Source of the DNA: Woeseiaceae bacterium
Lineage (GTDB): Bacteria > Pseudomonadota > Gammaproteobacteria > Steroidobacterales > Woeseiaceae
Assembly: GCA_021773115.1 (NCBI GenBank)
Contig: JAJFKS010000034.1
Coordinates: forward strand, 1 to 64,000
Direction: 5' to 3'
DNA length: 64,000 nucleotides
The notes beneath the pieces were generated by a model. It did no database searches, was not told where the DNA came from, and was given only the letters and a program-made list of their open reading frames with translations. The position numbers and the translations under genes are program-made. Positions 1 to 64,000 of the stretch are shown here, piece by piece. Position 1 is the stretch's first letter. Each line of letters opens with the position of its first letter.

Positions 1-138
1 GACAGCCAAGCTGATGCGAGAGCCGACGTGTTCGATTACATCGAGTGCTTCTATAACCCGAGAGTACGCAGTAGGATGAAACGAAAGCAGAGTGAAGAAA
101 TTACTCTAGATGAAACTGTCCGGAAAATCGGGACCTAA
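1..138 (+). pseudogene. IS3-family transposase OrfB, C-terminal fragment (cut by window start)
   Basis: Frame 1 reads DSQADARADVFDYIECFYNPRVRSRMKRKQSEEITLDETVRKIGT*; the 'ADVFDYIE-FYN' block is typical of IS3 OrfB C-termini. The upstream part lies outside the window. Confidence 0.6.
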
Positions 139-397
139 CCCTTGGGGAATCGCCGGACAGAGCGTAACCGAACGCCGGACTCACCACCCATCCGACTAGC
201 CAGTCACGAGCGTCTGAGTAATGCGATTTGCCTAAGAACTGACAGGCCAGGACATGCGGCAGGAAATGCAACGCAAAATGCACGCATCCAACGTTGCATG
301 AGTCCTGATTCGAAACCTGTGTTGACTGCGGTTATGATGCCCGACATGAGAATGCCGATGGAGCGAATGGGTTGTGTCAGTCGGTCTTGGCGTTGGG

Positions 398-527
398 TCA
401 ACCCGAAAGGGGAGGAGCCCATAGCTGGGACAAAGCCGTTCGGCTGGCTGATAGGAGCCGTATGAGCGGAGACGTTCACGTACGGTTCTGCGAGGGCCTT
501 GGGGTGAAATCCCCCAGGGCTACTCAC
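398..527 (+). mobile_element. Group II intron 3' end (domains V and VI), remnant
   Basis: GAGCCGTATGAGCGGAGACGTTCACGTACGGTTC (455-488) matches the domain V pattern; it is followed by a domain VI-like hairpin GGGCCTTGGGGTGAAATCCCCCAGGGCT and a CTACTCAC terminus. No intron RT ORF is present in the window. Confidence 0.75.
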
Positions 528-1986
528 CCCAGCCGTAGGCTTGCATCATAATGTCGAAGATAACATTCTGTTCAAGGACACCGCGAACGTTCTCTGAGCC
601 CGCTCCGGTGCCGTACAAAGCGACATCCTCACCGCCATGGGTCTCGTCATTGCTTATCGTACCGTCAGCCTCGATATCGACGACTGCGACCAGAGATTGC
701 GCTACTGCATGTATACCGGTAACGGGCGTGGGCCTAGGAAGCTCGGTAAGCGCACCCGGCCCGTTGGAGTAACCGAGTGTTGTGTAAGGCAGCCCGTCCG
801 CCGCGATCGTCGGGTTCTGGTTTGGTTCCCCGTTTTTGTCGTTGCCGATGACCAGGCCAAGGATCGGATTGCCGCGTGTCGGGTAGCCGCTGATCGTGAA
901 AACATGGGAATGGTCTGCCGTGACCAGCACCAAAGTATTTTTTAGATCGATCTTTTCGAGGGCGGTCTCGATGGCGTGATTGAACTCCTGCGCCTCAAGT
1001 AGGGCGTAGCCGGGCTTGCCGTCGTGATGGCCGTGGTCGATTCGACCGCCTTCGACCATTAGAAAGTAGCCGTTATTGTCACCTGCGAGAAGGTCGATCG
1101 CGGTTGCTGTCATCTGCGATAGCGACGGTTCTGTCGAGTTCTCCTGGCGATCCGCGATAAACGTCATATGCGAATCCGAAAACAGGCCGAGCACCTGATC
1201 GCCAGATTGCAGGCTGGTCAATTGGTCTGCCGAGGTCACGTATCGGCGCTGTCGCCCGCCGGACAGCCACTGTCCAACCAGGTTATCGCCCGGGTCACTG
1301 CGAGTACCGCCGTGATCACTACCGAAAAAAGCGCTTCGAGCACCGCCCATAGCGATATCCAAACTTCTTCCGCCTGCGAAGTTAACGAGTTGGTACGCGA
1401 TATCTCGGCACCCGCGTTCCCAATCCGCGTGCGGCATCTGCCCATCAGATTCCCAATCCCGTTCCGGGGAGTGTGCGTAAATAGCCGCGGGCGTGGCGTG
1501 CGTAACGCGCGCCGTAGTGACGAAGCCAACCGCTTTACCACGCTCCTCGGCAATCTCGCCGATTGTCGCCAAAGGATTTGCGAGGGCATCCGTGCAAGCT
1601 TGCCGCTTTACTTGCGGAGCGACACTAATAACACCCGCACGCGTCTTTTGCCCGGTAACCATGGCCGTCGCGGCCCCGGCCGAGTCGGGTACCTGTTGAT
1701 TCGTGTTGTATGTCTTCACGAGTGCGACGTTGGGGAAGCGTTCGAACGCGAGCCAGTGTTCCTCGCCGCTCATACCCTGCGACTGGCCGTCGAAAATACG
1801 CGCCGCTGTCACTGTCGATACGCCCATGCCATCGCCGATAAACAGAATGACGTTTTTCGCATGGGTAGCTCCCGAAACAGGCCTATATACCGGTGTCGTA
1901 CAACTTGTCAGTGCGAGAACAACCGGGCCGAGAATCGAGATTCGGAACGACACGATGAGGGAATGCTGCTTTCTGGAAGATGGCAT
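520..1986 (-). CDS. phoA: Alkaline phosphatase, PhoA family (probable lipoprotein)
   Basis: NVILFIGDGMG, VPDSAGAATAMVTG, VEGGRIDHGHHDG and TADHSH motifs; LALTSC lipobox-like signal. Internal ATG at 1986 preferred over 2022. Confidence 0.88.
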   Translation of the reverse strand: MPSSRKQHSLIVSFRISILGPVVLALTSCTTPVYRPVSGATHAKNVILFIGDGMGVSTVTAARIFDGQSQGMSGEEHWLAFERFPNVALVKTYNTNQQVPDSAGAATAMVTGQKTRAGVISVAPQVKRQACTDALANPLATIGEIAEERGKAVGFVTTARVTHATPAAIYAHSPERDWESDGQMPHADWERGCRDIAYQLVNFAGGRSLDIAMGGARSAFFGSDHGGTRSDPGDNLVGQWLSGGRQRRYVTSADQLTSLQSGDQVLGLFSDSHMTFIADRQENSTEPSLSQMTATAIDLLAGDNNGYFLMVEGGRIDHGHHDGKPGYALLEAQEFNHAIETALEKIDLKNTLVLVTADHSHVFTISGYPTRGNPILGLVIGNDKNGEPNQNPTIAADGLPYTTLGYSNGPGALTELPRPTPVTGIHAVAQSLVAVVDIEADGTISNDETHGGEDVALYGTGAGSENVRGVLEQNVIFDIMMQAYGWGE

Positions 1987-2198
1987 GGATACTGTTACAG
2001 AGGGTTGGCAAGACGAATACATGCAAACACACGAACGTGAATCATTTGTTACCAGCCGTCGATGCGTTGGTCTTCGTAAGGCCGAATACCCGCAACAGAT
2101 AATTCACAAGAGTGCCAATTGACAGTCATGTAACGGTAATACGCGCGATTTACAGTCTCGCACTCAATTCTCGAATATAAACAAAGTGGGGAAAGGAC

Positions 2199-4814
2199 AT
2201 GGTTAAATGCCACCGCGCGATACTTGTGGCCGCCGGCAGTACACTCTTGCTGGCAGGAACAAATGCACAGGAAACGAGCGCCGGGAGCGAAAGCCTTGAG
2301 GAAATCGTTGTGTACGGAACCGCCAGGAATCGATTTGAGTCGATTACTCAAAAAAGAGAATCGGACCGGATTGTCGATGCGCTGGGGACGGATGAACTCG
2401 GCCAGCTGCCCGACAAGAACCTTGGCGAATCGCTGAATCGAATTGCCGGCGTCAGTATGTTGGTTGAAAAAGGCGAGGGGCGCTATGTTCAGCTTCGCGG
2501 AATTCGCCCCGAGCTCAACAATGTAACGCTCAACGGCGTGGCGATTGGTTCGCCGGAGGCGGAAGGCGGCGGTCGAGTGACGCCTTTTGATGTTCTTTCC
2601 GGAAGCATGCTTAGCGCCGTGCAGGTCGTCAAGACGCCGACGGCTGACATGGACGCTCAGGGCATAGGTGGCACGGTAAACATAGAAACTCGTATGCCAT
2701 TTGACCGGAGCGATAGTTACTACGGATATGCCACCGCGCGCCTCGGTTACGAAGAAGTTCGCCCGGAAAACGACGCCTTTGCGGGTCGCGATCCCTACGG
2801 TGTTGATGCGTTGATGTCCGGGAAGAATGATGCGGCAACGGTCGGCTGGCTTTTAGGCGGATCTTTCTCGTCAAGAGAATATGTTGCACAGGGCATATTT
2901 CAGGACGACTGGCGTGAAGTAGACGGCACAAATCTTCCGGAAGAGGTGAAGAACAACTATTACATCATCGGCCGGGAGCGCGTAAACGTTTCTGGTGCGA
3001 TTGAACTTCGCCCCAATGACGAGGTGCGATATTTCGTACGTGGATTCTACGCAGCGTGGGACGAATTTCAGCATCGCAATCGTTTTCAGCAAGGTCTCGG
3101 CAGCGGTGTCTCCGCAATCTCCGCGATAAGCGGCACCGCGGATGGAAACCGGATCTCGTCGAACATCCGCCTCGAAGAGGTCGAAAAGACCCTACTGTCA
3201 TTAACCGCCGGTGGAGAAAACAGGTTTGGCGAGACGGTGACGGCGGACTATTCATTTCAGCTAAACAAAAATGAAATTGCCGAGCCATATTCCTATTGGG
3301 AATTTCGTTCCGGCAGCGATTTCGGGCCGGATGCCTGGGATATCGGTAGTAACGGCGTTATCTCGATAACGCCAGATGCGGCGGGGCTTGATCGCCAGGA
3401 TCCCGACAATATCGATTTTCGGCGGGCTCGATTTCAGGATCGAGACCTCAGCGAAGACGCGCTGATTGCCGCTGGTAACCTCGAATGGACGCTGGACAAC
3501 GGCTATGTCAAAGCCGGTTTGAAATTCACCACGACTGACCGCGAAAACGACTTCACGCGAAACCGCTTTGACGGCGGTATTCTGGACCTGAACCTCGGAA
3601 CTGAATCCTCCTTTACGAATGGGGCATTCACGAACGATGTTCGGGCAGGCGACGTGCCCAATATCTGGATGGACGTTGGCGCCATGGATCGGTTTTTCGC
3701 CGATCCTGCGAACGCGGATTACTTTGAAAAAAATGACGGTGATTCTTTCGCGTCGAATTTTTCCGGCGACTACGATATCACAGAGAGCATTTACGCAGCG
3801 TATGTTATGGGTAGCCATAGTATTGCCGACTGGGAGATCATCGGCGGTATTCGTTTCGAGCAAACGGATGTCGACTCCACCGGCTTTCTGCTGATCGACG
3901 GTGAAGCACAGAGAGCGAGCGCCGACGGTGACTATACGTCAGTTCTGCCATCGGTCATCGTCAATTGGCGGGCAACCGACGACATCGTCTTACGCGGAGC
4001 TGTGACCAGAGCACTTGGGCGCCCCGACTACGACGTAATCGCGCCGCGCTCAAGGTACAATGAAGAACTCGGTGAAGGCTCGCTTTCCATCGGCAACTCG
4101 GCGCTCGAAGCACGTCACTCCTGGAACTACGATCTATCCGCCGAGTGGTATCCAAGCGATCTTACCGCGATTTCGGTCGCGTTATTCTACAAAGACATCG
4201 ACAACGAGTTTGTGGGGCGATCAGAACGGCTGGTTGGCCAGCCAGCCATCGACGATGCGGTCGCCTCGCTCGGACTGACGGGCGCTATTGATACCTCTAT
4301 TCTCGACGAGCTCACGGTCGCGACGACAGAGAATGGTGAATCGTCACAGCTGTTCGGTGTTGAGTTGGCTGCACAGGCGCAATTTACGTTTCTGCCGTCG
4401 CCGTTTGATGGTCTTGGCGGCGCGGTTTCAGCCGCTTTCGTTGATGCAGAGGTTGATATTCTACGTGATGGATTGCTGGAAACGCTGCCATTACCCGGAC
4501 AGGCGGAGACGAGCTACAACGTATCGTTGTTTTTTCAAAATGAAAGTCTCGATGCTGCGGTATCTTTTGCGCTCAACGATAGTTTCCTGACAGAGATCAA
4601 TGGCAGTCGCGCCGAAGACCTCGATCAGGGCCAGTTTGGTCGCTGGGATGCAAGGCTCGCGTATACCGTTCGTGAGAACTTCAAACTGTTCTTCGAGGGT
4701 GTCAACCTGAACGATGAGCCGACCTCGGAATTTCAGGGTGGTATCAAGCGGCAGAATACAGAGTTCGAGTACGTCGGTCGCACCTACTACTTCGGCGTAT
4801 CGCTTGGGTTCTAG
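2199..4814 (+). CDS. TonB-dependent receptor
   Basis: Signal peptide, plug region (LPDKNLGESLNRIAGVSMLVEKGEGRYVQLRGIRPELNNVTLNGV) and C-terminal beta-barrel ending in GVSLGF. Confidence 0.92.
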   Translation: MVKCHRAILVAAGSTLLLAGTNAQETSAGSESLEEIVVYGTARNRFESITQKRESDRIVDALGTDELGQLPDKNLGESLNRIAGVSMLVEKGEGRYVQLRGIRPELNNVTLNGVAIGSPEAEGGGRVTPFDVLSGSMLSAVQVVKTPTADMDAQGIGGTVNIETRMPFDRSDSYYGYATARLGYEEVRPENDAFAGRDPYGVDALMSGKNDAATVGWLLGGSFSSREYVAQGIFQDDWREVDGTNLPEEVKNNYYIIGRERVNVSGAIELRPNDEVRYFVRGFYAAWDEFQHRNRFQQGLGSGVSAISAISGTADGNRISSNIRLEEVEKTLLSLTAGGENRFGETVTADYSFQLNKNEIAEPYSYWEFRSGSDFGPDAWDIGSNGVISITPDAAGLDRQDPDNIDFRRARFQDRDLSEDALIAAGNLEWTLDNGYVKAGLKFTTTDRENDFTRNRFDGGILDLNLGTESSFTNGAFTNDVRAGDVPNIWMDVGAMDRFFADPANADYFEKNDGDSFASNFSGDYDITESIYAAYVMGSHSIADWEIIGGIRFEQTDVDSTGFLLIDGEAQRASADGDYTSVLPSVIVNWRATDDIVLRGAVTRALGRPDYDVIAPRSRYNEELGEGSLSIGNSALEARHSWNYDLSAEWYPSDLTAISVALFYKDIDNEFVGRSERLVGQPAIDDAVASLGLTGAIDTSILDELTVATTENGESSQLFGVELAAQAQFTFLPSPFDGLGGAVSAAFVDAEVDILRDGLLETLPLPGQAETSYNVSLFFQNESLDAAVSFALNDSFLTEINGSRAEDLDQGQFGRWDARLAYTVRENFKLFFEGVNLNDEPTSEFQGGIKRQNTEFEYVGRTYYFGVSLGF

Positions 4815-4823
4815 GCGTCCAGT

Positions 4824-5663
4824 ATGCGAGTCGTCCTGTTCTTGTTCACCGCGTCGCTCGCCCCCTGGGTACAGGCGGAGGAACTGGCGGCGAGAACGCT
4901 TCGCGTCTATGATTCGTCGGATGCCGATCAGGGTGTTGCGGTTGACAGGAATTACTTTTTTGCGGTTGATAATTGGGTCATTGCCAAACACAGTCGTGCG
5001 ACCGGCGAACTGGTCGCGCGCTGGGACGGTGGCGAACGAGGGCCGATTCAGCACATGAACAGCTGCATCGTGCTGGAGAATATCCTCGAATGCGCGCACT
5101 CGAATTACCCTGCGACACCGATGGCCAGTTCGATCGAGATGTTCGATTCGAAAACGATGACACACGTCGGCAGCCACAGCTTTGGTCTCACGGATGAGGG
5201 CTCGATCACCTGGACGGATACTATAGACGGTGGTCGGGTCGCCGGGTTCGCGCACTACGCAGAAAACGGCGGCGAGCCATTCAAAGACAACAGCTACGGC
5301 GCTGTTGTGACATATGACACTGAATGGCGGCGTACCGGCGGCTATGCGTTTCCACCAGAGATCAGCCTGCGTATGGCACCTCACGCCGCGTCGGGCGGTG
5401 CAATCGGTCCGGACGGACTCTTGTATGTTCTTGGCCATGATCGGCCGGAAATGTACGCGCTCGCAAAACCGCGAATGGGCCCGTATCTGATTCATTTGGC
5501 GACTATCGTGTTGGCGGCGGAGGGCCAGGCGTTTTCGTTTGAATCGCGAGGCAATCGTAATGTCTGGGTTATCGACCGCCGTCAAGGCAAAGTTCGCCAG
5601 ATTGAATTGCCGCCCGTAAGAGGCTACGACGAGAGCGGTGTGTTCCGTTCAGGAAAACCGTAA
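4824..5663 (+). CDS. Secreted protein of unknown function, possibly beta-propeller-like
   Basis: Signal peptide MRVVLFLFTASLAPWVQA; begins 9 bp after the TBDT stop, so probably co-transcribed. Confidence 0.65.
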   Translation: MRVVLFLFTASLAPWVQAEELAARTLRVYDSSDADQGVAVDRNYFFAVDNWVIAKHSRATGELVARWDGGERGPIQHMNSCIVLENILECAHSNYPATPMASSIEMFDSKTMTHVGSHSFGLTDEGSITWTDTIDGGRVAGFAHYAENGGEPFKDNSYGAVVTYDTEWRRTGGYAFPPEISLRMAPHAASGGAIGPDGLLYVLGHDRPEMYALAKPRMGPYLIHLATIVLAAEGQAFSFESRGNRNVWVIDRRQGKVRQIELPPVRGYDESGVFRSGKP

Positions 5664-7316
5664 CGATTCAGCGCTCTTGACGATATTTATGGACCGCAGC
5701 GTCTCAACGTTGTAGTCAGTTGTCAGAATATCTGTCACAGACAGGTAGTCTGCCAAAGCACCGTCGTGAGTGAGCTGCAGTCGTACGTAACCATTGTGTA
5801 GACAGTCGGTCCACACCACTTCTTCATTGTGTTCGGCCAACAAAGAGTCCATGAGTTTCGCACCCTCGATTCCGAAGCCGATAAAATCGCCGGGTGATGT
5901 AATTCCGGATGTACCGAGTTCCAAACCCATTGCCTTGCCGCGCCCGTCAAACAGCGCGTTTGACCAGAAACTGTGGCTGTCACCGGTCAGCACCAGGAGG
6001 TCCTGCACGCCGCAGCCCTGGCACAAGGTATAAAATTTCTCGCGGGCCCAGCCGTAACCATCCCAGGGATCGAGATAGATTGGCAGGTCCAGTTCGCCGA
6101 TACGCTTTAGATAAGCCAACGCGCTGTTGATCGGATTCGAGGCATCTCCGCTCCTCTCCGCGAACAAGGGATGGTCGAGTTTTGGGCCATGCGTTCGGGC
6201 CATCGGTATTTGATTACCAATCAATCGCCATGGGCGTGCTTCATTGACCGACTCGCGTAACGCGTCAGCAAGGAACGACTCCATACGGTCTGATAGAAGG
6301 TTTCTGCCAGACGCTCCGAGTACCTCTTTTTGGAAGCGCTGCGCATCCGCATAATCATTGATCTTGTCCTTGAAATCGTCGTAGTCGATCTGTTCGGCTC
6401 TGCTTGTGTGTCGAGTTTCCAAAGTGACCAGGCTGGCGAGATCGCCAAACCGGTAGTGCTGCCAGCGCTCGGTCTGTGAGTGGCCATGGTGCGGTTCTCT
6501 CACCGGCATCCACTCGTAGTACGCCTGTAGAGAGGCTGCTCGTCGCGTTGCCCAGTCACCTTCCTGCTGCGGCTGATGGTTCTGTGCGCCGCCCAACCAG
6601 GGGTTATTGGTCGTTTCATGGTCGTCCCAGATAGCGATCATCGGGTGTGCGGAATGCATCATCTGTGACTGCACGTCGCCTTTGTATTGCGCATGACGGG
6701 TACGATAGTCGTTCAGGGTTTGAATTTCGTGGCGCGGTTCGTGAACTCGTTCGAGTTTGTAACCAGTCGATCCGCCGTAACCGTCCGGGCCGTACTCGTA
6801 GATGTAATCTCCGAGATGCAGGACGAAATCGACGGTATCGTCATTGGCGATCGCTTCGTAGGCGTTGAAATAGCCAAACGGAAAGTTCGAACAAGAGGCG
6901 ACGGCAATTCCCAATCGATTCAGATGTCCAACCGGCAATGTCCGCGTGCGCCCGACCACCGAACGCTTTCCCTTGACCTCAAAGCAGTAGAAATACTGGT
7001 GTCCCGGACTGAGATTGTTCGCCACCACTTTGCAGGTAAAGTCTCGTCTTGCGTCGGTCGAAAGGCGGCCCGAATCAACGACCATCCGCATTGCCGGATC
7101 GCTGGCGATAGCCCAATGCACATCCACCGCGCTGTCATGGCCTGAAACCCGGGTCCAGAGTACGACGCTTCTGTGATCCGGATCGCCGCTGGCGACACCG
7201 TGTGCGAATGCTTCGTCGGGCTCTGGCATTCGGGACCACGAGCGTGTTGAAACGGGAAGTAATAGAGCAGACGAGGCGCCAATCAGTGCCTGCCTGCGAG
7301 TGACTCGAGACGACAT
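5649..7316 (-). CDS. phoD: Alkaline phosphatase PhoD family
   Basis: Tat-like signal SSRVTRRQALIG; FAHGVASGDPDHRSVVLWTRV, HLGDYIYEYG, IWDDHETTNN and LTGDSHSFW motifs. Confidence 0.9.
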   Translation of the reverse strand: MSSRVTRRQALIGASSALLLPVSTRSWSRMPEPDEAFAHGVASGDPDHRSVVLWTRVSGHDSAVDVHWAIASDPAMRMVVDSGRLSTDARRDFTCKVVANNLSPGHQYFYCFEVKGKRSVVGRTRTLPVGHLNRLGIAVASCSNFPFGYFNAYEAIANDDTVDFVLHLGDYIYEYGPDGYGGSTGYKLERVHEPRHEIQTLNDYRTRHAQYKGDVQSQMMHSAHPMIAIWDDHETTNNPWLGGAQNHQPQQEGDWATRRAASLQAYYEWMPVREPHHGHSQTERWQHYRFGDLASLVTLETRHTSRAEQIDYDDFKDKINDYADAQRFQKEVLGASGRNLLSDRMESFLADALRESVNEARPWRLIGNQIPMARTHGPKLDHPLFAERSGDASNPINSALAYLKRIGELDLPIYLDPWDGYGWAREKFYTLCQGCGVQDLLVLTGDSHSFWSNALFDGRGKAMGLELGTSGITSPGDFIGFGIEGAKLMDSLLAEHNEEVVWTDCLHNGYVRLQLTHDGALADYLSVTDILTTDYNVETLRSINIVKSAESLRFS

Positions 7317-7324
7317 CAGTCTGC

Positions 7325-9712
7325 CTAGAAGTCTAAGTTGAACGAAACAGAGTAAGTACGTGGAGCACCGATCCACGCACCTTGACCGGCAATACCGCCG
7401 AGGTACTCTTCATCAAATACGTTATTGACAACGAAGTTGATACTGAGTCCCTGCAGCATTTCATCGAAACTATCTGCTGTCATGTTGAGATAGAAATCGG
7501 TGATGGTGTTGGCGTCCGCTTGCCAGCTATTGTCGATTCGAATCTGCCGGTCGCCAGTATATTTTGCTGTGATGCCGGCATGCGCGTTCTCGGTCAGCGC
7601 GAAATCGAGTGATGTGACCAACTGGGATTCGGGAATGCCGACAACATCATTGCCGGGAATAATACCGAGCGCGCCGTCGACAAGCGAATCACCAGTGCCG
7701 AGGTAGCTTGAGTCATCGGAGGAGTACGACATGTACAGTCCGATGGAATCCATAACTTGCAGCGTGCCGGAAATTTCCAGGCCACTGGATTCGATGCCAC
7801 CGGCATTAAAGTAGGTGCCGTTTGTACCGATCTCATAATTCGGACCCGAGGCGGTTTCTGCGCTCAGGAAAATGATGCGATTGCTGAAGTCGGTATCGTA
7901 GTAAGTCGCAGTGAGTGATGCCCGCTCGGTGTGGAAGCGCGCACCGAACTCGAGGTTCTCCGCTGTTTCCGGTTGAATCGTGGCGAGGTCGGAATTCGGC
8001 CGCTCAAGCACCAGGTCGGAAATCGCCTTGAAGTTTTCGGCATAACCGCCGAATACCTCGAGGTTCTCGGTGACTTCCCACAACAGGCCACCCGAAATCA
8101 ATACGTCCGAATCGGAGTTGATCGTAGCGCCGGGGGAGTCACCGAACAGGTCCTGCCGCTCAACATCGATGAAGTACTGCTTGAGGCCCAGCGTTACGAC
8201 GAGTTCCCCGATGCGCAGACTGTCTTCGGCGTACCATTTGGCGGTGTCTTGCGGGTAGCTTCGGTTGTACTGCGTCCAGTACGCGACGTTGTCGAACGCA
8301 ATACCAACACGAGTATCGGAGATCTTGTGCCAGTCGCGATATTCGTCGCGGGTGGCGTCCTCAGACCAAACGCCGCCGCGCAGCATGTTTTCCAGACCGC
8401 CCAGCTCGGCGCTCCACTCCGCATCAAGCGAAAAGCCTGTGCGCTCCTTCGCATAGTGAGTGTGCCGATAGGACTGAACGGCCAGCGAACCTGCCGGATG
8501 GCAGGCGGGATCGGATTCGGGGCCGGCACCACCGTAGGGGAACGAAATAGTCGATACACAACCTGCGATCGGATCCTGCCGAACGCCAGAGCCATCCACG
8601 AAATAGATCCGACCAAATGGCGCACCACCGTCAATGCCGGCATTGCCGGAAACTTCGGATTCCGAGCCACCAGCATCGTCTACAACGTCGACCACGTACG
8701 GCGGAATCCAGTCGCCCCGACCTTCATTTTCATGATAGTACGCCGCTGCGGATATCGTTACCGACTCCGAGATGTCCCAGTCCGCCTTAAGATAAGCGAA
8801 TGTATTCTCGCGCAAAGTCGACCACCCTTGGCGAAAGACCTGATCGACGTATGGAATGCCTGTCCACTGATCTGTCAGTCGGTCCCACTCCGGATTGGTT
8901 GAAAACTCGTCGGGGCTGAATAGACGTTGATAGTTGTCTTCATGTGTATCGTCATAAGACAGGTATCCTGTCATGCGAACGTCACCGAATTCACTGATCA
9001 ACTTTGCGGCGAAGTGATCACGATTGTTGTCGGCAATGCCATTGACCCAATCGCTCGCGTTCTGATGAGAAACTGAAAACCAGGCCCGGTTATCGCCAGC
9101 AAAAAGCCCGGTGTCGTAACGTACGTAAAACCGTTGTGCGTCGAATTCGCCGGCGCCAACTTGCGCGCGTACGCGTTTTTCTTCAAGTGGTTGATCCGTC
9201 GAGTAATTAATGGTTCCGCCCAGCGCCTCGAGCGAACGCGAGGCAATGTCTGCGGTGCCTTGCGATACTTCAACGCCACCCAGGTTGGCCGAATCGATGT
9301 AGCGATTGGCTTTTGCGCCGCCGCCGTAGTTTGAATTGCCGTTCGGCATACCGTCGATAGTCGTTCCGATCTGCTGTTCATCCAGGCTTACCTGGAATCC
9401 ACGGACGGAAATTGTTGTGGACCAGTCGTCAAACCCGTAGGTATCGCCTTCCTGTACAGATACGCCCGGCAAATTATCGATGACGGCGTTAACGCTTGTA
9501 ACAGGCGATTGCTGCAACGTCATCGACTCCGTCACTTCGTTGTTACTGAAGACGCGGCTCTTGCCTAAAACGACAATTTCTTCAATATCGGTTTCGTCCC
9601 CGCTATTCACGTCTTGCGCGAAAATATTGCCGGCTGCGAATAGCAAGGTACAGCCAATCGCAAAATAATTGCGAACCGCCGCCGCACCAATAATGTTTGT
9701 TTTGATTTTCAT
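7325..9712 (-). CDS. TonB-dependent receptor, operonic with phoD
   Basis: EEIVVLGKS TonB-box-like region, plug, barrel ending VSFNLDF; stop lies 8 bp before the PhoD start. Confidence 0.9.
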   Translation of the reverse strand: MKIKTNIIGAAAVRNYFAIGCTLLFAAGNIFAQDVNSGDETDIEEIVVLGKSRVFSNNEVTESMTLQQSPVTSVNAVIDNLPGVSVQEGDTYGFDDWSTTISVRGFQVSLDEQQIGTTIDGMPNGNSNYGGGAKANRYIDSANLGGVEVSQGTADIASRSLEALGGTINYSTDQPLEEKRVRAQVGAGEFDAQRFYVRYDTGLFAGDNRAWFSVSHQNASDWVNGIADNNRDHFAAKLISEFGDVRMTGYLSYDDTHEDNYQRLFSPDEFSTNPEWDRLTDQWTGIPYVDQVFRQGWSTLRENTFAYLKADWDISESVTISAAAYYHENEGRGDWIPPYVVDVVDDAGGSESEVSGNAGIDGGAPFGRIYFVDGSGVRQDPIAGCVSTISFPYGGAGPESDPACHPAGSLAVQSYRHTHYAKERTGFSLDAEWSAELGGLENMLRGGVWSEDATRDEYRDWHKISDTRVGIAFDNVAYWTQYNRSYPQDTAKWYAEDSLRIGELVVTLGLKQYFIDVERQDLFGDSPGATINSDSDVLISGGLLWEVTENLEVFGGYAENFKAISDLVLERPNSDLATIQPETAENLEFGARFHTERASLTATYYDTDFSNRIIFLSAETASGPNYEIGTNGTYFNAGGIESSGLEISGTLQVMDSIGLYMSYSSDDSSYLGTGDSLVDGALGIIPGNDVVGIPESQLVTSLDFALTENAHAGITAKYTGDRQIRIDNSWQADANTITDFYLNMTADSFDEMLQGLSINFVVNNVFDEEYLGGIAGQGAWIGAPRTYSVSFNLDF

Positions 9713-9932
9713 CGCCCTTATCCTCTTAGCCACTTATTGATGTGGTTTTGTTATTACATGAGCAGATGGTTCCGCCCGGGGATCGAGGATTTGAACAGGA
9801 AAATGTGACAAGCGGATTGGATGCCGATGACATTTGGCTTACGGTTTGATTTCGGTTCGATGGCGAAAAAGATTCAAACTTGAACAACGAGTCGAGTCCA
9901 CCGATCAAATTGACAGGCTCCCGTGAGTTCCT

Positions 9933-10118
9933 TTATTCGGTGGATTCCGTAACCGAAGCCGTGAATCGTCGACGCAACGCACGTTGATATGAAACTCGAT
10001 TGATTCGATCTACCCAATCTATTGCCGATTCGTCGGAGGACTGTACCAGGTCGTTGGCAAAAGTCCTGGAGGCATCAAGTGAGTCGCGATCGGGAGTGGG
10101 CGTTTCTTGTTGTTTCAT
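9933..10118 (-). CDS. Small hypothetical protein
   Basis: 61-aa ORF; a related decayed copy lies at 12689-12747, which supports it being or having been coding. Confidence 0.3.
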   Translation of the reverse strand: MKQQETPTPDRDSLDASRTFANDLVQSSDESAIDWVDRINRVSYQRALRRRFTASVTESTE

Positions 10119-10232
10119 CTGTTTTGATACCAGATCTTTTTGTATTGAATTTGATGCTATGTAATTCGTCAGTCCCTGTCTAATATTTCAATTACGTTAC
10201 GACGTTCGAAGGTCGCGGTTGCGGAGCCGGGC

Positions 10233-10264
10233 AAAAAATAAGCGACGCCTAAGTCGGCGTCGCT
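10233..10264 (-). terminator. Rho-independent terminator for the gene at 10293-10898
   Basis: 9-bp stem AGCGACGCC / GGCGTCGCT; on the minus strand followed by TATTTTTT. Confidence 0.75.
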
Positions 10265-10292
10265 GTTGCAGAAATTGACCTTTTTGATTTGG

Positions 10293-10898
10293 CTATCTGG
10301 TGAACGCGACGTGCGTTTGCCATTCCGGTAGTGACGTTGTTGTTGTCGCTCCCTGCAGTCCGAGTTGCGCGAGCAGCATGTCGCATTCTGAGGGACAATC
10401 GTTCGTAACGACGAAGCGTTTGACTTCGCCCTTCGAACCCATGTAGCCGCCGGTAGTTTCCGTTTCGAGGGTGATAGTACCGACGTAGCTGGTTTCGTAA
10501 TCGCCTGAAACTCTGATCAGGTAGTTGGTATCGGGCGCCACGGTTTCGCCCTGATGCTTGAACGCGACGCTCATCACGTAGTAGTCACCGGGTGCCAGCT
10601 CGCGTGAGAAGTATCCGTTCTTTCCTACCTTAACGGTCATTTCCTCTTGATCCGCGGCCCGGTAAAGACGAAGCGCTGCAGGATTACCGAAGAATCCCTC
10701 ACCCAGCTTTGCTTCGCGGCCGTTTTTCAATATCCGGAACTGGCCGAAAATTGTGACTCTTGGGCTTGTCGATACGGCTTGCGTCATTTTTTCACCGGAG
10801 ACGGTCTCATCTGCTGCTAAGACACTTGTAGAAAGTCCTGCAAGCGCAGCAAAACAAACGAGTAATTTGAGGTTAACGTTGTCAATCAACTTGTCCAT
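10293..10898 (-). CDS. Secreted protein of unknown function
   Basis: Signal peptide LKLLVCFAALAGLSTSVLAADE; own terminator; divergent from a small putative DNA-binding protein gene. Confidence 0.65.
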   Translation of the reverse strand: MDKLIDNVNLKLLVCFAALAGLSTSVLAADETVSGEKMTQAVSTSPRVTIFGQFRILKNGREAKLGEGFFGNPAALRLYRAADQEEMTVKVGKNGYFSRELAPGDYYVMSVAFKHQGETVAPDTNYLIRVSGDYETSYVGTITLETETTGGYMGSKGEVKRFVVTNDCPSECDMLLAQLGLQGATTTTSLPEWQTHVAFTR

Positions 10899-10921
10899 GC
10901 TTTTTCTCCTGCCAGATTCAG

Positions 10922-10931
10922 TGTATATACA
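10922..10931. promoter_or_regulatory. Palindrome TGTATATACA, copy 1
   Basis: Perfect 10-bp palindrome just upstream of the minus-strand gene start at 10898. Confidence 0.4.
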
Positions 10932-11044
10932 TAGTATATCAACCAAAGTGACAAAGTATACCTATAAGATATAAGTTTTATATACAATTATGTTTCGAAA
11001 ATATTACGAAAACAGGTGGTTAGTTATAGACCTTTGCTATCAAA

Positions 11045-11054
11045 TGTATATACA
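11045..11054. promoter_or_regulatory. Palindrome TGTATATACA, copy 2
   Basis: Second perfect copy upstream of the plus-strand gene at 11113. Confidence 0.4.
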
Positions 11055-11112
11055 CTTGATGGGTTGTCTAGCGACGGCACAAGAAAAGGTCAACTGTTGA
11101 AAGGACTGGCGG

Positions 11113-11295
11113 ATGGTTGTGGCAAAGAAACGCAAGAAGAAGAAAGATGCACAGTTGGTTTTGCGAATGCATAAGGACACTCGCGAACGCTTTGTCGAGG
11201 CTTGCCAGGACCTCGATACTACGGCAGCGCACGAGGTTCGTCGCTTCATCAAGCGCTTTCTAAAGCGCTACGAGAATGATGAGTATGACGGCTAG
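11113..11295 (+). CDS. Small basic protein, possible ribbon-helix-helix DNA-binding protein
   Basis: 60 aa: KKRKKKKDAQLVLRMHKDTRERFVEACQDLDTTAAHEVRRFIKRFLKRYE; beta-strand followed by two helices is RHH-like. Confidence 0.5.
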   Translation: MVVAKKRKKKKDAQLVLRMHKDTRERFVEACQDLDTTAAHEVRRFIKRFLKRYENDEYDG

Positions 11296-11333
11296 CGTCG
11301 ACTCAGCGCCTCGCAGCCAGCTGCACGGGCAAA

Positions 11334-12597
11334 TCACCAGTCCTTGAGCGGAAACTCCATTGTCGGTTGCGGTGGCCAGGGCAGGCCACTTTCCTCGAGC
11401 TTGGCCGCGAAATTGGGTGTTGCGTCGAGATCAAACGGTGCGCCACAACCACACCACTGGGTTATCTGCGTGAGGGTTACCGGGCCGAAATGGTGCTCGT
11501 CAATTATCGCCGCGAAGCGATTGGCCTCTTCTTTATGGCCACCCCATGCAGCGGCGATGATCCCCCAATAATAGCCGGTTGGATTCTCGGCCATGAACTT
11601 TGCGAAGAACTGATCAGAGCGTGCCTGATTTCCCGCGTGCGCCGTAACCAGGCCCTTGAATAACTCAGCAACAAAAGCGTCCTGAATCCGGTCATCGATT
11701 TCCCTGCGGGCTTGTTCATGCTGGCCGTGAGCGACCAGTATTCGGACCAATTCAACGCTGAGCCAGGTACCAGGCGCTATTTCCGTGCCTTCGCGAGCAA
11801 CTCGTAATGCTGTGTCCTTATCACCCATTCTAAGAGCCGATCTCGCCGCGTTGAACCAGGATACTGAGCGTCGGGGGTCGCACTCGAGTATGCGGATTGT
11901 GTGTTCGTGGAAGGCTTCGGATTATCCAAATGTATCGGCGATGATCGATATCCAGTTACCTTCGGTGCAACCCGGGTCGTCCAATGCCCGCTCAATTCGT
12001 CCACCCAGCGCGCGCCAATTACCGCTGAGGTAAGCCCGATCGAGTTCTAACATGCTGCGTGTTGCAGCGGAGGGCGCGTATCGCTCGGCGGCCTCATAAT
12101 CGGCGATCGCCGCAGCATAGGCGTCTACCGCGAACTCTTCGTGAGGCAAGCCAGACGCCTCATCGGCGAGCAAGTGTATGTAGAGGTCGGAATGCTCCAG
12201 GTAGACGTTGGAAAAAGTCGGGACACGTTCGATAACTTTCTCAAAATACGTGTTGGCCCGGCGTAGTCCGTCCATCGTAACCATTTCACCGTACGCGCGA
12301 TTGTAAAGCTACAGGCCTTTTTGGTAAAGCGTAAACGCTTCCACGTCGCGCTTGCGTTCATCCAGTACGACGTCCAGCACCGCGGCTATTTGTTCGGCAA
12401 TGTTCTCCTGCACAGCAACAGTGTCGGTTGAGGTACAGTCGTAATTCTCTGACCAGAGATGAAACCCGTCCTTAGCACGAATCAACTGCGCCGTTACTCT
12501 TAATCGCTCACCGGATCTTCGCACCGAACCTTCTACGACGTGTTTAACGCCCAGGGCTGCAGCAATCTCCTGGATCGGAATATCCTAGCCTTTGAAG
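11334..12597 (-). pseudogene. Decayed TPR-repeat protein of the adenylate-cyclase/CadC-like type
   Basis: Minus strand reads PFKG*DIPIQEIAAALGVKHVVEGSVRRSGERLRVTAQLIRAKDGFHLWSENYD..EAFTLYQKGL*, then shifted frames with TPR-like sequence to 11334. Several stops and frameshifts; N-terminus missing. Confidence 0.75.
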
Positions 12598-12955
12598 GGG
12601 TTCTTGGCCCAAACTGAAAACCCGCATGTCGGATGCCCATGCAATCCGTAATTCAGCCGGTTCTTGTACTTGCCCGGAATTGTCCTGAAACCGAAGCCGC
12701 GAACCGTTGATGCAGCAATCGTTGTTATGAAATTCGATTCATTCGATTATTTCGATGATGTTACGGCGTACGAAGACCAAGGGGGTTAGCAACAGCCACG
12801 AGTCTCAATAGCCGTTGAAATCAAAGATCTTTAATGGACAGTCAGTCGAATCTTCGCTGTCCAATCAGCAATGGACGCTTAGCGAAGAAGTAAGAAACGG
12901 CCAAACTAAGCGTCAGAAATGCGTGTCGCCGCCAATACGGCCGGCGAAGGAGTCG

Positions 12956-13480
12956 CTAGAAAATGGCGAGACTCGCGTTCGCGAGAGCCGTGCCGATGGC
13001 GGCGCCGGCGATAATGTCGCTAGGGTAGTGCAGCCCGAGCACGACACGTGATACGGCGACCAGCAACGCGAATGGCACAACGATCGGAATGAACAGTGGT
13101 TCAAACTGCGAAAACATGATCGCAAAATTTGTCGCATGCAAAGTATGGCCCGAGGGAAAGCTATACTGATCCAGTGGCGCCGTCCCGCACTGGATACGAT
13201 CATGGTTGATGTACGGTCTCTCGCGGACCAGGCGGTTCTTCAAGCTTTTGTACACAAGTACGCCGACAGCGGCCGTAACGCCCGTTTGCAATACCAGGGG
13301 CAGGGCCGACGACCCCTGAAAAAGGAGCAGGGCACCTGACATCAGCGCCCAGAAACCGCCATCCCCGAGGCGACTGACCACAGAGAAAAGTCGGCGAACC
13401 CACAATCGATGGCTCAGTCGATTGATCCTGATGCATATGTTGCCCTCAACGTCGTTGAAGTATTCGATGACCGAGTACAT
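12956..13480 (-). CDS. PAP2-family membrane phosphatase
   Basis: KSLKNRLVRERP ... FPSGHTLHATNF ... SRVVLGLHYPSDIIAG: the three-part PAP2 signature. Confidence 0.88.
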   Translation of the reverse strand: MYSVIEYFNDVEGNICIRINRLSHRLWVRRLFSVVSRLGDGGFWALMSGALLLFQGSSALPLVLQTGVTAAVGVLVYKSLKNRLVRERPYINHDRIQCGTAPLDQYSFPSGHTLHATNFAIMFSQFEPLFIPIVVPFALLVAVSRVVLGLHYPSDIIAGAAIGTALANASLAIF

Positions 13481-13641
13481 TCAGGTACTCCATGGCTCTC
13501 CGATGGTGGCCAGTTTCGCAAGCCATTGCGACTTTCAGATGAAGAAGGGGTGACATTTCTGTGAATCGTCAAGAGCTTTGTAATCAATCTTTCACAGATA
13601 AGTAACCCGGGTTTCATATCCGGCGAGCATCATCTCGCCGC

Positions 13642-14694
13642 ATGCGAATTGCAATTGCTACTGACGCCTGGTCGCCGCAAGTTAACGGCGTGGTCACGAC
13701 GCTCGGGCGCACGCGCGATGAGCTGATCGCACTCGGGCACGAGGTACTCATGATTACGCCGCAAGGCCGACGAACGGTGCCGTGCCCGACCTATCCGGAA
13801 ATTCGATTGACGTTAATCGCGGGACGTTCCATTCGCCGGGAACTTGACGAATTCGGTCCCGACTGCATTCACGTTGCCACCGAAGGACCGATCGGCCTCA
13901 TGGTACGTCGCTACTGCATCAAGCGCGGCTTACGGTTTACTACCGCCTATCACACACAGTTTCCCGAGTATATTCGGGTGCGCTTGCCGGTTCCGGTGAA
14001 CTTCACAGTCGGTTTACTGCGCTGGTTTCACGGGCCGGCGGCGCGCACGATGGTGCCGACCAAAAGCATGCAAGGTCTGCTCGAGGAACGCGGCTTTCGC
14101 AATGTCGTGATCTGGACGCGCGGCGTGCTCACCGATGTCTTCAATATGAAGGATCCGTTTGACTACGAATTGCCACGACCGATCTGGGTCTACACGGGCC
14201 GGGTCGCGGTCGAAAAAAACCTCGCCGAGTTCCTTGATCTCGATCTTGTGGGCAGCAAGGTCTTCATCGGCGACGGGCCGGATCGAGAGCGCCTGGCCGA
14301 GTTGTACCCGAGCTGCCACTTCCTTGGCTATAAATTCGGTCGCGAACTCGCACGCCATATCGCCGGCGCCGATGTTTTCGTGTTTCCGAGCAGGACCGAC
14401 ACCTTCGGCATTGTCATGCTCGAAGCCATGGCCTGCGGGCTGCCGGTCGCGGCATATCCGGTAACCGGGCCTGTCGATGTCGTGCGTCACGGGCAGACGG
14501 GAATTTTGAATAAGGATCTTGCACGAGCCTGCCGACTTGCACTCAAGCTTGACCCGCAGGACTGTCGACGTTATGCCGAGTCGCGCAGCTGGCGAAATGC
14601 TACGGAGCAATTCGTCACGAACCTCGCACCCCAGGTCGAGCCCGTTGCACAATTGTCACGAGAACTCAATGTAACTGCAAAACTCAGTCGCTAA
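13642..14694 (+). CDS. GT4-family glycosyltransferase (glycolipid/mannosyltransferase-like)
   Basis: IATDAWSPQVNGVVTTLGRT N-terminus and FPSRTDTFGIVMLEAMACGLPVAAYPVTGP C-terminal motif. Confidence 0.88.
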   Translation: MRIAIATDAWSPQVNGVVTTLGRTRDELIALGHEVLMITPQGRRTVPCPTYPEIRLTLIAGRSIRRELDEFGPDCIHVATEGPIGLMVRRYCIKRGLRFTTAYHTQFPEYIRVRLPVPVNFTVGLLRWFHGPAARTMVPTKSMQGLLEERGFRNVVIWTRGVLTDVFNMKDPFDYELPRPIWVYTGRVAVEKNLAEFLDLDLVGSKVFIGDGPDRERLAELYPSCHFLGYKFGRELARHIAGADVFVFPSRTDTFGIVMLEAMACGLPVAAYPVTGPVDVVRHGQTGILNKDLARACRLALKLDPQDCRRYAESRSWRNATEQFVTNLAPQVEPVAQLSRELNVTAKLSR

Positions 14695-14760
14695 TCTCGC
14701 AGATGTTCCAAAACCACTTTGGTCACGACAATCCACTTCGAGAATAAGGAATCATCTGCA

Positions 14761-16173
14761 ATGAAATTCATGACATCATCAATCGCAATTGTTGTCTCAT
14801 TTGCGAGCCTGATCGCGACGGCTATTGCCGCCGACACCAATTTCGACGACTTTACTCCGATGACTGGCGACGTTGGCGAGAGCACCCTGCCCGAAGCTGC
14901 TCCGTACAAGCTCTCTTCGCAGAAATTTACTCAGATCAGCGTCGTCGCCCGTGGCGACGCGGACAACGAGATTCCGGGTTCGCCAGCTCGGTTTGACAGT
15001 GGCAATTACGACATGCACACGGCCAACGAAACCGGTGCCGACATCGGCCGCTATCTGTTTACGGTTTTCGAAACCGGGCAGCCCGGCATCCAGCGCACCG
15101 ACTTGCGTACGATGATTACGACAACAATCTGGCAGAGCCCGGCGGCGGATCCCGGCGCGACCGTTCCAGGTAATACCTATCGATCATTCGACGCCTCGCG
15201 CTGGACCCCCTGGGGTGGTCTCCTGACCGCCGAAGAGTCCTGGAGCGATCCGGGCGCGGCAACCAGCAAGCATGGACGTCTTTTCGAAGTGACGAATCCG
15301 CTGGCCGACCCGGCGGACATCGAGTTCGTGCATCGCGACATCCTGCCGCGCGTGTCTCACGAGGGCCTCGCGTTCGACCGGAAGAACAATTTGTATTTCA
15401 TTGATGAGCGTAACGGCAGCCACATATTCAAATTCACGTCGGTGCGTCCAATGGCCAAAAATGGTGACGACTTTTTCGCTGGCGGCCAGACATTCGTCCT
15501 GCGCGTTGGTGATGGCACCGTGCCTGAAGCGACCGGTAAAGCCCGATGGATCCCGCTGACTGATGCACATGGCAATCCTTTGCCCGGCGTCGTGATCGTG
15601 ACGGATCCGAACGGTATCACTGCGATCGACGGGCGTGCCACGCCGAAACTGGATGCATTTCGTGGCACCGCGTTCGACCGCCCCGAGGACATGGAAATAA
15701 AAACACTGAAAAACGGGAGACAATTGCTATATGTCGCAACCACAACCAATAATAAGGTTTTCGCCATTGATTTGCGGCGAACCCACGTGCAACTGGCGGT
15801 CAGCCGCGACACCATCGACATGGCAACTGGCGATCCGGTCGGTCTGGCCTTCACGAGTCCCGACAACATCGCAATCGATGTCGAGGGCAATATGTACATC
15901 GTGGAAGATCAGCCGGGCGGCGTCGAGGACATCTGGTTTCTTAAGGACCACAACAACGACGGCGTGGCCGAAGCGATCGGCAAGTGGGCTAGCCTGTCGA
16001 CAGCAGGAGCTGAGAGCACAGGATTGTACTTCGATACGTTCAACCCGAACGTTGCCTACATCAACGTGCAACATCCGCGCAGCGGTGTCGATCGGACGAT
16101 AATGTTCATCGCAGATCGTGACGAAGACGACCACTATGACGACCGTGGCCACGGTCGGGATGACAGAGACTGA
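14761..16173 (+). CDS. phoX: PhoX / DUF839-like alkaline phosphatase
   Basis: Signal peptide; GGLLTAEESW, LPRVSHEGLAFDRKNNLYFIDERNGSHIFKF, FDRPEDMEI, SPDNIAIDVEGNMYIVED. Confidence 0.78.
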   Translation: MKFMTSSIAIVVSFASLIATAIAADTNFDDFTPMTGDVGESTLPEAAPYKLSSQKFTQISVVARGDADNEIPGSPARFDSGNYDMHTANETGADIGRYLFTVFETGQPGIQRTDLRTMITTTIWQSPAADPGATVPGNTYRSFDASRWTPWGGLLTAEESWSDPGAATSKHGRLFEVTNPLADPADIEFVHRDILPRVSHEGLAFDRKNNLYFIDERNGSHIFKFTSVRPMAKNGDDFFAGGQTFVLRVGDGTVPEATGKARWIPLTDAHGNPLPGVVIVTDPNGITAIDGRATPKLDAFRGTAFDRPEDMEIKTLKNGRQLLYVATTTNNKVFAIDLRRTHVQLAVSRDTIDMATGDPVGLAFTSPDNIAIDVEGNMYIVEDQPGGVEDIWFLKDHNNDGVAEAIGKWASLSTAGAESTGLYFDTFNPNVAYINVQHPRSGVDRTIMFIADRDEDDHYDDRGHGRDDRD

Positions 16174-16236
16174 TTGGAAGGTTCCGTCGGACAGAGCAGT
16201 GCGCCGATGTCGACAGAGTCCAACAGAAAGAAGACC

Positions 16237-16275
16237 AACGCCCCGCGGTTCATTCTGCGGGGCGTTCTTCGTTCT
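16237..16275 (+). terminator. Rho-independent terminator
   Basis: Perfect 10-bp stem AACGCCCCGC / GCGGGGCGTT followed by CTTCGTTCT. Confidence 0.7.
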
Positions 16276-16403
16276 GGATGTAAGGCAAATCCGAGCGTTC
16301 GTGGTCCGATGAGGCGGCGCTGCCGCCTAGGAGCTTACCGGTCGCTGGTCGCGCATGAGTATTGCGTGAATTCGGTGTACATCGTCCTGCATCGCGAGGC
16401 CTC

Positions 16404-17246
16404 TTATGAGGCCTTAGACGGTTTGTCATCATCAAGACTGCCATGCAGAATCATGATCTTCTGAAAGATCTTCTGTGACAGCCCGGTGGTCAGACGCTCA
16501 ACGTCGGACACCGCTTGCACGGAAACCGTGTCGCGCCAGTGCAGGCCGTAGATAGCCGCAATCTTACCGAGCAAGGAGAGCATCTCACAGCAGTAATCGA
16601 GGTAGCGACTCATCTCGAAGAGGTCCATGTCCGTGGCAGGCGAGGACTTGGTCGATTTGCCGTGGAGCAGCAAGCGGTCCGGGTCCTTGGTCAATTGATG
16701 CAGATCGATAATGTGCGCCAGTGAGCGTAACTCGTGAATCGCGTCCAGCGAGCGGCGTCGTTTGATGCGGGTTTCGATTGTGACCAGAAAGAAAGCGCCG
16801 ACCGCCAGTAACACCAGGTTATTGATACCAGCTTCAAGCACATTGACAAACAACACCAGGTCAAAGGGCCGCGTGGAGGGCTCCAACTGGCTAATGGTGC
16901 CCGTCAACCCGATAATAAGTACCGCAATTGCAAGCGCTGCAGCAAAGCGGATACCGAGGATGGGCCGTGCGACCCAGCTCGCGCGCCGCTGCGCCTCGAC
17001 GCTCACATGGCGCAATTCCTCACAGACCTCAATCAGCGTGGCCTCTGGGAACCGCTCTCGAATACGCAGCTCGAGCGTTTCGATGGTGGCGATGACCCGT
17101 GCCGGATCCAACCGATGCCGGGATCGCGGCGTGTCGGTCCATGACGGTTTCGAAGGATTGCCATCGTTCACGGCGCGGAGCGTAGTGGAATGATGTGTCA
17201 GTTGCAATCTGGGCTCAACGCCGACACAAGGTCGGAGGTTCGCCAC
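16404..17246 (-). CDS. Integral membrane protein of unknown function (start uncertain)
   Basis: Two hydrophobic stretches (FAAALAIAVLIIGLTG; LVLLAVGAFFLVTI) and basic loops; GTG at VNDGN is an alternative start. Confidence 0.6.
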   Translation of the reverse strand: MANLRPCVGVEPRLQLTHHSTTLRAVNDGNPSKPSWTDTPRSRHRLDPARVIATIETLELRIRERFPEATLIEVCEELRHVSVEAQRRASWVARPILGIRFAAALAIAVLIIGLTGTISQLEPSTRPFDLVLFVNVLEAGINNLVLLAVGAFFLVTIETRIKRRRSLDAIHELRSLAHIIDLHQLTKDPDRLLLHGKSTKSSPATDMDLFEMSRYLDYCCEMLSLLGKIAAIYGLHWRDTVSVQAVSDVERLTTGLSQKIFQKIMILHGSLDDDKPSKAS

Positions 17247-17401
17247 GGGCGTTTCTCCGTGTTAAATCGCGCTACGGGAAATCCTGAAGCGGTGCTATCG
17301 GCGGATTCCGGTATCACGTAACAAAACTGCAATCGTAACGTAAACTGTCTGTAAAGCACCTGTGTTCTCTTGCTAGCTGGGTCAAGGAAAGGGCAGGTAA
17401 A

Positions 17402-18094
17402 ATGCCGGTGGCATCAATATTGGTTGTAGACGGTGATGCGGGCTCGCGAGCGGTGATCGCGGGTAGTCTGAGGAAGATGGGTCACGATGTCAGTGAGACC
17501 GGCAACGCCGGCTCCGCGTTAGCCGCGTTACGCGCGCGGCGGCCGGTTCTCATGGTCTGTGACTGTGCATTGCCGGACCTTGATGGTGTTGAGTTGCTTA
17601 GCGATGTTCGCAGCAACGACGAGCTTCAGTCCATGCGGGTTTTGATGACCTCGGATCGCGTAGCATCAGGCGATGTGGTCTCTGCGCTGGAATCCGGAGC
17701 CGATGATTTCGTTGGAAAACCCTTGAATATTCCCGAATTCATCGCAAGAGTTGATGCGTGTCTGAGCCGACCGGCAAAAACCTTTCACTCTCGAGCGGTA
17801 AGCGCAGGCGGCGTCACCATCGATAATGTTAGCCACCGAGCGACAGCCGATGGGAGCAGCCTTTCACTGGCACCGCGCGAGTACCGGCTGCTGCTGTTCA
17901 TGCTCACCAATCAGGATCGCGTTTTTAGTCGCAGGCAACTTCTGGTGCACGTCTGGGATCGAGACACCTCGGTAGGTCCACGTACAGTTGATGTACACAT
18001 CCGTCGATTGCGATCGCTACTTGAGCCGTTCGGCTATGACAAGTACGTGCAAACCGTTCGCGGCAGCGGTTACCGATTTTCATTGCACGTTTAG
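17402..18094 (+). CDS. OmpR/PhoB-type response regulator (orphan)
   Basis: Receiver domain (ILVVDGDAGS..LMVCDCALPDLDG) and winged helix (LAPREYRLLLFMLTNQDRVFSRRQLLVHVWDRDTSVGPRTVDVHIRRLRSLL..YVQTVRGSGYRF). No kinase adjacent. Confidence 0.92.
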   Translation: MPVASILVVDGDAGSRAVIAGSLRKMGHDVSETGNAGSALAALRARRPVLMVCDCALPDLDGVELLSDVRSNDELQSMRVLMTSDRVASGDVVSALESGADDFVGKPLNIPEFIARVDACLSRPAKTFHSRAVSAGGVTIDNVSHRATADGSSLSLAPREYRLLLFMLTNQDRVFSRRQLLVHVWDRDTSVGPRTVDVHIRRLRSLLEPFGYDKYVQTVRGSGYRFSLHV

Positions 18095-18222
18095 CTCGCT
18101 CGTAACACACCCTTAACCTTGCTGTCACACGGAATCCACATTGCATCGTTAGATTCAACGTTTCCGAATGACACGCAGCGCGTTCTTGCTCTGCATACAC
18201 AAGCAAAATCTGGAGAAACACG

Positions 18223-19914
18223 ATGAAAGCTTTTCGCCTTATCTCTGTTGCAGCAGCCGGCCTGGTCCTCGCCGCTTGTTCCAGTGGCGACATCAACCTG
18301 TCACCGACCACGTCGGTCAGTGACAGCAACAATACGACCAATACAGGCTCTGGCACCAGCCCCGACGACATCTGCGCAAGTTACGCGAAAGACGGCCAGA
18401 CGATTCAGGGCACGGCAGATGCTAGTGGTAACTGCACATACGGATCGGCGTTTGTCGGGCCGAAGAACAACCTGTCGGTTGATCTTCTGATTCCGGCGCT
18501 GCCAGACGGCGGAGCGCATATCTTTACAGCGAGCCTTTTTGTTGGCGATACATACCGCACGCAAGCAGGCCTCGCCGCGGCCGGCATTACACAAGGTGGT
18601 GACGGTCCGACGTTGACGATCGAACCGGGTGCGACGCTCGCGTTTCAGACCAACAAAGATTTTATCATCATCAATCGCGGCTCACAGATTCTTGCCAACG
18701 GCACTGTCGACAACCCGATTACGATCACGTCGGTCTCGGACATCAACGGCACGGTTGGACCAGAAGACGTCCAGCAGTGGGGCGGCATCGTAATCAACGG
18801 TTTTGCTGTCAGTAACAAGTGCAGCTACACCGGCATTCGTGGCCAGTCCGGATTCGCGCTGACTCCGGCGACCGAATGTTCGATTGAGGCTGAAGGATCC
18901 GCAGGCGATGATGAGTCACAATACGGCGGTGACAATGATGCTGACGATTCCGGAATTCTGCGCTATGTCGTCGTCAAGCACACCGGTGCTGAAGTGGGTA
19001 ATGGCGATGAGCTCAACGGCATCTCCTTTGGTGGCGTAGGCAGCGCGACGGTTGTCGAAAACCTGCAGGTTTACTCAACCTTTGATGACGGCATCGAAAT
19101 GTTCGGCGGATCGGTTGATATCAGCAACTTCGTCGCACTCTATGCACGCGATGACTCAATCGATATCGACGAAGGCTGGAACGGTACGATCACGAACGCA
19201 TTGGTGATTCAGTCGGAATTGGATGGCAACCACTGCATTGAGGCCGACGGCATCGGTTCCTACTCCAGCAAGGATCAGGCAACCAAGGACGACTTTATTG
19301 CACGCGGACTCAACAGCCGACCGACCATCAACAACCTGACCTGTATCATTTCGGCAAATATCGGTGGAACGCACGGCGAGGGCGCAGGCTGGCGTCTACG
19401 CGAGGGTATCTGGCCGACAATCAATGATTCTCAGGTTATCTCTTCCTTCGGTGCCAACGACCTGTCGGATCCAGACGATAACTATTGCTTGCGCATTGAC
19501 AACGTCGAGACGCACGAAGCGGCGATTAACGGTGACCTGCAACTGAACGCCATCGTATTCGCTTGCCAGGAGAACGAAAAGGGCTCGACCATTGCGGATC
19601 GAAACGCGGTGACAACCATCGCCGGCGAAAAGTTATTCGCAGAGTCGGGCGGCAACCAGTTCGCAACGGTCGCCGATGGCATTGCGCAAGATCCCACGTC
19701 AGCGAACGACGCAGGTCTGTTGCTGCTGGAAGGTAATCAGCCAATTTACTCTACACTCTGGACAATGTCGTTGATCGACGGTGCGGCGCCAATTGCCACC
19801 ACGCAGCCGGCGGGCGAGTTCCTCGGTGGTGTCAGCCTGTCGACAGACTGGATCGCAGGCTGGACCTACGGCATCTCTGAGACCAATCGTGGCCAACCAC
19901 TGTGGTTTGAATAA
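18223..19914 (+). CDS. Large lipoprotein, beta-helix-like, TBDT partner
   Basis: Lipobox VLAACSS; repeated strand-like sequence; stop/start overlap (TAATG) with the downstream TBDT. Confidence 0.78.
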   Translation: MKAFRLISVAAAGLVLAACSSGDINLSPTTSVSDSNNTTNTGSGTSPDDICASYAKDGQTIQGTADASGNCTYGSAFVGPKNNLSVDLLIPALPDGGAHIFTASLFVGDTYRTQAGLAAAGITQGGDGPTLTIEPGATLAFQTNKDFIIINRGSQILANGTVDNPITITSVSDINGTVGPEDVQQWGGIVINGFAVSNKCSYTGIRGQSGFALTPATECSIEAEGSAGDDESQYGGDNDADDSGILRYVVVKHTGAEVGNGDELNGISFGGVGSATVVENLQVYSTFDDGIEMFGGSVDISNFVALYARDDSIDIDEGWNGTITNALVIQSELDGNHCIEADGIGSYSSKDQATKDDFIARGLNSRPTINNLTCIISANIGGTHGEGAGWRLREGIWPTINDSQVISSFGANDLSDPDDNYCLRIDNVETHEAAINGDLQLNAIVFACQENEKGSTIADRNAVTTIAGEKLFAESGGNQFATVADGIAQDPTSANDAGLLLLEGNQPIYSTLWTMSLIDGAAPIATTQPAGEFLGGVSLSTDWIAGWTYGISETNRGQPLWFE

Positions 19915-22694
19915 TGAAGACGCGTCATAGCAAAATTTACGCAAATGCACTCGCAGCGTTCGCTGCGGGTGCCTTTTGGCACTCAGCCCTGGCACAGGAA
20001 AGCGATGTCGTTGCCGAGCCAGGAATTCCACAGCTCTCGGCGGATGATGCCGGTATTGAGGAGGTTGTCGTTACTGGTCGCTTTATTAGCTCTAGTCAGT
20101 CGCTTGTCAATGAGCGCCTTGATGACGCTTTCGCAGCCGACCTTCTTGGGGCTGACGCGATCTCGAGATTAGGCGATTCCACTGTTGCTGCGGCCTTACG
20201 TCGTGTGCCCGGTCTTACGCTGGTGCAGGATAAGTATGTCTACATTCGTGGACTCGGTGAACGCTACTCGCAAAGCACACTCAACCGAGCACAGATTCCG
20301 TCGCCGGACCTGACGCGTAATGTCATTCCCCTGAACGTGTTTCCGACCTCCATTGTTGAATCTCTACGCGTTCAAAAGGCGTGGTCCGCGGACCTGCCCG
20401 CGAACTTCGGTGGTGGCGCTATTGATATCCGTACGAAAGGCATTCCCGACCAATTGACGTTCAAGTTTGAACTAGGCCTCGGTGATAACAGCGAAAACCC
20501 GGGCAAAGTGAATAGCTACTCGGGCGGTCGCGATGACAATCTTGGTATCGACGACGGAACCCGTGCCCTGTCTCCTTTCATTCAAAGCGGCATAATTGAC
20601 TATCAGGGCAGCCCGAGCGTGAATTCGATCCTCGTCTTTTTGCAAGGCCAGGACCCGTCTGCGAATCTCTTTGACGCGCAATCGGCTAATCGCGATCTGG
20701 CGTTGGCACTTAACAGAAACATCAGTATCACTCAGGAAGACACGGATCCGGACTACACGGTCCGAACAAGTTTTGGCAATAACCTCGAACTCGGGCAAGA
20801 CTGGGAGGCGGGCTTTAATCTCGGCGCATCTTACAATACTGACTGGCGTTTTCGTCGCACCCGAACGGCGACTTTCGGATTACCCGAAGAGCAAAACGGC
20901 ATCAAGGAAGAGTCGACCCACGCGGTCAATATTGCAGGAACCGTGAACTTCGGATTGAAATTCATCGAAGACCATGAAATCTCGACGACCAGCCTGTTCT
21001 TGCGCAATACGGATGACGAGACCGAAGTCTTCGATTTCTTCAACGAAAATCGCCCGCTCTCGAGCGGTCGTGGTTTCCGTGATTATCGTTTGCAATTCGA
21101 AGAACGCGAGATGGTGACACACCAGATAGACGGTACCCACTATCTGGGCAGTGGCACTCGCGAACGACTGCCGTTCCTTGGCCGGTTACTGAGTCGACTG
21201 CCGGAAGAAACGAAAATCGAGTGGTTTTATTCAAATTCAACGGCCAACACCAGTATTCCGAATCAGGTCTCCATCGCCTCCGAAACGTTTACCGACAGGG
21301 ATACCGGCGCGGTGCTCAGCGAGTCCGTTCGGCTGACATCGTCTGCAGCCGATTATCGTTTCACGGATCTCGACGACGAGGTGGACAATTACGGCTGGAG
21401 CGCTACGCTGCCGATCGATTTTCGTGATTCCTATCTGGAGCTCAGTGGCGGTTTTGATCATGCACAGAAAGCGCGTATTTATCGCCAGTCGCAATTCAGC
21501 CTGGGATTCCTGAACGTCGTTGATCCATCGGTCTTGCAAGGCTCGTTGGGAGATGTGTTCTCGGATGGCAATATTCTTGCCGATAGTCCCGACCCAGATG
21601 CAACGAATCCAGTCCCGGGAGCACGGGTTTTCCTCAACAATGTGGTGTTTGATCGACAGGGAACGAACTCCAACAGTTACCTGGCGGCAACCATGACGGA
21701 TTCCGTCTGGGGTAAGGTCGACTGGACTGTACGAGATACGTGGCGCTTTGCCGCCGGTGCCCGTTGGGAGGATTACCGACAAGCGGCTGTGGACTGGAAC
21801 CCTGATGGATTCAGTATCGATTCGCCACAGGTCACGACTGACATTGACGAACTGCGACAAGGTATCTTCAATGAAGATCGCGTCTACCCCGCTGCCGGCA
21901 TCACGTATATGGGCGATTTCTGGGCAGAGACGTTTCAGTTGCGGCTCGGTGTCAGCGAGACTGCGATTCGTCCCGATCTTCGTGAGATAACCGATTCGAG
22001 CTACATCGATCCCATAACGGGCGATCTCGTACGCGGCAATCCCGGCATCGTGCCTTCGGATATCCAGAATATCGACTTGCGCGCCGAGTGGTACTTTTCC
22101 AACGGAGATAATTTCACCGTTACGGCGTTCCATAAGGACATTGACAATCCGATCGAGTTTTTCGAGATTCCGGCCAGTGACACCACGGTCGCCCGTGAAA
22201 TTATCAACGCCGAGTCAGGAAAAGTGTACGGCCTGGAAGTAGAGCTTCTCAAAGAACTGTCGTTTTTGGGTGGCCCGTTCGAGATGTTCTTTGTGCAGGG
22301 CAATTTGACGGTGCAGGATTCGGAACTTGTCGCAGGTCCCAATGCCAACGTACCGACAAACCCGGTGCGAAAGTTGTCTGGCGCCTCCGACTATGTCGCT
22401 AATCTGATGATCGGATTCGACTCTCCGGACGCGAAACATACGGCATCGATCATATACAATGTTTCCGGCGAACGACTTTATGTCGCCGGACGAAACGGAT
22501 CGCCGGACGGATTCGAGCAACCGTTCCAGTCGCTGGATTTCACTTACTTTTGGTATCCAACGGAACGCATAACGGTCAAGGCCAAGGCGCAAAATCTTCT
22601 GGGTGAAACGATCGAAATCAGACGCGGCAATGTAACAACGTTTGAAGAAGACCCTGGGACTGTAATGTCATTAAGTATGTCCTGGGCGTTATAA
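19914..22694 (+). CDS. TonB-dependent receptor
   Basis: Plug (AALRRVPGLTLVQDKYVYIRGLGERYSQSTLNRAQIPSPD) and barrel ending MSLSMSWAL. Confidence 0.92.
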   Translation: MKTRHSKIYANALAAFAAGAFWHSALAQESDVVAEPGIPQLSADDAGIEEVVVTGRFISSSQSLVNERLDDAFAADLLGADAISRLGDSTVAAALRRVPGLTLVQDKYVYIRGLGERYSQSTLNRAQIPSPDLTRNVIPLNVFPTSIVESLRVQKAWSADLPANFGGGAIDIRTKGIPDQLTFKFELGLGDNSENPGKVNSYSGGRDDNLGIDDGTRALSPFIQSGIIDYQGSPSVNSILVFLQGQDPSANLFDAQSANRDLALALNRNISITQEDTDPDYTVRTSFGNNLELGQDWEAGFNLGASYNTDWRFRRTRTATFGLPEEQNGIKEESTHAVNIAGTVNFGLKFIEDHEISTTSLFLRNTDDETEVFDFFNENRPLSSGRGFRDYRLQFEEREMVTHQIDGTHYLGSGTRERLPFLGRLLSRLPEETKIEWFYSNSTANTSIPNQVSIASETFTDRDTGAVLSESVRLTSSAADYRFTDLDDEVDNYGWSATLPIDFRDSYLELSGGFDHAQKARIYRQSQFSLGFLNVVDPSVLQGSLGDVFSDGNILADSPDPDATNPVPGARVFLNNVVFDRQGTNSNSYLAATMTDSVWGKVDWTVRDTWRFAAGARWEDYRQAAVDWNPDGFSIDSPQVTTDIDELRQGIFNEDRVYPAAGITYMGDFWAETFQLRLGVSETAIRPDLREITDSSYIDPITGDLVRGNPGIVPSDIQNIDLRAEWYFSNGDNFTVTAFHKDIDNPIEFFEIPASDTTVAREIINAESGKVYGLEVELLKELSFLGGPFEMFFVQGNLTVQDSELVAGPNANVPTNPVRKLSGASDYVANLMIGFDSPDAKHTASIIYNVSGERLYVAGRNGSPDGFEQPFQSLDFTYFWYPTERITVKAKAQNLLGETIEIRRGNVTTFEEDPGTVMSLSMSWAL

Positions 22695-22724
22695 GCGAAG
22701 TCCCCCCTGACTTCGACTCCCGGC

Positions 22725-22751
22725 CCCGCCATCTGGCGGGGCGTTTTTGTT
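22725..22751 (+). terminator. Rho-independent terminator
   Basis: CCCCGCC-ATCT-GGCGGGG followed by CGTTTTTGTTT. Confidence 0.85.
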
Positions 22752-23061
22752 TGGAGCTGGTGTTCGAAGTCCAGATGGACCAAGAGTCACTCCAGGCCAG
22801 CTTTCACCTCCAAAACCCGACTTGTTATTGAAGCCCCAGCTTCTCCGCATTTCCTCGATGTTTGGCGTGCTTGAAACGTCCGCCCGGCGTAGATACTGAT
22901 AAGGCACCGCAATCGCTCGCCCGGCCGCAATAGGACCAAACCTAGCCCGCTACACAGCCATTCAATCGGAATACCAATTCTGTATGCCGTCAGCGCCTAT
23001 GGGACAGATTTAGCGCTAGTTTAAGGGAGAATTCTTGTTCATCCTAACCTGAGGAGTTGAG

Positions 23062-23459
23062 ATGATACGGAGACCAGCGGGACGACCGTCGTCGTCAGAA
23101 AAAGTCATTCGTGATATCAAGCGCAAGACACGCAAGCAGTACGGTGCAGAGGAAAAGATCCGCATTGTTCTGGATGAATTGCGTGGCGAAGACAGTATTG
23201 CCGAGCTGTGCCGACGAGAAGGCATTGCGCAGAGCCTGTATTAGTGCGAAGCCTGCCCTTGGGGTACAAATGGTCCAAGGACTTCATGGAGACCGGCAAG
23301 AAGCGCCTGGCCGGCGATATTGTGCGCCAGGCCAACAGCAGCGAAGTCACCGACCTGCGTCGTGAAGCGCGGGATCTGAAAGAGGTGGTTGCCGAACAAA
23401 CGTTGGAACTGCGGCTGCTCAAAAAAAGCATGCTCGGGGGTGGGGAGGGACTCGAATGA
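23062..23459 (+). pseudogene. IS3-family OrfA remnant
   Basis: KQYGAEEKIRIVLDELRGEDSIAELCRREGIAQSLY* then a shifted frame YKWSKDFMETGKKRLAGDIVRQANSSEVTDLRREARDLKEVVAEQTLELRLLKKSM; no OrfB follows. Confidence 0.85.
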
Positions 23460-23496
23460 GATATGAGTCTGTGCAGTTAACTGTGTAAACGCCAAA

Positions 23497-23886
23497 TCAT
23501 GATTGAAAACTCAATTCGCCATCGTATTGAATGGCAAACTGGTTGAGTGCATTTTTCCAGTCTGTGACCGGCCGTTTCCAGCGCTTCGACGCCTCCATTG
23601 CAGACAGGTAAACCACTTTCAATGCCGCCGTGTCGCTGGGAAAGAGTTTGCGTTTCCTGACCGATTTCCGGATCATGCTATTCAGGGATTCAATTGCGTT
23701 GGTTGTGTAAATCACTTTGCGGATTTCCGGCGCGTAGTCGAAAATCGTAATCAGGTTCGGCCAGTGTCGGCGCCACATCATGCCGATGGATGGGAACTTG
23801 GCGTCCCATTTTTCACAGAAGGCATCGAGCTCGGCTTCCCCAGGGGAAAACATCGAGCGAACCATCTTCTCTTGCGATGAAATCAT
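23497..23886 (-). pseudogene. IS256-family transposase C-terminal fragment
   Basis: WDAKFPSIGMMWRRHWPNLITIFDYAPEIRKVIYTTNAIESLNSMIRKSVRKRKLFPSDTAALKVVYLSAMEASKRW is characteristic of IS256; the N-terminal portion is absent. Confidence 0.9.
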
Positions 23887-24067
23887 CTAACGTGGATGCT
23901 ACGTAGTTAATCACGTTTTTCACTTTTTCATACCTACCTGTCTATTCGCTGTCCGTGGTGGCTAGCAATACAGTTCATATATTGTGCTAATGCCCAAAGG
24001 CCATAAGCTAAGGCCAGCCAGTCGATTTGTTTTGACCCCGGCTGCCTGGCAGCGTGATCTAGCACCA

Positions 24068-24598
24068 TCAGGACGATACAATATCTACCAGAAATGAATT
24101 CAGTGTTGCCACCAGTCGCTTCTTGTATTCGCCGCTCGTAGTCAGCGAGCGCACCTGTTCTGGTGAGCGACCGATCAACGGTACTCTCAAGATTGGGTCA
24201 GTCGAGAACCGCGATGACAAGGTTGCCATGACATCACTAAGCGCCCCGAGCGCGAGGTCACCGCGATGTGAAGCGTGCAGGAGCAGTATTGGCTTGTGGA
24301 CAATTTCGGGTCTGGAGACGAGCCAATCCAATGCGTTCTTGAGGCCTCCTGGGATACCGTGCACGTATTCCGGGCTGGCGACAATGAGGCCATCGGCGCG
24401 TTCGATCTGGTGAGCGAACATTTTCACCGGCTCAGGCATCTGCTCGCCCTCCATGTCTGGATTGAAGATGGGTAATTTACCGATCCCGTCATACAGCCGG
24501 TATTGCACGCCGACGGGAAAGAACTCGGACAATGCGACCAACAATGCTGTGTTGGTCGATGCCTGACGTTGACTCCCGGATATACCTATTATTCTCAA
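24068..24598 (-). CDS. NADPH-dependent FMN reductase-like protein
   Basis: IIGISGSQRQASTNTALL and ADGLIVASPEYVHGIPGGLKNALDWLV motifs; probable TTG start at 24598. Confidence 0.82.
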   Translation of the reverse strand: MRIIGISGSQRQASTNTALLVALSEFFPVGVQYRLYDGIGKLPIFNPDMEGEQMPEPVKMFAHQIERADGLIVASPEYVHGIPGGLKNALDWLVSRPEIVHKPILLLHASHRGDLALGALSDVMATLSSRFSTDPILRVPLIGRSPEQVRSLTTSGEYKKRLVATLNSFLVDIVSS

Positions 24599-24681
24599 TA
24601 CGGTTCTTCTACGTATTAAACAAGGCTCCAATTCTATCAAGATGGTATTTTTTAGCGCGGCAGCTGCCCATAGTGGATCGA

Positions 24682-24852
24682 ATGATTGCCAAGAATAAAT
24701 GTTGCAAATGTGGGCATAAATGGTCTGACAAGCCGATCGGGTTTGCCGAGTATCATGCCTGTCCTGCATGCGGTTCTGACTATTGGGTGTGGACGAACTA
24801 CCCTGATCCCGATACAAGCGATGCTACAGATACCGAATTAGCTGTTACTTGA
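24682..24852 (+). CDS. Small zinc-ribbon protein
   Basis: MIAKNKCCKCGHKWSDKPIGFAEYHACPACGSDYWVW: paired CxxC motifs; divergent from the FMN reductase. Confidence 0.5.
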   Translation: MIAKNKCCKCGHKWSDKPIGFAEYHACPACGSDYWVWTNYPDPDTSDATDTELAVT

Positions 24853-24985
24853 TCTGACCGGGCACCTCCTGACGGCGTTCCACTGTTAGCTATTGAGCCA
24901 AAGCGATCAAACTGCATCTTGTGAGAACCCCGCTTTGCGAAGCCTTGGCGTGTTTTATGCAGTCCAATCGCTTTTGTGGGGTGAT

Positions 24986-25255
24986 TCATTCGGCGGTTTC
25001 CAAGTACCCAAACACCTCCAGTAGTCCACTCGCGTCTTTCAGCATAACCGCAAGCGGCGACGCGCCATCCCAAAGTACGCAAGGCCTGTGAAACCAGGTA
25101 TTGGAAGAATCTATCTCACTTGAATATGCCAAAGTCGAGTAGGCGCTGGCGAATAGGATCATGCGAGAGCGATCGACGATCGATTCAAAGCTGGTTCTGC
25201 TTGTTCCGCAAAGAAGAGTTAGTGCGTCTTCGTCAGACACGTTCCACGCCGTCAA
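24986..25255 (-). CDS. ParS/MbcA/Xre-antitoxin (DUF2384-like) toxin-binding domain protein, possibly N-truncated
   Basis: WNVSDEDALTLLCGTSRTSFESI....LFASAYSTLAYSSEIDSSNTWFHRPCVLWDGASPLAVMLKDASGLLEVFGYLETAE follows the W-LS-EEA-LL / WF-RPN-F-G-SPL--ML-G-L--V--YL pattern. TTG start; in-frame TAG shortly upstream. Confidence 0.6.
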   Translation of the reverse strand: MTAWNVSDEDALTLLCGTSRTSFESIVDRSRMILFASAYSTLAYSSEIDSSNTWFHRPCVLWDGASPLAVMLKDASGLLEVFGYLETAE

Positions 25256-25431
25256 AATGCTAGCAATCGACCGGCCTTGATGCAGGCCATTCCTGCCCTA
25301 TTATCAGCGGCACTGGGAGGTTCGATGCCGACCGTGTGCCACCAATTCCTATCGCCAATTTGGATAGCGTATTTGCCGAACAATTCGGGTGCGATGCCAG
25401 AATCGAAGAAGATGGTCTCGAGGGACCGACT

Positions 25432-25653
25432 TCATGGTTGCTCCCCGAATTCAATCTTGACCTTGGCCGCTCCCTTCGAAGCCAGCCATACATAGATCAA
25501 AATTCCAGTACTTTCGACAAAGCTCAAAGCGGGCAGATCGAATATAGGTGATACCAAGCGATTCCACAGCCACCAGCTCGGAATCCAAACGGCTAGTAGG
25601 CTCAGGAGAAGCCAGGGGAGGGCAATAATTGCGAGACGAAGCATATTTTCCAT
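25432..25653 (-). CDS. Small membrane protein
   Basis: 73 aa with a strong N-terminal hydrophobic helix (LRLAIIALPWLLLSLLAVWIPSWWLW). Confidence 0.4.
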   Translation of the reverse strand: MENMLRLAIIALPWLLLSLLAVWIPSWWLWNRLVSPIFDLPALSFVESTGILIYVWLASKGAAKVKIEFGEQP

Positions 25654-25754
25654 GCGATAATTTCCTCAGTGTTTAGGGGGCCAGATTTGGTAGGTGTCGC
25701 TGGTCTGATGGCGACAGGGAAAACTTGGCTGTGACCGTGCGAAGCAAAATTAGG

Positions 25755-25858
25755 GTCTCGAATGAGACATCGATAAGGTACCGTTTGAGACTGCGGTCAG
25801 GAGGATGGGTCTCAAGTAAGACCCTGAGTACCTTCACTTTTTTGGTCCCGAATGGGAC
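25755..25858. repeat. Cluster of three related short inverted repeats
   Basis: GTCTC-GAAT-GAGAC (25755-25768), GGGTCT-CAAGTA-AGACCC (25807-25824), GTCCC-GAAT-GGGAC (25845-25858). Confidence 0.6.
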
Positions 25859-25992
25859 TTCTTAGATTGAGACCGTTGATTGGCGCGGACCCTGGGGTTG
25901 CTTCGGAGTACCCTTGGGGACGCCATACATAGCCACCTGGGCAGCTGGTAGTGTATCCGACACTCCAGCGTGCCCGGGTCGGTACTGACAAA

Positions 25993-26208
25993 TTAACTCC
26001 TCGGCTCGTGCTTTTTGCCGTGTATGCACGACTTATGTGGCCACCGCACAAATCCAAGACGCAAAGGCGTGTTGTCGAAATACTCGATAAGACTCAGGCT
26101 AAAACGGTGATAGAGCCATACAGCATATTGAATGATTTCCGGCGGGAACCGGTGGCGCTTGTACATCGTTGTTGATCTTTTCATCCAACAATTACGCTTT
26201 ATCGCCAC
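25993..26208 (-). pseudogene. IS6-family transposase N-terminal fragment
   Basis: MKRSTTMYKRHRFPPEIIQYAVWLYHRFSLSL matches the conserved IS6 N-terminus, then diverges and stops. Confidence 0.75.
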
Positions 26209-26320
26209 TTAACTTGTCAATACCGTGCCTTCCGATCCAGGACGGTAATCTTGCTCGCCGGTCTTGTGCCTCGATTTGCGCCTCGTAAAATGTGGGGATG
26301 CCTTTCGTCAGATGCGTTCT

Positions 26321-27235
26321 CTAGGCACCTCCCCGATTGATGTTGTTCGAACACTCCAGCAGTGTCCTCTCGGCTGAGGCCAGGTGCGCCTCCATTGCAT
26401 TGACCGCTGCGGACACGTCGTGTGCCAGGATTGCGACCAAAAGGTCGACATGTTCATTCAGTGCCACCCAAAAACGCCCTTTTTCACCTTCCTTCGTCCA
26501 CTGGTAGTGGTAGTGGCACACGAAAGACACTACCTCGAAAAATTGCGCGATAAATTGGTTGTTGGCGCCCTTCTGAATTGCCAAATGCAGCCTCACATCG
26601 AGGTCCGGCAGCTTCATGAAATGATTGTCGAAATCCTTTTTCAACGCCTGGTGTTCGGCAAGTAAATCCTGCAGCTCCTCCAGGACCGGATGGTCTTCGT
26701 CCAGCGTCAGGAGTTTCACCAATGCCCGCATCTCCAATACCCTGCGAAACTCAATCAGTTCCTTGGCAAAGCGATCGTCAAACGTGGCCATTTGCCACTG
26801 GGAACGGGGCTTCTTCCTGATCAGGCCAAACCGCGAAAACTTGAACAGGTACTCCCTGACAGTCACGGTATTGCAGCCGGATTGCTTCGCCAGTTCAAGC
26901 TCAGAAAAGCGGTCCCCGGGCAATAATTGGCCGTCGTTGATCAGGGACAGGAAATATTTCTGGATCACTTCTTCCTTGGAAGAAGGCGCACTGCTGATAT
27001 CGTAGTAATCGGTTTTCTTCGGATTCCGGGCCACCCGCTTGCCGACACTGTCGCGCTTGATCAGGCCAACTTTCTCCAGGCCATCAACGACCGTTCGAAC
27101 AGTGGTGCGACTGACATCCAGCTGCCGTGCCAGCGCCAATTCGCCGGGTAGATACGGATTGTCTGAAATGGCTAGTGTCCGCATCTGGTCCAGCAGCAGG
27201 TTGCTGGTTTTTTGTACCAAATAGCTGTTTTTCAC
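26321..27235 (-). CDS. GntR/FCD-family regulator with two winged-helix segments
   Basis: GTG start at 27235; first wHTH PYLPGELALARQLDVSRTTVRTVVDGLEKVGLIKR, second GDRFSELELAKQSGCNTVTVREYLFKFSRFGLIRKK, then FCD-like FRRVLEMRALVKLL....DLDVRLHLAIQKGANNQFIAQFFE. Confidence 0.8.
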   Translation of the reverse strand: MKNSYLVQKTSNLLLDQMRTLAISDNPYLPGELALARQLDVSRTTVRTVVDGLEKVGLIKRDSVGKRVARNPKKTDYYDISSAPSSKEEVIQKYFLSLINDGQLLPGDRFSELELAKQSGCNTVTVREYLFKFSRFGLIRKKPRSQWQMATFDDRFAKELIEFRRVLEMRALVKLLTLDEDHPVLEELQDLLAEHQALKKDFDNHFMKLPDLDVRLHLAIQKGANNQFIAQFFEVVSFVCHYHYQWTKEGEKGRFWVALNEHVDLLVAILAHDVSAAVNAMEAHLASAERTLLECSNNINRGGA

Positions 27236-27497
27236 GCAGACGCCTTTATTGCAAAGTCCATATATTTTTTGCCATCCCCGCCGGAAAGTTACGAGAATTA
27301 TACACAGGACATTATTCTCAGGGCGTTGCTGCTCTGAAACGGACAGTGAAGCTACTTCGTACGGAGCTTTTGACGCCCGATCCGGGCTGTTGACAGTGGA
27401 AAATCGGTGCCGAACGACTGGCGTTCGGCGTGCACTCGGACCGATTATACGGGCCTTGACAGGCGTGGGCACACCGACGGTGATGGAAGGGTGGGCG

Positions 27498-27530
27498 GAA
27501 AAGCAAACTGCGGCCACTTGGGCCGCAGTT
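27498..27530 (-). terminator. Rho-independent terminator
   Basis: 10-bp stem AACTGCGGCC / GGCCGCAGTT followed on the minus strand by TGCTTTTCC. Confidence 0.65.
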
Positions 27531-27557
27531 CGCAAATGAAAAGCGTTCAACCTGCGA

Positions 27558-28634
27558 TTAAAAGCAGGTGATGCCTCCATTGTCCGTGATTTCTGCCTGG
27601 ATATCCTTGACGAAAATACGCGCTTCATTGTCCAGTGCTGATGAAGCATCGCTTGTTGCAATGTTCCATGTCCATGCGCCGCATGCGTTATTGACCCGCT
27701 GCTGCCAGTCTGCCGCTTGTTCTACATCCCAGACGATCTCGCCGGAATTCCATTTTTCCGCCAGTGGTATGAACATATGGCCCAGTGATTTCACACCCGC
27801 GCCGTCGTCGACGTACCCATCCGTGGTAGCCTCGATTGACTCTACCATTGGCAGGTTGGCAGGGTCATTGGCCGGTGTCCGGGCAACCGGGTTGGGGTGA
27901 CCACCGGTAAAATCCTCATAGCCGGGACTGTTATTTATTAATGGAACTTTCTGGCCGGTGTTGAATGCCAGCGCGGCGTTCGGGTTTGCAGTGTGAGTAA
28001 CTTGCTCCAAGAGTGGGATGTTGCCGAGACCTGCGTGATCGAACCACCACCCATCAATCAACATACCGTAGCGATTGGCATATTCCGTAACAATGACTTC
28101 GGCGTATGCCGTCTTGTAGTTGTCTACAGTTGCAGCGCCATAATTGGCCTCTACCCAGCCGGCCCAATTGTCCATGCTTTGAGACGACCAGGTTCCGTCG
28201 GGGTTCAGAACACCGTCAAAGGCTTTTTCTGCGCCATGCTTCAGCATTGCCGGCCCTTGTGTCGCCATGTAGGCAATTACCTTGATGCCCTTATTTTGAA
28301 GCCCGGTAGCGATTTCCAGAAACAAGTCCCGGTCGTTGTTTGGCGTGGAGCCGGGATTAAGCGTGGTGAGAATGGAATGTGGTGCCAGGTAGGCATCGCC
28401 GTGGGCGGCATCACTGAGGTTGATAATGACATATTCCAGATCTCTAATGCCGCTGATCTGGCGCACCAGTTTGTCTGGGTTGTAGTTTTCGATGTTTGTC
28501 TTGTTGTCGGCGTTGATACGGAAACCGAGTCCAAATTTGCCCTCCATCCATGAGGCACTTGTCTGTGCTTGAGCGGCGACAGACAGGACAGTTGTCATCA
28601 CAATTGAGGAAAAAAGCAGTTTTCTGACGTTCAT
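27558..28634 (-). CDS. Secreted putative glycoside hydrolase-like (TIM-barrel, fucosidase-like) protein
   Basis: Signal peptide; SWMEGKFGLGFRI, KGIKVIAYMATQGPA and YGMLIDGWWFDHAG resemble GH29-like barrels. No family assignable by eye. Confidence 0.5.
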   Translation of the reverse strand: MNVRKLLFSSIVMTTVLSVAAQAQTSASWMEGKFGLGFRINADNKTNIENYNPDKLVRQISGIRDLEYVIINLSDAAHGDAYLAPHSILTTLNPGSTPNNDRDLFLEIATGLQNKGIKVIAYMATQGPAMLKHGAEKAFDGVLNPDGTWSSQSMDNWAGWVEANYGAATVDNYKTAYAEVIVTEYANRYGMLIDGWWFDHAGLGNIPLLEQVTHTANPNAALAFNTGQKVPLINNSPGYEDFTGGHPNPVARTPANDPANLPMVESIEATTDGYVDDGAGVKSLGHMFIPLAEKWNSGEIVWDVEQAADWQQRVNNACGAWTWNIATSDASSALDNEARIFVKDIQAEITDNGGITCF

Positions 28635-29066
28635 GATTTATATACCCCCCCAAGGAGTTAAATGGTTGATGTTCGCAGATAGCTGAAAGCCGGTATATTA
28701 TAAGTAATAAACCGTCGAAGTCAAACAGCAATTTGCTGATCGAGGGGCCAGGAGAAATTTGGCCCGGGCGCGATGTAGCGGATGCGGTTGCGCGAAGGCG
28801 TATAGTGATTAGGCTGTTTAATAGGGTAAGCCCACTCAGGCATCAGCGCCGCAGGTCAATGGAACCAGTTCGCCAGACGTGTGTGTTGTCGTTGGCGGGG
28901 GTGTCAATGACTTACGGCAGAATAGGGTTTTTACTAATAAAAAGCTTTTTCGGTCCTGTTACTTGCGACAATGGCCCCGCCCGGCGCGGGCATACTGCAA
29001 GCACGTGCCCTGCCAACATGCCGAACCTGGCGTCATGGAACCATTCCATTTGCTTGTCGTCGGCCT

Positions 29067-30374
29067 TCAACGCATTGAATTCAATCTGCTACTTGCCGTC
29101 AGCACCTTGCCGCTTTCCTTATGCACCAAAGAGAGACCGATGAACCAGTGCGCTGTATCCTCAGGAATCGATCGTACGTGTACCTCTACGGTCGTTAATT
29201 CTTCATCGACCATTACAATGTCAGCAGATAACTGCTGCCATCTGGTCTCCGGGTTTACGATCTGTTCCATGGTTACGAAGACGACAGCCACGTCCGGAGT
29301 TAGCTCCTTGCTGACCTGAAATGAAACAACATAGCTTCCGTCACCCGTCTGCGCCGCTTCTTGCGGAACGTATGGTGATCTCCCGCTTCGTGTCACAGCC
29401 GATGCAAATGAATAGGGCTCTGATTCATTCCATCCAGCTTCATGGCCGTGGCGCAGGTTGGGCTTGATGGACACTGAGACATCGCCACCAACCGACCGAT
29501 AGGAAGCTGCCTGTGCGGGCAGGAAGAAATTGTTTTCCGCTCGACCGGTGAGCCAGAGCGTAGGTTTGGCGAATTTATGCAGTCGCAGTGCCGGTTCCCA
29601 ATGCTCGGCATATTCCGGGTTGGCAGCAAGGGAGCGACCGTACTGATTGGGGATTTCCGGGAGATGACCGCTTCCGTATATTGGCACAGCAAACGAAAAG
29701 CGCTGGTCAAAACCAATCGTCGTTGCAGTTATGACGCCACCCCAGGAGATACCGACAATTCCTACATTCGCAGGGTCGACTTCGGCCCGGCTGTGTAAGA
29801 AATTATTGGCCTGGATCGCAGCGAAGACGGCATGAAACATCCATTCGTCAGCTATCGGTTCATCGAAATCTGAATAGATTCCACTCCTGGGCGGCCCGCC
29901 AGACGGGTGACGTTCCCATCGCTCGGGTCCGTGGAGGCCTGGGTCGACAATTCCATCGGTCTGGCCTTCGACAGCGATGGCGATCGCAGCGAACCCGGCG
30001 TCATTCCAGCGGCGAACCCACTCGGCAAAGGCGGTCCCCCCACCGCCATGAATCAATACCACTGCCGGAATTCTGCCCGGCATGATTCGGTCGGATTGGA
30101 GCGGCGTGTCCGGAAGCTTATAGATCGCAAAAATCCGCGTTGCCGAGCCCTTGTATACCGCGCCGTCGAGATAAAGGCGGAACAGGCCGTCAGGCCGCTG
30201 TTCCAAATCGTAGGCCCGAGGTGCTTCGCTTTTGCTAACCAAATTCGCGAATGATGTTTCTAAAAAGGCTAGCTCGGTTTGATACTCGTCTTCGTGCATT
30301 GCACAGCCGACGGCGATCAGCAATAACGCAAAAATGATCAACGGCGCCCATTGCTGTGCGCGGTTTATGTTCAT
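29067..30374 (-). CDS. Alpha/beta-hydrolase (dienelactone-hydrolase / acetyl-esterase type), probable lipoprotein
   Basis: LLLIAVGCAMHED lipobox; AVVLIHGGGGTAFAEWVRRWNDAGFAAIAI; nucleophile elbow GISWGG. Internal ATG at 30374 preferred because the longer ORF starts in an SGNH fossil. Confidence 0.7.
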   Translation of the reverse strand: MNINRAQQWAPLIIFALLLIAVGCAMHEDEYQTELAFLETSFANLVSKSEAPRAYDLEQRPDGLFRLYLDGAVYKGSATRIFAIYKLPDTPLQSDRIMPGRIPAVVLIHGGGGTAFAEWVRRWNDAGFAAIAIAVEGQTDGIVDPGLHGPERWERHPSGGPPRSGIYSDFDEPIADEWMFHAVFAAIQANNFLHSRAEVDPANVGIVGISWGGVITATTIGFDQRFSFAVPIYGSGHLPEIPNQYGRSLAANPEYAEHWEPALRLHKFAKPTLWLTGRAENNFFLPAQAASYRSVGGDVSVSIKPNLRHGHEAGWNESEPYSFASAVTRSGRSPYVPQEAAQTGDGSYVVSFQVSKELTPDVAVVFVTMEQIVNPETRWQQLSADIVMVDEELTTVEVHVRSIPEDTAHWFIGLSLVHKESGKVLTASSRLNSMR

Positions 30375-30565
30375 GCAATTACCCCGTGCCAATGCCGGTC
30401 TGATTTGTTCCGCCACTTGAACGCCAATCACGGCGTACGCCTCATCGGTATAGTGCACATCGCCTGGCCCTTTGACCGTGTCGCGGCCCCCGACAGTATC
30501 TCTCTCACCTTGGGTCTATATTCGATCGAAACGGAGTCTCCGATAATTGGAACCTTTGGTTGCAT
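30375..30565 (-). pseudogene. SGNH/GDSL esterase fossil (internal deletion and frameshift)
   Basis: MQPKVPIIGDSVSIEYRPKVREILSGAATRSKGQ... joined to GDVHYTDEAYAVIGVQVAEQIRPAL: first and last SGNH blocks only. Confidence 0.75.
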
Positions 30566-30598
30566 AATTTCGAACGTCGTGTGATATTGAGCATCGCA

Positions 30599-30631
30599 TG
30601 TATATATACATGCGTATTGCATATATGTACA
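30599..30631 (+). promoter_or_regulatory. Fuc-block operator-like motif, site A (in the fossil locus)
   Basis: TGTATATATACATGCGTATTGCATATATGTACA. Confidence 0.55.
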
Positions 30632-30723
30632 GACAGCGATTTTTCGTTTCAGTATCGATCGGCAAGTTTCTGACCACAACCGTGGCCGGCAGGCAGGGCA
30701 AGGTCATCATCCTCATCGATTGA
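30625..30723 (+). pseudogene. Fossil of a GHL15-like hydrolase gene (paralogue of 37871-39028)
   Basis: MYRQRFFVSVSIGKFLTTTVAGRQGKVIILID* versus MYRLRCLGVAVVGIFLTTTGSAEEPG...AEAGRQGKVVILKAF. Confidence 0.75.
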
Positions 30724-30883
30724 CACTAATATGACGAGCGCCAGACGTCGATTTTCGCTTACCGCGTCTTATAAGTTCCAGTCGGTTTCTTGCGTGGTAG
30801 CGTGCCAATCCGGTGGGGTGCTACCGCTCGTAAAAAATGTGAAATTTTCCAATGATTGGCTGAATAGAAAGACGAGATAGATC

Positions 30884-31987
30884 ATGATTCTACGAGTAAA
30901 AAGCTTGACGCTCTTTATGGCCGTAACGGCCGATTTCTTTATAGCGGCTAATTGCTTCGCGCAAGATATAACAAAAGATGTCGACAAACCAAACATAGTC
31001 TTCATCTTTGCCGATGACCTGGGGTGGGGCGATATCAGCCGGCACGGCCATCCGGACATTCGCACCCCTAACATCGACAGTCATCGCTGATGAGGGACCC
31101 GAGTTCTATCAGTTTTCTGTGTCCAATCCCGTATGCTCACCGAGCCGCACCGCAATTATGACAGGGCAGTATCCCGCGCGTCATAGCGTACATCGACATT
31201 TTTTCACGCCCGTGTTTAACGAAAGTATGTCGATGGGAGATTGGCTTGATCCGACAGCCGTTATGCTGCCACGCCTATTGCAGCAAGCTGGCTATAAGAC
31301 GGGGCATTTTGGAAAATGGCATCTGGGCACGATGCGTGACGCTCCGCTTCCTGTTGAATATGGCTATGATGAAACGGCAGTATTTTCCGGCCGCGGTCCG
31401 CAAACAGACAGTGTAAAGCTCTATGACGATACGGTGGCCTTTATTGAAAAAAATAAGGATGTGCCGTTTTTTATAAATATGTGGCTTCACGAAACACATA
31501 CGCCGCATTTTCCCACCGAAGAGGCGATTGCGAAATACGCGCACTTGAATGAGCAGGAGCAAGTTTATGCTGCGGTGGTTGACGACGCAGATCAGCGCAT
31601 AGCTAAAGTCCTTGGTGCGCTGGATGAATACGGACTTACAGACAATACGCTTGTCATCTTTTCAAGTGATAACGGTCCTGAGCGCACACGTGGTGAAGAC
31701 AAGCGTTTTCAGCATAATGAGAGTATTTATAATAATAATGGTGCGCCTCCCGGCGCTACCCAGTGCTGGCTGTACGCGACGGCGAGTGGAAGTTATTTGT
31801 GCACCGTGATGGCGGGGCGCCGGAATTGTATAACTTGATGCGAGATCGTGCGGAAACTAGGAACCTGGCGGGCAAGCAGCCGGATCGTGTCGAACGCATG
31901 ACTGCGCTTGCGCTCGAACGGAAAGCCACACTTCTTGAAACGCCGCCTGAATCCGTACTTTCCGCAGAGCGACACTGGCAAGAATGA
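30884..31987 (+). pseudogene. Sulfatase, disrupted
   Basis: Three frames: [65 protein letters not shown]....HFGKWHLG....SSDNGP; VRDGEWKLFVHRDGGAPELYNL. Confidence 0.8.
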
Positions 31988-31997
31988 GTTGAGTCAT

Positions 31998-34595
31998 ATG
32001 ACTAATCATTTCTTGAAATCAGCAGTCATTATTGCCCTGATCTCGGCTGTTCTCCCCGGTTGCGGAGGCTCAATATTACCTGACGCTGTTGCGTCACAAG
32101 ACGAAGCTTTGCCATCTTTGGAGCAACAATGGCAGGTTATGCACAACTCCGCTGCCAAAGATCGCGGGCGCGAGATTTTCAATGAAAAAAAATACGGCAT
32201 GTTCATCCATTGGGGTCTATACGCGCATCTTGGGGGCATGTGGAAGGGCGAAACTATGGAGGCTTCGGGCACAGGCCCCACCGTCGCTGAATGGGTTATG
32301 CGCCGCAAAGAGATACCGCGCGCAGAATATGCAGCGCTCGCGAGTGAATTCAACCCTGTGGATTTTGATGCCGATGCGTGGGTTGCCATCGCGAAAGCTG
32401 CGGGCATGAAATATATGGTGATTACGGCCAAACACCATGACGGTTTTGCCATGTTTGACTCGGATGTCAGCGATTTTAATATCGTCGACGCTACGCCTTT
32501 TGGACGCGACGTTATTGCCGAATTGCAGGAAGCTTGCGAAAAAGCAGGCTTGTCATTTGGAGTTTACTACTCGCATGGCTCTGACTGGCAAGACGGTGGT
32601 GATGGCGGGCTTAAAGATTATGCGCCCGAAAACCCGCCGCGCACCGTGTTTGCCAACACGTGGGATCCGTCGCCCGTGAGTTTTGATGACTATCTTGAGT
32701 ATAAAGCTAAACCACAAGTTCGAGAGCTATTGAACAACTACAAGCTGTCTCAAATTTGGTTCGATAGCGCCAATTATATCCCAGAGCAGGACGCCTTCGA
32801 TTTCTATAATGACGTTTACAAAGCCAATCCGGAAATTCTCACCAACTCTCGCCTGGGTCACAATTTCGGCGATATAGGTACGCCAAGAGACAATGAAATA
32901 CCGGGCGCTCCCCTGGAAACTATATGGGAGGGTATTGCGACAACCAACCATTCCTGGGGGTATAAGGTCAGTGATACAGATTTCAAACCACCTGTGGAAC
33001 TGCTTTTTTGGCTGGTTGAAAATGTTAGCAAGGGTGGTAATTTTTTACTCAATGTTGGCCCGGATGAGCGGGGCAATATTCCGGTTCAAGCGGCAGAGAA
33101 CTTGAAAGTCGTCGGCGATTGGCTTGCGGTCAACGGTGAGGCCATTTACGGGACTTCTGCGTGGTCGACGACCAAAGAAGGGCCAACCAATATTGTGATC
33201 GGTCATGGCGGGGACAGAAAAAACGGTAAGCTTGAATTTGAGTTTGAAGAAACTGATTTCTGGTTCACTCAAAAGGGCAATAAGGTTTACGCCATATCCT
33301 TGAGCAGGCCACAAACAGGTTTCGCCACAGTCAAGGCCTTTAAATCTTTAAATATAAAATCAATCAGACAGCTTGGCGCTACAGGCGATTTAGTCTGGGC
33401 CCAAACCGGCGAGGGCATCGATATTGCTTTGCAGCCATTTACTCGCGATGGATATGGTTACGTTTTGGAAGTGACGCTATACGAAAATTCTATCACTCAA
33501 AACAATCTGCCTGAATTTCATTGGGATACAATGCCGTTATATATGCACCTTCGTAAAGACACCGCTTTTACGAATAAAGAAATCACGTATTTGGCAAAAT
33601 TTCCGCTAATTACTTTTGAAAAAACAACGGGAAGAAAAACATACGGATCTACCGAAGAAGGTACTATTGCAGCAGCAAAAGCTGTTAAGAGAATAAACCC
33701 TAAAGCAAAAATACTGTATTACAAGAATGTTGTTGTTAATTGGGGCGGATATAAAGAAGATGAATCTTTTCTTAAAAGGAATCCTGATGCACTTCTTTTT
33801 GATCAATCGGGAAAAAAGGCGTTAATGCCAAATCAGAAAACAGGTTTTTTTGATATTTCGAAAAAGCATGTTCGATCTCACTGGATAGATCATGTTAGTC
33901 AAGTAACTAGTAGCCCATATATTGATGGTGTGTTTCTGGACGCCAACATAAAGGTACTGGTACCCGGTTTTTTTGCTGGTCGTGTAGGTCCAGAAAAGCA
34001 AAAAGACATTATGTCTGGCTATTTCACAATGATGGAAGATTTAAATACGCAATTAGCAAACAATAATTTGCTTATTGCTAACATCTTACGAGTTCGTCCG
34101 GAATTCAAAGATGTTGGCAGAGAATACTTGAAGTATTTTGACGGTTCATACATTGAAGGATTTGAACATGAAAATTTTGATATGACCTATGAAGACTATT
34201 TAGCCAAAGGCATTGATGCCGTTCAGAAATCTGCCAGAGAAGGCAAGGTCATTGCTATGTCAATGGGGATTGGCAAGGCACTCGAAAACGCAGAAACAGG
34301 CATAGATGATACGAGAAAAAAACTACGCAAAGAAGATAGTATTAGTGAACGTATAGATTATTTACTGGCTATTTTCCTGGTCTGTGCAGAAAAATATAGC
34401 TACGTGTATCCTCATGATGGATATGGAATTAATAATTCGGCGGTATGGTTACAAACATTTCCTCAGTATGAGAGAAAATTAGGAACACCTGAAGGACCGG
34501 CTAGGAAGGAGGGTTATGTGTACACCAGGTCATTTGAGCATCTCGATGTTTGGCTGGATATAAAAAATAAAAAAGCACAGCTGGATTGGAGATAA
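31998..34595 (+). CDS. GH29 alpha-L-fucosidase fused in frame to a GHL15-like putative hydrolase domain
   Basis: Lipobox VLPGCGGS; YGMFIHWGLYAHLGGMW, ITAKHHDGFAMFDSDVSDFN, IWFDSANY, GKGGNFLLNVGPDERG (GH29); from about 33515 EFHWDTMPLYMHLRKDTAFTNKEITYLAKFPLITFEKTTGRKTYGSTEEGTIAAAKAVKRINPKAKILYYKN... (paralogous to 37871-39028). Confidence 0.85.
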   Translation: MTNHFLKSAVIIALISAVLPGCGGSILPDAVASQDEALPSLEQQWQVMHNSAAKDRGREIFNEKKYGMFIHWGLYAHLGGMWKGETMEASGTGPTVAEWVMRRKEIPRAEYAALASEFNPVDFDADAWVAIAKAAGMKYMVITAKHHDGFAMFDSDVSDFNIVDATPFGRDVIAELQEACEKAGLSFGVYYSHGSDWQDGGDGGLKDYAPENPPRTVFANTWDPSPVSFDDYLEYKAKPQVRELLNNYKLSQIWFDSANYIPEQDAFDFYNDVYKANPEILTNSRLGHNFGDIGTPRDNEIPGAPLETIWEGIATTNHSWGYKVSDTDFKPPVELLFWLVENVSKGGNFLLNVGPDERGNIPVQAAENLKVVGDWLAVNGEAIYGTSAWSTTKEGPTNIVIGHGGDRKNGKLEFEFEETDFWFTQKGNKVYAISLSRPQTGFATVKAFKSLNIKSIRQLGATGDLVWAQTGEGIDIALQPFTRDGYGYVLEVTLYENSITQNNLPEFHWDTMPLYMHLRKDTAFTNKEITYLAKFPLITFEKTTGRKTYGSTEEGTIAAAKAVKRINPKAKILYYKNVVVNWGGYKEDESFLKRNPDALLFDQSGKKALMPNQKTGFFDISKKHVRSHWIDHVSQVTSSPYIDGVFLDANIKVLVPGFFAGRVGPEKQKDIMSGYFTMMEDLNTQLANNNLLIANILRVRPEFKDVGREYLKYFDGSYIEGFEHENFDMTYEDYLAKGIDAVQKSAREGKVIAMSMGIGKALENAETGIDDTRKKLRKEDSISERIDYLLAIFLVCAEKYSYVYPHDGYGINNSAVWLQTFPQYERKLGTPEGPARKEGYVYTRSFEHLDVWLDIKNKKAQLDWR

Positions 34596-34827
34596 ATCTT
34601 TGTAGAAAAAACCGTCCATCGTCATATAAAAGGGCACAGGTTTCGGCTCGGGCCAAGAGAGACTTTGCTCATCGTGTTGTGTGCTGACGGCAAACAATAT
34701 GTATGTCTCTTAGGGACATAGTTGATTCCCGAGTGATCGTCGCAGCCGACGGAGAAAGAATCTAAATGACAAAAGGCTTCTGAAATTGCTGTGCGTGATA
34801 ATTCTCTCGGTTTCCGTTGGCAGGACA

Positions 34828-36192
34828 CTAGTAGCTCAGCACACCACCACCTTTGGGTGGCTGGCGCTCGGCATCCCACCATTCATTGGGACCCTCCGCC
34901 ACGATTTCTGCCCAGAGTTTGAGGAGGATCGTCTTCATTTCCTCCGTTTTCTCCGGCATCGTTGCGGCCAGATCGCGTTCTTCTTTCCAGTCCTTCTGGA
35001 CTTCGTAAAGCTGAAACTTCGTCAATGTCTCGTCGCCGACGATTTTCCAGTCGCCAATACGCATGGCGACACGTTGGTCCGGCGGCGAAACGTGTGTGCG
35101 CCAGAACATGGGGATTTCGCGTTCAACCGGTTGTCCCGACAAGGCAGGGATCATGCTGACGCCGTCGATTGTGCGGTCCGACGGCAGTGGCAAGTCGACG
35201 ATGTCGAGCACCGTGGCAAAAATATCGGATCCAATGACCGGCACATCGCTCGTGCTGCCGGACTCGATATGCCCAGGCCAGCGCGCCAGGCCCGGCACGC
35301 GGATACCGCCTTCATATTCGTGCCGCTTGATACCGCGCAAGCCGCCGCTGCTACCACCAAACTTCGGTTCGGGGCCGTTGTCGGATGTGAAAAATACCAG
35401 CGTATTCTCGCTCACGCCAGTCTCGTCGAGCGCGTCGAGAATCATACCCAGCGCATGGTCGAGTTGCGTGATGTTGCCCATGTATTTGCTGTTCTCATGT
35501 CCCTCATAAAGAGACTGGAATCGCGAGTCGGTGGCGATCGGCGAGTGCGGTTCATGAAACCAGACCGAGAGGACAAACGGTTTCGTCGGGTCGTGAAGGT
35601 TCTCGAGCCAATGAACGGCTTCACCCGCCACGAGTTGGGCTGAATAGCCCTCCATCTTTCCGAGCGGCTCACCTTGACGAACGAAATTGTCCGGATTCTC
35701 GTGGCTGGGGCTGGCATTGTTCTGCGTGTACATTGAATAGTCGTAGCCGTGATCGCTCGGCTGAGGATAGTCTGGATTCCCGAATTGATTTTTCGAAAGC
35801 AGATGCCACTTGCCGACGTGAACGGTTTCGTAGCCGATCTCTTTCACCAGTTCGGGATAGGTGATTTCGCTGGTCCGCAGATGGGCTGCATGGTTCCCGG
35901 ACAGATGGCGGTAAACGCCATTGCGGTACGGCGTGCGCCCTGTAAGGATCGCTGACCGCGAGGGCGAGCACACGGCCGCCGCGGAATACGCCTGGGTCAG
36001 CTTCACTCCCTCCAGAGCCAACCGGTCCATGTTCGGCGTCTGGATCAATTCGTTACCGTAGGTGGCGGAATCGCCCCATCCCATGTCGTCGGCCACAACC
36101 ACTACAATATTCGGCCTGGTTTCTGCATTTGCGGCGAAACCAGCCAACAGTGCGGCAACAAGGATTGAGGTCGTACAAATCAAATGCTTCAT
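34828..36192 (-). CDS. Secreted sulfatase (S1-type)
   Basis: RPNIVVVVADDMGWGD, VCSPSRSAILTGR, GYETVHVGKWHL, FFTSDNGPE. Confidence 0.92.
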   Translation of the reverse strand: MKHLICTTSILVAALLAGFAANAETRPNIVVVVADDMGWGDSATYGNELIQTPNMDRLALEGVKLTQAYSAAAVCSPSRSAILTGRTPYRNGVYRHLSGNHAAHLRTSEITYPELVKEIGYETVHVGKWHLLSKNQFGNPDYPQPSDHGYDYSMYTQNNASPSHENPDNFVRQGEPLGKMEGYSAQLVAGEAVHWLENLHDPTKPFVLSVWFHEPHSPIATDSRFQSLYEGHENSKYMGNITQLDHALGMILDALDETGVSENTLVFFTSDNGPEPKFGGSSGGLRGIKRHEYEGGIRVPGLARWPGHIESGSTSDVPVIGSDIFATVLDIVDLPLPSDRTIDGVSMIPALSGQPVEREIPMFWRTHVSPPDQRVAMRIGDWKIVGDETLTKFQLYEVQKDWKEERDLAATMPEKTEEMKTILLKLWAEIVAEGPNEWWDAERQPPKGGGVLSY

Positions 36193-37811
36193 TGAGTCAG
36201 CTCACTGTCCGTTTGTTTCAATTGGAGGCGAAACCCGTTAACGATTTTCCCTGGCAGTTCGGAGGGCAGCTGAATCGCCAGGCCGTTTGTCGAGCGTTGC
36301 CACTGGATTTCTTCGCTGCTGCCCATCAATCCGATAGACGCAATTTCCCGATCCAGCAATCCGCCGACTGCCAGCGAATCAATAAGTATGTCTTCGGTCG
36401 GTGGTGCCAGGACAAAGGCGTAGAGCACGCCATCCTTCTGTGTGAAACGCACGTCCTTCTGCGAAAAATTCTCGTGGTTTTCTCCCTGGCGGCCGTCCTT
36501 CATCGTCAGCGGACCTTCGCCAAAGATCTTCCAGGGACGAGTACCGTAGATTCCTTCGCCGTTAACTCTCAGAAATTCTCCGAAAGCAATAAGATACGCG
36601 GCCTGGTTGTCCGGAAGCGTCCCATCGCCACGCAGCGCGACATTCATCATGACCACACCGTTCTTACTGATCGCGTCGACAGCGTTGCCGACCATCACCG
36701 GAATGCTCATCCGGTTCCGGGCTCCTTTACGGTAAAACCATCCGCCGGATAGATCAGTTGCCCACATCCAGGGATGGGGTTTTATCTGCGCGGCACTTCC
36801 ACGCTCCAGGTTGTAGGTAAACGCTGCCTTGTTTTGTTTCGCATTCTTGAACGAGAGAACGGTTGTCTGTTCTCCGCTGTTTTGCGTCAAATCGCGGTTG
36901 ATGAAGTCTGAAAACAATTTCACGCCCAGTCCCTTGCCGTCTTTGATCGTTGGATAGGGCGAGTCGTTGTTGAACATATCGGGATCGTACTTCTCGATAA
37001 TTTCCCAGCTGCGGTCGTACCAGTGCTGATTCCAGCTGTCCTGGCTTGAATAGTTCTGCGGATCAAACTGCATGTTAAACAGCTTCGCTTCCAGTGTTCC
37101 GGGCGATTGGTATTTGCGGGCGGACTTGAAGAACCGGGGAGACCAGTACAGGTGTGTGGAGACACCGAATTTTAGCCCGTGCCTGTAGGCGGCTGCTTTC
37201 CACTCCTTCAAGGTATCGCGCCTCGGCCCCATGTCGACCGAGTTCCAGGGATGGGATGAGTCGTACATGTCGAAATTGTCGTGATGGGTGGCGACCGGCA
37301 TGATGAAACGCGCACCGTTATCCTTGAAGAACTTCACCAGCGCATCCGGGTCCCATTTTTCCGCTTTGAATAGTGGTACCAGGTCCTCGTAGCCGAACTC
37401 GGAAGGATGTCCGTATCGCTCCGTATGCCAGGCGGTCAGCACAGTATTCATGTTCTGCTGACGACTGTTTTCGCTATTGTTTGGGCCATACATGCGTCGT
37501 CCATAGTGCGAACCATCGTTCGGCCGATTTTCATCAGCTGCCGAAGAAATTCCCCAATGCATCCAGACACCGAACTTGCCGTCGACGAACCATTGCGGGA
37601 CACGATAGTTAGCCGCCATTGACTCCCAGGTCGGCTCAACCGGTCGCTGTACGCTCGCCTTCGGCGTGTATCCGATCGAGATGGAGTCCCCGATAATCAA
37701 AGCATTGGGTGGTTCAGCAGTGATGTCAGCGGCATAGCTGATATTGATCGCAAAGGACCCAATAATCAGTAGTGATGTCAAGCAGGCGAGCCATCGCTTT
37801 ATTGATTGCAT
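36189..37811 (-). CDS. GH29-type alpha-L-fucosidase with an SGNH-esterase-derived N-terminus
   Basis: MQSIKRWLACLTSLLIIGSFAINISYAADITAEPPNALIIGDSISIGYTPKASVQRPVEPTWESMAANYRVPQWFVDGKFGVWMHWG; DPDMFNNDSPYP fits the GH29 nucleophile region. ATGA overlap with the downstream sulfatase. Confidence 0.85.
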   Translation of the reverse strand: MQSIKRWLACLTSLLIIGSFAINISYAADITAEPPNALIIGDSISIGYTPKASVQRPVEPTWESMAANYRVPQWFVDGKFGVWMHWGISSAADENRPNDGSHYGRRMYGPNNSENSRQQNMNTVLTAWHTERYGHPSEFGYEDLVPLFKAEKWDPDALVKFFKDNGARFIMPVATHHDNFDMYDSSHPWNSVDMGPRRDTLKEWKAAAYRHGLKFGVSTHLYWSPRFFKSARKYQSPGTLEAKLFNMQFDPQNYSSQDSWNQHWYDRSWEIIEKYDPDMFNNDSPYPTIKDGKGLGVKLFSDFINRDLTQNSGEQTTVLSFKNAKQNKAAFTYNLERGSAAQIKPHPWMWATDLSGGWFYRKGARNRMSIPVMVGNAVDAISKNGVVMMNVALRGDGTLPDNQAAYLIAFGEFLRVNGEGIYGTRPWKIFGEGPLTMKDGRQGENHENFSQKDVRFTQKDGVLYAFVLAPPTEDILIDSLAVGGLLDREIASIGLMGSSEEIQWQRSTNGLAIQLPSELPGKIVNGFRLQLKQTDSELTQ

Positions 37812-37844
37812 AATTATCGACGACGTGGGATATTAAGCTATACT

Positions 37845-37877
37845 TGCATATATACAGGTAGAGTGCACATATGTACA
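37845..37877 (+). promoter_or_regulatory. Fuc-block operator-like motif, site B (divergent promoter GH29 / GHL15-like)
   Basis: TGCATATATACAGGTAGAGTGCACATATGTACA; overlaps the start codon of the 37871 gene. Confidence 0.55.
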
Positions 37878-39028
37878 GACTACGATGTCTTGGCGTGGCG
37901 GTGGTTGGCATTTTTCTTACCACAACGGGCTCGGCCGAAGAGCCGGGTCGACCACCGTTTAGTTGGGACACGGTGCCTTTATACGCGCACTTTGGTGCGA
38001 CAGGTGGCATGAGTGACGCGGACGTTGAATTCATCGCAACGCATTACGATTTCATCGCCCTGGAGAAAAATCACGGTGCGTCGCAATACGGCACGACCGA
38101 GGAAGGAACCATTGTCGACGTTGCGAGAATCAAGGCGATCAATCCTGACGCGTCGGTATTGTTCTACTGGAATCTATTGCTCGACTATCCGATATACACC
38201 GTATCCGAGCAACGCGATGACGATGCGTCCTGGTTCATTCACGACACTGACGGCAACCTTGACCTGAAGCCCAGTGGTAGAGACGGATTGCGAAAGTACG
38301 ACCTGTCGAATCCTGACTTCCAATCATGGTGGGCAGATACGGCTGCCGATATGCTGGTCCGAGGTTCCATGGATGGTGTCTTTATCGACGCCCTTCCTCA
38401 GGTCTCAGCCAGGCCAAATTCTAATCAAAAGAAGTGGGGCCTCGAAAAATATGAAGCTATCGAAAGTGGTATTGGAGAAACTCTGGACGTGCTGAAACAG
38501 AAGATTGGTCCAGACACTACAGTAATCTATAACGGCATTCGATCGGTGCCAGGAGGCTGGGAGCATGGCGGGCTGAAGTATCTGCAACATGCGGACGGCG
38601 TCATCGTCGAGCACTTTGATGCTTTTCAAAGTCGTGCGCCGCAGCAGATTGCCGAGGACATGGACCGTATGGCCGAGGCGGGCAGGCAGGGCAAGGTTGT
38701 CATCCTCAAAGCATTTCCGGGCTTCTCCTGGGTCGACAGGGACATGATGCAAAAGTCCGAAGCTGAATTGCTGGAGCTCGCAAAATTCGAAATTACGTTC
38801 CCACTTGCTGCATTCCTGATCGTAGCGCAGGAGCACTTCTACTTTAACTACACCTGGGGCTACCGCGATTTTCACGGCGCCTACGCCTGGTATCAAGAAT
38901 ACGATCGTCGGCTAGGGTCGCCGAAGGGTAATGCGAGGCAGGACGGCTATGAGTACTGGCGCGAATTCGAACACGCGTCTGTGTACATCAATATTTCTTC
39001 CAAACAAGCGACCATTGAGTGGCATTAG
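37871..39028 (+). CDS. Putative glycoside hydrolase (GHL15-like)
   Basis: Signal peptide; PPFSWDTVPLYAHFGATGGMSDADVEFIATHYDFIALEKNHG..YGTTEEGTIVDVARIKAINPDASVLFYWN....MDGVFIDALPQ. Confidence 0.6.
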   Translation: MYRLRCLGVAVVGIFLTTTGSAEEPGRPPFSWDTVPLYAHFGATGGMSDADVEFIATHYDFIALEKNHGASQYGTTEEGTIVDVARIKAINPDASVLFYWNLLLDYPIYTVSEQRDDDASWFIHDTDGNLDLKPSGRDGLRKYDLSNPDFQSWWADTAADMLVRGSMDGVFIDALPQVSARPNSNQKKWGLEKYEAIESGIGETLDVLKQKIGPDTTVIYNGIRSVPGGWEHGGLKYLQHADGVIVEHFDAFQSRAPQQIAEDMDRMAEAGRQGKVVILKAFPGFSWVDRDMMQKSEAELLELAKFEITFPLAAFLIVAQEHFYFNYTWGYRDFHGAYAWYQEYDRRLGSPKGNARQDGYEYWREFEHASVYINISSKQATIEWH

Positions 39029-39102
39029 AGATGCAAGCTGATGGGAATAAGTCTTTCATATTTTTCAAGAAAATATTACTAAGGATTTTTCACCTAAACA
39101 CT

Positions 39103-40944
39103 ATGCTTAAAATAATTCCTATTTCACTTCTTTTTGTTCTTAGTTTACCTGTTGCATTTGGTAACGAAAGACCCCAAAAACCGAATGTCTTATTAATAGT
39201 AACAGATGATTTAGGTTGGCAAGATGTAAAGCGTTACGATATTGACGAACCTTCTCCATACGAAACCCCAAACATTGATAAATTATCTAAAAAGGGCGTT
39301 CTCTTTTGGCAAGCTTATTCCCCGGCACCCACCTGTTCTCCTTCCAGGGGAGCTATTTTGTCAGGTAAACATCCTGTTCGTTTGGAAAGAACTAACGTAA
39401 GAGGAGGGCATCCACCAATGCCCTATAATCGTGGTTCCAATTTGATTAGTCCCTGGATGAGAGGCGCTTTAGATTCCTCAGAAATTACTATAGCTGAATT
39501 GCTTAAATTAAATGGATACAAAACAGGACATACGGGTAAATGGCACGTAGGTGTTCCCAAGACAGACATACCCTCACCTACAGACCAAGGGTTTGATTTT
39601 TCAAAGCATGGCTTTGGAGCTCATAAAAGGATGAAGGATCGTACCAAAGAGTTTTCAACGACTGATTCTTCTAAACCATATTACCTGGATGATAGCGGTT
39701 TTCCATTTGATGACATAACTCAAGATGGTCTTGATTTTATGAATCAATACAAAGACAGTCCGTTTTTTCTTTTCTATGCTTCTCGATTAGTGCACACGCC
39801 TATACAAACAAGAAGTGAAGTATTGTTACGTAAATACTATACAAAATTAGGATTGGACTATCCGAAAAAAGAAGATATATGGGACGAACAAGGTCAAAGG
39901 AACGCATATTATGCCGCAATGATAGAAATGATAGATCATTACACTGGCTTACTTATTAAGTATCTTGAACAAACAGAAGATCCCAGATGGCCAGGACATA
40001 TGTTAATTGAAAATACTTATGTGATTTTTACCTCCGATAATGGTGGTATGGAACAACATACTAATGAAATTATTACAGACAACTATCCTCTAGATAAAGG
40101 AAAGATAAACGCCAAAGAAGGTGGAGTAAGAGTACCTCTTATAATATCTGGTCCAAGTATTCCTCAGGATACAGAATCGAATGTGGTGGTTAATGGTATC
40201 GATTTTTATCCTACGATACTTAGTTGGACTGGTACCAAGAAACAAGAAAATCAAATTTTAGACGGTGCTGATTTATCAATACTACTGAAAAAAGACCCAA
40301 CTGATTCAAAGTTAGTAATAGATCCCTGGACTGGAAAGACGAGAGACACAATGATGTGGCACTTTCCAAACAGCTCAATGCAATCTACTTTACGTGTTGA
40401 TGGCTATAAGCTGGTGCGCCAGTATCTTCCTGGTGAGGAAAAATCTTCTTTAGAATTATATCAACTTTATCAAAACGGTTCAGAACGCGTAGATATTGAA
40501 GAGTCTAAAAACCTTGCTACAAAAATGCCGAAGAAAGCAAAAGAAATGAATCGTCTTCTGCAACAGCGATTAGACAAGTTAAAGGCAAGATATCCTTTTT
40601 CAAACCCTCTTGCTATAGCCCCGCTGCCTAACCAAAGCAAAATCCCGACCGTTATTAATCATGGGGTAGATGGAAACAGAGTTTGGTTAAAATACAAAAA
40701 CAATGGTGCTAAAGTTGTAAAAGCAGAGCTTATCTATACTACAAATGGTGGCGTAATCGGTGAAATTTGGTCTCCTGTTAACATGAAAAACAGCGATGAT
40801 ATAGTTTCTGTAACATTACCCAAAGGAACTACACACTACGTTTTTAATTTAATTGACGAAAACAATTTCTTAATTAGCTATCCAAATGCTGGTTACCAGA
40901 AAGAAACACATGTATTTGCAACTAAAGCTATTTCGGTTAAATAA
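39103..40944 (+). CDS. Secreted sulfatase, AT-rich gene
   Basis: KPNVLLIVTDDLGWQDVKRYD, TCSPSRGAILSGKHPVR, GYKTGHTGKWHVG, FTSDNGGM. Confidence 0.92.
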   Translation: MLKIIPISLLFVLSLPVAFGNERPQKPNVLLIVTDDLGWQDVKRYDIDEPSPYETPNIDKLSKKGVLFWQAYSPAPTCSPSRGAILSGKHPVRLERTNVRGGHPPMPYNRGSNLISPWMRGALDSSEITIAELLKLNGYKTGHTGKWHVGVPKTDIPSPTDQGFDFSKHGFGAHKRMKDRTKEFSTTDSSKPYYLDDSGFPFDDITQDGLDFMNQYKDSPFFLFYASRLVHTPIQTRSEVLLRKYYTKLGLDYPKKEDIWDEQGQRNAYYAAMIEMIDHYTGLLIKYLEQTEDPRWPGHMLIENTYVIFTSDNGGMEQHTNEIITDNYPLDKGKINAKEGGVRVPLIISGPSIPQDTESNVVVNGIDFYPTILSWTGTKKQENQILDGADLSILLKKDPTDSKLVIDPWTGKTRDTMMWHFPNSSMQSTLRVDGYKLVRQYLPGEEKSSLELYQLYQNGSERVDIEESKNLATKMPKKAKEMNRLLQQRLDKLKARYPFSNPLAIAPLPNQSKIPTVINHGVDGNRVWLKYKNNGAKVVKAELIYTTNGGVIGEIWSPVNMKNSDDIVSVTLPKGTTHYVFNLIDENNFLISYPNAGYQKETHVFATKAISVK

Positions 40945-41044
40945 TTCAAATTATTTGACATTACCAGGCAGGCAACGATTGACCGGCGTTAGGCTAATAA
41001 TGACCGCGTGTGGCTCGGTGTCAAATGCGATCTACGAAAATCAA

Positions 41045-43444
41045 TTATTTACCGTAGTAATTGGAATGTGAAGGCAATCGGGTCGTTTTTTCGCTTAGAC
41101 CAAAGAGGTTTTTCTGTCGTTCACTATAGGCCACTGGTTGGATGCTCAATTCGGTTTCGTCCAGGGCGTCAGCGCTAAACAATATGCGGTCCCCTCGAAG
41201 TAATGAAACATGATAGAAGCCAGCGTGGTCTTTGCTCGCACGGTGACTGCCAGTTAGCTCACCGTTTATGTAGATATAGGGCTTAGCGATATCCGGATTT
41301 ACGATTAAAGGTGTGCCAACCAAACTTTCCAGTTCAACGAACCGGGTATCGCCGTCCACCTTTTTTGCCGTAACCAAAAACGCCCCTTGAGTTCTTAATT
41401 GGTGGAACGCAATATCCGACCAATGCGCTGGCGTTGCAGGAAACACGCGAATCTTCCCGCCCCAACTTTGCAATAACATGTCATGTACAGACGTTGCATA
41501 GGACAAAGGGCTCTCAATCACAGGATTGTGTCGACCCTCGGAGTACATAGTTGTTGGCGAAACATTCTTATGATTGATGAAATAGTCGAGATACTGATAT
41601 GCCTTCTCCGCATCCCCCAAGGTCGAGTAAATGGAGCTGGCTCCTGTCAGGGTATAGCCAGTGACCGGCATTGCCTCGGTTTCAATGTCACTGCCGATAG
41701 TCACATCTAACCAGTGATCGACCGATTTGCGAGCCAGCCGGGCATCTCGCTCATTTTCAATAGTCAGTTGCGCTAGTGGATAGATCGGCAGTAGATGCGA
41801 GTAATGACGATGTGGTTTAGAAAATGGAATATCCTTACCAATTCTTAGGCCATTCTCGTCAACTTGAAATTCAACCAAATTCTCAACAACATGCTGCCAC
41901 TTTGAGGTAAGTGGATCCTCGATATTATGAGTTTCATCAAGTTTAAGCAGTGTTTCAAATGTCCACCGCATCAGGCCGATGGTGAAATTGATGTCTTGAC
42001 CAATGCCCGGTTTGTACTCGGGCGACCAACTTTGCTCGATGTGAATAGTGCCGTCGTCTGCAACCAATGGGTTTTCAGCTAAATAATTAAGATAGCTATT
42101 ACCCGTTTGACGCAAGACTGGAAATAGACCGTAGCGTAGCCTTTGTTCATCACCGGAATAGACACAGTGCAACCAATAGTCATGGAGTAACCAGGCCAAC
42201 ATATCTGGAACCTTCGAACCATTGTTTGAGACCAAGTTTTGAGGAAATAAAGCGCCGATCGCTGCGCTATCTGCCCACTGCGCAGGGACATTGCGCGTTA
42301 AGTTTTCACGATATTTATCAATATTGTTAACCAGCGACTCTCCAAGTTGAAGTCGATTGGCCGTTAGATGTGTCCAGTAAATCAATTGTACGTTGAGGTC
42401 GCCCCACACCATTGGCCAGAAGGTATCGTTGTACCAAGGTCCCATAAGATCAAGGATTGGACCATTGCCTCGACTTGCCGACGCAAGTTTGTACATTTGT
42501 ATCCAATAGAAAGCTTCTTTTTCTGGTTCACCTAACGACAGGAAACTTTGAGGATAATAGTCATGCCACCACTTCTTGTGCGAGCTGAAAAAACTGTTCG
42601 CCGCGTGCATCACACGAGCCGCAGCCAGGTTATCCTTAACTGTTAATAAACTATTGTTCTCGGGAAAACTGTGATGAACGCTGGCGGATAAATATTGTTT
42701 GCTATCGGTTTTTCCGACGACTTCCCAACCGACTGTTGTTTCGCCACGATGCTGGTACAACGGCTGGAAGCTAAAGTGCATCCCGCTGTCCTGACTAAAT
42801 GTTGGGCCAGGAGGCATTGGCATCGGCGCTTTTCGCATTCGATTCCAATTAGGAGCAGTAGGACCTTTGCCGCGATCAAAGGCCGCTCTTACTGGGGGAT
42901 AGGGTGCTGCAGGATGCCAGGAAATGTCAATCGATTCCTCAGCACTGGCGTCCGTTTCGAAATAAATGACATCCGTATCACTATGAGTAAGGCCTCTAAT
43001 TGAATAGGTTCCTACGGACGTGGTTACCTCTCCAGTCAATTCTGCATCATACAATCTGAGTCTCAGGTCGACACGCTCAATGTCGCCATTCGAAGTCAGG
43101 TCAAAGCGTCCGAGTGGCAAGCGACTACGGTATATCCATAGCATTTCTTCGCCCTCGTAGGGTAAGCGATGGTCGTAGTAGTCATGTCGGCCGACAAAAA
43201 GAGAAAGCGCGTTTTTGGCCGCTTCTTCAGGTTGATAAAGCAAGAATCCGATATTGCCATTGCCGCTAAATGGAGCAACCTGCCATTTATCAGGAATACG
43301 ATCCCAAATTAAATCTTGCTGACCAAGAAATTCTTCGTAGTCGACATCAATTACAATTTGGCTACCCTTGTGAAGTTGATTGTACGAATTCGCCGCGGTA
43401 TTGGAGCAGGATATGAAAGCGAAACAAACGACACATACGAGCAT
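41045..43444 (-). CDS. GH95-type alpha-L-fucosidase/galactosidase (probable lipoprotein)
   Basis: CFAFISCSNT lipobox; WQVAPFSGNGNIGFLLYQP N-terminal block, LDLMGPWYNDTFWPMVWGDLNVQLIYW and HNPVIESPLSYATSVHDMLLQSWGGKIRVFPATPAHW C-terminal block. Confidence 0.75.
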   Translation of the reverse strand: MLVCVVCFAFISCSNTAANSYNQLHKGSQIVIDVDYEEFLGQQDLIWDRIPDKWQVAPFSGNGNIGFLLYQPEEAAKNALSLFVGRHDYYDHRLPYEGEEMLWIYRSRLPLGRFDLTSNGDIERVDLRLRLYDAELTGEVTTSVGTYSIRGLTHSDTDVIYFETDASAEESIDISWHPAAPYPPVRAAFDRGKGPTAPNWNRMRKAPMPMPPGPTFSQDSGMHFSFQPLYQHRGETTVGWEVVGKTDSKQYLSASVHHSFPENNSLLTVKDNLAAARVMHAANSFFSSHKKWWHDYYPQSFLSLGEPEKEAFYWIQMYKLASASRGNGPILDLMGPWYNDTFWPMVWGDLNVQLIYWTHLTANRLQLGESLVNNIDKYRENLTRNVPAQWADSAAIGALFPQNLVSNNGSKVPDMLAWLLHDYWLHCVYSGDEQRLRYGLFPVLRQTGNSYLNYLAENPLVADDGTIHIEQSWSPEYKPGIGQDINFTIGLMRWTFETLLKLDETHNIEDPLTSKWQHVVENLVEFQVDENGLRIGKDIPFSKPHRHYSHLLPIYPLAQLTIENERDARLARKSVDHWLDVTIGSDIETEAMPVTGYTLTGASSIYSTLGDAEKAYQYLDYFINHKNVSPTTMYSEGRHNPVIESPLSYATSVHDMLLQSWGGKIRVFPATPAHWSDIAFHQLRTQGAFLVTAKKVDGDTRFVELESLVGTPLIVNPDIAKPYIYINGELTGSHRASKDHAGFYHVSLLRGDRILFSADALDETELSIQPVAYSERQKNLFGLSEKTTRLPSHSNYYGK

Positions 43445-43519
43445 CTCTTTGGTTCTTAAGCATTTAAGCAAACTGCCATCAATCACAAGAATTCACCTCT
43501 AGCACTCCCTATTTCCAGA

Positions 43520-44665
43520 TTAGCGTTCAGTCCGACGTTCAACCAGTGACCGATTGACATTGCCGATGCGATCAATACCCAGTAACACCATGTCTCGCCG
43601 CAATTCGTTCGTGAGTATGTGCATCGCGCGGTTCGCACCGGCCTCGCCAGCGGCCGCTAGTCCGTAAAGAAACGGGCGCGCAAATCCAACGGCTTTCGCA
43701 CCTAACGCAAGTGCAATGAGAATATCGGTTCCGCGCCGAACACCACCGTCGAGAATGACCTCCGCGTCCGCGCCGATAGCGTCAACAATCGATTCGAGAA
43801 CGTGCACCGGTGCGGGTGAGCGATCCAGCTGCCGACCACCATGATTTGAAACCATTACGGCATCAAAACCGAGGTCAACGGCCTGTCGTGCATCGTCAGG
43901 CCGTACTACACCCTTAATTACAGCCGGACCATTCCACTCGCCGAGTAGCCATTCCGCGTCTCGCCAATTAAAGCCGGCGTCGAATTGTTCGTAAACGAAG
44001 TCTTGCAGCGACACGGCTGCTGTGTCTTCAGAAAGGTTCGCGTACTTGACCGATGGGCGAATGACGTAATCCAAAGACCATGCGGGCGCCATCAGTGCGT
44101 GCCAGGCTTGCTTGATGCCAAGCTTGGGAGGAATTGAAAATCCGTTGCGAGGATCGCGTTCGCGGTTTCCTGCAATCGGGAAGTCGACTGTGAGTATCAG
44201 GGCCTTGTAGCCTGCCTCGCGGGCACGATCCATCATTTCCTTGACCAGGCCGCGATCTTTCCACACATACAACTGGAACCACTTCGGGCCGCTGGTCAGC
44301 GCAGCGATTTCCTCGATGGAAACAGAAGACAAAGTGGACAGTGAAAAGACGGTTCCCGTCTTGTCGGCCGCTTTGGCAACGCCGCGCTCGCCATCGGTAT
44401 GAAAAAGGCGGTGTCCTGCGGCGGGAGAAGCGAAGAACGGTACGTCGATTTTTTCTCCCAATAATGTGGTCGACATATCGATGTTGTCAGCGCCTGCGAG
44501 CACCTTGAACATCAGGTCATAATCGTCGAACGCGGTGGTGTTTCGACCGAGCGTGATTTCATCGTCGGCTCCGCCATCGATATAGTCAAACACCATGCGA
44601 TGTGCACGACGTTTCGCAGCGATGCGAAGGTCGTCAATATTCAGGTGTTTATCGAGGTTGCTCAC
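43520..44665 (-). CDS. lldD: FMN-dependent alpha-hydroxy acid (L-lactate) dehydrogenase
   Basis: FDYIDGGADDEITLGRN, GPKWFQLYVWKDRG, VMVSNHGGRQLDRSPAPVHVL, DGGVRRGTDILIALALGAKAVGFARPFLYGLA. Confidence 0.9.
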   Translation of the reverse strand: MSNLDKHLNIDDLRIAAKRRAHRMVFDYIDGGADDEITLGRNTTAFDDYDLMFKVLAGADNIDMSTTLLGEKIDVPFFASPAAGHRLFHTDGERGVAKAADKTGTVFSLSTLSSVSIEEIAALTSGPKWFQLYVWKDRGLVKEMMDRAREAGYKALILTVDFPIAGNRERDPRNGFSIPPKLGIKQAWHALMAPAWSLDYVIRPSVKYANLSEDTAAVSLQDFVYEQFDAGFNWRDAEWLLGEWNGPAVIKGVVRPDDARQAVDLGFDAVMVSNHGGRQLDRSPAPVHVLESIVDAIGADAEVILDGGVRRGTDILIALALGAKAVGFARPFLYGLAAAGEAGANRAMHILTNELRRDMVLLGIDRIGNVNRSLVERRTER

Positions 44666-45513
44666 TATTTGTCCAGCGCGACGACAGTTTGACTTTGGGT
44701 GCCTAAACCATCGATTCCCAGCTTAATGTTGTCCCCGACTGCCAGGTAAACAGGCGGCTTCTGTCCCAGACCCACGCCGGGCGGTGTACCGGACGAGATG
44801 ACATCGCCGGGTTGCAGACTCATGAACTGACTCAGGTAGCTCACAATCACTGCCGGGCCGAAAATCATCGTCTTGGTATTGCCGTCCTGATAACGATGTC
44901 CGTTTACTTCGAGCCACATCCCAAGGTTCTGCGGATCTTTGACTTCATCCCGCGTGACCAGCCATGGCCCAATGGGTCCAAACGTGTCGCAACCTTTGCC
45001 CTTGTCCCACTGACTGCCTTTCTCGAGTTGAAACAGTCGTTCGGATACGTCGTTGCAGACGCAGTAACCCGCAATGTGATTGCCGGCTTCTTCCTCAGAA
45101 ACGTAGGATGCATGCTTACCAATGACAATCGCAAGTTCAACCTCCCAGTCTAGCTTTTCGCTATTGCGCGGTTGAATGATGTCGTCATCCGGGCCACAGA
45201 TCGAACTGGTTGCCTTGGTGAATACTTCAGGTTCAGAAGGGACTGGCATACCCGACTCAGCCGCGTGGTCCGAATAGTTGAGTCCGATACAAAGGAACTT
45301 GCCAACGTTTCCTGCGCAGGCGCCCAGACGCACATCTTCGTCGACGAGCGGCAGATAGTTCGTATCCAGTCGACGCAGTGTCGCGAGTGCCTCGTCAGAT
45401 ATCGCGCTTCCGTCGATGTCGTCAACGTGTTGTGCCAGGCAGCGAATGTTTCCATCATTGTCCATTAGTCCGGGCTTCTCTTGTCCAGCCGGGCCGTATC
45501 GAAGTAGTTTCAT
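44665..45513 (-). CDS. Fumarylacetoacetate-hydrolase family; likely 2,4-diketo-3-deoxy-L-fuconate hydrolase
   Basis: FLCIGLNYSDHAAESGMPVPSEPEVFTKATSSICGPDDDIIQP, LDWEVELAIVIGK, VISSGTPPGVGLG; ATGA overlap with the lldD-like gene. Confidence 0.85.
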   Translation of the reverse strand: MKLLRYGPAGQEKPGLMDNDGNIRCLAQHVDDIDGSAISDEALATLRRLDTNYLPLVDEDVRLGACAGNVGKFLCIGLNYSDHAAESGMPVPSEPEVFTKATSSICGPDDDIIQPRNSEKLDWEVELAIVIGKHASYVSEEEAGNHIAGYCVCNDVSERLFQLEKGSQWDKGKGCDTFGPIGPWLVTRDEVKDPQNLGMWLEVNGHRYQDGNTKTMIFGPAVIVSYLSQFMSLQPGDVISSGTPPGVGLGQKPPVYLAVGDNIKLGIDGLGTQSQTVVALDK

Positions 45514-45526
45514 GATTTAGTCCAGT

Positions 45527-46300
45527 TTAGTTATTCAAAGTGACAAAACCGCCATCGATCGGGAAGTTTGAGCCCGTCACAAAAGCCGCTTCATCAGAAC
45601 AGAGGTAGGCAACCATTGCAGCAATTTCCTCTGACGTTCCCATGCGACCGATGGGCTGAGTCTTCGAGAGTTTGTCAAACATCTCGTCACGGTTGTCCGG
45701 ATAATTTTCTTCGAGATACCTGTCGACAAAGGGTGTGTGAACGCGACCCGGCGCAACGCAGTTGCAACGAATGCCGTAGTCCACATAGTCCTTCGCAACT
45801 GAATAGGTCATTGTCAGCACTGCGCCCTTAGTGGTTGAGTAGGCAAAACGATCGGCAATTCCAACGGACGATGCGACAGACGCCATATTGAGAATCGCAC
45901 CGCGGCGTCGATCCTTCATTGCGGGAACGACAGCGGCCAACATGTTGTAAACACCCTTCACATTGACCGAAATCAGACGGTCAAAATCAGCCTCGCTGGT
46001 GTTTTCGAGATTGCCGACATGAGCAATTCCGGCATTGTTCACCAAAACGTCGATGTCCGACGTTGCCAGGATGCCGCTGACTATTTCCCTAACCCCGCCG
46101 TGGTCGGCCACGTCGCAGGCGAAGGCGACCGCTGTGCCGCCGGATTCCTTTATTTCACTTGCGACAGATTCTGCTGACTCGAGGTTAAGGTCAAAAATCA
46201 GCACATGAGCGCCTTCGCTGGCAAGGCGCAGAGAAATGCTCTTGCCTATGCCGCTGCCGCCACCCGTCACCAGCGCTGTCTTTTTTTCAAATCGATTCAT
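45527..46300 (-). CDS. SDR dehydrogenase; likely 2-keto-3-deoxy-L-fuconate dehydrogenase
   Basis: ALVTGGGSGIGKSISLRLASEGA, NNAGIAHVG, YSTTKGAVLTMT; position in a fucose pathway cluster. Confidence 0.85.
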   Translation of the reverse strand: MNRFEKKTALVTGGGSGIGKSISLRLASEGAHVLIFDLNLESAESVASEIKESGGTAVAFACDVADHGGVREIVSGILATSDIDVLVNNAGIAHVGNLENTSEADFDRLISVNVKGVYNMLAAVVPAMKDRRRGAILNMASVASSVGIADRFAYSTTKGAVLTMTYSVAKDYVDYGIRCNCVAPGRVHTPFVDRYLEENYPDNRDEMFDKLSKTQPIGRMGTSEEIAAMVAYLCSDEAAFVTGSNFPIDGGFVTLNN

Positions 46301-46316
46301 TTGTTGTCTTCTTTAT

Positions 46317-47150
46317 TCACTGCTTAAGGTTGTAGAAATCGACCGCATTGCGACCAAAAATATCGGCTTGTTCCTGCTCCGACAGTACCTCGAATCGTGC
46401 TGTTGAAGCATCGTGCCACCCCTGGTAGTCACCGGCTAGATTGAGGACCGGCCAGTCGCTGCCCCAAATCAGCCGTTTCGAACCAAATGTCTCCAACAAG
46501 TGATCGAGATACGGCATCACGTCGTCGTAGGTCTGTTTGTCGCCGGCTTCGGTAATTAGACCCGAGATTTTGCAATAGGCCGACGTCTGACTTGCGATGG
46601 CGGAAATACGGTCGGCCCAGGGTTGCCATTCGCCCGATGCAATATCGGGCTTGGCACCGTGATCGATTACGACGCGCAGTTGCGGATGACGGTTCAGGCA
46701 ATTCAGCAAGTACGGGAGATGCACGGTTCGAACTAAAGCATCGAAACATATGTCATGAGCGGGCAGGGCGTCCAGAACGGTGCCGAGTCCCGGGTCGTCG
46801 ATCCAGGCAGTATTTTCGATGTCCTGAATCATCGGGCGAATTCCAACGAACTTCGAATGTTCAGCGAATTCCTGCAGTGTTTCAATGGCGTTGGTCGGTG
46901 AGTCCATGTCAATCCAACCTACGACTCCGGCGACTCGTGCACTGTGTTCGGCAATGGCTAGCAAGTACCGCGTCTCAGCAACACTGGCGGCGGCTTGTAC
47001 CAATACTGTCTGATCAATGCCCGCTTGATCCAAAAGAGGCGACAAGTCCTCCGGCGTGAAGTCTCTATACAGCGATCGCAGGTCCGGCGTCAGCCAACCA
47101 TAGTCGTCGCGCTGAATAGACCAATAGTGTTGATGACCGTCGATTCGCAC
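46317..47150 (-). CDS. Amidohydrolase-2 family; likely L-fucono-lactonase
   Basis: MRIDGHQHYWSIQRDDYGWLTPDLRSLYRDFTPEDL; VIDHGAKPDIASGEWQPW; RLIWGSDWPVLNLAG. Confidence 0.85.
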   Translation of the reverse strand: MRIDGHQHYWSIQRDDYGWLTPDLRSLYRDFTPEDLSPLLDQAGIDQTVLVQAAASVAETRYLLAIAEHSARVAGVVGWIDMDSPTNAIETLQEFAEHSKFVGIRPMIQDIENTAWIDDPGLGTVLDALPAHDICFDALVRTVHLPYLLNCLNRHPQLRVVIDHGAKPDIASGEWQPWADRISAIASQTSAYCKISGLITEAGDKQTYDDVMPYLDHLLETFGSKRLIWGSDWPVLNLAGDYQGWHDASTARFEVLSEQEQADIFGRNAVDFYNLKQ

Positions 47151-47155
47151 AGGCG

Positions 47156-47359
47156 TTACTTTGCTGTGCCATTAACAGTAACTGGCATCGGCGATAAAAA
47201 GCCGCGCCGCACTTTCGCGTACCCAGCCAGGCGCAAAATTTCGTTTGCTTGCGCTTCTGAAACGGCGTGGTAGAGGTTGCCCAGGGAGGCACAACCAAAG
47301 CCCGGCGTATCGATGCCAAGGCCAGTATTGCCAATACGCCGTTTATCTATCACAGCCAT
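47156..47359 (-). pseudogene. Aldo/keto reductase (fucose dehydrogenase-like), internally deleted and truncated
   Basis: MAVIDKRRIGNTGLGIDTPGFGCASLGNLYHAVSEAQANEIL//RLAGYAKVRRGFLSPMPVTVNGTAK*, compared with intact 55968-57008. Confidence 0.85.
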
Positions 47360-47372
47360 TTACCGAACCCAA

Positions 47373-48701
47373 TTACGTTCCGACTGCCTTCGTTTTGTTG
47401 CCAAGGCGCGATTGCCATGCTGCGCCATCCGGGTATCTGAAATGCTCGAGTGACTCCGCACGCATCTTCACGCTGAAGCCCGGGGCGGTGGGGGCCATGT
47501 ATGCGCCATTACGAATTCGGCACGGTTCTTCGAAATGTTCGTGCAAATGATCGACATACTCGATCACGCGCTCGCCGATGCGTGCGGAAATCTGCACGAA
47601 GTCGATCATCGACATGTGTTGGACATACTCGCATAAACCAACACCGCCTGCATGAGGGCAAACCGGTTTGCCGAATTTGGCTGCAAGCATATACACCGTG
47701 AGCGCCTCGTTCAGTCCTGCTAACCGGCAGGCATCAACCTGGACAATGTCGATGGCGTCATTGGCGATGAACTGTTTGAACAGGATACGGTTCTGACAGT
47801 GCTCGCCGGTCGCGACCTGAATTTCGCCGATATGATCGCGGATTTTTTTGTGGCCAAAGACGTCGTCGGGGCTCGTTGGTTCCTCTATAAACCAGGGCTT
47901 GAACTCGACCAGATTTTGCATCCAGTCAATCGCTTGGTTGACTTCCCACGCTTGATTGGCGTCGACCATTAACCTGACGTCATCGCCAATTGTTTCACGT
48001 GCGATTCGGCAGCGTCGAACATCATCGTCAACGCTTTCGCCGACTTTCAACTTCAGGTGGGTGAAGCCGTTTGCGACGGCTTTGGCGCAGAGTGCTTTTA
48101 GTTTCTTGTCGTTATATCCCAACCAGCCGGCAGACGTGGTATAGGCGGGATATCCGTTTCGCTCAAGATGCTCGATCCGTTCATCGCGTGTTGCCGCGTT
48201 TCGGCGCACTATTTCAAGTGCCTCTTCTTTTGTCAGAGCGTCTTCGATGTATCTGAAGTCAAGACAGCTGACAAACTGCTCTGGCGGCATGTCCGAAAGT
48301 AAGCGCCATACCGGCTTGCTTTCCGAGCGTGCCCACATGTCCCAGACGGCATTGACAATACCGCCGGCCGCCATGTGAATTACGCCTTTCTCGGGCCCCA
48401 GCCAGCGCAACTGGCTATCAGAACGCATTGCAGCATAGAACTCACCGATATTCTCTTTGATGTCGTCGAGATCTTTACCTATCACGAGGTGCTGCATGCT
48501 CTCCACGGCCTGGCAGCAGATTTCATTGCCCCTGCCAATCGTGAAAATCAGGCTAAATCCCTGATTTCCTCGCTCGGTTCTGATCGCGATGTACGCGGCG
48601 GAATAGTCGGGATCCTTGTTGGTTGCGTCGGACCCGTCCAGTTCCTCGGAGGTCGGAAATCGCACATCCAGGGCAGTCAATTTGATGATCTTGTTAGGCA
48701 A
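47373..48701 (-). CDS. Enolase-superfamily L-fuconate dehydratase, copy 1
   Basis: DVRFPTSEELDGSDATNKDPDYSAAYIAIRTERGNQGFSLIFTIGRGNEICC ... VDANQAWEVNQAIDWM ... CPHAGGVGLCEYVQHMSMID; TTG start by alignment to copy 2. Confidence 0.9.
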   Translation of the reverse strand: MPNKIIKLTALDVRFPTSEELDGSDATNKDPDYSAAYIAIRTERGNQGFSLIFTIGRGNEICCQAVESMQHLVIGKDLDDIKENIGEFYAAMRSDSQLRWLGPEKGVIHMAAGGIVNAVWDMWARSESKPVWRLLSDMPPEQFVSCLDFRYIEDALTKEEALEIVRRNAATRDERIEHLERNGYPAYTTSAGWLGYNDKKLKALCAKAVANGFTHLKLKVGESVDDDVRRCRIARETIGDDVRLMVDANQAWEVNQAIDWMQNLVEFKPWFIEEPTSPDDVFGHKKIRDHIGEIQVATGEHCQNRILFKQFIANDAIDIVQVDACRLAGLNEALTVYMLAAKFGKPVCPHAGGVGLCEYVQHMSMIDFVQISARIGERVIEYVDHLHEHFEEPCRIRNGAYMAPTAPGFSVKMRAESLEHFRYPDGAAWQSRLGNKTKAVGT

Positions 48702-48717
48702 TTTTTTACTCGTTATG

Positions 48718-48750
48718 ACTCCATATATGAAACAGTATTGTATAAATGCA
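48718..48750 (-). promoter_or_regulatory. Fuc-block operator-like motif, site C
   Basis: TGCATTTATACAATACTGTTTCATATATGGAGT on minus strand; 19-bp unit spacing; 17 bp upstream of the copy-1 dehydratase start. Confidence 0.55.
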
Positions 48751-48935
48751 ATTCTGTCAATCATAACCCGGACATCGCCCAGTATGGCGCGCACCTGTGG
48801 TACGCGGTACTCCACCGGAAATTGGGGCCGCCTGTGTCGAAATTCTCGTGTTGCACCAATGAAAGAACATATTGACCAGTGCAGTCTAAACCGGCAGTCT
48901 GCGCCATTGACGTCAACGAGTTCAGAGGGGCAGAC

Positions 48936-49730
48936 ATGGCTGAAACAGACAAAAAGTCACCGGGAACGCGGCGCAAAAAGGAATATTCGGCTCCGGCGCT
49001 GGAAAAAGGCCTGGATATTATCGAGGCCCTGGCCAGGGACTCCGACGGGCTGTCGTCCAAGGAGATCTCAGCGCGCTTGCGCCGGCCGATGGGTCAGCTA
49101 TTTCGTATGCTGGTCGTCCTGCAACAACGCGGTTACGTAACCTATAGCGCAAATTCGGAGCGCTATGAGCTGACCCTGAAGCTGTTCGAGCTATCCCACC
49201 AGTTGGCGCCGGTGAGACGGTTGACGCTAGCGGCTGCGCCCCTTATGAAACGCCTCGCGCAGGACATCAAGCAGTCTTGTCATCTGGTTGTCTACTATTC
49301 TGGAAAGGGTCATATTGTTGTCCAGCAGGATTCGCCGTCGACGCGCGTCCTGAGCGTTCGGCTGGGCGCCGAAGCGCCTTTGATCGACACCTGTTCGGGA
49401 CATGTGCTGTTGGCGTTTGTGGAAGAAGAAGAGCGACGAGTGATGCTCCGCAGCATACCCGCGCATCATCGCAAGCCTGCCAAATCGGCGCTCAATGAAA
49501 TAATAGGCCGAATTAACAAGGATGGATTCGAGCTCATCGCGAGCGCCCAAATACAGGGTGTGCAGGATATAGGTTACCCCGTGTACGACCACTCCGGGCA
49601 GATAAGCGCCGCCCTGGTTGTGCCATTCCTCTCGTATCTCGATGGGTCGCATCCTGTAAAGATCGAAGCTGCGCAGGGCATCATCGCAACAACAGCCGCC
49701 GATATCTCGAGTCGCCTGGGATACAGATAG
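48936..49730 (+). CDS. IclR-family transcriptional regulator
   Basis: EKGLDIIEALARDSDGLSSKEISARLRRPMGQLFRMLVVLQQRGYVTY HTH and C-terminal IclR domain (LIDTCSGHVLLAFVEEEE, DIGYPVYDHSGQISAALVVPF). Confidence 0.9.
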   Translation: MAETDKKSPGTRRKKEYSAPALEKGLDIIEALARDSDGLSSKEISARLRRPMGQLFRMLVVLQQRGYVTYSANSERYELTLKLFELSHQLAPVRRLTLAAAPLMKRLAQDIKQSCHLVVYYSGKGHIVVQQDSPSTRVLSVRLGAEAPLIDTCSGHVLLAFVEEEERRVMLRSIPAHHRKPAKSALNEIIGRINKDGFELIASAQIQGVQDIGYPVYDHSGQISAALVVPFLSYLDGSHPVKIEAAQGIIATTAADISSRLGYR

Positions 49731-49803
49731 CCGCCAGACCCGCGCATTAACCAGCATTTCCTGGTTGACCGACGATAGGCTCAAGTGAGGGCCCCTCACC
49801 GAG

Positions 49804-49836
49804 TGCATATCTACCTGTTGTTTGCATATATGAATC
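49804..49836 (+). promoter_or_regulatory. Fuc-block operator-like motif, site D
   Basis: TGCATATCTACCTGTTGTTTGCATATATGAATC. Confidence 0.55.
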
Positions 49837-49860
49837 ATATGTGAGAGCCTCCACCGAAAC

Positions 49861-49893
49861 TGTGTATATGCAGGTTGATTGCATTTATACATC
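49861..49893 (+). promoter_or_regulatory. Fuc-block operator-like motif, site E
   Basis: TGTGTATATGCAGGTTGATTGCATTTATACATC; starts 57 bp after site D. Confidence 0.55.
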
Positions 49894-49931
49894 AAGAGCT
49901 TCAAGCACTATAGAAATCGGGGGTCCTGCCA

Positions 49932-52688
49932 ATGAACAATCGGATACAGAAAAGCACTTTCTGTGAATTATTCAGCATCTTGTCACTGCTCACAATCGCC
50001 GGGGCGCCCGCAATGGCGCAAGAGGAGATTGAAGAGGTTGTCGTCACGGGTATTCGCAGCAGTCTCGAGCAGGCAGTAAAGATAAAGCGAGAATCCTCAA
50101 CCATTGTGGACGCGATCTCCGCTGAAGATGTTGGCAAGTTTCCGGACGAAAACGTAGCCGAATCCTTACAGCGCGTTACTGGAGTCCAGATTACACGGCT
50201 CCGGGGGGAAGGTCGGACGGTAAACATCCGCGGTCTGCCTTCGGCTTTTGGGCGCGTCCAATTGAACGGGCGAAGCCTGCCGTCGGCTCTGAATACTGTG
50301 AACTCCGATCCCAGTCGAAATTTTGACTTTACCGCCCTACCGTCTGAATTTGTTCGAAGCTTGGAAGTTCATAAATCGCCTACGGCCGACCTGCAGGAAG
50401 GGGGTCTGTCCGGAACCATTATTATTCGTACTCCGCGGCCATTCGATTACAACGATCGGCGCTTGTCCGGGTCTGTGCAGGGAGCATGGGAATCTAACTC
50501 GGACCAAACAGCACCACGTTTGTCCGGTATATATTCAGACATATTTGCCGACGGTAAGTGGGGTATTACACTTGGTGCAGCATATTCGGAGCGTAAGCCA
50601 GAAACTCACCAACTGGACCTGAGAGGGTACAACGATACCCGTACAGAAGATGTTGGGACTACAACCTCGGGCGGACCGCTCGACTTCAACGGAAATGGAA
50701 TCATCGAGCCGGGTTTGCTGGTGGAGATACCGGATCTTGTGTTTCTGAATATCTACACCGAGACGCGCAAGCGCTCGAGCGCCTTTGCCGCTTTCCAGGC
50801 CCGCCCAACAGACAGTCTTGAATTTACGGTAGATGCGTACTATACCGAACTGGATATTGAAGCATCGCGCTATGAGAATCTATACATACCTCGTTTGGCA
50901 TTGGGACCGATCGTACAAGAAGGCATTGTCACCCAGACATTCAACGGCGATACGCGTGCCGTTAGGTTCGAATCCGACAATACCGATCTTCGTGGCGGCA
51001 GCCGATTCGAAGATCGATTCGGGGAAACGCTATCGATTGCGGCGGGCCTGCGGTTCGACTCAGGTCCTTGGTCAGTTCTCGGGGAAATTGCAATCTCAGA
51101 ATCGGATCAGATTCGAGACAATCTGAATATCGCTACCATAGGCCTCGGGCGTGTCGCCATTGACGCGACCGTCGATTCAGAGATGATTAGCGTCATCCAC
51201 GGCGCTGGTTTTGAGGAGGCTCGTCTCGATCCGCAGAGCTTTCGGATTGCGAGTCTGAACGGTGAATATAAACGGAAATCCCAAGATGACCAGAATGAAA
51301 TCAGCTTGGATTTTGAGCGTACTTTAGTTGCGGGCCCGATCTCCAACATAAAGTTCGGGGCCCGTGCAACCGCCCGCGAACAATTCCAGGACAATGGGAG
51401 ACTTGTTGTACCTGGACCTGCGTTTGCGACACTCGTTGGTGGTCTGCCAGAAGGCCCGCTGCCTGGATCAATTTCGGCGGCGCCTTTCATGCAGCTAATT
51501 CAACCGGGGAATGGAAGTTTTCTCGAGGCCTATAGCGGTCAGGCGGTATTCCCGCAAAAATGGTTGGGGTCCGACACAGCAGGGTTCCTGAGTACAGTCA
51601 CAGACGCCGAACTCATCGCCGCTGGAAATTTCACAAACAGTCCATCCGGAATCATCGATGTCGAAGAGGACGTCTTGGCCGCTTACGTGATGGCCGACTT
51701 CGGTTCGAGTGATGGGCTGATCTCCGGTAATTTTGGTGTAAGAATTGTTGAAACGGAACAGACGTCCCGCGGATCCATACCTGACTTGACAGGAATCACG
51801 TTTCAGCCCGAAGCCGGAGAAATAACAACGATACCAATCTCCGGTGACACCCAAATCAAGCGCACGTACACCGACGTGTTGCCTAGTGTTAACCTAAGAA
51901 TCAACTTGAGAGACGATTTGGTCCTGCGCTTCACCGCGAATCGAACCATGTCGAGACCTCCACTGGCCGACGTGTCACCGTCAGCAAGCGCCAACGGTAC
52001 GGCTGCGACCATTTCACAAAAGAATCCTTTTCTGGATCCGTTCAGGTCAAACAATTTCGATGTCGCGGCCGAGTGGTACCTGAGCGACAACGGCCTCTTG
52101 TCGGCGACCTATTTTTACAAAGACGTGGTGTCTTTGATCACCCTCGAGACGGTATCTCGCGCGCTGCCGGTTACCGTAATCTTCGGTGACGGCAGCACCC
52201 TGGTCGAGCCGCTGGACTTTCAAATCACGGAGCCAGTGAACGGTGATGGCGTAATAGTTGAGGGACTGGAAATTGGCTACCAACAGTCGTTTAGCTTTCT
52301 GCCTGGCATCTGGGAAAACACAGGCGTGATCGGTAACTATACCTTTATTCAAAACTCGAACGAGGAATTGCTGACCGGGTCCTCGAAACATAATTACAAC
52401 ATTGGCGCCTACTATGAATCCGAACGCCTTGCAGTGCGGCTATCTTATACTTGGCGTGACGATTTTCTCGTTTCGTCGACCGCTGGATTTGGCGACGGAA
52501 TCCGCGCTCGGGCTCGTGGCACGCTTGACGGCAACTTTGTTTACAACATCAACGACAATTTGTCTGTGGTCTTTGAAGCGGTCAATATCTTGGACGATGC
52601 AGATAGGCAGCAATTCCTGACAGGGCTGCCCAACGAATACACTGATACTGGACGGCGGCTTTTGCTGGGAGCACGCCTCTCTTTCTAG
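49932..52688 (+). CDS. TonB-dependent receptor, fucan block copy 1
   Basis: EEVVVTGIRSSLEQAVKIKRESSTIVDAISAEDVGKFPDENVAESLQRVTGVQITRLRGEGRTVNIRGLPSAFGRVQLNGR; barrel ending GRRLLLGARLSF. Confidence 0.95.
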   Translation: MNNRIQKSTFCELFSILSLLTIAGAPAMAQEEIEEVVVTGIRSSLEQAVKIKRESSTIVDAISAEDVGKFPDENVAESLQRVTGVQITRLRGEGRTVNIRGLPSAFGRVQLNGRSLPSALNTVNSDPSRNFDFTALPSEFVRSLEVHKSPTADLQEGGLSGTIIIRTPRPFDYNDRRLSGSVQGAWESNSDQTAPRLSGIYSDIFADGKWGITLGAAYSERKPETHQLDLRGYNDTRTEDVGTTTSGGPLDFNGNGIIEPGLLVEIPDLVFLNIYTETRKRSSAFAAFQARPTDSLEFTVDAYYTELDIEASRYENLYIPRLALGPIVQEGIVTQTFNGDTRAVRFESDNTDLRGGSRFEDRFGETLSIAAGLRFDSGPWSVLGEIAISESDQIRDNLNIATIGLGRVAIDATVDSEMISVIHGAGFEEARLDPQSFRIASLNGEYKRKSQDDQNEISLDFERTLVAGPISNIKFGARATAREQFQDNGRLVVPGPAFATLVGGLPEGPLPGSISAAPFMQLIQPGNGSFLEAYSGQAVFPQKWLGSDTAGFLSTVTDAELIAAGNFTNSPSGIIDVEEDVLAAYVMADFGSSDGLISGNFGVRIVETEQTSRGSIPDLTGITFQPEAGEITTIPISGDTQIKRTYTDVLPSVNLRINLRDDLVLRFTANRTMSRPPLADVSPSASANGTAATISQKNPFLDPFRSNNFDVAAEWYLSDNGLLSATYFYKDVVSLITLETVSRALPVTVIFGDGSTLVEPLDFQITEPVNGDGVIVEGLEIGYQQSFSFLPGIWENTGVIGNYTFIQNSNEELLTGSSKHNYNIGAYYESERLAVRLSYTWRDDFLVSSTAGFGDGIRARARGTLDGNFVYNINDNLSVVFEAVNILDDADRQQFLTGLPNEYTDTGRRLLLGARLSF

Positions 52689-52897
52689 ATGTTTTATGTG
52701 AGTTGAATGATTTTTGGGTCTGCACTAGCGCAACTGAGATTGGACCATAAGTGTTGCGTCGCATCCGGTCCAAGCAGATTCGCAACAAGTGCTGTCGATT
52801 AGGGAGTTATCAAAAGGATGGATTACCGGATAGACATGGCCATTAAGTGGAGGCGACGCGCTCTGTGGCACCAGACGCACGATTGGTGCCGCGACCG

Positions 52898-54325
52898 ATG
52901 AGTAGCCCGCGCAAGCTTGTAACTGACTTGTGCCAGATCCTTCTCGTGCTCGTGCCGATGGCGATAATCGTATTTACGGCTGCGGGCTGTTCCGAGAAAA
53001 GCGAGCAGGCGAAAAATGCCGAAGCCAATACAGCTGACGTGGCCCGGAAAGAGTTGGATACTGAGTCGAAGGGCCCACCGAATATTATTGTGATCTTGGC
53101 CGATGACCTCGGATACGGCGATATTTCGGTAACCGGCGGCCGGGTTAAGACCCCTAACATCGAGCGCCTCGCGGCAGAAGGAATGCGGTTGACGGATTTT
53201 CATACCAGTGGTGTGGTTTGTAGCCCGACGCGCGCTGGATTACTTACGGGCCGTTACCAGCAACGCGCCGGCATTCCTGGCGTGATAGTAGCGGATCCAT
53301 CGGGGCTAACGCATGAAAATGGTCTGCAGGACCGCGAAATCACGGTCGCCGAATTGTTGCAGAAAGAAGCCTATGACACCGCAATTTTCGGCAAGTGGCA
53401 CCTTGGCTACGATCCCCTTTACAGTCCCTTGAATAATGGGTTTGATAAGTATGCAGGCTTCGTTGCCGGCAATATCGACTATTTTTCCCACATTGATCAG
53501 TCGGGCAAGCACGACTGGTGGCGAGATCGTGAATTGAACGTCGAGCAAGGCTATGCGACGAGCCTAATTAACGACTATGCCGTCAAATATATAGAGCAGT
53601 CGAGGAGTACGCCATTCTTCCTGTACGTGTCTCATGCCGCACCGCACTATCCGTACCAAGGCCCCGACGATTCGGCCGAGCGGCAGGCGGGCGCGCAATT
53701 TGAGGTATATAGCGCCGACGGCGACGTTCAGGCTACTTATCGCGAAATGGTACTCGAGATCGACCGAGGTATCGGTGACATTATGCGGGCGCTCGAACGC
53801 ACTGGTCAGGACAAAAATACACTGATTCTGTTTTTTTCTGATAACGGCGCGAACGAGTATGGCAGTAACGCGCCCTATCGTGGTTACAAAACAACGGTGT
53901 GGGAAGGTGGACACCGAGTGCCCTTCATCGCCCGGTGGCCATCAAAAATTCCTGCCGACACGGTACGGAGCCAACTGTCGTCATCCCTCGACGTCATGCC
54001 GACAATTATGGATATTGTCGGCATTCCGATTGTTGATGCGCCTGCTTTGGACGGAAGCAGCATCGCGCCTCTGCTTTACGGGGAGCGCGGTAACTCAAAT
54101 AGGCAGCTGTACTGGAACGGAGTCGCGATGCGAGACGGCGATTGGAAGCTGGTAATTGCAGATGGTAAGCCAAAGCTGTTCGATCTGAGCTCAGATCCCG
54201 GCGAATTAAACGATCTGTCAACAAGCAATCCTCAAATGGTAACGGAAATGCTAGCTGCAATTCGGGCCTGGCAAGCGGACATTTCAACAGATATGACCCA
54301 GCAGCCAGTGCCTCTACCACAATGA
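52898..54325 (+). CDS. Sulfatase (probable lipoprotein)
   Basis: FTAAGCSEKSEQ lipobox; PNIIVILADDLGYGDISVTGG; VCSPTRAGLLTGRY; FGKWHLGY; FFSDNGANE. Confidence 0.92.
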   Translation: MSSPRKLVTDLCQILLVLVPMAIIVFTAAGCSEKSEQAKNAEANTADVARKELDTESKGPPNIIVILADDLGYGDISVTGGRVKTPNIERLAAEGMRLTDFHTSGVVCSPTRAGLLTGRYQQRAGIPGVIVADPSGLTHENGLQDREITVAELLQKEAYDTAIFGKWHLGYDPLYSPLNNGFDKYAGFVAGNIDYFSHIDQSGKHDWWRDRELNVEQGYATSLINDYAVKYIEQSRSTPFFLYVSHAAPHYPYQGPDDSAERQAGAQFEVYSADGDVQATYREMVLEIDRGIGDIMRALERTGQDKNTLILFFSDNGANEYGSNAPYRGYKTTVWEGGHRVPFIARWPSKIPADTVRSQLSSSLDVMPTIMDIVGIPIVDAPALDGSSIAPLLYGERGNSNRQLYWNGVAMRDGDWKLVIADGKPKLFDLSSDPGELNDLSTSNPQMVTEMLAAIRAWQADISTDMTQQPVPLPQ

Positions 54326-54364
54326 CTAACCTTTAGCGGCACGGCCATATTCGGAGACAAAGCA

Positions 54365-55876
54365 ATGAAACGGGTCCAACACTATCTTCTCATACTCGGG
54401 CTAATGGCAACCGCCAGCTGTGCGAAAAGTCCTGATGTCGCGGAAGAGGTGGCAATTGCGGCGACCGATCAGAGTGCGTCGAAGGCCTCACCTAATATTG
54501 TATTGATTCTTGCAGATGACCTTGGGTCTGGAGACATCTCTGCGTATAACAAACACAGTCGAATCCCGACTCCCCACCTTGACGAACTGGCAAGCGAGGG
54601 TGTTCGGTTTTCAGCGGCCCATTCGTCGTCTGCAGTTTGTACGCCGAGTCGCTACGGAATATTGACCGGTGAATACTCGTGGCGCACATGGCTCAAGAAA
54701 GGCGTCTTGGACGGCTACGACAGAAGCCTCATTTCCAGGGACACTCCTACTATCGCGTCCTTTCTCAAGAGCAACGGGTACCATACGGCGGCTGTGGGTA
54801 AATGGCACCTCGGGTTCGGCACCGACGGTGAGAAAGAATTCACACGCGCGCCGGATATTCGACCGACCACACTCGGCTTCGATTACTTTTACGGCATTTC
54901 TGCTTCCCTTGATATTCCGCCCTATGCGTTCATAGAAAACGGAGTATTCGATGAGCAGCCGAGCGGATGGGTGGCGCAGCGGCAAGGCGGAAAAGAAATA
55001 GACGACTTCTGGTACTGGCGGGAAGGCCCGATTGCGCCGTCATTCGATTTTCATACAGCCGATAGAGTCCTTACAGACAAGGCCATACAGATAATCGACG
55101 CGGAGTCGTCCAACGACAGACCATTTTTTCTGTACTTTGCGCTGACCGCTCCGCATACACCACTGGTGCCTCGAGAGGAGTTTGCAGGGGTGAGCAACGC
55201 CGGTATTTACGGGGACTTTGTTGCGCAAACCGATGCCTCGATTGGGCGCGTAATCGAGGCATTAAATACAAGCGGCCAACTTGATAACACGATTGTGATT
55301 GTCACCAGTGATAACGGGGCGGTCGCATACACCTATCTACAAGATCACGGGCATTCTACAAATGGACCTTGGCGGGGCATGAAATCTCAACTTTTCGAGG
55401 GCGGGCACCGAATCCCGCTGGTCGTTTCCTGGCCCGGTAAGTTTGGCCCCGGAGTTTCAGACAGAATGGTGTCGCTTGTAGACCTTTTTGCGACCTTCGC
55501 CGACCTGCTCGACACCGATCTCGAAAATGCCGCTCCCGACAGCTATAGCTTTGCCGACGTCCTCACCGACGCAGCAGACAGCGTCGCAAAGCCTCGAGAT
55601 TTCATTGTCGCTCACTCGTTGTACGGAACCTTCGGAATTGAGAAGGATGATTGGAAGCTGATAGAAGACGACGAAAGCGGTGGTTTTGGCGATACGGAAA
55701 TTCCCGAAGGAGGCGTGTTCTGGAGTGGCGAACCGTTGGTCCACTCACGCGACCAGTGGCAACTCTACAATCTACGCATCGATCCGGAGGAATCGGAAAA
55801 TGTATTGCGAGAGAATCCTGAGGTCGTCGATGAGTTGCACGCGCTGCTGCAGGATATCAAACAGGGTACACGGTAA
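54365..55876 (+). CDS. Arylsulfatase-type sulfatase (probable lipoprotein)
   Basis: MATASCAKS lipobox; PNIVLILADDLGSGDISAYN; VCTPSRYGILTGEYSWRTWLKKGVLDGYDRSLI; VGKWHLGFG; VTSDNGA. Confidence 0.92.
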   Translation: MKRVQHYLLILGLMATASCAKSPDVAEEVAIAATDQSASKASPNIVLILADDLGSGDISAYNKHSRIPTPHLDELASEGVRFSAAHSSSAVCTPSRYGILTGEYSWRTWLKKGVLDGYDRSLISRDTPTIASFLKSNGYHTAAVGKWHLGFGTDGEKEFTRAPDIRPTTLGFDYFYGISASLDIPPYAFIENGVFDEQPSGWVAQRQGGKEIDDFWYWREGPIAPSFDFHTADRVLTDKAIQIIDAESSNDRPFFLYFALTAPHTPLVPREEFAGVSNAGIYGDFVAQTDASIGRVIEALNTSGQLDNTIVIVTSDNGAVAYTYLQDHGHSTNGPWRGMKSQLFEGGHRIPLVVSWPGKFGPGVSDRMVSLVDLFATFADLLDTDLENAAPDSYSFADVLTDAADSVAKPRDFIVAHSLYGTFGIEKDDWKLIEDDESGGFGDTEIPEGGVFWSGEPLVHSRDQWQLYNLRIDPEESENVLRENPEVVDELHALLQDIKQGTR

Positions 55877-55894
55877 CGAGGACCTTATCTTTTG

Positions 55895-55968
55895 GTCAGT
55901 GTGAGCCGGCCGTAGTCGTCACGCAGCAAAGACCAGATAAGCTGATGACTATCAATACGCCCGCGCAT
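55895..55968 (-). pseudogene. N-terminal stub of a second amidohydrolase (lactonase) gene
   Basis: Minus strand MRGRIDSHQLIWSLLRDDYGRLTLT versus MRIDGHQHYWSIQRDDYGWLT of the intact gene; same position relative to the aldo/keto reductase. Confidence 0.75.
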
Positions 55969-57008
55969 TACTCACTAGTGCTGTCGGTCGACAACGGAGT
56001 TGGCGCATCACCACGAATCAATTCGTGTTTTAGCAACGCGCCCCAGAAGTCGTCCGGAATTTCGGTCGCGAACAGATCCAGGGTCTGATCAATACGACGG
56101 ACGTTGCCAATGCCCGGAATAACAGAGGCGACAGCAGGGTGAGCGAGCGGGAACTGAAGGGCGGCAGCCGCCAACGGAATGCCGAATTCGGCGCAATGAC
56201 TTTCTATAGCAGCCACTTTCCTGACGACGTCGTCAGGAGCGGGGCCGTAGTCGTAATTCCACGGTCCCATTCCGCTAACGCCTGTCGCCAAAATGCCGGA
56301 GTTGTAGGCCCCGCCGATGATGATAGAGCAGTTTCTCTCAACGCACTTGGGAAGAAAGGTATCGAGCGCTTGCTGCTCGAGTAGTGTGTAGCGGCCGGCC
56401 AGCAGGAAACAGTCCCAGTCACCGCACTTCAGCGCTTGCTCGCACACTTCGTATTCGTTGACGCCAAGTCCGATCGCACTCACCCGGCCGCTCTGGCGCA
56501 ATTCGTTCATCGCTCGGTAGCCACCGTCCATGGCAATAGGAAACAGTAGATCGTTGTCATCACCATGAGTGACACGGCCGACATCGTGCATGAACAGGAT
56601 ATCTATTCGATCCAGACCCAATCGCTGCAGGCTGTCTTCGAATGAGCGCATGACCCCGTCGTAGCTGTAGTCGTACTCTATGTCGAACGGCATGGGCGAA
56701 AGAAAGCCGTGGCGCTCTGTGGCATAACCGGCAGGGCGTAGCAGTCGACCGACTTTGGTCGACAAAATGTAGTCTTTCCTGCTTGATGATCTTAATGCGT
56801 CGCCGACTCGGCGCTCGCTGAGTCCCTGACCATAATGAGGTGCTGTATCAAAATACCGAAAGCCATTCGACCAGGCGGTTGTCAGAATGTCTGTAGCGTC
56901 TTCATCAGAAACTGCGTGATAGAGGTTTCCGAGAGAAGCGCAGCCGAATCCCAGCGCGTCGATCGCTAGTTCGGTATTCCCAATCCGACTTTTTTGAAAT
57001 CTGCTCAT
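55968..57008 (-). CDS. Aldo/keto reductase; likely L-fucose dehydrogenase
   Basis: SRIGNTELAIDALGFGCASLGNLYHAVSDEDATDILTTAWSNGFRYFDTAPHYGQGLSERRVGDAL; LDRIDILFMHDVG. Confidence 0.88.
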   Translation of the reverse strand: MSRFQKSRIGNTELAIDALGFGCASLGNLYHAVSDEDATDILTTAWSNGFRYFDTAPHYGQGLSERRVGDALRSSSRKDYILSTKVGRLLRPAGYATERHGFLSPMPFDIEYDYSYDGVMRSFEDSLQRLGLDRIDILFMHDVGRVTHGDDNDLLFPIAMDGGYRAMNELRQSGRVSAIGLGVNEYEVCEQALKCGDWDCFLLAGRYTLLEQQALDTFLPKCVERNCSIIIGGAYNSGILATGVSGMGPWNYDYGPAPDDVVRKVAAIESHCAEFGIPLAAAALQFPLAHPAVASVIPGIGNVRRIDQTLDLFATEIPDDFWGALLKHELIRGDAPTPLSTDSTSE

Positions 57009-57026
57009 GCGTAGGGCCAGGTGTAG

Positions 57027-58343
57027 TCAAGCGATTTTCTTATCAATTCGCGAATGCCATTCGGCACCGTTCGGATACTCGAATCGCTTTAGCGAGTCTT
57101 CATGCATTTTGACACTAAAACCCGGTAAACGCGGAACCTGGTACGCGCCATTTCTCATTTCGCAGGGATCTTCGAAATGCTCGTGCAAGTGATCTACATA
57201 CTCAATAACTCGCTCACCAATGTCAGCGGATATCTGAACATAGTCAATTATCGACATATGTTGTACGTATTCACACAGACCAACACCACCTGCGTGTGGG
57301 CAGACTGGCTTGCCGTATTTCGCAGCGAGCATGTAAACCGTGAGGATTTCATTCAGTCCACCTAATCGGCACGCATCGATTTGAACGATGTCAATTGCAT
57401 CATTCGCGATAAATTGCTTGAACAAAATTCGGTTCTGGCAATGCTCGCCGGTAGCGACTTTTATCTCACCGATGTTTTCGCGAATCGTTCTGTGACCAAA
57501 AACGTCGTCAGGACTTGTTGGTTCTTCGATAAACCAGGGCTTAAAGGGGATCAGGTTCTGCATCCAGTCGATTGCCTGATCAACTTCCCATGCCTGGTTC
57601 GCATCAATCATCAGTTTAACGTTATTACCGATAGTTTCTCTGGCGATCCTGCAGCGTCGAATGTCGTCCTCGACAGACTCACCGACCTTGAGTTTGATAT
57701 GTGTGAAGCCGTCGTCCATGGCCTCGCGGCAAAGGCGTTCGAGCTTTTCATCGCTATAGCCCAACCAACCTGCTGACGTTGTATAGGCGGGGTAGCCACT
57801 CTCTTCCAGTTGTTGAATTCTTTGCGGTTTGGTCGCCTGGTTTCCTTCAACAATTGCCAAAGCTTCCTCGCGTGTTAGCGCGTCGTCGACATAGCGAAAG
57901 TCCAGGCAATTTACGAATTGTTCCGGCGTCATGTCGGCAAGCAATCGCCAGACGGGCTTGTCTACCGAGCGTGCCCACATATCCCAGACGGCGTTCACGA
58001 CGCCGCCGGCCGCCATGTGCATTACGCCTTTTTCGGGGCCAAGCCAACGAAGCTGGCTATCCGAACGGAACTCGTTATAGAACTTGCCGATATCCGCAGT
58101 AATGTCTTCCAGATCGACGCCGATTACCAAGTGCCGCATAGCCTTCACGGCCTCGCAGCAAATATCATTACCCCGGCCAATGGTGAAAATCAGGCTATAG
58201 CCACGGTTGCCTTGCTCAGTTTCGAGAACAATGTACGCAGCGGAGTAATCCGGGTCCTTATTCGTTGCATCTGATCCGTCCAGATGTTCCGAAGTTGGAA
58301 AGCGAATATCCATCGTGGACAGGCTAATGATCTTATTGCTCAA
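57027..58343 (-). CDS. Enolase-superfamily L-fuconate dehydratase, copy 2
   Basis: Strongly similar along its whole length to copy 1 (47373-48701); IDANQAWEVDQAIDWM. Confidence 0.9.
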   Translation of the reverse strand: MSNKIISLSTMDIRFPTSEHLDGSDATNKDPDYSAAYIVLETEQGNRGYSLIFTIGRGNDICCEAVKAMRHLVIGVDLEDITADIGKFYNEFRSDSQLRWLGPEKGVMHMAAGGVVNAVWDMWARSVDKPVWRLLADMTPEQFVNCLDFRYVDDALTREEALAIVEGNQATKPQRIQQLEESGYPAYTTSAGWLGYSDEKLERLCREAMDDGFTHIKLKVGESVEDDIRRCRIARETIGNNVKLMIDANQAWEVDQAIDWMQNLIPFKPWFIEEPTSPDDVFGHRTIRENIGEIKVATGEHCQNRILFKQFIANDAIDIVQIDACRLGGLNEILTVYMLAAKYGKPVCPHAGGVGLCEYVQHMSIIDYVQISADIGERVIEYVDHLHEHFEDPCEMRNGAYQVPRLPGFSVKMHEDSLKRFEYPNGAEWHSRIDKKIA

Positions 58344-58360
58344 TGGTTGATCTCATAGAA

Positions 58361-58393
58361 TGTATATATGCAACCGTATTGCACAAATACATG
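58361..58393 (+). promoter_or_regulatory. Fuc-block operator-like motif, site F
   Basis: TGTATATATGCAACCGTATTGCACAAATACATG; 18 bp upstream of the copy-2 dehydratase start. Confidence 0.55.
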
Positions 58394-58499
58394 AGAGTCA
58401 ACTATTATGAGGATTGCGAGCTTGAGAATTCGTTTTAATCGTTGATTGTTTCCAGCAATACGCCGATTGATACTGTGCAATCTTCAGAGTCCATAAGAA

Positions 58500-58720
58500 G
58501 ACAATCACAAACGGACCAAGCACGAGCGAACGGGAAAAAAACGGCGGAAAGCGCAAGGAGTACTCAGGGCGAGCTCCGGAAAAAGGGCTTGAGATTATGG
58601 AATCGCTGGCGAGCGAGCCGAAGTGCCTAGGCTCTGCGGAGGTTTGCAAGCGCCTTGGCCGACCAATGTGGGGTAGCTGTTTCGCGGCTCGGCACAATCG
58701 GCACAAGAAGGGCCGCTGGA
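58500..58720 (+). pseudogene. IclR-family regulator, decayed second copy
   Basis: RKEYSGRAPEKGLEIMESLASEPKCLGSAEVCKRLGRPMWGSCFA versus KEYSAPALEKGLDIIEALARDSDGLSSKEISARLRRPMGQLFRM of the intact gene; no full ORF. Confidence 0.8.
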
Positions 58721-58777
58721 GACCACTAAACTACCTGTTTACCGCTGCTGACAGCAGGGTCCACGGCACCTCAGTCG

Positions 58778-58810
58778 TGCATTTATACAGTCCGGTTGCA
58801 AGTATGAATC
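58778..58810 (+). promoter_or_regulatory. Fuc-block operator-like motif, site G
   Basis: TGCATTTATACAGTCCGGTTGCAAGTATGAATC. Confidence 0.5.
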
Positions 58811-58834
58811 CCTTGTGAGATAGTCGAGAAAAGC

Positions 58835-58867
58835 TGCACATGTACAGCAGGCCTGTATATATGATTA
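58835..58867 (+). promoter_or_regulatory. Fuc-block operator-like motif, site H
   Basis: TGCACATGTACAGCAGGCCTGTATATATGATTA; starts 57 bp after site G. Confidence 0.5.
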
Positions 58868-58883
58868 CGCTAGGGGGCAGGAA

Positions 58884-61607
58884 ATGAAAGACCGACATCT
58901 TACACGGGGAACGAAAACCCTTTTCGCAACAATGATTGCGCTTTTCACGGCATCCAATATCGCCATAGCTCAGGACGACCCTGGGCGCGAAGCTTCCATT
59001 GCACTCGATGAAGTCGTTGTCACGGGCGTGCGCAACAGCATTGTGAGTGCGGCCCAAATCAAGCGGGACTCGGACACCATCGAGGAAGCGATTACAGCCA
59101 TCGATATGGGCCAATTTATGGACGACAGCATCGCGCAGGCCTTGCAGCGTGTTCCGGGAGTACAGATCGAGGTGGACGACACCGGCACAGACGGCGACCG
59201 GGTTTCTATCCGCGGTATGGGTCCCAGCTTCGTCAATGCCACGATCAATAACCGCATCTTGCTGTCTCCCGGCACGCAGGGATCGAACCTCCGTCGCATG
59301 AACTTCAACGTGTTTCCACCCAATGTACTGACCGGTGTGCGCGTTACCAAGATGCAGACGGCAAGTCGGCCTGAGGCTGGCATGGCGGGTCTGGTGAATT
59401 TGCAGACGCTCCGGCCTCTCGACCACAAGTACCCCAAGAATCAGAACTTCTTCGGATCGGTAACCCTGCAAGGCGACTATCAGGACGTATCCGACGAAGA
59501 CAGTTTCCGTGCGAGCGGGATACTTGGCGTGCGTAACCAGGCCGGTAACTTTGGTGCCTTTATTGCGGTGGCTGGCGGCGATACCCAGGCTGCGCGCGAC
59601 CAATTGAGTGCCAGGCCATTGCAGAGAGACATCCAAATTGACAACGACGGCGACGGCGTTGCGGACGAAACGATGGAGGATGTGTTCGTTCCCCAGGTCA
59701 TGAACTTCCAACCGAAACGCGAAGAGCGCAAACGCACGGCAGTTTCGGCCGGAATCCAATTCCAGCCGACGGATGAACTGAACATCGTTATTGACGGGAC
59801 GTTTACGGAGTTTGACAGCGATGCAACCCAGGACCGCACGCAACTGGTATTTGGCAATGCCTGGTTCAATAGACAGGTGTGGGACGCTGATGGTATTGAA
59901 ATCGACGAGAACAACACCGTGAGGTATGCGGATTTCAGCCAGGTAACCGGTCCCAGGGCGGTTCAACAGCGTCTTTCGCCACTGCAATTTCGCAACGTGA
60001 CCGAGAACCAGATCCTGGGCGCGAACGTGGACTGGCATCGGGGTCGTCTGAACGTCAATTTTGATGTTTATAGCAGCAGCGTTGACTACCTGCAGGACCT
60101 TCGATTCCCGATTTTCCGGCAAAACCTGGACACAGCGGCGATTATCTACGATGCGCGAAACACGGTACCGACAGTACAACTCGGGCCAGATTATATCGAT
60201 ACCTCCACCCAGTCGTTCTTCAATACGACTATCCGTGAGATCTATATGGAAGGGGATATCATCGGCGGGGCACTCGCTTTCGAATTCGACCTGGGCTGGA
60301 AGGCGTTCTCGACAATCCGATTCGGTTACAACCATTCCGAGGCGGATATTGATTTCAGTATTTACGGCAAACCCGCAGGGTTGCCCGCACCGGATTCAGA
60401 CGAGATGGTGGCTGCGGGCATCTCGGGCCAGCTGTGGCCGGGCAATTTCCTGGACGGACAGACTTCGCCAGGCGAGTGGTTTCTCACGGATTTTGAGGCC
60501 ATGGCCGCCATTGAACCCTGGTTCTTGCTAACCGGTAAACAGGAACTGGTGCTCGATCAGGAGAGTGGCTACCACGCTGACGAAAAACTGGATGCGTTCT
60601 ACGGCCAACTCGATTTTAGCGCGGACCTGCGAGGCACGCCGTTCACGGGCAACTTCGGAGTTCGTGCGGTCAGGACCGAAAACATCTCGTATGGCTCGAC
60701 ACGCAACGTCGACAACAGCTTCACGCCGACAATGACCCAATTCGATTATTGGGAATACCTGCCGAGCGTCAACTTAAGGATTGCGGCCAGTGATACATTC
60801 GATGTGCGCTTGGGTTACTCGAAGACGCTGACGCGACCGGAATACAAGGATACAGCGCCGGTCATCCGGATTATTCGTGAACCTGACATCGATCCGATAA
60901 CGGGAGATGTGATCGTCGGGCGTGCGACCGCGGGCAACCCCGAACTCGCTCCGATTACAGCGGATAACATTGACCTCACCGCTGGCTGGTACCCGGAGAA
61001 TGGCAGCAACATCGTTGCCAGCGTTTTTTACAAGAAAGTGGATGACTTCATTGTCTCGGATACCACGGAGGACGGTACGGTACCCGGTCAGGTAGGTCTC
61101 TTCGACATAACACAGCCGCTCAACTTCTCGGAGGGCACGGTCAGGGGTGCCGAATTCAGTTTTTACCTGCCGGGCGGTGTATTGCATTCGAGTCTCGAGA
61201 ACTTCGGAGTTCAGGGAAACTACACTTATATTGACGGCGAATTTGCCCAGGATGTCGGTGATGTCGGGGTCGGATTTCCGGGTAACTCAAAAAATAACTA
61301 CAATCTGACGGCGTTCTTTGAGACTCAGAAATTTACTGCACGCCTGGCCTATACCTACCGCGGCGGCTTCCTGCGAGACCTCGCCGGCACAAGTGCGCAG
61401 ACAGTTACAGCCCGCCACACAGGAGAGCAGGAAAATGTAACGGCAAACTTAAGGTACCGGGCGATGAAAAATCTGACGCTGAGCTTCAATGTGAACAACC
61501 TGACAGACGAAAATCGCCACGATTTTGTGGGTACCGAAAACACGTTCCTGGCGTACTTCTATCGCGGACGTACTTACGCATTAACGGCGACCTACAAGTT
61601 TCGGTGA
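58884..61607 (+). CDS. TonB-dependent receptor, fucan block copy 2
   Basis: DEVVVTGVRNSIVSAAQIKRDSDTIEEAITAIDMGQFMDDSIAQALQRVPGVQIEVDDTGTDGDRVSIRGMGPSFVNATINNR; barrel ending YALTATYKFR. Confidence 0.95.
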   Translation: MKDRHLTRGTKTLFATMIALFTASNIAIAQDDPGREASIALDEVVVTGVRNSIVSAAQIKRDSDTIEEAITAIDMGQFMDDSIAQALQRVPGVQIEVDDTGTDGDRVSIRGMGPSFVNATINNRILLSPGTQGSNLRRMNFNVFPPNVLTGVRVTKMQTASRPEAGMAGLVNLQTLRPLDHKYPKNQNFFGSVTLQGDYQDVSDEDSFRASGILGVRNQAGNFGAFIAVAGGDTQAARDQLSARPLQRDIQIDNDGDGVADETMEDVFVPQVMNFQPKREERKRTAVSAGIQFQPTDELNIVIDGTFTEFDSDATQDRTQLVFGNAWFNRQVWDADGIEIDENNTVRYADFSQVTGPRAVQQRLSPLQFRNVTENQILGANVDWHRGRLNVNFDVYSSSVDYLQDLRFPIFRQNLDTAAIIYDARNTVPTVQLGPDYIDTSTQSFFNTTIREIYMEGDIIGGALAFEFDLGWKAFSTIRFGYNHSEADIDFSIYGKPAGLPAPDSDEMVAAGISGQLWPGNFLDGQTSPGEWFLTDFEAMAAIEPWFLLTGKQELVLDQESGYHADEKLDAFYGQLDFSADLRGTPFTGNFGVRAVRTENISYGSTRNVDNSFTPTMTQFDYWEYLPSVNLRIAASDTFDVRLGYSKTLTRPEYKDTAPVIRIIREPDIDPITGDVIVGRATAGNPELAPITADNIDLTAGWYPENGSNIVASVFYKKVDDFIVSDTTEDGTVPGQVGLFDITQPLNFSEGTVRGAEFSFYLPGGVLHSSLENFGVQGNYTYIDGEFAQDVGDVGVGFPGNSKNNYNLTAFFETQKFTARLAYTYRGGFLRDLAGTSAQTVTARHTGEQENVTANLRYRAMKNLTLSFNVNNLTDENRHDFVGTENTFLAYFYRGRTYALTATYKFR

Positions 61608-61690
61608 CGGATACACACAGCGATGACGCGTGCGAGGCCGCAATACGGCTCCACCCTTTTTGGGCGCATTGAATATGATAGGTTTCGGAA

Positions 61691-63475
61691 ATGTTTAGAA
61701 ACAGATTCTCGCGCCTGAGTGCACTGATTTCAGCGCTACTAATTGTCGTTACCTTAAGCGCCCGGGCACAGACCACGGACGTCGAGTGGTTCCGCGACGC
61801 GAAGTTCGGCATGTTCATTCACTGGGGTATGTCGTCGGAGCTTGGCGGTATCTGGGACGGCAAACGGTACTACGGCATCACCGAATGGCTAATGCGCCGT
61901 GGCGAGATCATGAGCGATGAATACAAACTCGCCGCGGCTCGATTTAACCCGGTGGACTTCGATGCAAAGGCGTGGGTAGCAATCGCCAAAGACGCCGGCG
62001 CCCGCTATATCGTCATCACCTCCAAGCATCATGATGGCTTTGCAATGTTCGACTCCGCGGTCAGTGACTTCGATATTGTCGATGCTACGCCGTTTGGCCG
62101 GGACCCACTAAAAGAACTGGTGGCTGCCGCCCATGAAGCCGATATCAAAATCGGATTCTATTACTCGCAGTATCAGGACTGGACCGAAGCGGATGCCGGA
62201 GGCAACGAATGGGAGTTCGACGCCGAAGACAAGGATTTTTCGCGTTATTTTGAAGGTAAGGCGAAACCGCAGCTCAAGGAATTACTGACCAACTACGGAC
62301 CCATCGATATCATCTGGTTCGACACGCCGGGCAGCATGTCGAAAGACGACGCCATTGCACTGAAAGCCTGGGTCAAGGAACTTCAACCGAACTGCCTGGT
62401 GTCCGATCGAGTCGGTCACAGTCTTGGCGACTACAAGGGATACGGCGATGGCGAGATTCCCGCGATTCCACAGCCTGGCCGGCCCTGGGAAGCGATTTTT
62501 ACGCACAACGACAGCTGGGGTTACTCGCACTTCGACAACAACTTCAAATCGACCACCGAAGTACTGCACATGCTGGTCACGATCGCCGGCAAGGGCGGCA
62601 ACCTGATGCTCAATGTCGGTCCCGACGGCCGCGGAAACATACCGCCCGAATCGGCTCGCGTATTCGGCGAGGTGGGCCAGTGGCTGAAGGTCAACGGCGA
62701 AGCCATCTACGGTACCAGCGGGTCTGCCGTGGGCGCAGTATCCTGGGGTGCGATTACCCAACGGCCCGGACAGATGTACCTGCTGGTGGAGCGGCGGCCG
62801 GATGACGGGCAATTACTGGTTCCCGGCTTTGGCCCGAAAGCGAAGCGGGCCAGCTTGCTGGCGAGTAGGACCGATCTCGACTTTAGCCAGCAGGGAAGTG
62901 ATCTCGTCGTGCGATTGCCGGAGGCGCTTCCGGATGCGCGGGTAAGTGTTGTGGTAGTTGAATATGACGAACGTGAATCGGCATCATTCACGAGCCCTGA
63001 CGAAGTTCTGGTTTCCAATGCCTATGGCCCGGTGATACTCGACTCGGTAAGTGCGCGCACATCGGACGGCGTCACATTTAATAGAACCCGCACGACGCAT
63101 TATTTCGGTGACTGGAAAAATTACCAGACGCTGACCGGCATGGAATCCCCGGAGGACTCCGTAACCTGGAATCTGCGCGTACTGGAGCCTGGTTCCTACC
63201 GCCTTGTGCTGAATTACTCGGCAGGTGCGGGACAGTCCGAGCAGGAAGGTGTGCTCAACTTCGCAGGGCAAGACTATTTCTTCAGGGTCCTCGAAACCGG
63301 TGATTTCAGCGATCCGGGTGGCTTCGCAAAGCGTAAACCGATCATGTTCATCGATCATCCGGTGGCGGTCGTACAAATTGACGAACCCGGGCAGTACGAA
63401 ATATCACTGCGTCCCGACCGGGCGGGAGAAAACCTGATGATGCTACGTCACGTGACGATAGAACCGCATGATTGA
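61691..63475 (+). CDS. GH29 alpha-L-fucosidase with a C-terminal accessory domain
   Basis: KFGMFIHWGMSSELGGIWDG, ITSKHHDGFAMFDSAVSDFD, IIWFDTPGSMS, GKGGNLMLNVGPDGRG. Confidence 0.92.
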   Translation: MFRNRFSRLSALISALLIVVTLSARAQTTDVEWFRDAKFGMFIHWGMSSELGGIWDGKRYYGITEWLMRRGEIMSDEYKLAAARFNPVDFDAKAWVAIAKDAGARYIVITSKHHDGFAMFDSAVSDFDIVDATPFGRDPLKELVAAAHEADIKIGFYYSQYQDWTEADAGGNEWEFDAEDKDFSRYFEGKAKPQLKELLTNYGPIDIIWFDTPGSMSKDDAIALKAWVKELQPNCLVSDRVGHSLGDYKGYGDGEIPAIPQPGRPWEAIFTHNDSWGYSHFDNNFKSTTEVLHMLVTIAGKGGNLMLNVGPDGRGNIPPESARVFGEVGQWLKVNGEAIYGTSGSAVGAVSWGAITQRPGQMYLLVERRPDDGQLLVPGFGPKAKRASLLASRTDLDFSQQGSDLVVRLPEALPDARVSVVVVEYDERESASFTSPDEVLVSNAYGPVILDSVSARTSDGVTFNRTRTTHYFGDWKNYQTLTGMESPEDSVTWNLRVLEPGSYRLVLNYSAGAGQSEQEGVLNFAGQDYFFRVLETGDFSDPGGFAKRKPIMFIDHPVAVVQIDEPGQYEISLRPDRAGENLMMLRHVTIEPHD

Positions 63476-63482
63476 GGAATAT

Positions 63483-64000
63483 ATGAACAAAAGTTACCGG
63501 ATTTCACTTGCCTTCCTTTCGGTGTTCGCCGCTTGTGCCGCTTGTGCGCAACAAGATAACGGTCAGCAACCCAACATCATTTTCATCTTTGCCGATGATT
63601 GGGGATACGGCGACCTGAGTTCCCACGGAAGCACGTGGGTTGAAACGCCCAACATCGACGCGATGGCAAGCGAAGGCATCGATTTTGGCAATTTCACGGT
63701 CAACAGCCCGGTCTGTTCCCCAAGCCGTGCCGCGGTGATGACGGGGCAATTCCCGGCGCGCAACAGTGTTCATCAACATTTCGCGGGCATCGACTCCAAT
63801 GCGGAGAGGGGCATGCCCGACTGGCTGGACCCCACCGTGCCGATGTTACCCAGGCTGTTACAAAACGCCGGCTACAAAACGGGCCACTTCGGCAAATGGC
63901 ACCTTGGCAAAGGTACCGATGCCCCTTCGGAAGACGAATACGGTTACGACGAGTACGCGACATATAATGGGTCGACTAATAATGTAATAAAAGCCAACGG
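63483..64000 (+). CDS. Sulfatase, 5' part (cut by window end)
   Basis: QPNIIFIFADDWGYGDLSSHGSTWVETPNIDAMASEG; SPVCSPSRAAVMTGQFPARNSVHQHF; GYKTGHFGKWHLGKG. Confidence 0.9.
   Translation, partial: MNKSYRISLAFLSVFAACAACAQQDNGQQPNIIFIFADDWGYGDLSSHGSTWVETPNIDAMASEGIDFGNFTVNSPVCSPSRAAVMTGQFPARNSVHQHFAGIDSNAERGMPDWLDPTVPMLPRLLQNAGYKTGHFGKWHLGKGTDAPSEDEYGYDEYATYNGSTNNVIKAN

Follow-up and report, generated by a model that had tools for sequence, protein, structure and literature searches.

One predicted oxidative L-fucose pathway shared between two homologous, probably separately descended modules in a Woeseiaceae bacterium

We found fucan-type PUL genes in a marine Woeseiaceae bacterium (genome 4.41 Mb, 99.6% complete), where TIGR01782 TonB-dependent receptors (TBDTs), GH29, GH95 and sulfatases cluster with a fucose catabolic operon within ~30 kb in the window, the whole 64,000-nucleotide stretch of DNA that was analysed. 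Our reading, to which we give a probability of about 0.58, is that this locus, as predicted from its genes, serves fucoidan/fucan utilisation and draws one oxidative pathway for L-fucose, a seaweed sugar, from two homologous modules of separate descent. Only the two modules combined probably still encode one complete pathway, which is probably also jointly controlled. A literature search found no paper on Woeseiaceae fucose loci.

The gene order given in the preliminary description for both copies, lactonase(-), aldo/keto reductase (AKR)(-), dehydratase(-), IclR(+) and TBDT(+), agrees with our coordinates, relics included (Table 1). The decay is reciprocal, also as described: copy 1 keeps its lactonase and IclR intact, copy 2 keeps its AKR, and a dehydratase and a TBDT are present in both. 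The AKR relic of copy 1 (67 codons) retains AKR2 residues 1-42 and 91-110; it is a pseudogene, since 48 codons are deleted in frame and the C-terminal ~235 residues are lost, and Pfam finds no AKR domain in these 67 residues with their two deletions. The lactonase stub of copy 2 spans ~20 codons. The IclR relic takes its identity from protein-level tblastn, the automatic nucleotide alignment being forced and gap-ridden. Copy 1 additionally has SDR, FAA hydrolase (FAAH) and lldD genes (43520-46300) that are without counterparts in copy 2.

Table 1. Features of the two modules and their surroundings (positions within the window)
Feature	Position	Strand	Evidence
FMN-dependent L-lactate dehydrogenase (lldD-like), last gene of chassis operon	43520..44665	-	PF01070 1e-133; 89%/83% to L043/L041
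FAA-hydrolase family 2,4-diketo-3-deoxy-fuconate/rhamnonate hydrolase (FAAH), predicted	44665..45513	-	PF01557; NF053535 428 bits (below cut-off of 500)
SDR, 2-keto-3-deoxy-L-fuconate dehydrogenase-like	45527..46300	-	PF13561; 83/82/78% to L043/L041/L049
Putative L-fucono-1,5-lactonase, intact, only copy in genome	46317..47150	-	PF04909; PDB 4dlf group 3e-37
AKR relic, copy 1	47156..47359	-	tblastn to AKR2 E 2e-17; no Pfam match
Predicted fuconate dehydratase 1 (dhd1)	47373..48698	-	PDB 2hxt/1yey L-fuconate dehydratase 1e-164
Dyad operator upstream of dhd1	48720..48750	.	score 24.0
IclR-family regulator (IclR1), intact, KdgR-like	48879..49730	+	PF01614/PF09339; NF011671 91 bits (below cut-off)
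Dyad operator 1 upstream of TBDT1	49804..49834	.	score 21.4
Dyad operator 2 upstream of TBDT1	49861..49891	.	score 33.9; exact half-site in genome search
TonB-dependent receptor 1 (TBDT1)	49932..52688	+	TIGR01782 643 bits
Sulfatase A, module 1 cargo	52847..54325	+	sulfatase motif CSPTR; tblastn relatives in locus
Sulfatase B, module 1 cargo	54365..55876	+	relative (44-50%) adjoins TBDT1 relative in L164/L066
Lactonase stub, copy 2	55900..55959	-	tblastn to lactonase residues 2-21, E 2e-8, 70%
AKR2, intact, probable L-fucose 1-dehydrogenase	55968..57008	-	PF00248; best solved relatives L-galactose dehydrogenases 7e-27
Predicted fuconate dehydratase 2 (dhd2)	57027..58343	-	PDB 1yey/2hxt L-fuconate dehydratase 5e-171
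Dyad operator upstream of dhd2	58361..58391	.	score 35.2
IclR relic, copy 2	58522..58668	+	tblastn to IclR1 residues 23-71, E 6e-11
Dyad operator 1 upstream of TBDT2	58778..58808	.	score 23.7
Dyad operator 2 upstream of TBDT2	58835..58865	.	score 14.5, weakest of all
TonB-dependent receptor 2 (TBDT2)	58884..61607	+	TIGR01782 513 bits
GH29 alpha-L-fucosidase, module 2 cargo	61691..63475	+	PF01120 2.5e-86
Dyad operator between GH29 (36189-37811, -) and GHL15 (37871-39028, +)	37845..37875	.	score 22.2
Dyad operator in decayed copy of the 37.8-kb promoter	30599..30629	.	score 27.7

AKR2 has the AKR domain (PF00248, 1e-45), its best solved matches are L-galactose dehydrogenases (9w6y/7smi, E ~1e-26), and it is the only close AKR copy in the whole genome. 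The lactonase scores 213 bits against the NCBIfam equivalog NF052480, under the cut-off of 400, although this is still its best model and the match is full-length; we call it lactonase-like by context rather than a certified L-fucono-1,5-lactonase. Because the AKR and the lactonase each occur once in the genome, one pathway now draws on genes of both operons: it is split over two operons, with one of its dehydratases redundant. The mutual dependence proposed earlier stands as likely, not proven, since the relatives L048 and L044 have lost the AKR or have none adjacent; another aldose dehydrogenase can probably replace it. In the pathway as we picture it, TBDT1 and TBDT2 would import sulfated fuco-oligosaccharides, sulfatases and GH29/GH95 enzymes would release L-fucose, and a permease would take it up. 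AKR2 would then oxidise L-fucose, the lactonase would open the lactone, dhd1 and/or dhd2 would dehydrate L-fuconate, and SDR, FAAH and LldD would lead to pyruvate via L-lactate.

The preliminary description attributed the two modules to duplication followed by differential loss, with both TBDTs among the retained duplicates, and named phylogenies placing the two dehydratases or the two TBDTs apart as evidence to the contrary. The reciprocal loss holds, but a recent duplication as the origin of both modules does not. The sole long blastn match between the copies is the dehydratase (1361 bp, 71.6%); the AKR relic matches over 83 bp, the lactonase stub over ~73 bp, and the TBDTs essentially over one 161-bp patch at 65%. 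The TBDTs are present in both copies, but at 28-33% amino acid identity they are members of one broad family and not copies of each other, and their sisterhood is rejected by the AU test (p=9e-5). The dehydratases (78% amino acid identity) are the only close relatives among the paired genes; their sisterhood is rejected as well, less strongly (AU p=0.023), as is a clade of dhd1, dhd2, L041, L042 and L043 (p=0.013). In the tree dhd2 falls in a clade with L041, L042, L043 and L049 (Lysobacterales/Halieaceae; support 99/98), with dhd1 outside. We note that dhd1 has a somewhat higher evolutionary rate than dhd2, and that this draws dhd1 outward in the tree. Dating by Ks failed because the synonymous sites are saturated, with a pS between dhd1 and dhd2 (0.82) above those of dhd2 with L041 (0.73) and L043 (0.68).

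Tandem position, common gene order and reciprocal relics are what one would expect had the whole arrangement arisen by duplication within this lineage, with dhd1 and the TBDTs then diverging fast. We rejected this recent duplication on the AU tests and the saturated synonymous sites, and count it very improbable; it also leaves sulfatases A and B to be explained, as no close counterpart pair was found beside TBDT2. Base composition is uninformative on separate origins: GC3 values (63 for dhd1, 55 for dhd2, and 58-60 for the trunk genes) do not tell the modules apart.

Both dehydratases are predicted L-fuconate dehydratases of the enolase superfamily, with full-length similarity to the solved enzyme. 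The KxK, D/E/E metal-ligand and His-Asp positions, which we take to be catalytic, are conserved: aligned with 1yey, residues K217/K219, D247, E273, E300, D323 and H350 of dhd2 are the same in dhd1. We found no evidence that the two have specialised for different fucans, as had been suggested; both would act on one and the same monosaccharide acid, and the catalytic positions inspected are identical. A related idea is that their substrates are distinct sugar acids, such as L-fuconate in one case and L-galactonate, D-arabinonate or L-rhamnonate in the other, so that the copies serve partly different pathways. Enzymes of this family are promiscuous, the nearest solved relatives of the AKR are L-galactose dehydrogenases, and the best match of the FAAH is a rhamnonate-pathway hydrolase. 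Against these points stand the full-length matches of both dehydratases to solved L-fuconate dehydratases, their shared catalytic residues, and the glycosidases identified in the locus, which belong mostly to fucosidase families; we regard the idea as the least probable of those considered here.

Different cargo for TBDT1 and TBDT2 is plausible. The nearest relatives of TBDT1 (G406/L148, 49-50%) lie within another fucose locus, beside a relative of sulfatase B and a GH29 gene.

As the preliminary description anticipated, an undecayed single-copy form exists in relatives: two Lysobacterales MAGs, GMC10_bin_10 (L041) and bin10o (L043), and a Halieaceae MAG (L049) carry intact single fucose operons. 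The lactonase, SDR and FAAH, here attached to dhd1, fall inside the clade of these three (99/99). Their exclusion is rejected at p=0.044, or p=0.036 with lldD included, so support for the placement is modest (p ~0.04); this test used concatenated genes, the SDR and lactonase single-gene trees being too weak to decide. Taken singly, FAAH (sister to L043, 92/92), lldD and AKR2 form pairs with their L043 counterparts (supports ~90-92). A chassis permease is retained at contig position C28:68569-69915 (91% to L041, 80% to L049). Lactonase, SDR, FAAH, AKR2, dhd2 and this permease all side with the three operons. Neither the AKR relic nor the lactonase stub is long enough for placement in a tree. 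In our favoured reading the ancestral chassis was one operon (dehydratase-AKR-lactonase-SDR-FAAH-lldD) together with a divergent MFS permease, the form that is intact in the relatives. A second homologous module (dhd1, IclR1, TBDT1 and two sulfatases) would have broken it between the lactonase and the AKR, after which each redundant gene would have been lost once. The dhd1-IclR1-TBDT1-sulfatase block is flanked by the AKR relic and the lactonase stub.

A possible objection to this interpretation is an old tandem duplication that predates the split of L041, L043 and L049, making the copies out-paralogs; the other lineages would have kept copy 2, one TBDT would have been replaced, and the trunk genes now in copy 1 would have belonged to copy 2 or been homogenised by gene conversion. 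A tandem duplication ending within the lactonase would leave a stub at the junction, and dhd2 is the closest relative we found for dhd1: neither a class-wide search nor a scan of genome contigs yielded anything closer, and hence no donor for dhd1 in any of the collections searched. Gene order, operator positions and the 57-bp operator spacing before the TBDTs also match between the copies; these shared positions and spacing indicate that the module layout was inherited from an old common ancestor, and they fit an old duplication too. Yet that history requires several lineages to have lost copy 1 in parallel, in addition to trunk conversion and TBDT replacement, and L046, of the same genus, has a single dehydratase that groups with neither dhd1 nor dhd2. 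Such a dehydratase is carried by 21 of the 396 genomes of the order, and in two copies by this genome alone. We hold an old duplication possible but clearly less likely than the merger of separately descended modules.

The two modules have a 31-bp dyad operator in common, with a tandem pair upstream of each TBDT; the window holds eight dyads against ~0.1 expected. One lies in a decayed promoter copy (30556-30680) that matches 37802-37926 at 72% DNA identity. A genome-wide search with the half-site pattern, rather than the full dyad model, gave four occurrences with zero mismatches in the 4.41 Mb, all at this locus. Elsewhere, dyads lie ~40-60 bp upstream of the dehydratase in L046, L047, L049 and L050, upstream of IclR in L164, and upstream of the TBDT1 relative in L166; at score 16 no other fetched dehydratase locus had one. 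Dyad and IclR co-occur in L046, L047, L049, L050 and L164; L162 and L163 have an IclR with no dyad at threshold. IclR1, with its HTH and effector domains (PF09339, PF01614) and 65% identity to the IclR of L049, would bind the common dyad upstream of dhd1, dhd2, TBDT1 and TBDT2, so that this single intact IclR probably controls both modules and would keep the two half-operons in step. We found no paper describing this operator.

We tentatively extend the merger reading: horizontally assembled modules under one locus-private operator may have undergone complementary losses that yielded an obligately bipartite pathway, the duplicate dehydratases being kept because each heads one of two operons that a common regulator induces. 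If this doubtful extension is true, the locus records a natural operon merger whose fixation came from reciprocal loss (constructive neutral interlocking) and not from adaptive specialisation. It offers a readable example of PUL rebuilding, in which a related module splits a catabolic chassis, redundant steps vanish singly, and a common operator coordinates the halves. The operator offers a means of locating fucan loci in other Gammaproteobacteria and, with the single IclR, makes the regulation directly testable.

The oxidative (non-phosphorylated) L-fucose pathway is known from Xanthomonas campestris, with its L-fuconate dehydratase PDB 2hxt/1yey (Yew et al. 2006, cited in PMC5507952). The dehydrogenase, lactonase, fuconate dehydratase, SDR and FAAH steps are the same and the dehydratases align full-length, but here there are two adjacent operons, two dehydratases, an extra lldD, and an aldo/keto reductase as dehydrogenase. 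The Halomonas strains HL-48 and HL-93 have fuc loci with predicted FucR sites, where some pathway steps are documented to have been replaced by non-orthologous ones (PMC5507952); they share oxidative fucose/fuconate catabolism with a local regulator, but differ in transporters and gene content, and the Halomonas loci fetched had no dyad of this kind at score 16. The single operons of L041, L043 and L049 contain the same genes (~70-89% identity) with an MFS permease, but have neither a second dehydratase nor internal TBDT-sulfatase cargo, and their AKR and lactonase are adjacent and intact. The Woeseiaceae MAG PL25b_bin.32 (L046/L159) has the same divergent dehydratase/IclR-TBDT arrangement with operators at matching positions, among them a pair of dyads spaced by 57 bp upstream of the TBDT; it differs in being single-copy, in its more distant enzymes (dehydratase 73%, TBDT 35%), and in the placement of SDR and FAAH, which lie on the opposite side.

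Both gene runs of the preliminary description are present in the window, and each holds relics of genes kept in the other. The aldo/keto reductase (AKR) relic of copy 1 corresponds to residues 1-42 and 91-110 of AKR2 (E 2e-17), with a 48-codon gap in frame and the C-terminal 235 residues missing; 20 residues of the copy 2 lactonase stub are matched (E 2e-8), and the IclR relic matches IclR1 residues 23-71 (E 6e-11). With these E values, none of the three matches is due to chance.

Features of the fucose locus and its surroundings
Feature	Position	Strand	Content
Copy 1 operon	43520-48698	minus	Six genes: lldD, FAA hydrolase (FAAH), SDR, lactonase, AKR relic, dehydratase 1
Opposite copy 1 operon		plus	IclR1, TBDT1, two sulfatases
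Copy 2		minus	Lactonase stub, AKR2, dehydratase 2
Opposite copy 2			IclR relic, TBDT2, GH29, further sulfatases
Dyad sites (n=8)	30599, 37845, 48720, 49804, 49861, 58361, 58778, 58835		Putative operator
Decayed promoter copy	30556-30715		30556-30680 matches 37802-37926 (operator at 37845); extra short match at 38673-38708, inside GHL15
GH29-GHL15 fusion gene	31908-34595		GC 44%
Separate GH29 and GHL15	36189-39028		Diverge from operator
Sulfatase gene	39019-40944		GC 37%, GC3 28%
Direct repeat	9951-10009, 12689-12747		59 bp, 81% identical, outside fucose module
MFS permease	contig C28, 68569-69915 (locus L039, 8570-9916)		Chassis type; now ~10 kb from dehydratase 2, amid sulfatases

Simple duplication of the whole module, the origin first proposed, is rejected, since neither the dehydratases nor the TonB-dependent receptors (TBDTs) are sisters. 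Dehydratase 2 clusters with the enzymes of Lysobacterales MAGs L041-L043 and Halieaceae MAG L049 (99/98), with dehydratase 1 outside; forcing the pair together cost 20.8 log units (AU p=0.023). TBDT1 and TBDT2 are 28-33% identical, each matches other receptors with a higher score, and their sisterhood is rejected (p=9e-5); the closest TBDT1 relative (49-50%) lies in the fucose locus of a different proteobacterial MAG, adjoining a sulfatase B relative and GH29. At the nucleotide level the dehydratase is extensively alignable between copies but no other part is, and synonymous divergence of the dehydratase pair is saturated (pS 0.82), above that of dehydratase 2 with L041 (0.73) or L043 (0.68). 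Both dehydratases align full length with solved L-fuconate dehydratases and all catalytic positions inspected are identical between them, so the suggested specialisation of these enzymes finds no sign.

The undecayed single-copy form sought among relatives was found in L041, L043 and L049, where dehydratase, AKR, lactonase, SDR and FAAH (and lldD) form a single operon, from which an MFS permease gene diverges. Although adjacent to dehydratase 1 in the window, lactonase, SDR and FAAH fall with these operons (concatenated tree, 99/99), and their exclusion is rejected (p=0.044; p=0.036 with lldD). AKR2 and dehydratase 2 likewise belong there, and the permease in the same locus is 91% identical to that of L041. 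The most economical reading is that a homologous module (dehydratase 1, IclR1, TBDT1, sulfatases) would have split a single ancestral operon of this type, entering it between the lactonase and AKR genes, after which whichever gene copy was redundant would have disappeared. The p-values for the lactonase-SDR-FAAH placement are modest and dehydratase 1 evolves somewhat fast; an old duplication with differential loss is possible.

Intergenic comparison uncovered a 31-bp dyad, TGTATATATGCAA-N5-TTGCATATATACA, a putative operator, at eight sites in the window, against two matches in 20 shuffled windows. The dyad scores are partly circular, several of the same sites having built the scoring matrix; a less circular half-site pattern search, run separately, placed all four zero-mismatch occurrences of TGTATAWATGCAA in the 4.41-Mb genome (99.6% complete, 39 contigs) within the fucose locus. 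The dyad precedes both dehydratases, another lies between GH29 and GHL15, and tandem dyads 57 bp apart precede both TBDTs. Among relatives, it closely precedes the dehydratase in L046, L047, L049 and L050, stands upstream of IclR in L164, precedes a relative of TBDT1 in Paraglaciecola (L166, 68-98), and recurs in tandem with 57-bp spacing upstream of the TBDT of Woeseiaceae MAG L046 (8798-8885). At score 16 none occurs across ~750 kb of loci L068-L105, and it is not detectable in L162 and L163, where IclR is present. Since copy 2 lost its IclR while its operators were kept, IclR1 probably controls both modules. The putative operator is kept before TBDTs whose proteins share only about 30-38% identity (L046, L166), which suggests that the promoters are conserved while the receptors evolve fast or are swapped.

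A segment 72% identical in DNA to the GH29/GHL15 divergent promoter region, with no intact GH29/GHL15 genes attached, is a second decayed copy within the same locus. A gene for a GH29-GHL15 fusion protein lies near the separate genes. The AT-rich sulfatase gene (window GC, 53%) is likely a recent foreign arrival.

Mutual dependence of the copies, as first proposed, is likely but not proven. AKR2 is unique in the genome (the next-best intact match is 37% over 85 residues), the lactonase has no second match, and the genome encodes exactly two fuconate dehydratases. Relatives show, however, that the dehydrogenase step can be replaced: in L044 and L048, gammaproteobacterial MAGs of the same taxonomic order, the AKR beside the dehydratase is missing (L044) or decayed with an internal deletion (L048; L169, 9553-9874), which is an independent loss of this step. 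Because lactonase, FAAH and IclR all score below the curated NCBIfam cut-offs, context is the basis for assigning their exact substrates. As annotated, AKR2, lactonase, dehydratase, SDR, FAAH and then lactate dehydrogenase, whose genes are spread over the two operons, together form the oxidative route for L-fucose described in Xanthomonas (PMC5507952, after Yew et al. 2006), and replacement of its dehydrogenase step is documented in other fucose loci (PMC5507952).
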